DNA of 31,004 nt, taken from positions 1 through 31,004 of IMG/VR virus record IMGVR_UViG_3300036770_006762; one strand, given 5' to 3'. The notes beneath the pieces are model-generated. The model was given only the letters and a program-made list of their open reading frames with translations, searched no databases and was not told where the DNA came from. The number at the start of each line of letters is the position of its first letter. Positions within the stretch are counted from its first letter, which is position 1. Made by a program: the position numbers and the translations under genes. Of the stretch, positions 1 through 31,004 are shown one piece after another. The DNA is from a virus.

Positions 1-101
1 ACCATGTTTTTGATTTTCAACCAAAATTCTTCCTTTTGCGGCTCATCATATGTCAAGTAAATAACTGACAAATCTGCTATATCAACTATATCATCATTCA
101 A
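1..101 (-). CDS. N-terminal fragment of a further gene (runs off the window)
   Basis: On the minus strand the frame beginning at TTG (99-101) is open to the edge and gives 33 residues, including IADLSVIYLTYDEPQKEEFW. The TYDEP motif near the N-terminus is like a family I recall in marine phages, glycosyltransferase-like proteins with FI(T/S)YDEPN; this is a tentative match. Two ATG codons at 92-97 are in a different frame that stops two codons later, so TTG is the best visible start; GAGG lies 9 nt upstream of it. The frame overlaps the end of the previous gene by 8 nt. The C-terminal part is outside the window. Confidence 0.5.
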   Translation of the reverse strand, partial: MNDDIVDIADLSVIYLTYDEPQKEEFWLKIKNM

Positions 102-426
102 TTTCGTATACCTCAAACTTCCAAGTTGTTGTGTTTTTTTCATCAGTTGTGATGACGCTGATATCATCACTGAGACATTTTATTCCTTCATTAGATTTCA
201 CGTATTTGGCAATGAATTTATTTGCTTTTTTTCTAACTACTTTTTCATTAATTACTTTTACATCATGCCTACTTGCTGCATAGGTCATTGCATCTATTAC
301 GATATATTTGTACGGATGATTGACGTTGTCCGACGAATAAAATAAAACATTTCCACTCTCATCATAATACAATCTGAATTCAGGTTCAACTATTTTTGGT
401 GCTATAAAAATAAATTCTTCATTCAT
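94..426 (-). CDS. Small hypothetical protein, 110 residues
   Basis: The sequence starts NEEFIFIAPKIVEPEFRLYY and continues DESGNVLFYSSDN, YKYIVIDAMTYAASRHDVKV, VVRKKANKFIAKYVKS and ISVITTDEKNTTTWKFEVYE. It looks like a compact alpha/beta protein without membrane segments. I recall similar short proteins (FRLYYDE, VIDAxTYA) near tail genes in marine T4-like phages, function unknown. Its ATG overlaps the stop of the glycosyltransferase-like gene (ATGA), so it belongs to the same coupled chain. Confidence 0.66.
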   Translation of the reverse strand: MNEEFIFIAPKIVEPEFRLYYDESGNVLFYSSDNVNHPYKYIVIDAMTYAASRHDVKVINEKVVRKKANKFIAKYVKSNEGIKCLSDDISVITTDEKNTTTWKFEVYEIE

Positions 427-1217
427 AATAATTTTTCCGCAAAAGATTTAACATGGTAATGAAATGGATATTCTTGTGGGATAGTGTTTATCCTTAATGC
501 ATTTGGTAAAATTTCATAAAGTAAACACTTTGACCAATCCTCATGTACAGTGTTATTAATGTATTGTTTCATATGTATCATTGACATTGACGTAAAATTA
601 GGTAAGGTAGTTTTTTCTATACCCAAAATATGTGAAGTCAATGCATATGCCCAATCAGTTGTTACTTTCTCATCAACATTACATTTTAATATTTCTTTGT
701 ATCTTCCCCAATTTTCAAATACATCTTTTACTATTGAAAAAAACTGTTCTGCTAAATCTGATTTCTTGAAGTAAGTTATTGCATTATAACAATCTGGTAA
801 TTTGTTATCATCGATAAATGCTCTATATGTTCTTACATTTGATATTTCTTGTTTGAAATTTCTAATAGTAGTACAAATAACTATATCTCTTTCTTTCAAA
901 ACATCAAACCAATAATCAATTGGTTTTGGTAGATACATATCTGCTTCTAATTTTATAGTGTAGTCATATGGACTAGCAGTATATACTTGCCAATCATTTA
1001 TTAATTTCCAAGAACTATTTTTATCTAAGTCACCATATGGTAAATTTATAATCTTATCAAAGTAGTGTTTATATTGATCGTCTATTTGATTGTTAGTTAA
1101 TATAGAAACATTTTGATTTGGCATAATAGTTTTAATATTTTTTGCCAAAGCGATTGCACATTTTACATAATCAATATCTTTAGTATTTTGTGCGTAAATT
1201 AAAAATCCAGTATTCAT
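423..1217 (-). CDS. Glycosyltransferase-like protein 2, related to its neighbour (ExD variant)
   Basis: The 264-residue product follows the same plan as the preceding one: GFLIYAQNTKDIDYVKCAIA at the N-terminus, VSILTNNQ, then W..Y.ASPYDYTIKLEADMYL. The acidic triad is EAD (residues 91-93) in place of DVD. Further shared features include an FFS/LFE helix after the triad, a TDWAYALTSHILG segment opposite RNDYALTLATRIVNG, and an (F/D)H-containing end (YPFHYHVKSF against FDFHLMSK). The pair looks like an old tandem duplication. The changed triad may mean altered metal use or specificity, or loss of activity. It overlaps both neighbours by 4 nt (ATGA). Confidence 0.6.
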   Translation of the reverse strand: MNTGFLIYAQNTKDIDYVKCAIALAKNIKTIMPNQNVSILTNNQIDDQYKHYFDKIINLPYGDLDKNSSWKLINDWQVYTASPYDYTIKLEADMYLPKPIDYWFDVLKERDIVICTTIRNFKQEISNVRTYRAFIDDNKLPDCYNAITYFKKSDLAEQFFSIVKDVFENWGRYKEILKCNVDEKVTTDWAYALTSHILGIEKTTLPNFTSMSMIHMKQYINNTVHEDWSKCLLYEILPNALRINTIPQEYPFHYHVKSFAEKLL

Positions 1218-2014
1218 ACAATATTTTTAAAGTTATCTTTAGACATCAGATGAAAGTCAAAATCTTTTATTGTAATATAATCTTTTCTTGATTTTCCGTT
1301 TTTCCAAACATCAATCATTGCAGTATATTCAGTATTGAATTCATTTGCTGTGTTTTTGTATAGGGATATATCTTTATTCACGTGCCAAAGACTCCATGGA
1401 ATAAAATCTTTAGTTGAATTTTTATGTCCATTTACTATTCTAGTTGCCAATGTCAGTGCATAATCATTTCTATAAGTCCCACCTATAAATCCATGTATAT
1501 TGACATAATGTTGTAAATTATTTTGAATCATTTCCATGCATTCAAATAATTGTTTTGTCTTTGATGTTTTTTTAAATGCGATTACAGTTGCCCAAAGAAT
1601 GTTAAAACTATTTTTACTCAATATTTCTTGTTTTGCTTTTGGATACATAAAAAATTTAGTTGTATCGTGACATGCAAAATCATCAAAGATATTAAAAATA
1701 TCTAATAGTTTATTAGAGTTTATTATGTAATCTACATCCAACAATATAGTTTCTTCATATGGACTAAACTCATATGCCTTAAATCTATCCTTGTTTATCC
1801 ATGTTCCAAATTCTCTTTTATTTGATTTATTTGGCTCTGTTAATATAATTTCATCAAAGTTAAATTTAGGATTATTAGGTAAACTATCTTCATCAGTTAC
1901 CAAAGTAACTGGTAAGTTTAAAAAATGATTTACTCTTTTTGCAGTAAATTCTGCCATTTCGTAATAGTTGTATTTGGGAGAATTAAAAGCAAAAAGCAAT
2001 ACGCCTTTTTTCAT
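1214..2014 (-). CDS. Glycosyltransferase-like protein 1 (GT-A type, DxD motif)
   Basis: The 266-residue product has the layout of a GT-A fold nucleotide-sugar transferase: an N-terminal strand KKGVLLFAFNSPKYNYYEMA, a second strand VTLVTDEDSL, then SPYEETILLDVDYIINSNKL with a DVD triad at residues 93-95 where GT-A enzymes bind the metal and sugar nucleotide. Later parts (ILWATVIAFKKTSKTKQLFE, YRNDYALTLATRIVNGH) fit an acceptor region. It is related to the next gene. The likely substrate is unknown; in a phage late operon it could modify a virion protein or a host glycan. ATGA overlaps tie it to both neighbours. The fold call is by motif only. Confidence 0.62.
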   Translation of the reverse strand: MKKGVLLFAFNSPKYNYYEMAEFTAKRVNHFLNLPVTLVTDEDSLPNNPKFNFDEIILTEPNKSNKREFGTWINKDRFKAYEFSPYEETILLDVDYIINSNKLLDIFNIFDDFACHDTTKFFMYPKAKQEILSKNSFNILWATVIAFKKTSKTKQLFECMEMIQNNLQHYVNIHGFIGGTYRNDYALTLATRIVNGHKNSTKDFIPWSLWHVNKDISLYKNTANEFNTEYTAMIDVWKNGKSRKDYITIKDFDFHLMSKDNFKNIV

Positions 2015-2316
2015 CTTTTATTTTCCAATTCTTGCCATTCTTTCAACCATGCTTCCATAGTTGTATCATATACTTCAAGTAGTTTATCTAATAGAAGTTT
2101 TCTATTTACCTTTACTGGGTTTTCAAAGGTATCTACCATAATAACTTCTTCGTAGAATGAAGAAGATAAAAATGTAAGTGTAGGTAAATCTGCCTTCCAA
2201 AGTCCATTTTGGTCGGCAACTATAAGTCGTGCTTCGTATTTTTCTTTTAGATAATGTTTTGCAGCATTGTGGTTGAATCTAGCCTTCGCTTCTTTTATTA
2301 ATGTTTCAGTATCCAT
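2011..2316 (-). CDS. Small conserved-type hypothetical protein, 101 residues
   Basis: The protein is charged and mainly helical: ETLIKEAKARFNHNAAKHYL, KEKYEARLIVADQNGLWKAD, then LLDKLLEVYDTTMEAWLKEW. It resembles a small protein I recall as common near tail genes of T4-like cyanophages, with no known function. No catalytic motif or membrane segment is seen. It has a strong AGGAG ribosome site set in a hairpin, and its TGA overlaps the next ATG by 4 nt (ATGA), so the downstream glycosyltransferase-like gene is probably translated by coupling. Confidence 0.72.
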   Translation of the reverse strand: MDTETLIKEAKARFNHNAAKHYLKEKYEARLIVADQNGLWKADLPTLTFLSSSFYEEVIMVDTFENPVKVNRKLLLDKLLEVYDTTMEAWLKEWQELENKR

Positions 2317-2320
2317 GATC

Positions 2321-2334
2321 TACTCCTAAGAGTA
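2321..2334 (-). promoter_or_regulatory. Ribosome-binding site inside a 5-bp hairpin before the 101-residue gene
   Basis: The minus strand reads TACTC-TTAG-GAGTA, a perfect 5-bp stem with a 4-nt loop, in which the AGGAG site for the downstream ATG (2314-2316) occupies the loop end and 3' arm. The stem could hold down initiation until melted. Confidence 0.45.
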
Positions 2335-2340
2335 TTTAGA
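2333..2340 (-). promoter_or_regulatory. Late-promoter-like octamer (TCTAAATA)
   Basis: TCTAAATA on the minus strand differs by one base from TATAAATA and lies in the 48-bp gap before the 101-residue gene, 16 nt from its ATG. It probably starts transcription of the hypothetical and glycosyltransferase-like genes. A second octamer, GATAAATA at 2391-2398, lies inside the end of the 317-residue gene and could serve the same genes. Confidence 0.42.
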
Positions 2341-2364
2341 TTCATAGAATTTTACTTTAAAAAA

Positions 2365-3318
2365 TTAAGAGCCAGACACACTACCGAAAATATTTATCGT
2401 ACCCCAAGTGTTAGCAATATAAACAGAAGACGGTCGTTTAACAGTCAAACTAGTAGTAGAACCGCTAGCAACCGTTAATCCATTCGGAATTTCATCCCAT
2501 ACTGTATAAATGGTTATAATATTTCCCTTATCCCCATTTGATCCTTGCGTGCCATTTGATTTAACTATTACTCTAATAAAAGAATTTAAATATGAACCAG
2601 GACCTGAATCTGCTGTTTGTGTAAAGACAGTAACGTTACTAGATGTTAACGCATAGTATCCTGAATTTGTACTGATTGTTGGAGTGTTACCGTCACTGCC
2701 TACTTTTGTTATACCAGTATAAGAACCTGATGCTATAGTTATTGATCCAGAAGAGGGAGCACTTAATACTATTGATCCAATATCGCTCGCCAAATTATTA
2801 AATAGTTCATTAATTCCTACAGAAGCATCAGAATGCGAACATGTTATTTGTATTTGACCGCCTGCATTGAAAAAATATCTTGCAGCGTCACCTGAAGTAA
2901 AAGTTACAGTGTGTGTGAATGTAAGACTTGATGACCAAGCTGATGACCATGTTAAATTATTTACTGTGGTTGTACCTTGAGCCGCGGCGTTAAGTCTATT
3001 ATTATAGATAGTAGTCAAATTAGATGCTATCGCTGAGTTAAAGGTTATTACTCCCCCAGAAGAAGGTGCTGTTACACTAGTGATACTAGTTCCCTGATGT
3101 GCAGCGGAATTAGCAGTAGTATTTACGAGACCGGCCCAATCACTTGCTAATACACTTCCACCTGAACTTACATTACTAATTGCAGTTTGTCCATAACCAG
3201 CATCCCCAGTTCCAGTAGCCCAAACTGTATTTATTTTTCCACTAGTAGTAGAGGGATTTCCGCCGGCTAAAGTATTAAAATCGGTTGCTTCTATTAATCC
3301 ATATTGTACATAACTCAT
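2365..3318 (-). CDS. Fibre-type or structural virion protein, 317 residues
   Basis: The protein is Ser/Thr/Gly/Asn-rich and strand-rich with almost no charged stretches, as for tail-fibre or decorative virion proteins. The N-terminus reads YGLIEATDFNTLAGGNPSTT and TGTGDAGYGQTAISNVSSGG; the GYGQT motif is shared with the preceding 407-residue protein. The middle has TFTHTVTFTSGDAARYFFNA and IQITCSHSDASVG, and the end is TVKRPSSVYIANTWGTINIF. I recall similar proteins beside fibre genes in T4-like cyanophages, of unknown function. The ribosome site AAAGG lies 6 nt before the ATG, overlapping the upstream stop region. A tail tip or receptor-contact role is inference. Confidence 0.68.
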   Translation of the reverse strand: MSYVQYGLIEATDFNTLAGGNPSTTSGKINTVWATGTGDAGYGQTAISNVSSGGSVLASDWAGLVNTTANSAAHQGTSITSVTAPSSGGVITFNSAIASNLTTIYNNRLNAAAQGTTTVNNLTWSSAWSSSLTFTHTVTFTSGDAARYFFNAGGQIQITCSHSDASVGINELFNNLASDIGSIVLSAPSSGSITIASGSYTGITKVGSDGNTPTISTNSGYYALTSSNVTVFTQTADSGPGSYLNSFIRVIVKSNGTQGSNGDKGNIITIYTVWDEIPNGLTVASGSTTSLTVKRPSSVYIANTWGTINIFGSVSGS

Positions 3319-3327
3319 AGTTTACCT

Positions 3328-4551
3328 TTAATTTATCAATACCACAGCATCAATTAAATCAACTTCTTCAGTGGTTTTATTAACTAATGCTCTACCGATA
3401 GTATTAAAAGAATTTGCTTCTCCCTTTAATGCTGATCTTGCTATTCCATTTCCAGCACTAACTAACCTATCGCCCTTATTGATTTTACCTATAACTTTTA
3501 CTTTAACTCTTCCGCCTATAGCGATAGGAGGATGAGTATCGTCGTTTCCTGCAGTGGCATTCATTAAATAAGCAGCAGTATTTGAAACTACACCAAACAC
3601 ATCTTCACTTAGATCAAGTTTGACTGCTGTAACTTCTTTTTCACCGCCCAATTCAACCACTGTACCCGGTTCATAAATTGCGTCTGCTTCAAATCTTTCA
3701 GCAATGTCAGCATATGTTGCATTTAATCTGCTAGAACCTATCAACGTCCAATTACCTGTAATATTTCCTGCCGTAGTCGCACCGCCAGTTGTAATTTGTC
3801 TTCCTCTAAAAATCACAGCTGCGGTTCCATCACCCACGATTCCACCATAATTAGGTAAATATGTTGCAACATTACTATCACTATATGTTCCAGCAAAACT
3901 TACAGCAACACCATTAGCATACATATATTTGTCAGTTTTTATGCCATATATGTTTGCACCTCCTGAATTACTGATGTAAATATTTCCAGTATTTGCGATG
4001 ATCGCATTTCCCGATCCATCAAAAGTCCAAATACCTATTACACTACCCGGGGTTGTTGTTGACCCTGCATCTATTAAAGTGGTATTTAAAGTTGCGATAT
4101 TTGCGGTGGTAATATCAGCATTTGCAGCATTCAGATTAGCAGTTACATTTGCATTTAGCACAGTGATATTAGCTGCATTGACACTATTGGTCAAATTAAT
4201 GTTGTTAGCAGATATGTTTCCAGTTACTACAATAGAACCAAATGTAGTCGTTCCTGTTTCTGATGAAGACGTCAATGCTAGCCATTGATTAGCATCAGTT
4301 TCCCCATCACTGGGACAAACATACATAGTACTATTGGTAATGTTATACCAAAGTTGTCCGCGTAATGGGTTTGCAGGAGGCGTTGAAGATGCAAAATTTT
4401 CAAGTTGACGAACAAAATTTGTGTCAATTGTTTGTCCATAACCTGCAAAATTTTTACCAACAAGACCCAATGAAGTGCTGGTTGTATTTATAGTGCCATC
4501 AGGTATAGTTGTTAATACTGTACCATTGCTCTTGATTATCGTATATGCCAT
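3328..4551 (-). CDS. Fibre-type virion protein with a peptidase-G2-like C-terminal domain, 407 residues
   Basis: The N-terminal ~80 residues (IIKSNGTVLTTIPDGTINTT, LVGKNFAGYGQTIDTNFVRQ, NPLRGQLWYN) resemble the N-terminal domain of fibre-type proteins of marine T4-like phages. Residues ~105-165 are a repetitive Asn/Ala/Ile/Thr region (NLTNSVNAANITVLNANVTA), probably a trimeric shaft. The C-terminal ~130 residues from ~278 (ATYADIAERFEADAIYEPGT, DVFGVVSNTAAYLMN, GGRVKVKVIGKINKGDRLVS) resemble the peptidase-G2/intramolecular-chaperone type ending of phage fibres, with the YADIAERFE motif where such domains have DYAEYFE. Whether it self-cleaves cannot be judged: no catalytic residue was identified. 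It is preceded by an exact late promoter and ends 9 nt before the next fibre-type gene. Confidence 0.72.
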   Translation of the reverse strand: MAYTIIKSNGTVLTTIPDGTINTTSTSLGLVGKNFAGYGQTIDTNFVRQLENFASSTPPANPLRGQLWYNITNSTMYVCPSDGETDANQWLALTSSSETGTTTFGSIVVTGNISANNINLTNSVNAANITVLNANVTANLNAANADITTANIATLNTTLIDAGSTTTPGSVIGIWTFDGSGNAIIANTGNIYISNSGGANIYGIKTDKYMYANGVAVSFAGTYSDSNVATYLPNYGGIVGDGTAAVIFRGRQITTGGATTAGNITGNWTLIGSSRLNATYADIAERFEADAIYEPGTVVELGGEKEVTAVKLDLSEDVFGVVSNTAAYLMNATAGNDDTHPPIAIGGRVKVKVIGKINKGDRLVSAGNGIARSALKGEANSFNTIGRALVNKTTEEVDLIDAVVLIN

Positions 4552-4569
4552 TTTAAACTATCCTAGTAT

Positions 4570-4577
4570 TATTTATA
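4570..4577 (-). promoter_or_regulatory. Consensus T4-type late promoter octamer (TATAAATA)
   Basis: The minus strand carries an exact TATAAATA overlapping the stop of the 206-residue gene, 18 nt before the ATG of the 407-residue fibre-type gene. The leader holds AGGA 9 nt from the ATG, set in a small ACTA/TAGT hairpin loop. This is the best late promoter in the window and would start a fibre and glycosyltransferase transcript. Confidence 0.68.
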
Positions 4578-5193
4578 CGGTTAACATATTTGTTAACGAT
4601 TGAATTCTTATCGTATAATCTATTTGTATTTGTCTATTTAAACTTTTTTGTATAGGGTGAAATATCACATGAGTTAACAACTTTGTTATTACTTCACCAG
4701 TATCTGTTGTGCCATATTTTGCTTGTAATCCTAGTTCGTCAAATACAAATTCGCCGTCAGTAGTAGTAGCATTATCAAATGCCTCTTGTCCACTTGGTTC
4801 ACCATAATCCAATAAACATTGTACTAATATATCAGTGTAAAATTTACCAGTAGTGTGTGTAACAACTAATTTATTTCTTGCGGGGTCAAGATTGAATACA
4901 CTTGTATCGTCAACTACTTTTTGGTAAGTTTGATTATACAAAGCAGCATTTTGTCCAGTTGTATTCGGAGGCAAATAAGTTATAATACCAGTAGAATCAA
5001 CTGATGCTCCGCCATTTCCAAATGCCATTTGATATATTTCTCCGTAACCTCTGTTACTTAAACTATCTGCGATAGCAATTGACATATTTTCATAGTTGAT
5101 AGCATTAGATTTGTCTAATAAAACTTCACCTGTATTAGGATCATAAATCTTCAAAAATCCATCTATTTTGAATGGTACCATTATTGTTGACAT
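4573..5193 (-). CDS. Probable peripheral baseplate/virion structural protein, 206 residues
   Basis: The protein begins MSTIMVPFKIDGFLKIYDPN and continues TGEVLLDKSNAINYENMSIA, with a Gly/Asn-rich central part (QMAFGNGGASVDSTGIITYL) and a C-terminal LTHVIFHPIQKSLNRQIQID before YTIRIQSLTN. I recall this kind of protein next to baseplate genes in marine T4-like phages, usually left as hypothetical or structural. T4 has gp8 (334 residues) here, but I see no convincing resemblance. A good ribosome site (GAGGTG) lies 7 nt before the ATG, inside the 49-residue gene, and TGATG overlap suggests coupling. Function is inferred from position only. Confidence 0.65.
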   Translation of the reverse strand: MSTIMVPFKIDGFLKIYDPNTGEVLLDKSNAINYENMSIAIADSLSNRGYGEIYQMAFGNGGASVDSTGIITYLPPNTTGQNAALYNQTYQKVVDDTSVFNLDPARNKLVVTHTTGKFYTDILVQCLLDYGEPSGQEAFDNATTTDGEFVFDELGLQAKYGTTDTGEVITKLLTHVIFHPIQKSLNRQIQIDYTIRIQSLTNMLTV

Positions 5194-5342
5194 CAGTTAT
5201 CACCTCTTTTTTGCAACAAAACCTTTTTAGTATTTGGGTCAAATATTTTCAAATGAGTTGAAAAATTTAACCCAATATTTTCATTTGGCTTTTTAGGTGC
5301 TGCTTGCTTATTATTTTTTTGCATATTGTTTGTATTTATCAT
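5193..5342 (-). CDS. Small 49-residue protein between the giant wedge gene and the 206-residue gene
   Basis: The frame starts MINTNNMQKNNKQAAPK and ends LKIFDPNTKKVLLQKRGDN. Its ATG overlaps the stop of the giant gene by one base (TAATG at 5340-5344) and its TGA overlaps the next ATG by one base (TGATG at 5191-5195), the arrangement of a translated, coupled gene. The C-terminal ~18 residues match the N-terminal LKIYDPNTGEVLLDKSNA of the next protein, so it may be a truncated paralogue or a partner with the same fold element. The N-terminal half is Asn/Lys/Gln-rich and probably disordered. A second ATG at codon 7 is an alternative start, because a late-promoter-like GATAAATA overlaps codons 1-3. 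Function unknown. Confidence 0.7.
   Translation of the reverse strand: MINTNNMQKNNKQAAPKKPNENIGLNFSTHLKIFDPNTKKVLLQKRGDN
5333..5340 (-). promoter_or_regulatory. Late-promoter-like octamer (GATAAATA) at the start of the 49-residue gene
   Basis: The minus strand reads GATAAATA starting with the G of the first ATG of the 49-residue gene. If used, the transcript would begin at or near codon 7 of that gene, and would mainly serve the 206-residue gene and those beyond. It could also be chance in AT-rich coding sequence. Confidence 0.35.
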
Positions 5343-8300
5343 TAATTATTATCCATTCTCAAGAAAATAGCAGGAGCGGTATTACTAATTTGTAATGGTT
5401 CCCCGTCAGCCCAATCTAAATCATAGTAATCTTGATCCATTAAGTTTTCAGATAAGAATCCTAGTACTTGACTATATTTACTTATTAAATTAGGAGTTCC
5501 GGTAGTGTTTATACCTCTTTGTAATCCACTTAAAGAATTGTTTATTAAATCAACTTCTGCAAATGCTATTTGTTCAGCGCCTACATATATTCTATTCCCT
5601 TCAGTTATTGTAATCGTTAATACATCACCGTTTTCAATATAACTACTATTTGCAGTTATAACTATTGTGGGTACTAAATCAATTATTCTCAAAGAATAAT
5701 TTTCAGAATTTATATCTAAACTCTTTGTTTGGTTATAAACACTTACGCCAGACAACAAATTCTTATCGGCATTCAAACCAATGAAATACTCACCACTAAC
5801 TGCTATAGTGTTTGTTACGATTTGCTCTCTGATGGTTATCAGTTTTCTAACATCATTTACATAAATGGTTTCATCAGTAAATTTCAAATCTTGAGTCAAA
5901 TATGTTGTAGTAGAAGGTCCTTGTCTGTAAACCGTAGGTTGATTGATACTGTTTACGTTAATAAAGAATTTTTCTTGACTTGGTGTAGCAGATGGCATCA
6001 TTGTAGTTATGATGATTTCATCTGTATTTGTCACCGATGCCAAAATGCTAAGTTCATTGATATCATTTATCTTCAACAATGAAGATGATATCTTTTCTCC
6101 GTTGACGGTAACCCAAATTCTATTGACGTCGGTTTGTTCCCATTGAGTGACGTTCATTGAACCTGTTGCATTTGACAATGCTACTTCGGCACCATCTATG
6201 GTAGACGAAATTGTAAAGGTTGTTGAATTTATGATTTCTTTGACATAATATTTTTGTTGATCTATAATTCCACCAAATGATGTTACCGGTGAACTTGAAA
6301 TTATCATCTGAGTAAAATAAACCGGAGTTCCTACCACTAATTTAGAAGTACTATCAACGGTGATTCTATCGGTCGCAGCAACAGTCTCAGATGCAATTGC
6401 AGATGAAGGTAGTAAGAAATTATCCTTCAACCAACCATAACCTCCTGATACATAATCATTAACAAAAGTAACAGGACTATTAATTGCTAAAATAGCAGGA
6501 TCGTACGGTGCAGTATACAAATCAAATTGGGTAGTTGTTATTTTCTTCAAATAATAGGTGTTATTATTTAACTGAACTGAACCATTTATTCCATCTATTC
6601 GTATTACATCATTGTCAACGAAACTTGTCGGTGTGTCAAATGTTATTCTAACGGCAAGTTGTCCTCCCACTAATGCCACTGTATTTGAAACTGTAGGCGC
6701 ATTACCTGGATTAAATACCGGTCCTCCCAAAGTTTGAGAAATTGTTATATCATTACCGGATACGCTTAACACAAAATACACAGTGCCATCAACTAATACG
6801 TTTCCAAAAGAGGTCCCTGCAAATTGAATAGTTTGATTTATTGTTATTCCCGTAGTTGTACCCAAAGTTATAATATTTCCTGTACTAGACGCACTTACTA
6901 CTGAAGGTATTACAGAATAAGGGAATATTATATTACTAACTCCAATAATATTATAAACATATTTTCCTGTCAAACCCAATTCAGTATTAAAATATTGTCT
7001 TTCTGTATTATTAAAAGTAGTAACTTGAAGTGTTCCATTGGGCAAAGGTGAAGTAAATGTTATTTGATTCTGATCTCCATCAATAGTAAAATTACTTACA
7101 CGCAATCCATTTACTTCAACTATTGCATTTTCTTCATTTTCACCACCTGAATAATTTATCAAATCAAATGTTGCAGTAGAGCCATCTGCGCTAAAGGTTT
7201 GAGTTTCAGGCAAAGTGTACCCATATTGTGAATCTTCCCCTGAATCCCCAAAGACAGTGAATGATATATAGTCTGTTTCTGGATCCACAGTGCCATTTGC
7301 GAATACAATTTTTGCAAATCCGTACATATCAGAAGATATCGGTGCCAAAGAATAATCAGTTTTAAATAGCATTTTTACACCGTTGTTGTGAACAATAGGT
7401 TCTGTAAATACCGCAGATGAATTTTTAATTATTGATACATACATATTTCCAGTATCATCGGTTAGAGAAAATACAGGACCTGCTACACCATTAGAAGTCA
7501 ATGTGTCTGAAACAGTAATACTATTATTTTCATGATCGATATTTTTTATGTAATACGTATCGTTTCTTACAATATTACCAAAAGTCAAACCTGTAAATAT
7601 TATAGTTTGGTTAACATAGAAATATTCAACGTTATTAAAAACTATTTTATTTGAACTTGCTATTGTTTCTGTTGCAGTTACTACGAATAAATTTCCTGAA
7701 TCTCTAATGACTCCACCGTAATAATTATAATTTAAATATATCTCGTATAACCCAGTTGTTTCGTTTAATCTTAATGGCGATACATCAGTGTTAGATTTTA
7801 CTACTTGATTTCCATTTCCAACTTCATACACATTTACTAGAAGTTTATCACTTGTGGGTAAAAACGTTAATGGGTTGTTTAATATAATAGTTTTTTCTAT
7901 CCAATCAACAACATATTCAGTTTCTTGTAATCTTGTTGCAAAATTAGTTAAACCATCAACTACATAAACACTTAGTTGTGCAGGAACTTGAACCATATTA
8001 GCAAAGCTATATACGGTTTGTGTTCCGAACTCAGGAGTAAACTCTTGAGATATTGTGTTATACCCAACGTGTTGATATTCTGTTGCACTCCAAGTTGTCC
8101 CCGGAGTAGTATTTACTATCATAGTCATTGCATCGGTTATATTACCCGGAACTAATTCTTCTGGTCCATAACCATATTCAAAAGGTGCACCTTGCAAATC
8201 ATAGATAGTAGATACAGTGCTTGTAAAAGTTTTATCACTTATTTCACTATCTAACAAATATTGTTGCGTTGGTTCAAATGGGTTATTCAAATACGTTGCA

Positions 8301-11300
8301 TTTGGATAAGTAATATTTGCAACCAATTGTGTTAAATCTAATCCGGGCATATTTATAGTAGGACTATAATAACCCATAATTCTATCCAATGCATTTAATC
8401 TGTAATTATCGGAATTGATAAGTTCCCATTTTTCATAAACAAATTCAGAATCATAGTTACTAACTTTACAAACATATAATCTATTGTTAAATTTAACTAT
8501 ATTTTCTGTGAAAGAGTATGGATTTGATATGGCAATAGTAGAACCTAGTTTAGCCATATATAGTGTTTGTGGTGTTGCAGAACCAACGGTAAATGTAGAA
8601 CCACCGGGTGTCTCACTTATTGTTATAGTATTAGATGCTATCGCAGTTCCCGTACCTGATCCTACGCCAGAAGCAGTAAATATAACACCTACGGTATTTG
8701 ATGCTGCACCTATTAGAGTAAAATCAGTATCGCCCACAGTGTCAATCGTATACGTTTCACCCACAACAAATGATCCTGCAGTCAAAACAACGTTTTTTGC
8801 TTTTATAAAATAGGATCTTCCTAGTACTATATTTCCACCTGTTACTTGCCCAGTAAACACAACCAAATCATTCACACTAAAATCATCATCGGATGATAAT
8901 GTTATATTTGTTCCGGCTATTGATGTGACAACTGATGAAGTTATTCCGACATAAGGCAATCCTATTCCACTTACTGGCAAAGTTAAAGTAGGTTCTGAGT
9001 ACAATTCAAATTGAGTGGAAGAAATAGTTTTCAAATAGTATCTGTTAGTTTCGTCTGGTGGGTTTCCTGAACACAAAACATCTAAAATTTCACCATTAGA
9101 ACCTATTTCCATTACCAACATAGTTAAATCATTTACATCATCAGTTCCGCCTAGTTCAGAACCTTTTACTATTAACCTATTAGAAATCGCATATCCAACT
9201 CCAGGATTGGTTATAATGGCACTATACCCTCCCACAAGATAACTTATACTAAATTCAGAAGTAGTTGTAGGTGTTTGATTTATTGTCCTATTTGATACAT
9301 AAAGTTCAGTACTAGGAACAACTGTTATGGGAGATCCACCCACGCTAGTTGAAATTTGAATATATTGCTTACCTAAACCAACCATTTCTCCAATACCATC
9401 AGCAACAACTAGCGTTGCTCCACCGATTTCGTCTGTGATAGTAAAAGAAATCCCATCCATTGCAATACTTTTCACGAAGTAGTATGTATAAAGGCCTACT
9501 CCACCTATTCCAGATTCACCGCTAAAGATAATAGGCATGTCAACATACAAATATTCAGTGGAAGTACATTGCAATGAATTAGTGCTTGCTACAGTATTTG
9601 TCACTGTTACTGTTATCGAATCCTTAAAAACAACATAATATTGTTGTGTTTTGACTAAACTTCCTATATTTTCATTTACCTTTACAGGCATATTGTCATA
9701 AACATAGTCAAAATTACTATCAAGATAATTATCACTGGTATCAAAAATTATTATTCCTTCTGTTCCACTATTGATATTTTTCATTACTTTAATATCCATA
9801 GATATTAATAATTGTTCTGAAGGATTAATTTCAGTGAGTTCTCCTGAACTACTATAAAATTCAACCAATTGACCATTCATCTGACCCGGACTAACTGGGA
9901 AATCCATATTTATTAGCATTTCCCCGGAAGCAGTTGATAAGGCAATAGTGTCTATTTGACTAGTTCCAGTAGCAGTAGTATCACTCGCAGCAGATACAGT
10001 TGTAAGTGCAACAACTAAACCATTTATTTGTGAAGAAACAGTTATCCCGTTGTTACCGGATAATGATTTAACATAGTAAATTTCTCCAGAAGTTAATCCA
10101 CCAAATGAAGTAACTGAAGAACCTGCTATTTGCATATCAGTAAAAATTATAGGTTCGTTAAAAGAAAGAGTTGAATTTTCTTCTTTTAACGTGATCAAAT
10201 TTGTTCCAGTAGTCGTAGAAATTACTGTAAAGATTTTAGGAGATGCATTTTCAGAAATAGTAAAAGTATTTTCATTTACTACGGATGTTATGTAGTATTG
10301 TTGATTTTCTCTAACATTTCCAAATACATTTCCAGTAAAAAACACCGGCAGACCTGTATAAAAACCGCTAGTTCCCCATGTTCCTACCAAAGTAAAAGGA
10401 ACAGTTAACATATTTGTTGCACTCTGTGTATTTGTTACTGTTCTTATATTTGGATAATTTACTGAAACTATAGCTTTATCTATAGGTTGACCTACAATAC
10501 CTATCATATTATCATTTGCAGATGCATTACTCAATGTAAATGCAGGACCTCCTTCAGAAGCAGAAACAGTAAATTTATCTACTGATATAACAGTATCAAC
10601 ATAATAAACTGTATTTTCAACTAGATTACCTATCACATTCCCAGAAAATTTAATAGGCATTCCTGGATAAAAACCTATAGTAGAACGTGATGTATTGTCT
10701 AACGAAGAAGTTAATTTCAAGGTAATAATATTACCTGTCGAACTAGTACTTAAAATATTTCTGGTAACTGAAGAATATACGATTTCTCTGTTGTTTTCAA
10801 TAGAAGTAATACTGAACACCGTTCCTTGAAAACTTGCAAGTATTGAAGCAATAGGAGGTGCAGTACTTTGCAATGAAATATTCGATGACGCAGAATTGTA
10901 CGAAGAAGGAGTAGTGCTAGGATATTTTGCACTGTAAAAAACCCCAGGCTCCCAATTTGTAACTTGACTTGTGTAACTTGTTCTGTCAAATTTCAGCGTA
11001 ACATTATTTTCTCTTAAGGGTGCAGATGTAACCACAGAAATAGCCTTAGCACCCACACCAAACGTATAGGTTCCACTTCCTATATCAGTTAAATCAATAT
11101 GATTTTCATCATTGAGGTAATTTTGATAAGAATCGTATAGTTTTACGGAAACAATAGAGGTTGTTATATTTACCCTTATGTAATACCATTGATTATCAAT
11201 TAAATTACCCACAGAAGAACCACTAACAACCTTGTATTGCACTAAATCTCCAGATATCAAAGTGTTATTTGGAACAACATTTGATAAATTTATATTATCA

Positions 11301-14300
11301 TTACTAAACGAAATATTAGATGTTGAGAAATTTACAACTATTGAAGGTTCAATAACTATTTGAGGAGTAGTTAAATATCCGCTACCAGGATCAACAACTT
11401 CTACTCTCAAAACTTTATCCCCATTCATAATAGCAAACATTACTGCGGGTTTTGTAGGAGGAGGATATAAAGTAGTATCAATCAATGCATATACTTCAGG
11501 TGCTTCAACATATGCTCTTCCCGAATTCATAACCATTACTTCAGGTAGATTAATGAATATTTCTGAACCAGGAATATGAGTTGAAATCGCAGTTCCATTA
11601 ACTCCTCTTGTTAGATTTAACAATTTTCCATTTATTAAATCAACTGAGTTGTATAACATTACTTCATTATCAATAATAATTGTGCCATTTATAGGAAAAC
11701 TATATATGTTTTCAACTTCTATGTCGGTGGTATTAAGTTCAATATATGAATTTAATTTTGAAATCGGGATCATATCATAAGTTGACAATTTTAACCCGCG
11801 ATTTTCAAACCATTGTTGATATTTTCCTTCGTCCCAAATATCACCTGTAGTTGTGAAGGTAGTTACATTGTTTGGATTGTTATTTACCAATTGAGGTGTT
11901 ATGAATGTGTCTTGCTGTGTGTTGTATTGCGATGGCAAATCAAAATCAGTTATGTCACCTTCAAAAACATCAACACCGGTATACTTAAAGACAAATTCTT
12001 TAATCACAACGTGATATGGTTTGGTTTCTTCTATGTAACCCTCTAGGAATTCTTGATTGTCTGCCTGTAAATTTTCCAATGGTCTCAATTCACGTATCGT
12101 ATGGAATACATCCATCAATGATGTCTTGCTTAACCATGGTAAATAGTTTTGACTTTCTACAGTCTCACTCTGTATGTACTCAAACAATAGAATTAAACTC
12201 TTGTTTCTAAAGATCAAAAGTTCTTCTGTATAAATTTGTTCATTCAATGCTCTGATTATATTTCTTGTTTCTTCTGCGGGGAATGCATCGAAAGGAGAAG
12301 AATCAGAATCAAAGAAGCTTCCGTCAAAACCTATTCCACCTTGTACATAGTCCCAAAGAATAGATTTGAAACGTATGGTTCCATTCTTCAAACCTATTCT
12401 ATTCCAGCCCTCATTTGTATAGATATAGGTTTCAGCACCTTGTACATTGTTCTGTAGTACAGTAACGATAGTTCCAAAAGGAACGACCAATGTTGATAAA
12501 TCAGCATAGTAATTTACCTGATACGAAGATTTGGTTGCATTGCTGTAACCAGGTGCCCACCAGTTCACGTATTCCCAGTAATTTCTTGTGTTGAAGCCTT
12601 CTGCTATCTGACTGGTCATTACCGCAGCAGTAGAAGCATTTGCTTCTACCGTAGACAATGAAAGGACAGAGCCTGCGATAGTAGTTGAAACTTTGATTTG
12701 ATTTGTGCCTACTATTTCATTGACGTAATAAACAGTACCTGCAACCAAGTTACCAAAATTAGTTACACCTACTCCCAAGATTACCATTTCAGCGAACACT
12801 ATAGGTTCATTTACATTCAACGAAGAATTTTCTTCATTCAACGTAACAGTATTGTTAGTACCGTCTACTGATGCTACAGTAAATACCTTTACAGGATTAC
12901 CTGAAGTATTCAATAAAGATATGTCAGGCTTCAATTCAGTTATAGGGAACTGAGACAAAACAGTATTAGCGTATGTCAAGTAATTTTTCAGAGCCAATAA
13001 TCTATTGTAGAAGAAACTTTGTCTAGGTCTAGCAAGAATACCCGATTGCACCAACTTAGGTAGATATGGATCAGGAACGTTTGCACCTGTTTCATCCGCA
13101 CCACTTAAACTGTCTAATAGACGATCATATAATGACTGAGGAGTTCCTGAAATATCTTTAGGAACCCCTGGCAAGAAATCATCTGCAAAATCAACACGTA
13201 TCAATGAGTAAGAATTATGTACTACATCATCGTTGTTACCTGTCGCAAATCCAATATTCAAAATTGTGTCGGATGCATTGATGTATGGAGCACTATTATA
13301 CAAACCAAATACATTAGGAAGCAACGGAGCAAAATAACTTATACCAGAATCATTAGGAGATTGCAAATATCTCTCTATGATGGAGTCTGCTAGTGTTTTT
13401 CCTTGATCCACAAAGATGATATTTGTGTTTCTGACCCAATAGAAATATATAGGTGTCAATGTACCTTCATCATTTAAAATGTATTGTGTAGTGTACGATT
13501 CAAAGTCAAATGGTGTGCCAGGACCAGTATAGTTTATAGGAATGTCAGTGCTTGATATCCAACTATAGATTTCTACTTCACTTCCTGGAAATAGAGTACC
13601 CCAATATTGACTGTTGTAAAGAACATCATCATTTTGATGGTAGTTGACATACTTAACATTTGAGGTGTTGAACCATATTTGTCCTACGTGATTTGCGCCC
13701 CAAACTAATTTGCCGTTTACATCACCGCCCGAATTGTATCCAGCCGGATCTACGTTAGAAATAACATCAATGTTTTGTCTTGCGGCACCTAGTATTTTGC
13801 CTTGAAGAGGATCAATGTAATCAAGATTGACTAACGTATTATTGGTTTCGGCACTGAACAGCAAAGTATTAGCAACTTTATTGATGTCTACAACTGGTCC
13901 TGATTGTCTGTGGATTGACCAGTCTTTAACTTGAACATCATTTTCATAAACTGTTACCTTTCCACCAGATTGATCAGGGGTACCGATGATAACAGTGTAA
14001 TCGTTAAAATCAATTGCTGAACCATATCTTGGTTGGTTGCCATAGGTTTGATCCAGTGAATTTAAGCTTTGAGCATATACAAACTCACCTATGTTGCTTA
14101 TAGTTTCGTTGTATGTTGGTAAATAGTCAAACATGTAGACCGCACCTGCGTTTGCATATGTGTCTACCCATTGTGTTGCATTGTTATCAAAGATAGTATC
14201 ATTGTCTTGATTTTCATCATCTATGAAATCAAAGGTAGTACTTGAAAATCTTGTTCCAACTGGAGCACTAATTACTACTGATCCTTGTTCATTTATCTTC

Positions 14301-17300
14301 ACAATTGTTCCGAACTGTGTACGCTCCTCAACATGCGGGCATTCAATGACTTGTGTCCTAGAATAAATTACAAAACCCAATTCAGTTAATGCATCTGTAT
14401 CAGTTGATGTGATCACTAGTTTTTGATTTACCGGTGCAATTTCATTATTAACTAAACTTATAGTTAATATGTTGTTTGCTGAAGATGCAACTACATTTGT
14501 GATGTTGGCGTTATTTATTGTGCTTGCTGCCAATGCTGCATTGCCTGCTGGAATAGTTACGAGATAACCGTTTATTAAAATTACTCTAGATGTTGTCACT
14601 AAACATTCAGTTTCTCCTATCACAGAACCAAATTTTGCACCTGCATTGGTATATCTGTAAACCGCACCTTCTTGACGTTGAGTTACTAATTGGAAAGGTG
14701 CACCAACTAATATTTCAGCAGAATAATTAGTGGTATCTACACTTGTTCCGAACCTAGAACCTACTTGTGGTGTTTGTTCAGTAGTCAAAGTTTGCAACAA
14801 CGTAAATTCTTGACCACTTACATTGATGATATCACCAGAATTCAAATCTCCTACATATACAAAGTTGCTTCCTATGACTGCATAGTTACTGTCATTAACT
14901 TGTGTACCATTGACAGTTACATATAGTTGATCTTGTTGTACATTGGCAGTAGCAGAAGAGATCGATCCTTTAGTTAAAACTGCAACTGTATCAGTTGAAT
15001 CTCTAGAAGTTTTCAGAGTTATGTTAGGTGATGATACAGTTTTTACATAGTAAACAACATCAGATGAGATACCGGTATCTGCTAAACCCGACCCAGAGAA
15101 GATGATAGGATCATTCACTTCTACGTCCGTGACATCATTCAATGCAATTAAACTGCCACTTTCATTCGTAGAAGTAACGGTCGCTGAAAGTGTTGTAGGA
15201 GTCCATGCTAAACTAAATGTCTGTCTTACATTTGTAGTTGAATCCTGCACTTCAATATTCTGCACTGATCTAGAAAATACATAGGTGTATCCCCAATCAG
15301 CAGTGGATCCATTATAATCTTGAAACGGTGCACCTACAATTAACGTATCACCATAAAGGTTAGTGCTTAGAGAATAACCAAACTTATCACCTGTGTCAGT
15401 TAAGCCTAAAGCATCACCGTCAATCTTACTGGTGTTTACATAAGTTGTGTTATTTGCAGTTCCAGTTCCTGTTCCGGCACCATCAGCAACAAATGTTATC
15501 CCAACTGTATTAGATTTTGCACCTATTAAAGTAAAATCTGTTGTTCCTAGGCTTGTAATTGTATATGTCTGTCCAACGACAAAACTTCCAGCAGAAGTTG
15601 GAATAAACGACTTTTGGTAAACATAAACACTGTTGTTACCAACATCAGAGATATAGAGCCATTTTTGGTCATCAGAAATAGCCAATGCACTGCCCCAATC
15701 ATTTATTACTTCAGGAAAAATTACAACAGGAGGAGTAATTACTTGCACGGGAACTAACTCGTTAACCAATGAACCAATCTGCAATTCATACACATACACT
15801 GCACGACCTACGCCTGTTGGTTTAGAAACTACAAATATGTTACCTCCGTGAACCATAGTAGTTCCGAACGGAGATGCTTCAGTTATAATTTGTCTCAAAT
15901 TGTATTCTTGAGAAAGAGGATCAAAAACATAACGATACAACTTACCTGCTTCACTATCAGCAACTACATATCCTGCTTGATCAGTATACGCAACTGCACT
16001 TCCTAAAGTTCCAGAACCTGAGAGAGTCAAATCCTGTAAGTATTGGTAATTTATATTTTTTCTATAAACTGCCCAAGAACCATCACTACTAGTGTCAACC
16101 CAAACAGTGTTCTTTCTAAACTCACTGTCAAGTAAAGGTAAACTGTTGATGTCCGTTGTATATTCAACTCGTTGTGATTGTAATTTTAATCCTACACCTC
16201 TACCTTGAATTTGTGTTATAGTAGGATCTAAATTAGCAGAAACTAAAACCCTGAAATTATCCACGATAGATGCAACAATGTAGTATCCATCAATCCTCAA
16301 ATCAAAGTTCACTACTGCGAATGGTTCAAACTGTGTTAAGTTATGCTGTGAAGCAAAAGTAACGGTTATAGTGTTATTGAGATTGTTGTTTACCGCAATT
16401 ACTTGCCCTAAAGATTTAGGAGTGAATACTTCCCAGTTTTCTAAGAAATTTGCCAACCATGCATAATCTCTAACATAAAAATCTTGCACAGGCACAATAT
16501 TGCCCTTGGTGTTGGTTGCTGTTTCTAACCCAGAGTAAAAGTAAGATGTCATCTTTACATCGTTGAAATTTACATATCCAGCATCACTATAAATTTGGTT
16601 AGGTTCACTAGGTGATACAGTGGGCAAAATGTTTGGGTCCGTAATAGGAGTACCGTAATTGCTTACATTAGATAAGGTGACAACTTGTTGAACACCGTCA
16701 AAGGTAGTGCTATCACTTAATTGAACAATAGATGGATTTCCGGTTAACTTGCTTTGATTTAATCTTAGTTCAACAAAGTTGCTGTTTAGAACTCCGCCAA
16801 AACTTCCAGACTTGATTGCCCAATTTTCGTAGGTATCGTATTGAATTCCTCCCTGTGGTAGATCAATTCCCTTAAATGCAGAAATCGAATTCAATGTGCC
16901 TTTATCTTTTAACAAGTTTTTGTAGACATTTACTTGTGTGATATCAGTCAAATCTGCTGCATTCAAGTAATTTCTCGGTCTATATCCTATCAAGGAGAAT
17001 GATAACAAATCTGCATCTTTTTCTAGATTTGCGGTATTGATATCATAGTACAATGTGCTTTCGAATGATCTGGTGCTACTGTTGGGTAGCAATCCTTTTT
17101 GTATCTCGTCGTAATCAGTTACTTTCCACAAATTCTCTAAGAAGGTAGCACTTGCAGGAATGATATCCAATGAAATCCAAAATTTATTTTTGTACTTGAC
17201 TATCTCACCTTTGGTATATTTCTTGTTAGCAGTCCATTCTTGGATGTTGTCTTGATTCAAGATGAAGCCAAATGCATCTACTAAGCCATTCCAATCTGCG

Positions 17301-20300
17301 GATTTGCTTCCTCTAACAAATATTCTATTCTGTCTCAACCCTGTTATAGGATTGTAAATGAGGTCATCAAACAAAGTTAAGTTGTCAAAAACTATACCAT
17401 GTTCCATGTTACCTAAATTGAATTGACCATATGATATGGTATCACCTTCATTCAATGCAGTCAAAGAGAACAATGTATTTTCACGCAATATGTTCAAATC
17501 AACTGATTTGATTGGATATAAATTTTGATTTAGAACAAAGTTAGTTTGTTGCAATGTCAAAGGCTGTACAATTGTGCTTTCCTTATTGATCATTAGATTT
17601 TTCGCAGCAGGATTTAATGTTACCAAACTTCCATCTTGCCATCCAAGTTGTGACCAATAAATGAATTCTGCTACCATTTGTTGCCAGGTAACGTGTATGC
17701 CATTTTCAATTTGATCAAACTGCATACCTTGCTTTTCAACATATGCACCGTAATTCATTACGAACTGAGCGACTTCTTGAACTGTACTGAAAATTGTTCT
17801 GTACGGAACAATTACTTCTTTGTTTTCAAAGTATGTATTTGCTACTCTAACTGAAACATTTTCGACAGTTACGTTTGCATAACTATCAAATTTAGGTTGA
17901 AGAGTTTTAAAGTACGGAGTCAATTGACTATTCCCGTACACGGAGTAACCCTGTGGAACTTTCTGAACCAATATTCCAGAGTAAACTATTCTGTTGAATG
18001 GCTGATTATCATACAAAAGAACAGAGAAACTTTCGTCAGGTATCAACAATGACACATTAGTATCATTGGGAGAACCCTTCTCAACATAAAACTTCAATAA
18101 AGTCTTATCGCTAAATCCAGCCAATCTGTATACCAATCTAGTATCTAGGTTGTCTAACAAATTAGTGATATTTTCAGTTGCATCTAAACCAAATTGTTTT
18201 TCATAGTCAACAATCCAATTCAAATAACTGGTTTTTGCAGTTCCGTTACCATAAATTTGAATATCACTTAATATTAAGTGTTTTCTATCACCAACCAGGT
18301 ACTGATTAAATTCTTCGCTATACTTATAATTGTCTAAGTCAATTCCCAAATTCAAAAATTGTGCTGGCTTCATCAAAGCAAAAATTTTCATTAAATCAAA
18401 CGGGAATGTGCTACTTCTTCTGTAACTCAATTCTACTGGAGAAACATCTCCCAGTTTCCAATCTCTTCTAAAGAGTTTAGAATCATATCCACCCACAATT
18501 GAATTGAAAGGTGGTTTGATATTGCCTGCACTGTCAACTGGAATTATTTGTAATAACCCAGGTCTAATGAATTCAGGTAAAACTATAGGATTTCCATTAT
18601 TGTAGTTGATACCATTACTTAAATCTTCCCACATAACTAAGTTATCACCGGTGTACGGTGCTTCACCGTAACGTGCATCCCACCAATCTGGTTTGTTAGT
18701 GAACCCTATCATTTCCCAAGGGGTAGTGTTAGGTGTACTAGTATCATAGAAATATTGATAAATACCTCTCCAATAACCCTGTGACAGTGGCTGTTTAGAT
18801 AACTTATCTTGGCTTTCCCAGTAGTTATATGTGAATTTGTTATTTGAGTTATAGAATTGTGTTTTGTAATCCAATCTATTCTGACCGATCCAACTTAAGA
18901 ATCCATAACTATACAAATCTAACCATTCTGCGTATGTGTAATCAGTTTCTCTGAAATTGCCAGGAACTAATGTATATGGATTAATCGGTAGAGCAGCACT
19001 TATTTTCAAGTTGTTATAAATTCTAAGTTCAAATTCAAGTAAAACCTGATCCCTAAAATCAATTAATATACCCAATTCGGTATTGTATTCACCGTATAAC
19101 TTGTTAAATGATCCATCATGCCCTCTAATGAAATATGTAGGATTGTTATAATTATTATCAAGTACGACTGAAGGAATAGTTGCTGGATATAAACCCAACT
19201 TAGTTGGAGTATTAGGAACATAACTTCCATATGTTTGATTATATTCATTAATTGTGATTATATCATTTGGTTGTAGTGTTGTAGTTATAGTTAACGAACT
19301 TGATTCTGAACTAACGGTATAGTCTTGATTTATAACCAGTTGAGTTATTTTGTTTACGCCAGAAACTCTTCTTGTTAGATAAACCAATACACCATTATAA
19401 TTTGCACTTGCAAAATTATATACCTGACTTAGAGGGAAAGTTGTAGTATATAAGATGTTGTTGAATGTGTAAGAGTTACTTACAAATGGTGTTTTGGAGG
19501 GTAGCATGTCACTCCAAAAGAATGGCTGATTATCAGTTTTAGCAGAAGTTATTTGTTCCAATGCATCATCTAGCATAGTTGCTGCATCAAATCTTTGTTG
19601 ATAGTCAGATTTTTGAACAACATCAACTAGTAAATTTTTGAACTTAATATATTCTCTACTATTAAATTCTATTGAATTAAAAACATTATGATCTGGTTTT
19701 CTTAATAATGCACCAACAATCGCAAGACTTGCACTGTTTTGTATTATCCTATCACCATATGGAACGGTATTTCCCAAATCTCTAAAATTATTACTTCCGA
19801 ATACTTCACCTTGAGAATTTGGATTATTAAAAAATATACTTTGATATTGATTTCTAATATCACCTACATTAACTGTTTCTATATCTTCATTTAAAGGATT
19901 GTTGCTTAAGTTAACAGGTATTTCATAGTAAGCAGTTTGACTTACTTGATTACTCAATAAAAGAACCTGTATCAAAGTATCTTCTAATATTTCAACGTCA
20001 GTTAAGGTAATAACAGTTTTATTAGTGATAACTTCAACTGTATATTGACTACTATTCAATAATGTATTGTTGATTAAAACTTTTATAGTTGGCCAATTGG
20101 TTTCGATATCATTTAGTTTTTCAATATCACATGTTAATACATTTGTTGGATTGTTAACGTAGTATTGGAATTGAAATACCTGATATTGAATACTAGGTGA
20201 TACTGAAGTTTGCCAACCTAATTGTCGTGTGAAATTGGTTAAACTAGAGTAGTTATAAACATATCCTGTATTAACTTTTTGAGTGATAGATTCTAAGCCC

Positions 20301-23062
20301 GAAACATAATTAAAGGAATCTATATTAAATGATACATCGAAACTAATATCTCCTACGTTTTCAACAGAACTGAATCTTAAAGGTATTTTCAAAATAGGAT
20401 CGTCTAGACTAGAACCTATACCATAACTAAAAAGTTTTGTTCCAGTAAAAGTGCTACTATTGTATATAGCAGTATCACCGAAACTTATACCATTTGCATC
20501 TAAAATATCAAACAGAGGAGGCTGGTTTATGTCAATCTTTGTTTGTCCTACTATCCATTCAGTTCCGGTAAAATAAAATTGTTTACTAATATTGTTTACA
20601 CCTCTGGTTGCAACTGTCTGTTGGTTTGCTAACACAGTACCGTTTTCATCTTCATATAAATTTATAGTCGGAGGCGAAACACCATCGACTGACACAAATC
20701 TTGAAACAAATATTTTATTTTTAACTGATTCGTCAGCCGTAAAAACAATTTTTGCCCCTTCAAACAATGAATAGTTGTCTAAGTTTAATCCAGTTGCAAC
20801 CAACGACAAATCTGAGGTAGTATCAAAATAAACATCAGTAGTTTGTGTCCATTCTACTGTTATAGTTAATATTGTTGTTCCGGTAATAGAACTTATAAGA
20901 GTATTTCTGGGTAAAATATCTAATGAATCTGCAATGTATTGTTCTTCAGCGAATGTACCCGTTACATCACCGGCATTAATAGTCAGTGTTGTACTTTGAG
21001 GTAACCAATCAAAAGACCAGGGACCGTCTAATGGAGGATCGGGCAAGTCAACAGAAAAACCAACATTAGATCCATTTTTTACTGAAGAGATAGTAAATGT
21101 AGTACTATCTACTATCTGACTTACATAATAAACTTCGCCGTTTGTTATACCCAACGCAACAGGGACGTCATCGAATATGATAATATCATTTATTCTAAAG
21201 CCCAAAGTTGAATCACATGTAAATTCCTTTGAAGATAAATCATAGGATGTTAGACTTCTTCCGGGCGCATAGTTTGTACCGGTTAAACTTGCAGTATATT
21301 TGGTATATACGTTGACGTCAGGATAGTATTGTAATTGATCTGCTACGAAATTAAATGCGTCAGTTGTCCTAGTATCAATAAAGTCAATTGCTTGTTTTCC
21401 TTCTATACCAGAATTGAACAATTTCAAGTTTGGATAGAATTCAATGATAGGTCTTTTTGCTTTGTTGTCAGTAGTGCTTAGAGTTTCAATTAGATCGGGA
21501 TTGTTATTAAACAATGCTGAAGTTCGTATGACATCTATATGGAACCAACGGTTGCTTCGTGACCATGCATTCCTGTCAATACTATTTCTTGCAATTGTTA
21601 TATAATCAGGTATAACCGGAACGAAAGATGCACCATCAAAACCTGTAGTGTCAAATGGCACCGAATCAAAACTTACTTCAACTGTTTCAGTATATGCTTC
21701 TGGTGTTTCTAAAACTTCAGTGGGGATAAGTTGTATACCTACTCCCACATTCTCAACATAATATTGACCTGATCTGTAGGACTCCGGAAAAACATTACCA
21801 GAGAATTGTACTTTTAATCCATTGGTAAACTCTATTCCAACTGGTGAAGTGTACTGAGACTTTCCTAATATTTCAGTATCAACATTTATGAAATTTACAT
21901 CATTGTTTTCAATGATCTTGATAATTCCAACCTTATCAGGATCAGATTCATCTTGGTAGTACAATGTTGACAATTCAGCACTTAAGTACGGAATTAAATT
22001 TACTGAACCGTCGGGTGCCTTATAGAAACTCCTATCACCATATGTTTCACCAAATAAAACTTTGATTTCTTGATCAATAGAGACACTAGTTGAACTTACT
22101 AAATTCAAAGTAGGATCTTCGCTTGATCCACTATATGTTATAGTGTAGAAAGTTGCAGTTTCGGTCACAACATCAGAATAAAGTAATAAACTTAATCCAT
22201 TCAACGAACTTACACCGTCAATATTTTTAACTGTTGACAACAATTGCCCATTTATTTGACTGAATGACAGTTCACTTACCAGATCAACGGTTGTTTCGGT
22301 TTCAAAGTTGTATTGGCTTTGTGCATTTGCTGCAGGGACAGTAAATGTAACGGTACCGTTGTTTATTCCGTTATTTGTAACACCCAACACTTCTCTAGTT
22401 TGCATGTTGGGATTAGTAGGATCTATACCTGTTATTCCTCTTGCGCCCTGAATCCAAAATTTAGAATTTTGATTTACACTGAATGTATACGTTCCGCCTC
22501 TTAAAAGAATAACAGTAGGATTGTCTGATTCAGTTTGGATAGGGTCACTAGACAGTATCATACTGTAACTATTTTTATTGTTTACTACATCATAGTCACC
22601 TACTAGGTAAACTATATTAGGAGTAACAGTTACTGCTGCTGGCCCTTCAGGTAACCAATAATATTGATTGAAGTTAATTATCTTATCTAGGTTAGTAAAA
22701 GAATCCCAAGAATAAATTTGACTTTCAAATAATCTGCTGTTGTTATCAGTTAGACTATTTTCTAATTTCAATCCATCTATTATTCCAGGATAACTTATAA
22801 AATCTTGCGTGCCTATTTTATTTTCTTTAGTGAATATAATACCGGGGTCTAATTGATAATCTGTTCTGATTTTATTAGGTTCAGTTACATAATAAGAATT
22901 TGCATCTATACCATATCCTAATCTGCTACCCACATAACCTTCAATTCTCTTAAAATTAGGCTGTGCTACTAATTGGTCTAACGTAGCATTTAAAAATTGT
23001 GCGTTGGTAGGCGTTTGAAAAATTTCTGGTAAAAAATTCAAAGTTCTTATTCTTGTTGCCAT
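5342..23062 (-). CDS. 7: Giant modular baseplate wedge protein in the gp7 position (5,906 residues)
   Basis: One uninterrupted 17.7-kb frame begins 3 nt after gp6, where T4-like phages carry gp7 (1,032 residues in T4), the peripheral wedge protein. Visible regions: N-terminus 1-140 (TLNFLPEIFQTPTNAQFLNA, QIYSWDSFTNLDKIINFNQY); a beta module at ~605-676; a Trp/Tyr-rich conserved-looking core ~1150-2100 (LFRRDWKLGDVSPVELSYRR); a seven-bladed FG-GAP-type propeller ~2342-3039; a region ~3150-3390 and a helical segment ~3600-3705 (YLPWLSKTSLMDVFHTIREL); then a C-terminal ~2,200 residues built mainly from copies of one ~70-90-residue beta module, ending in DDYYDLDWADGEP-like sequence (MDQDYYDLDWADGEPLQ). 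No signal peptide or membrane segment was seen. The gp7 name rests on position and on the propeller followed by a helical segment, which I recall T4 gp7 also resembling; sequence similarity was not tested. Expansion suggests fibre-like surface arms. Confidence 0.75.
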   Translation of the reverse strand: MATRIRTLNFLPEIFQTPTNAQFLNATLDQLVAQPNFKRIEGYVGSRLGYGIDANSYYVTEPNKIRTDYQLDPGIIFTKENKIGTQDFISYPGIIDGLKLENSLTDNNSRLFESQIYSWDSFTNLDKIINFNQYYWLPEGPAAVTVTPNIVYLVGDYDVVNNKNSYSMILSSDPIQTESDNPTVILLRGGTYTFSVNQNSKFWIQGARGITGIDPTNPNMQTREVLGVTNNGINNGTVTFTVPAANAQSQYNFETETTVDLVSELSFSQINGQLLSTVKNIDGVSSLNGLSLLLYSDVVTETATFYTITYSGSSEDPTLNLVSSTSVSIDQEIKVLFGETYGDRSFYKAPDGSVNLIPYLSAELSTLYYQDESDPDKVGIIKIIENNDVNFINVDTEILGKSQYTSPVGIEFTNGLKVQFSGNVFPESYRSGQYYVENVGVGIQLIPTEVLETPEAYTETVEVSFDSVPFDTTGFDGASFVPVIPDYITIARNSIDRNAWSRSNRWFHIDVIRTSALFNNNPDLIETLSTTDNKAKRPIIEFYPNLKLFNSGIEGKQAIDFIDTRTTDAFNFVADQLQYYPDVNVYTKYTASLTGTNYAPGRSLTSYDLSSKEFTCDSTLGFRINDIIIFDDVPVALGITNGEVYYVSQIVDSTTFTISSVKNGSNVGFSVDLPDPPLDGPWSFDWLPQSTTLTINAGDVTGTFAEEQYIADSLDILPRNTLISSITGTTILTITVEWTQTTDVYFDTTSDLSLVATGLNLDNYSLFEGAKIVFTADESVKNKIFVSRFVSVDGVSPPTINLYEDENGTVLANQQTVATRGVNNISKQFYFTGTEWIVGQTKIDINQPPLFDILDANGISFGDTAIYNSSTFTGTKLFSYGIGSSLDDPILKIPLRFSSVENVGDISFDVSFNIDSFNYVSGLESITQKVNTGYVYNYSSLTNFTRQLGWQTSVSPSIQYQVFQFQYYVNNPTNVLTCDIEKLNDIETNWPTIKVLINNTLLNSSQYTVEVITNKTVITLTDVEILEDTLIQVLLLSNQVSQTAYYEIPVNLSNNPLNEDIETVNVGDIRNQYQSIFFNNPNSQGEVFGSNNFRDLGNTVPYGDRIIQNSASLAIVGALLRKPDHNVFNSIEFNSREYIKFKNLLVDVVQKSDYQQRFDAATMLDDALEQITSAKTDNQPFFWSDMLPSKTPFVSNSYTFNNILYTTTFPLSQVYNFASANYNGVLVYLTRRVSGVNKITQLVINQDYTVSSESSSLTITTTLQPNDIITINEYNQTYGSYVPNTPTKLGLYPATIPSVVLDNNYNNPTYFIRGHDGSFNKLYGEYNTELGILIDFRDQVLLEFELRIYNNLKISAALPINPYTLVPGNFRETDYTYAEWLDLYSYGFLSWIGQNRLDYKTQFYNSNNKFTYNYWESQDKLSKQPLSQGYWRGIYQYFYDTSTPNTTPWEMIGFTNKPDWWDARYGEAPYTGDNLVMWEDLSNGINYNNGNPIVLPEFIRPGLLQIIPVDSAGNIKPPFNSIVGGYDSKLFRRDWKLGDVSPVELSYRRSSTFPFDLMKIFALMKPAQFLNLGIDLDNYKYSEEFNQYLVGDRKHLILSDIQIYGNGTAKTSYLNWIVDYEKQFGLDATENITNLLDNLDTRLVYRLAGFSDKTLLKFYVEKGSPNDTNVSLLIPDESFSVLLYDNQPFNRIVYSGILVQKVPQGYSVYGNSQLTPYFKTLQPKFDSYANVTVENVSVRVANTYFENKEVIVPYRTIFSTVQEVAQFVMNYGAYVEKQGMQFDQIENGIHVTWQQMVAEFIYWSQLGWQDGSLVTLNPAAKNLMINKESTIVQPLTLQQTNFVLNQNLYPIKSVDLNILRENTLFSLTALNEGDTISYGQFNLGNMEHGIVFDNLTLFDDLIYNPITGLRQNRIFVRGSKSADWNGLVDAFGFILNQDNIQEWTANKKYTKGEIVKYKNKFWISLDIIPASATFLENLWKVTDYDEIQKGLLPNSSTRSFESTLYYDINTANLEKDADLLSFSLIGYRPRNYLNAADLTDITQVNVYKNLLKDKGTLNSISAFKGIDLPQGGIQYDTYENWAIKSGSFGGVLNSNFVELRLNQSKLTGNPSIVQLSDSTTFDGVQQVVTLSNVSNYGTPITDPNILPTVSPSEPNQIYSDAGYVNFNDVKMTSYFYSGLETATNTKGNIVPVQDFYVRDYAWLANFLENWEVFTPKSLGQVIAVNNNLNNTITVTFASQHNLTQFEPFAVVNFDLRIDGYYIVASIVDNFRVLVSANLDPTITQIQGRGVGLKLQSQRVEYTTDINSLPLLDSEFRKNTVWVDTSSDGSWAVYRKNINYQYLQDLTLSGSGTLGSAVAYTDQAGYVVADSEAGKLYRYVFDPLSQEYNLRQIITEASPFGTTMVHGGNIFVVSKPTGVGRAVYVYELQIGSLVNELVPVQVITPPVVIFPEVINDWGSALAISDDQKWLYISDVGNNSVYVYQKSFIPTSAGSFVVGQTYTITSLGTTDFTLIGAKSNTVGITFVADGAGTGTGTANNTTYVNTSKIDGDALGLTDTGDKFGYSLSTNLYGDTLIVGAPFQDYNGSTADWGYTYVFSRSVQNIEVQDSTTNVRQTFSLAWTPTTLSATVTSTNESGSLIALNDVTDVEVNDPIIFSGSGLADTGISSDVVYYVKTVSSPNITLKTSRDSTDTVAVLTKGSISSATANVQQDQLYVTVNGTQVNDSNYAVIGSNFVYVGDLNSGDIINVSGQEFTLLQTLTTEQTPQVGSRFGTSVDTTNYSAEILVGAPFQLVTQRQEGAVYRYTNAGAKFGSVIGETECLVTTSRVILINGYLVTIPAGNAALAASTINNANITNVVASSANNILTISLVNNEIAPVNQKLVITSTDTDALTELGFVIYSRTQVIECPHVEERTQFGTIVKINEQGSVVISAPVGTRFSSTTFDFIDDENQDNDTIFDNNATQWVDTYANAGAVYMFDYLPTYNETISNIGEFVYAQSLNSLDQTYGNQPRYGSAIDFNDYTVIIGTPDQSGGKVTVYENDVQVKDWSIHRQSGPVVDINKVANTLLFSAETNNTLVNLDYIDPLQGKILGAARQNIDVISNVDPAGYNSGGDVNGKLVWGANHVGQIWFNTSNVKYVNYHQNDDVLYNSQYWGTLFPGSEVEIYSWISSTDIPINYTGPGTPFDFESYTTQYILNDEGTLTPIYFYWVRNTNIIFVDQGKTLADSIIERYLQSPNDSGISYFAPLLPNVFGLYNSAPYINASDTILNIGFATGNNDDVVHNSYSLIRVDFADDFLPGVPKDISGTPQSLYDRLLDSLSGADETGANVPDPYLPKLVQSGILARPRQSFFYNRLLALKNYLTYANTVLSQFPITELKPDISLLNTSGNPVKVFTVASVDGTNNTVTLNEENSSLNVNEPIVFAEMVILGVGVTNFGNLVAGTVYYVNEIVGTNQIKVSTTIAGSVLSLSTVEANASTAAVMTSQIAEGFNTRNYWEYVNWWAPGYSNATKSSYQVNYYADLSTLVVPFGTIVTVLQNNVQGAETYIYTNEGWNRIGLKNGTIRFKSILWDYVQGGIGFDGSFFDSDSSPFDAFPAEETRNIIRALNEQIYTEELLIFRNKSLILLFEYIQSETVESQNYLPWLSKTSLMDVFHTIRELRPLENLQADNQEFLEGYIEETKPYHVVIKEFVFKYTGVDVFEGDITDFDLPSQYNTQQDTFITPQLVNNNPNNVTTFTTTGDIWDEGKYQQWFENRGLKLSTYDMIPISKLNSYIELNTTDIEVENIYSFPINGTIIIDNEVMLYNSVDLINGKLLNLTRGVNGTAISTHIPGSEIFINLPEVMVMNSGRAYVEAPEVYALIDTTLYPPPTKPAVMFAIMNGDKVLRVEVVDPGSGYLTTPQIVIEPSIVVNFSTSNISFSNDNINLSNVVPNNTLISGDLVQYKVVSGSSVGNLIDNQWYYIRVNITTSIVSVKLYDSYQNYLNDENHIDLTDIGSGTYTFGVGAKAISVVTSAPLRENNVTLKFDRTSYTSQVTNWEPGVFYSAKYPSTTPSSYNSASSNISLQSTAPPIASILASFQGTVFSITSIENNREIVYSSVTRNILSTSSTGNIITLKLTSSLDNTSRSTIGFYPGMPIKFSGNVIGNLVENTVYYVDTVISVDKFTVSASEGGPAFTLSNASANDNMIGIVGQPIDKAIVSVNYPNIRTVTNTQSATNMLTVPFTLVGTWGTSGFYTGLPVFFTGNVFGNVRENQQYYITSVVNENTFTISENASPKIFTVISTTTGTNLITLKEENSTLSFNEPIIFTDMQIAGSSVTSFGGLTSGEIYYVKSLSGNNGITVSSQINGLVVALTTVSAASDTTATGTSQIDTIALSTASGEMLINMDFPVSPGQMNGQLVEFYSSSGELTEINPSEQLLISMDIKVMKNINSGTEGIIIFDTSDNYLDSNFDYVYDNMPVKVNENIGSLVKTQQYYVVFKDSITVTVTNTVASTNSLQCTSTEYLYVDMPIIFSGESGIGGVGLYTYYFVKSIAMDGISFTITDEIGGATLVVADGIGEMVGLGKQYIQISTSVGGSPITVVPSTELYVSNRTINQTPTTTSEFSISYLVGGYSAIITNPGVGYAISNRLIVKGSELGGTDDVNDLTMLVMEIGSNGEILDVLCSGNPPDETNRYYLKTISSTQFELYSEPTLTLPVSGIGLPYVGITSSVVTSIAGTNITLSSDDDFSVNDLVVFTGQVTGGNIVLGRSYFIKAKNVVLTAGSFVVGETYTIDTVGDTDFTLIGAASNTVGVIFTASGVGSGTGTAIASNTITISETPGGSTFTVGSATPQTLYMAKLGSTIAISNPYSFTENIVKFNNRLYVCKVSNYDSEFVYEKWELINSDNYRLNALDRIMGYYSPTINMPGLDLTQLVANITYPNATYLNNPFEPTQQYLLDSEISDKTFTSTVSTIYDLQGAPFEYGYGPEELVPGNITDAMTMIVNTTPGTTWSATEYQHVGYNTISQEFTPEFGTQTVYSFANMVQVPAQLSVYVVDGLTNFATRLQETEYVVDWIEKTIILNNPLTFLPTSDKLLVNVYEVGNGNQVVKSNTDVSPLRLNETTGLYEIYLNYNYYGGVIRDSGNLFVVTATETIASSNKIVFNNVEYFYVNQTIIFTGLTFGNIVRNDTYYIKNIDHENNSITVSDTLTSNGVAGPVFSLTDDTGNMYVSIIKNSSAVFTEPIVHNNGVKMLFKTDYSLAPISSDMYGFAKIVFANGTVDPETDYISFTVFGDSGEDSQYGYTLPETQTFSADGSTATFDLINYSGGENEENAIVEVNGLRVSNFTIDGDQNQITFTSPLPNGTLQVTTFNNTERQYFNTELGLTGKYVYNIIGVSNIIFPYSVIPSVVSASSTGNIITLGTTTGITINQTIQFAGTSFGNVLVDGTVYFVLSVSGNDITISQTLGGPVFNPGNAPTVSNTVALVGGQLAVRITFDTPTSFVDNDVIRIDGINGSVQLNNNTYYLKKITTTQFDLYTAPYDPAILAINSPVTFVNDYVSGGYGWLKDNFLLPSSAIASETVAATDRITVDSTSKLVVGTPVYFTQMIISSSPVTSFGGIIDQQKYYVKEIINSTTFTISSTIDGAEVALSNATGSMNVTQWEQTDVNRIWVTVNGEKISSSLLKINDINELSILASVTNTDEIIITTMMPSATPSQEKFFINVNSINQPTVYRQGPSTTTYLTQDLKFTDETIYVNDVRKLITIREQIVTNTIAVSGEYFIGLNADKNLLSGVSVYNQTKSLDINSENYSLRIIDLVPTIVITANSSYIENGDVLTITITEGNRIYVGAEQIAFAEVDLINNSLSGLQRGINTTGTPNLISKYSQVLGFLSENLMDQDYYDLDWADGEPLQISNTAPAIFLRMDNN
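6120..11335 (-). repeat. C-terminal array of about eleven 'YYV' beta modules
   Basis: Copies are seen at about 11335-11055 (variant), 10762-10490, 10450-10225, 10230-9950, 9760-9600 (short), 9600-9370, 8950-8790 (partial), 7690-7440, 6915-6655, 6660-6480 (variant) and 6410-6120. Typical copies read FTGNVFGNVRENQQYYITSV with NTFTISE, or IQFAGTSFGNVLVDGTVYFV with NDITISQTLGGPVF. A shorter relative at 9065-8955 shares YYLKxIxxTQFxLY with the variant at 6660-6480. I recall phage proteins with this pattern being annotated as having a 'ubiquitin-activating E1 FCCH' type beta domain; this was not checked. The units are well diverged in DNA, so the amplification is old or under exchange. Confidence 0.68.
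8635..8783 (-). repeat. 'GSFVVG' domain, copy 2 (in the C-terminal module array)
   Basis: Residues ~4760-4809 read AGSFVVGETYTIDTVGDTDF, TLIGAASNTVGVIFTA and end GVGSGTGTAI. They are nearly superimposable on copy 1, about 2,270 residues upstream in the protein. On the plus strand both copies share a stretch of the form GCACCTATTA(A/G)AGTAAAATC, so similarity persists in DNA. Confidence 0.7.
12600..12890 (-). repeat. 'YYV' beta module just after the propeller region
   Basis: Residues ~3391-3487 carry SVDGTNNTVTLNEENSSLNV, NEPIVFAEMVI, TNFGNLVAGTVYYVNEIVGT and IKVSTTIAGSVLSLSTV. It is closest to the copy at 9950-10230 (LKEENSTLSFNEPIIFTDMQ, TSFGGLTSGEIYYVKSL), with shared EENS, NEPI(V/I)F, NFG/SFG and a closing L(S/T)TV. 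Confidence 0.65.
14960..15180 (-). repeat. 'YYV' beta module inserted between propeller blades 4 and 5
   Basis: The segment reads VEVNDPIIFSGSGLADTGIS, then DVVYYVKTVSSPNITLKTSR and a closing TDTVAVLTKG. This is the same module as in the C-terminal array, here placed in the loop between two propeller blades and followed by a short strand-rich segment (QLYVTVNGTQVNDSNYAVIG). Boundaries are approximate. Confidence 0.6.
15451..15598 (-). repeat. 'GSFVVG' domain, copy 1 (between propeller blades 3 and 4)
   Basis: Residues ~2488-2537 read AGSFVVGQTYTITSLGTTDF, TLIGAKSNTVGITFVA and end GAGTGTGTAN. The same ~50-residue domain occurs again at 8635-8783. It is a short beta domain that I recall as widespread in marine phage fibre proteins; function not known to me. 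Confidence 0.7.
21035..21250 (-). repeat. N-terminal copy of the ~70-90-residue 'YYV' beta module
   Basis: Residues ~605-676 of the giant protein follow the pattern seen in the C-terminal array: a strand ending in (D/N)xIIF, a short loop, GxVYYV, then a T(F/I)T(I/V)S strand and a Gly-rich turn (FRINDIIIFDDV, TNGEVYYVSQIVDSTTFTIS). It is isolated from the other copies by almost 2,000 residues. Boundaries are approximate. Confidence 0.6.
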
Positions 23063-23065
23063 ATT

Positions 23066-26000
23066 TTATCTCACTTGTAATTCTGCTGGTGTAAGTGCAG
23101 CAATAACTAATACATCATTAGCAGTTGCAGCATTTACAAAAATTTCATAAGGTAAACATTTTATTTCATATAAGTCACCAAAGACCAATGTTGGGTCGTT
23201 TGGAACCAAAACAACTGAACTAATTAAATCGCCTATCTTACTGTGCAAGTATGCGCTAAGTTCAGAAAAGTAAAAAGTATCTCCAAAATTCCAATTGTTA
23301 ATGTTGAAATAATTATTCATTTCAGTTAGAACTGAACTTCTTATCTCACTATTACTTGCGTTGGTTGTTGATGACTTTATAACTTTAACCGTGGCTCTTA
23401 GTTTGGGATCTGCTTTAGGTCCAAACAAAGGCTTAAAAATAACACTGTTTAAAACTACACTATCACTTAACATCTTATAATTATTTATTTTACTATATTC
23501 ATCATTCAATTCAGCAATAGTAGGTTTTACTGGCATAGGAACAGTATTGGTAGTATCTTGAATATAGTTTTGGTATTGAGTATAGTAAGATTGTGTTACC
23601 AAATATAAATCTATAATATTTGTAGTCGCCGGGTCTATTCTATTAGTGTTATTAGAATTGTGACGATATTGGAATTGTAATCCTTGTCTGCCACTCTTAA
23701 TAGAATATTGCGGTTGTTCTACTAAAATATAGAAAGGAGTTACAATTGCATTATCCTGAACTGTTATATAAAACTTATTTTCACTGAAGGCATAAAATAG
23801 TTGTCCCAAGGGATAATCATATTTTGACTGTTCTATTTGTGTAGTAGTTGCAATTTGTACTACACTAGAAGAAGGAACTATTTGATACCTACTCAAATTT
23901 ACAGCATCCTCCACTAATTCAAAAAATACATATATACCCGTATTTGCCTGTCCAGTTACATAACCCGTAACAGTAGTAAAAAAATCAGGATCTAAAATTA
24001 TACTTCTGTTGTTAACATCAGAAGACGAAACTTCAACATCAAAATCATTAATGTACCCGTCAGATTCAACAGTTTGCCCAACTATATTAACTTGAATGTC
24101 TTTGGCTAATGAACTGTTAGAATTGTATTGAGTATTAGAAGATAGAATCTTTACAAAATCTTGTAGATTTTTACCTGATACCGGATCGTATACAACTTTA
24201 TTTTGTTCAAAATAGAATCTAGTATCAGCGACACTACCAAAATAATAAGTCAATGCACGATAGGTTATCGTATATCTGTTATCCCCTAAACTCAAAAAGT
24301 TTAGGAACCAACCTGGTGTGTCATATGGTCTTATACTCCATCTTTCTTCTGCTACAGTCAATGAATTATTGTATAACAATGAAAAACTTTGATTTAGTTC
24401 TATTTTTGTTACGCATTCATTGATAATAGCATTAGAGAATGAATTATCAAATGAAGGTATTACTGTAGTCAGTATTGCTCCTGAAGGAACATATCCATTT
24501 AAAATTACCGGTCCTGTTCCATTGGCAAACCCACCTTCCCCATTGTTGTATCCGTCTCCTATGACGTTTAGAACTGATATCCAAATATATGTGATATTAC
24601 TCGGCCCTGCTATTCCAGCAACTAGACGATTGTTGCTGTCAAAGTAGTAACCAGCAGGTGCGATAAACTTCAAAAGTGAACCTGGAGTAACATACTTTGC
24701 ATTGTTTGAAGAAAATGTTCCTACTGGAATTGGAGTATTAACACTTAAAACAATATTGTAAAAATATCCAGTATTAGAATTAGTGTTCACTGTTTTGTTT
24801 TGCCAGTAAACAGTTCCATCACCCGATGATGAATTTATTGGATAAGAATTGTAGTTTTGTATATAATACTGTGTTGCTTTAGTACCAGATAACACTGTAT
24901 TCAATGTATCTGTAAAGAATCCAATTATGTTTCCTATATTATTTACCGTCAACGTTAAAAATCCACTAGTATCGTCTTGCCACAATGCACCATCATCGGC
25001 AAATGAGTTTGTGCTTGAATATTTTCCAGTAGGGTCAAGTAGGTCTAAATTTTTACTTACACCAATAGAACTTCGATTCAGTGCTTTACTTTTTATGATA
25101 CTATTGTATAAGGTAAAAGGAAAGTTATTGTAGTCTTCTCCATTTACCATTCTATTTTGTGAGTAGTAACGTGTGGGTGCTCTTTGCTTGATTTCTTCTA
25201 TTGATTCTCTTGCTTGTGCGGTAGTTGAGGGAACTTGTAGTTCTAGTCCTAAAGTTAAAAGTTCTGTTTTTCCAACTCTGTTTATGTAGGAGAATGATAC
25301 TGAAATCCCTTGCATTTCATTAGGATCGATTGTATAAGTTAATGCATTACTTGAACGTACATATGCCCTGAATGATCCAACCGGTATTTGTGAAAACACA
25401 CCATCACCGAAGATGTAACTGACTTGGTCGTTAGTCCTAGAGTTTACAGAAAATATTCTTTTCTTTGATGTTTCTGTTTGTAGGTAAGTATTTGCATATA
25501 TATTTTCTACCTGCTCCCAAAGAGTTCTATTGCCATTATTTGGCTCTAATTGAAATAGCCAGGTGTCAGTGTTGTTTATACCTTCAATGTCGATATTGAC
25601 CACTGTATTTGCTATCTGTTGTTGTAGATTGAAATCAAAGTTGGTTAATGAACCCTGTTTGAAATAAAAGAAAAATCCTGTGCTAGGGCTTCCAAAACCT
25701 AATTTATCATTTCTATATAAAATATTGAATCTACCAGATGGGGTAGGTGGAATTTCATAAATATGATCTTCACCTAAACTAGTTACGCTTACCAATTCAA
25801 AATTCATGTTTATATTATCAACTACTGTTGAGAATGGTGCAATTGGAAGTGCATTATTAGGAATCTTTATTGCATATTCATCAGTTGTTACACCCAATAA
25901 TTCGGCGCTGTTACCCGGTCTACCTATACGTTGTGAATCTACTAGAGCGGCATTGATAATCGTGTTAAACTGTTCAAGCCAATCAGGGTTTGCAGGGTCA

Positions 26001-26434
26001 TTCCATAAAATAGGAAGATTACTTAAATTTGTCCCGTTTAGGTCTGTAATATTTTGTGTGGTTTGAATACTGACAACTTTTATGTATCCTTGACCTGCAA
26101 TGTTTCTTTTAGGTGTGTAACTTACAAGGTTTGCTAATTTAATCACACTGTCTCTTCTTGTCGCAGTGTCAATGAAGTTTTCTCTGGTATTTAAATCGTT
26201 TCTGAATGCCAAGCCCTGACCCATGAAGGCCATTACATCTAGTAATGCAATGAATTCAGAACTTTCAATATAGTCATTGAAGGTCTCTGGATAGTAAAGT
26301 TTTAAATAGTCTATAAATGTTTTACGCAAGGTTTCGTAATCATAACTCTTAAAGTCAGCTTCTTTAAAAGTCTGATAAATCGCTTGCCAATCATTTACAC
26401 CAAATATTGCAGATGCTCTTGAACTTGTTGCCAT
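23066..26434 (-). CDS. 6: gp6-like baseplate wedge protein (baseplate-J-like), oversized
   Basis: The product is the main wedge protein, which dimerises into the inner ring of the baseplate and with gp25 and the gp7-position protein forms the core wedge. The N-terminus (residues 1-110) is highly typical: FGVNDWQAIYQTFKEADFKS, LKLYYPETFNDYIESSEFIA, then FRNDLNTRENFIDTATRRDS and LVSYTPKRN. A baseplate-J-like core follows, with FGDGVF near residue 341 and IKQRAPTRYYSQNRMVNGED near 415-435. The C-terminal ~60 residues include FYFSELSAYLHSKIGDLISS. It has 1,122 residues against 660 in T4 gp6; the surplus seems to lie after residue ~450, a Ser/Asn/Thr-rich region with beta character. The ATG is preceded by AGAGAAAAG. 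The stop is 3 nt from the start of the giant downstream gene, so the two are surely co-expressed. Confidence 0.9.
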   Translation of the reverse strand: MATSSRASAIFGVNDWQAIYQTFKEADFKSYDYETLRKTFIDYLKLYYPETFNDYIESSEFIALLDVMAFMGQGLAFRNDLNTRENFIDTATRRDSVIKLANLVSYTPKRNIAGQGYIKVVSIQTTQNITDLNGTNLSNLPILWNDPANPDWLEQFNTIINAALVDSQRIGRPGNSAELLGVTTDEYAIKIPNNALPIAPFSTVVDNINMNFELVSVTSLGEDHIYEIPPTPSGRFNILYRNDKLGFGSPSTGFFFYFKQGSLTNFDFNLQQQIANTVVNIDIEGINNTDTWLFQLEPNNGNRTLWEQVENIYANTYLQTETSKKRIFSVNSRTNDQVSYIFGDGVFSQIPVGSFRAYVRSSNALTYTIDPNEMQGISVSFSYINRVGKTELLTLGLELQVPSTTAQARESIEEIKQRAPTRYYSQNRMVNGEDYNNFPFTLYNSIIKSKALNRSSIGVSKNLDLLDPTGKYSSTNSFADDGALWQDDTSGFLTLTVNNIGNIIGFFTDTLNTVLSGTKATQYYIQNYNSYPINSSSGDGTVYWQNKTVNTNSNTGYFYNIVLSVNTPIPVGTFSSNNAKYVTPGSLLKFIAPAGYYFDSNNRLVAGIAGPSNITYIWISVLNVIGDGYNNGEGGFANGTGPVILNGYVPSGAILTTVIPSFDNSFSNAIINECVTKIELNQSFSLLYNNSLTVAEERWSIRPYDTPGWFLNFLSLGDNRYTITYRALTYYFGSVADTRFYFEQNKVVYDPVSGKNLQDFVKILSSNTQYNSNSSLAKDIQVNIVGQTVESDGYINDFDVEVSSSDVNNRSIILDPDFFTTVTGYVTGQANTGIYVFFELVEDAVNLSRYQIVPSSSVVQIATTTQIEQSKYDYPLGQLFYAFSENKFYITVQDNAIVTPFYILVEQPQYSIKSGRQGLQFQYRHNSNNTNRIDPATTNIIDLYLVTQSYYTQYQNYIQDTTNTVPMPVKPTIAELNDEYSKINNYKMLSDSVVLNSVIFKPLFGPKADPKLRATVKVIKSSTTNASNSEIRSSVLTEMNNYFNINNWNFGDTFYFSELSAYLHSKIGDLISSVVLVPNDPTLVFGDLYEIKCLPYEIFVNAATANDVLVIAALTPAELQVR

Positions 26435-26445
26435 ATCTTTTCTCT

Positions 26446-26472
26446 GTTTTAAGTATTTATCTTACCTAAAAC
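26446..26472 (-). other. 10-bp stem-loop between gp25-like and gp6-like genes, enclosing a late-promoter octamer
   Basis: Read on the minus strand, arm GTTTTAGGTA (26472-26463) pairs with TACTTAAAAC (26455-26446) over ten base pairs, with one G-U wobble in RNA and a 7-nt loop. The promoter-like GATAAATA overlaps the loop and the start of the 3' arm. No U-tract follows, so it does not look like a rho-independent terminator; it is followed by a purine-rich AGAGAAAAG before the gp6 start. It could form in read-through RNA and act as a processing or stability element. Confidence 0.5.
26454..26461 (-). promoter_or_regulatory. T4-type late promoter octamer (GATAAATA) upstream of the gp6-like gene
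   Basis: The minus strand reads GATAAATA, one base from the T4 late consensus TATAAATA, in one of the two longest gaps in the window and 19 nt before the gp6-like ATG. That distance allows a short leader carrying the purine-rich site AGAGAAAAG. In T4 such octamers are read by the phage sigma factor gp55; no such gene is visible here, so the assignment rests on motif and position. Confidence 0.6.
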
Positions 26473-26484
26473 CTGATTTTTTGA

Positions 26485-26934
26485 TTACTGTTGAGAAAGT
26501 TGGTTGGTTTCGCTATCTGCAAATAAATTTAAAACTTGTGCTTGATTAAATGGAGAAACTGAAATTTCTACTTCAATCAGTATTCCGTTGTCTTTAGGAA
26601 AAGAGGATACATAATTTACAATAACTCTTGGGTCACTTGTTAACACACGAAATACTTCGTTTTTTATCTTTTCTTGCGTAGAAAGATCGTTTGGCTCAAA
26701 TACGAAATCCCAGAGAGTTGTACCGTATGCCGGCTGTCCTACTTTTTGTCCTTGTCGTATATTGAAGGCATTTACTAAATCTTGTATGACTAATTGAACG
26801 TCCGTTAGTTTATATTTTCTACCTGAATTTACAGGTCGAGTTATAGTTCCAAATCCCCCGTTATTCTCTGTTGGTAAATTTGTACTTCTAGGTAAATTTG
26901 CACCTATGGTGCTGAATCCAATGTATGTTGCCAT
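26485..26934 (-). CDS. 25: gp25-like baseplate wedge protein (gpW/gp25 family)
   Basis: The 149-residue product is a baseplate wedge component of the gpW/gp25 family, the small conserved protein that together with gp6 forms the inner wedge and contacts the sheath. T4 gp25 has 132 residues. The family core is seen at ~46-105: LVIQDLVNAFNIRQGQKVGQ, then PAYGTTLWDFVFEPND, then a helix ending in FRVLTSDPRVIV. The N-terminal ~40 residues are Gly/Asn/Pro-rich and probably extended. The gene starts 13 nt after the gp5-like stop; no good Shine-Dalgarno is visible before its ATG, so translation may depend on ribosomes arriving from the upstream gene. It is separated from gp6 by one of the two longest gaps in the window. 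Confidence 0.9.
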   Translation of the reverse strand: MATYIGFSTIGANLPRSTNLPTENNGGFGTITRPVNSGRKYKLTDVQLVIQDLVNAFNIRQGQKVGQPAYGTTLWDFVFEPNDLSTQEKIKNEVFRVLTSDPRVIVNYVSSFPKDNGILIEVEISVSPFNQAQVLNLFADSETNQLSQQ

Positions 26935-26947
26935 AACTATATTTAGT

Positions 26948-29900
26948 CTACAGTGAAATTAGTGACTTGAACTTGTCATCTAAACTTTGTTTCAAATTTA
27001 TCCATCTCAACCTTGCCTCTTCTATTTGAGGGTCGCCCGGTGGATATGTGTTTTCTATTTCGTAATACTCTCTTTTTGCTGCTTCTACTTTTTCATTTTC
27101 TTCTATCAATTCACCAAATGATAAGGTTAAGGCATTGCTTTCAGTAACACTTTTTTCTAATGCTGACTTAGCAGCATCAGAAGGTCCCAAACCACTAAAA
27201 TTAGGTAAAGGTATTTTAGCATTTCCTAGTAGTGCTTTAGTTTGTTGTTCTAACGATGCTCTGTTATTGGTATTTACTGCTACAGTCGGCATTTTTATAG
27301 GATTGGCAGACGACTTGCTAACCGAAGCAATTGCAGCATTTAATTGTGCAACCGCTGCTGGAGGCAAATTACCAGTAGCAAGTTGTTTTATGTTGGTATC
27401 CGGGTTAGTAACTTGTCCGGTATCTATGCTTTCATCAGAAAAATCTATAGTAGTTTGAACCGATATCTCGTTTTTCTTTGCTGTTGAGATATTTTTTATA
27501 GCAGAACTTAATAAACTAGTTCCAGGTAAATTGACCTTACCTAGAGTTTTGTTTACTACTGAACCAACACTATATTGTGCTCCCGGCAATGCATTTAATC
27601 CAGTAGACTTACTAGAATTACTCAACACTGATGAAATTCTATTAACATTATTAACTATGTTAGTTACTGCTTTAGCAGCAACATTGGGATTATTACTAGA
27701 AGACAACGTTTGTGAAGACCTAAGAAGTTGTCCTGTACTATTTAAAACTGTGTTAATACTATTTGCTGTTTTTTTCAATGATGGTTCTCCTAAAAGAGGA
27801 CCTATTTTTCCTATACTAGTTACCACTCCTGAAATATTTTTTATAGATTGCGCAGGATTTGTACTTGCGTTTAATTTAGCAATTGATCCTACCGCAGATG
27901 TACCTTCCCTAACTAAAGAATTCAAGTCTTTTAATTTTTTAGATAGTTCTGGATTACCAACCGAGTTTGATATTTTACCTACATCTTTTAGTATGTTAGA
28001 AATTGCATTTCCTGTTTGTGTTGGGTTTTTGCTAGAGTTTAATTTGTTTATTGAATTTAATAAACTTGCCGCACTGTTTACCGTTTTACTTGCGTTGGAT
28101 AATGATTTTTCACCAGTAACTTTACTTAAAGTACCAAGCAATCCAGATGTCGCCTTTAATGCCTTGGATGGGTCTGATGCATTGGTTATATCTTTCATAT
28201 AATTTGATATTTGTTTTACTGGTATACCAGTTACTTGCCCAACGGCTTGTAATCCTGCTTGGGCTTCTTTGTCATCACCTGTTGCTTTAGTTACGTTTTC
28301 TGCATTTTGTTTGTTTGCAATTTGCGTCAAGTTTTGCGGAACACCCACCTTTAATGGTTTAAATGCAGATAAAATTGCACCAAATGCAGCAGCACTAGCA
28401 TTTTTAGTTTTTTGTGAGGGTTCTGCTGAATTTGCAGCATCGGCAACTGAACCATAAGGACCATTTTTATTGTTTGCAACTTTTGCCGCACTATTTCCTG
28501 TTTTTATGGCATTTTTTACTGAATCTAAAACACCAGATATTTTATTCAATATTTTGTTAGGCTTAGCCGGTGATCCAAATTCACTTGAAGTTTTTATAGA
28601 ATTTACTACATTGTTTATTCCAGAAGCGGCAGTAGCGAGAACTAAACCTGCGATACTTTCACCATCTTCATTTCCATTAAGAACACCGGCGTTTTTCAAC
28701 TCAGACTCTGACTTTTTCATCAAATCAATTTGAGTTTCAATTTGTAACTCTTTGCTTTTTACAATTTTTTCTAGATTGGTTATACCCTTTTTTCCTGTAA
28801 AAATATTTGCAGGCATAGCATCTTTCAAGGTCTTTCCGCTGTTAATCAATGAATTGACTAGAGCACTAGAGCCAGGTTTAATGATACCTGCTTTTTCTAA
28901 TTGTGTTGGATTAAATGCAAATTTACCAACTGATGCAATATTTCCTTGACTAGTCGGGATTATTCCAGCACCATTTTTCACCACGAATGCTGCTAAGCCA
29001 CTCGCTGCATTTTTTGAAACTGCACTAAGTAGTCCGGCAGTTACATTAGTGTCTAGCGTTTTGCTAATGTTTTGTACAGGAGGAACACTTGATATTATAT
29101 CTGATGTCACTGGGTTACTATCAGAAATATTTGCAGATTCGTTGTTTATATTTTCAACTGCGGTCGATGGTACACTCGGCAATTCAGTTGCTGCATCACT
29201 ACTAGTTCTTACATCTACCCCTTGACCTGCATTAGCCCATGGCATGTGAGCCGGTGCTCTTGAAGTAATGCTTATCAACTTACCCGGAGCAGCAGCATAT
29301 CCTTTCGTCTTGTCATACAACGTATCAGTATGTGCAACAAAAGATATAGGTTGAACTATTTGTGGAACAACTGATGTAGAGCCTGTATTGAGATTTATGA
29401 TGCTTCCATTGACAAACATAGTTGATGAACTTGCATACGATGCTTCTGCCTTTGAAAACATACTCATAGATCCATCAATTTTGTAAGTGAAGGTTCCTTT
29501 GGTATAAATTGAATGATTTTGTCCTACTATTTGATTGGTGTTTTTATTTGAATTGATGTTGATTTCATCTGCATACAGGTTGAACTTTTTAGCAGCATTT
29601 ATGCTTATGTTATTATCAGCGTGTAAGTTTATATCTCCTTGTGTTCTGACGTTGAAACTGTTGGTTGAGTACATGTCAATTGTACCTTCTTTACCTAACT
29701 CAATGTAGGATTGTCCATTACTATGTACGATGAACAAAGTTTGTCCATCATCGCTCATCAAAATTTGATGTCCGGCAGCAGAACGAATTCTTATCAGTTG
29801 GTCTCTGCCAATCAAATCACCGTCATCCATGACGATTGAATGACCACCTCTTCTAGATATCACCCTTAATTTATTGGGATTTGCACCTTCACTTGCAGCA

Positions 29901-30625
29901 CTTGCAATTGTTTCATCAGTGTATCCACCTTCATATATAGGTCTTCCGGGTGTGCTTATTCCCCAACCAACTCTACTGGGACTTTCACGTTGAGAACTAC
30001 TAGATATAGGACCTCTCAATGCATCTCTTATCAACCCTTGTTGATTCATGATCGCAGAAACATAACTGTGAATAGGTTTAGGTTGGTTTAAAAAGTTGTT
30101 ACTGTCTGCTATCCCTTTATTGTTTGTGTTTATGTTTGTGACTGGTAATCTAGTGGCACCACCATAACCGTTAGCCTCACCATCTGTATTTGCGATTATG
30201 TTGTCGCTTGCACCAATTGCAGGTACCATATGCAATGCGTCTGGTTCAGGAACACACCCTATGTAAAAACCATAGTTAAGATCACCGTTTATGAAGATGC
30301 AAACAACGGTAGTGCCTATGTCAGGTGGGCTATTCCAAACACCATATGAACTAGGATTTGAAACATAATCACCGAATCCTGTATCACCTGAAGTTGGTCT
30401 AACAAATCCATAGAAAGGTGACATGTAAGAAACTGTACACCAACTGCTTTGATCTTCTGGATCATTTGAACCGAAATCAGCAATATAAACTTGCAACTTG
30501 CCCATTCGATTGGGGTCAATGTTGTTTTTTACTACTCCAAATACAGGTGCAAGTCTAGGATTCGCTCCACCTGAATTAGGTGTTGAAGCCTTGATTGTTC
30601 CTGTAGTTTTAATTATGTTTTGCAT
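26948..30625 (-). CDS. 5: gp5-like baseplate hub/needle protein lacking a lysozyme domain, with a long repeat-bearing C-terminal extension
   Basis: This is the central spike of the baseplate, which punctures the cell envelope when the tail contracts. Of 1,225 residues, ~25-140 match the gp5/VgrG-type N-terminal OB-fold (LAPVFGVVKNNIDPNRMGKL, then FGSNDPEDQSSWCTVSYMSP, and PPDIGTTVVCIFINGDLNYG). Residues ~250-415 form repetitive short strands (VISRRGGHSIVMDDGD, IRSAAGHQILMSDDG, DINLHADNNISINAAKKF) expected of a triple-stranded needle beta-helix. Between them are only ~110 residues, too few for the ~165-residue lysozyme domain of T4 gp5, and no lysozyme pattern is visible. T4 gp5 has 575 residues; here ~800 extra follow the needle, Ser/Ala/Asn/Lys-rich, with about four ~56-residue repeats (812-1028) and a charged, probably helical end. 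The start has AAGGA 8 nt upstream of ATG. The identity is secure; the role of the extension is unknown. Confidence 0.88.
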   Translation of the reverse strand: MQNIIKTTGTIKASTPNSGGANPRLAPVFGVVKNNIDPNRMGKLQVYIADFGSNDPEDQSSWCTVSYMSPFYGFVRPTSGDTGFGDYVSNPSSYGVWNSPPDIGTTVVCIFINGDLNYGFYIGCVPEPDALHMVPAIGASDNIIANTDGEANGYGGATRLPVTNINTNNKGIADSNNFLNQPKPIHSYVSAIMNQQGLIRDALRGPISSSSQRESPSRVGWGISTPGRPIYEGGYTDETIASAASEGANPNKLRVISRRGGHSIVMDDGDLIGRDQLIRIRSAAGHQILMSDDGQTLFIVHSNGQSYIELGKEGTIDMYSTNSFNVRTQGDINLHADNNISINAAKKFNLYADEININSNKNTNQIVGQNHSIYTKGTFTYKIDGSMSMFSKAEASYASSSTMFVNGSIINLNTGSTSVVPQIVQPISFVAHTDTLYDKTKGYAAAPGKLISITSRAPAHMPWANAGQGVDVRTSSDAATELPSVPSTAVENINNESANISDSNPVTSDIISSVPPVQNISKTLDTNVTAGLLSAVSKNAASGLAAFVVKNGAGIIPTSQGNIASVGKFAFNPTQLEKAGIIKPGSSALVNSLINSGKTLKDAMPANIFTGKKGITNLEKIVKSKELQIETQIDLMKKSESELKNAGVLNGNEDGESIAGLVLATAASGINNVVNSIKTSSEFGSPAKPNKILNKISGVLDSVKNAIKTGNSAAKVANNKNGPYGSVADAANSAEPSQKTKNASAAAFGAILSAFKPLKVGVPQNLTQIANKQNAENVTKATGDDKEAQAGLQAVGQVTGIPVKQISNYMKDITNASDPSKALKATSGLLGTLSKVTGEKSLSNASKTVNSAASLLNSINKLNSSKNPTQTGNAISNILKDVGKISNSVGNPELSKKLKDLNSLVREGTSAVGSIAKLNASTNPAQSIKNISGVVTSIGKIGPLLGEPSLKKTANSINTVLNSTGQLLRSSQTLSSSNNPNVAAKAVTNIVNNVNRISSVLSNSSKSTGLNALPGAQYSVGSVVNKTLGKVNLPGTSLLSSAIKNISTAKKNEISVQTTIDFSDESIDTGQVTNPDTNIKQLATGNLPPAAVAQLNAAIASVSKSSANPIKMPTVAVNTNNRASLEQQTKALLGNAKIPLPNFSGLGPSDAAKSALEKSVTESNALTLSFGELIEENEKVEAAKREYYEIENTYPPGDPQIEEARLRWINLKQSLDDKFKSLISL
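27542..28192 (-). repeat. Four degenerate ~56-residue tandem repeats coded within the gp5-like tail
   Basis: Residues ~812-1028 of the gp5-like protein contain four units that each begin with a motif of the form (K/T)L(N/S)xSxNP followed by a hydrophobic heptad-like stretch (e.g. NISGVVTSIGKIGPLLGEPS). The Pro of this motif falls at residues 819, 868, 924 and 980, giving periods of 49, 56 and 56. Units 2 and 3 are clearest (KLNSSKNPTQ and KLNASTNPAQ). The units look helical and may form a rod or a tape-like segment. The repeat is visible in protein more than in DNA. Confidence 0.7.
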
Positions 30626-30636
30626 ATTTCAATCCT

Positions 30637-31004
30637 TTATGGAGCCACTATACTACCAGATACATCAAGTCCACCGTTACCGTATATGCTTGCATCATCA
30701 TTCGCAGTACGCCCTTGTTGATTTAGTTGACCTGCTGAATTTAAAGCAGTACGAGGTGTTGTAGAACCATCGGATTGAGACGGTGATTCTTTTACTGTTG
30801 TCAATCCTGATGTTGTAGGTTGTGTTGGAGTTCCAGAAGCGTTTTGACCTGTATTCGCTTGATTTTCTGGTTTGGGGTCAGCGGGGAAGGTAGTAATTAC
30901 ACAGTCTAACACTTGTGTAAATTTTCCAGATTTAAATGTACTAGTAACCTTTATTACTTTATAACTTATCTTTCCTTGTAAATCTTTTCTTTTTGATTCC
31001 GGAT
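30637..31004 (-). CDS. C-terminal part of a probable baseplate hub-associated structural protein (runs off the window)
   Basis: The frame is open to the right-hand edge, so only the last 122 residues are present and the true start is outside. A GTG lies inside the frame at 30910-30912 but coding continues upstream of it (PESKRKDLQGKISYKVIKV...), so it is not taken as the start. The first ~40 visible residues (KISYKVIKVTSTFKSGKFTQ then VLDCVITTFP) read as alternating beta strands, like the end of phage hub proteins of the gp27/gpD kind. The remaining ~80 residues are a low-complexity tail rich in Pro, Thr, Ser, Gln, Asn and Gly. Its stop is 11 nt before the start of the gp5-like gene, so the two are probably co-transcribed and their products may be partners. 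The hub assignment is inference from position and strand pattern; another small baseplate protein (gp53-like or other) is possible. Confidence 0.55.
   Translation of the reverse strand, partial: PESKRKDLQGKISYKVIKVTSTFKSGKFTQVLDCVITTFPADPKPENQANTGQNASGTPTQPTTSGLTTVKESPSQSDGSTTPRTALNSAGQLNQQGRTANDDASIYGNGGLDVSGSIVAP

Follow-up and report, generated by a model that had tools for sequence, protein, structure and literature searches.

Nearly all contractile tails contain a wedge protein of the gp7 type. In phage T4 the baseplate genes follow the order 53-5-6-7-8, and gp7, a protein of 1,032 amino acids (PHROG 964; PF21427, PF21428 and PF21456), is encoded directly after gp6. In phage P2 the slot following the gp6/J equivalent belongs to gpI (Tail_P2_I, PF09684), a minimal equivalent of gp7. 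The same slot can also hold a giant. In the cyanophage P-SSM2, gp7 is 5,195 amino acids long (PHROG 2885, profile length 4,179), is encoded directly after gp25 and gp6, and has a detectable T4 gp7 core. For marine T4-like phages, the pelagimyophage literature describes T4 gp7 as absent and “substituted” by VrlC (PMC7029224), and the cyanophage giant gp7 is possibly the VrlC of that literature. The baseplate region of P-SSM2 has two giants, since gene 113 (stretch L211, 22244-29764, plus strand) is a 2,506-residue frame after gp8.

The closest described relatives of the protein reported here are the giant virion proteins of the RaK2-type jumbo phages, PHROG 10938, which include PA5oct gp355, GAP32 gp230, Munch gp262, CBB_236, phAPEC6 gp245 and the giants of Atu_ph07 and Phosso. 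The order hub, gp25, gp6, giant, phrog_11259 recurs in these phages, and in Phosso, Munch, GAP32, Atu_ph07, PA5oct, Vibrio 2.275.O and XacN1 a protein of 3,313-4,555 residues comes after gp6. The giant homologue lies directly 3′ of gp6 in seven of eight reference phages, the exception being SCTP-2. These proteins are annotated as “virion structural protein”, “structural protein” or “hypothetical protein”, and the family is filed under “head and packaging”. Mass spectrometry places homologues in the virions of three phages: PA5oct gp355 was detected by ESI-MS/MS; phAPEC6 gp245, equated with the giant by its numbering beside the wedge protein gp244 and by its mass of 381.88 kDa, was found in purified virions with 17 unique peptides at 7.6% coverage (PMC7247149); and CBB_236, equated by its numbering beside gp6 (CBB_237), was found in purified virions with 21 peptides at 7.72% coverage (PMC5259590). 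At a coverage of just 7-8%, parts of the chain may escape detection.

The window analysed here is a stretch of viral DNA of 31,004 bases, an IMG/VR record classed as linear and representing a fragment rather than a whole genome. Its genes are transcribed in the order hub/gp5-like gene, gp25, gp6, giant and phrog_11259, followed by two fibre-like genes, the first with a Peptidase_G2 domain, and by several smaller genes, one of which has a weak, unannotated PHROG match. The main features are as follows.

26948..30625, minus strand: gp5/VgrG-like baseplate hub protein, 1,225 amino acids (phrog_13211, E 1.7e-35; PF04717 weak).
26485..26934, minus strand: gp25-like baseplate wedge subunit, 149 amino acids (PF04965 over cut-off).
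23066..26434, minus strand: gp6-like baseplate wedge subunit, 1,122 amino acids (phrog_10646 “baseplate wedge subunit”, E 6e-260; tblastn).
5342..23062, minus strand: giant virion structural protein of the PHROG 10938 family, 5,906 amino acids, 651.6 kDa (single open reading frame; PHROG 10938 E down to 1.7e-78 on pieces).
4573..5193, minus strand: phrog_11259 protein, which regularly follows the giant on its 3′ side (PHROG match; records of relatives; SCTP-2 gene 139).
3328..4551, minus strand: fibre-like protein with a Peptidase_G2 (self-cleaving chaperone) domain (PF11962 over cut-off; phrog_14394/15511).

The gp6-like protein matched 71 phages by tblastn, and its best matches, in RaK2-type jumbo phages, are about 33% identical; at 1,122 residues it is enlarged compared with the 660 residues of T4 gp6. 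The hub protein matches the hub/lysozyme family at residues 28-412 only, and Pfam finds no lysozyme domain in it. The fibre-like neighbour at 3328-4551 probably cleaves itself, as its intramolecular chaperone domain scores over the Pfam cut-off. Two adjoining genes at 423-2014 on the minus strand, of 264 and 266 amino acids, look glycosyltransferase-like by eye (one weak, unannotated PHROG match) and possibly modify fibres or host surface sugars.

By profile similarity, the giant is a member of PHROG 10938. Four pieces of the frame matched this family with E values of 1.3e-49 to 1.7e-78 and 5.9e-44, the matches are collinear over profile positions 22-2481 of 3,324, and it was the sole strong family match that the pieces returned. 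Six blocks of the frame (residues 1-156, 410-577, 722-1243, 1280-2169, 3028-3379 and 3487-3744) are likewise collinear with the reference giants, at 22-44% identity per block. A BFVD search returned members of the same family, some of them named “YHYH domain-containing”. The core at residues 1280-2169 matches 260 IMG/VR stretches, and a broader alignment matches at least 598. In all 37 IMG/VR records that could be read from gp6 into the next gene, a set that includes a few identical copies, the giant is one uninterrupted frame of 5,702-7,756 residues with a median of 6,401, and phrog_11259 follows it; the latter is present in 37 of 38 records of relatives. The giant of the window is thus no outlier and stands towards the small end of its own clade, whose members are longer than the reference giants.

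The preliminary description had placed the giant at the locus of T4 gp7 and suggested that giant frames may occur there in other marine T4-like phages. As to position this is borne out, both by the place of the frame directly downstream of gp25 and gp6 and by the giant gp7 of P-SSM2; together with the VrlC literature (PMC7029224), P-SSM2 shows that a giant at this place has precedents. Whether the protein belongs to the gp7 family is another matter. The two regions proposed for a profile search, residues 1-300 and 3550-3750, reach an hhalign probability of at most 2.2% against T4 gp7 and P-SSM2 gp7, as do all conserved blocks against T4-type gp7 and the N-terminus of P-SSM2 gp7, while the control comparison of T4 gp7 with P-SSM2 gp7 gives 82.6%. 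Against any part of P-SSM2 gp7, profile alignment of the conserved blocks stays at or below 8%. At the level of sequence, the best hits go to a non-gp7 family, PHROG 10938, which is an outcome that the preliminary description had named as speaking against its reading. Pieces of the frame had no match at E 0.1 to PF21427, PF21428, PF21456, PF23786 or PHROG 964/2885. In the reverse direction, a 200-residue core of T4 gp7 finds itself, Aeh1 and P-SSM2 gp7 (E 2.9e-4) and matches nothing in the complete genomes of eight RaK2-type or related phages. PF21427, PF21428 and PF23786 gave none or insignificant short matches in eight reference genomes and ten long contigs of the clade, and the same screening found gp25 in 20 of 20 genomes. 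PF09684 matched none of the 20 genomes and no relative of the giant; T4 and P-SSM2 were also unmatched, so this model says little about gp7 of the T4 type. Two contigs showed weak Gp7_helical matches at about residue 4240 in the module region, which look like chance (E 0.02-0.06, 17 positions). Among the Foldseek and VIA rows shown for the two folded regions, residues 1-596 and 3020-3760, there is no gp7, an absence that carries no weight against a gp7 fold.

Since no other gp7- or P2 gpI-like gene was found in the eight reference genomes or the ten long contigs, the giant may well do the job of gp7. The T4 homologues of CBB listed in the available part of its report include gp6, gp25 and gp53, and gp7 is not among them (PMC5259590). 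The name “gp7” should be used for this protein as a label of position and not of ancestry. The foremost alternative is that the giant is a true gp7 homologue diverged beyond detection, whose short core (the core-bundle and trifurcation helices) would lie concealed within the conserved scaffold, the rest having been inserted or added. The gene position would fit, P-SSM2 provides the precedent of a real gp7 core inside a 5,195-residue frame, and one short module (module C below) occurs weakly in P-SSM2 gp7 too. Residues 3590-3740 are moreover predicted to be partly helical, with the helices partly at low confidence, and residues 3673-3731 give the best, insignificant, alignment to the N-terminus of P-SSM2 gp7 (2.2%). 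However, the T4 core that does detect P-SSM2 gp7 detects none of this family, no member has a convincing match to the Pfam families PF21427, PF21428, PF23786 and PF09684, and solved structures searched by sequence with two profiles returned empty or insignificant results. We consider hidden homology unlikely, though it is the likeliest of the alternatives.

What the giant does contain is a conserved backbone interrupted by regions that differ among relatives. The blocks of the backbone and the predicted domains in and between them, from the N-terminus onwards, are the following.

22595..23062, minus strand: conserved N-terminal segment, residues 1-156 (LNFLPEIFQT...YYWLPEGP; tblastn, 57 phage records).
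21908..22603, minus strand: predicted cupredoxin-like beta-sandwich, residues 154-385 (AlphaFold pLDDT mostly >90).
21275..21865, minus strand: conserved block, residues 400-596 (YITIxRNSxDxNAWSRSNRWFHIDVI), common to the reference phages (alignment conservation).
19358..20905, minus strand: conserved core block, residues 720-1235.
16463..19360, minus strand: best conserved core block, residues 1235-2200 (alignment).
17177..17239, minus strand: weak CBM_5_12-like stretch within the core, residues 1942-1962 (PF02839, 18.4 bits, below the cut-off of 26.2).
14005..16461, minus strand: FG-GAP repeat region, residues 2201-3020, a probable beta-propeller (PF14312 over cut-off at residues 2557-2596).
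12893..14005, minus strand: conserved core block, residues 3020-3390 (alignment; AlphaFold).
11783..12595, minus strand: conserved block, residues 3490-3760, with a predicted helical hairpin after residues 3510-3564 (AlphaFold).

The N-terminal segment is common to the RaK2-type giants and SCTP-2 gene 140, and AlphaFold models it with low confidence; across relatives, the N-termini have no known Pfam domain except for a weak CBM_5_12 match in Phosso, and the giant of PAC2 is annotated as “chitin-binding type-3 domain-containing”. Within the core, residues 1280-1759 are 25-35% identical to the reference jumbo phages. The region at residues 2201-3020, which probably contains a beta-propeller, is common to Atu_ph07 and Phosso and reduced in the enterobacterial phages, and the predicted sandwich is missing or partial in most RaK2-type homologues. 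Models were made for residues 1-596 (pLDDT 70.1) and 3020-3760 (pLDDT 75.9). The best VIA match of the sandwich is rusticyanin (Z 9.6, rmsd 1.8, 90 aligned residues); we do not read it as a copper protein, because the resemblance is one of fold only and an alignment of 77 sequences has no conserved His or Cys column at residues 154-400. Residues 3510-3564 are weakly tailspike-like (VIA Z 5.1, 47 residues aligned to an Acinetobacter phage tailspike), and a Foldseek search of residues 3020-3760 against the PDB gave nothing below E 0.6. The predicted domain content suggests an adhesive, surface-rich protein.

Length in this clade varies as two types of small module, A and B, appear and vanish at fixed sites; these modules and a third, C, lie in the window as follows.

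21062..21253, minus strand: module A copy, residues 604-667, present or absent here among relatives (anchor spacing, module search).
14963..15181, minus strand: module A copy, residues 2628-2700 (anchor spacing, module search).
12644..12880, minus strand: module A copy splitting the conserved core, residues 3395-3473; 1 of 35 aligned sequences has a match here.
15455..15592, minus strand: module B, 46 amino acids, residues 2491-2536.
8642..8779, minus strand: second module B copy, residues 4762-4807.
11537..11749, minus strand: module C, residues 3772-3842.
5495..5593, minus strand: module C at the C-terminus, residues 5824-5856, common to the C-termini of the PA5oct, Atu_ph07 and Phosso giants.
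5342..11782, minus strand: C-terminal module region, residues 3761-5906, with about eight further module A copies, one module B and two module C.

Module A is about 77 residues long (consensus ...NTITVSSTSGFYVNDPIVFTGTVFGGIVAGTTYYVKSI...TFTISETLGG...), with 11-12 copies in the giant of the window and 8-17 in its relatives, where copy number correlates with length at r 0.60. Outside the giant it is rare in the loci fetched, where the giant accounts for 148 of 150 module A frames, most of these loci having been chosen for the giant, and it was not found in the eight reference jumbo-phage giants scanned. The C-terminal module region, of about 2,100 residues, is specific to the clade of the window and cannot be aligned to the reference phages save near its end. 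Length differences come in near-fixed quanta of about 82 and 50 residues, and the spacings between conserved anchors fall mostly into classes: 20-29 or 102-111 residues at the site of residues 595-705, 29-39 or 114-123 at residues 2600-2720, 26-34 or 75-85 at residues 2480-2560, and 17-25, 86-95 or 140-153 at residues 4690-4830. These steps match module A (about 82) and module B (about 50).

Module B (consensus AGSFVVGQTYTI..TTDFTLIGA.SNTVG..F.A.G.G.GTGTA, also given as AGSFVVGQTYTI...GTGTGTA) travels more widely. Searched with a query of 61 residues, it is encoded in at least 542 IMG/VR stretches, and in the best 80 of these, 45 copies lie in other frames that form 25 groups without detectable flank similarity. 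It is 58-84% identical across phage proteins with unrelated flanks, occurs in three deposited phages inside differently named proteins, and has no match in Pfam. In one frame, module B seems by eye to have been inserted into a tail tip protein of the lambda J kind. No DNA tandem repeats were found in the window; the modules are related at the protein level, and little DNA similarity remains among them there.

We put roughly even trust in the reading that the giant is an outer baseplate-wedge scaffold and adhesive skirt in the place of gp7. It would sit on the outer side of the baseplate wedge, beside gp6 and gp25, and connect the fibre proteins, whose genes lie just downstream, to the inner ring of the wedge. 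The conserved backbone, six blocks between residue 1 and about residue 3,760, would be the shared structural part. The propeller region, the cupredoxin-like sandwich, the weak carbohydrate-binding-like stretch and some 15 small beta-rich modules, mostly C-terminal, would be added surface that grows and shrinks by module insertion and loss. If six copies are assumed, the mass comes to about 3.9 MDa, and the visible arms or skirt proposed in the preliminary description would likewise depend on that assumption. The argument for a wedge role proceeds from position and elimination. Adjacency to gp6, homologues in virions, the lack of another gp7-like gene, the gene block of SCTP-2, dN/dS and the length classes count in its favour; the filing of PHROG 10938 under “head and packaging”, the separation from gp6 in SCTP-2, the 7-8% peptide coverage and the lack of a sequence or fold link between the giant and any baseplate protein count against it.

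Salicola phage SCTP-2 bears on the choice between this and a second alternative, that the giant is a baseplate- or tail-attached fibre or whisker-like adhesin outside the wedge core, with the job of gp7 done by an unrecognised small protein or dispensable. In SCTP-2 the homologue is gene 140, of 3,807 residues, and it travels in a block with phrog_11259 (gene 139) and a long-tail-fibre connector rather than with gp6. The joint movement of the block with fibre-type genes is compatible with a place at the periphery of the wedge and leaves room for a pure adhesin. A compact gp7 was sought there in gene 240, directly after gp6, and rejected, as it is a gp15-like tail sheath stabiliser. The modular, propeller- and lectin-like content would suit an adhesin, and CBB and phAPEC6 have hair-like tail appendages without assigned genes (PMC5259590, PMC7247149). 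The authors of the CBB report, however, expect GAP32 to be without whisker genes, yet GAP32 has the giant (PMC5259590). Adjacency to gp6 in all the phages read other than SCTP-2 and the strong conservation of the backbone also speak against it, and we regard an adhesin outside the wedge core as distinctly improbable.

The preliminary description saw one uninterrupted frame of 5,906 residues covering 57% of the window, nearly six times the length of T4 gp7 and apparently selected as one product. The listing of open reading frames agrees: a single frame, starting with ATG 3 nucleotides past the stop codon of gp6, runs without an internal stop, and the length ratio to T4 gp7 is right. The computed product has a pI of 4.3 and is rich in Thr, Ser, Asn and Val, with 315 Lys and Arg and 7 Cys in its 5,906 residues. 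Across nine pairs of relatives, dN/dS is 0.04-0.23 in each of eight segments, the C-terminal one included; the cores tend to have the smallest values and the C-terminal end the largest. Low values along the chain, single frames in the relatives and a C-terminal module common to PA5oct, Atu_ph07 and Phosso argue for selection on one product. T4-type phages process some structural proteins, and a polyprotein cut into several virion proteins, of which only part stays on the baseplate, might also yield the low coverage of 7.6-7.7% in the homologues. With so few Lys and Arg, low tryptic coverage is expected even without cleavage; the pieces of the frame that were scanned have no protease domain above the cut-off, and the low dN/dS across the whole frame is a further point against cleavage, which we hold to be very improbable. 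That a metagenomic contig carries here an assembly artefact or a chance open frame can be dismissed, since 37 relatives carry the frame in full and dN/dS lies far under 1; the giant is real and functional.

A PHROG 10938 giant in the gp7 slot is known, and we found no description of the enlarged modular form. It is conceivable, though we think it rather doubtful, that in a lineage of large phages an unrelated modular wedge protein has taken over from gp7. Small mobile beta-modules, captured and lost time and again, would have brought it to 5,702-7,756 residues (up to 838 kDa), and one of these modules also travels between phage structural genes that are not related to each other. Were this true, the host contact surface would evolve by turnover of baseplate modules and not at the fibre tips only. 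A lineage without a recognisable gp7 and with a modular substitute of 650-840 kDa would also show, as an experiment of nature, which wedge parts are indispensable, and would allow the growth of a virion protein through inserted modules to be followed. The number of relatives indicates that this is common biology, annotated as “virion structural protein” or “hypothetical protein”.

The longest of the 37 relatives, in the same slot of contig IMGVR_UViG_3300032331_000813, has 7,756 residues and a mass of 838 kDa. Another relative lies on a contig of 524,565 bases (IMGVR_UViG_3300027749_002876), so the clade includes very large phages. In SCTP-2, gene 141 (stretch L203, 6609-15899, plus strand), directly upstream of the displaced giant, is a second giant frame of 3,096 residues, and it and its neighbour gene 142 have in common a stretch of about 65 residues, which occurs many times over.
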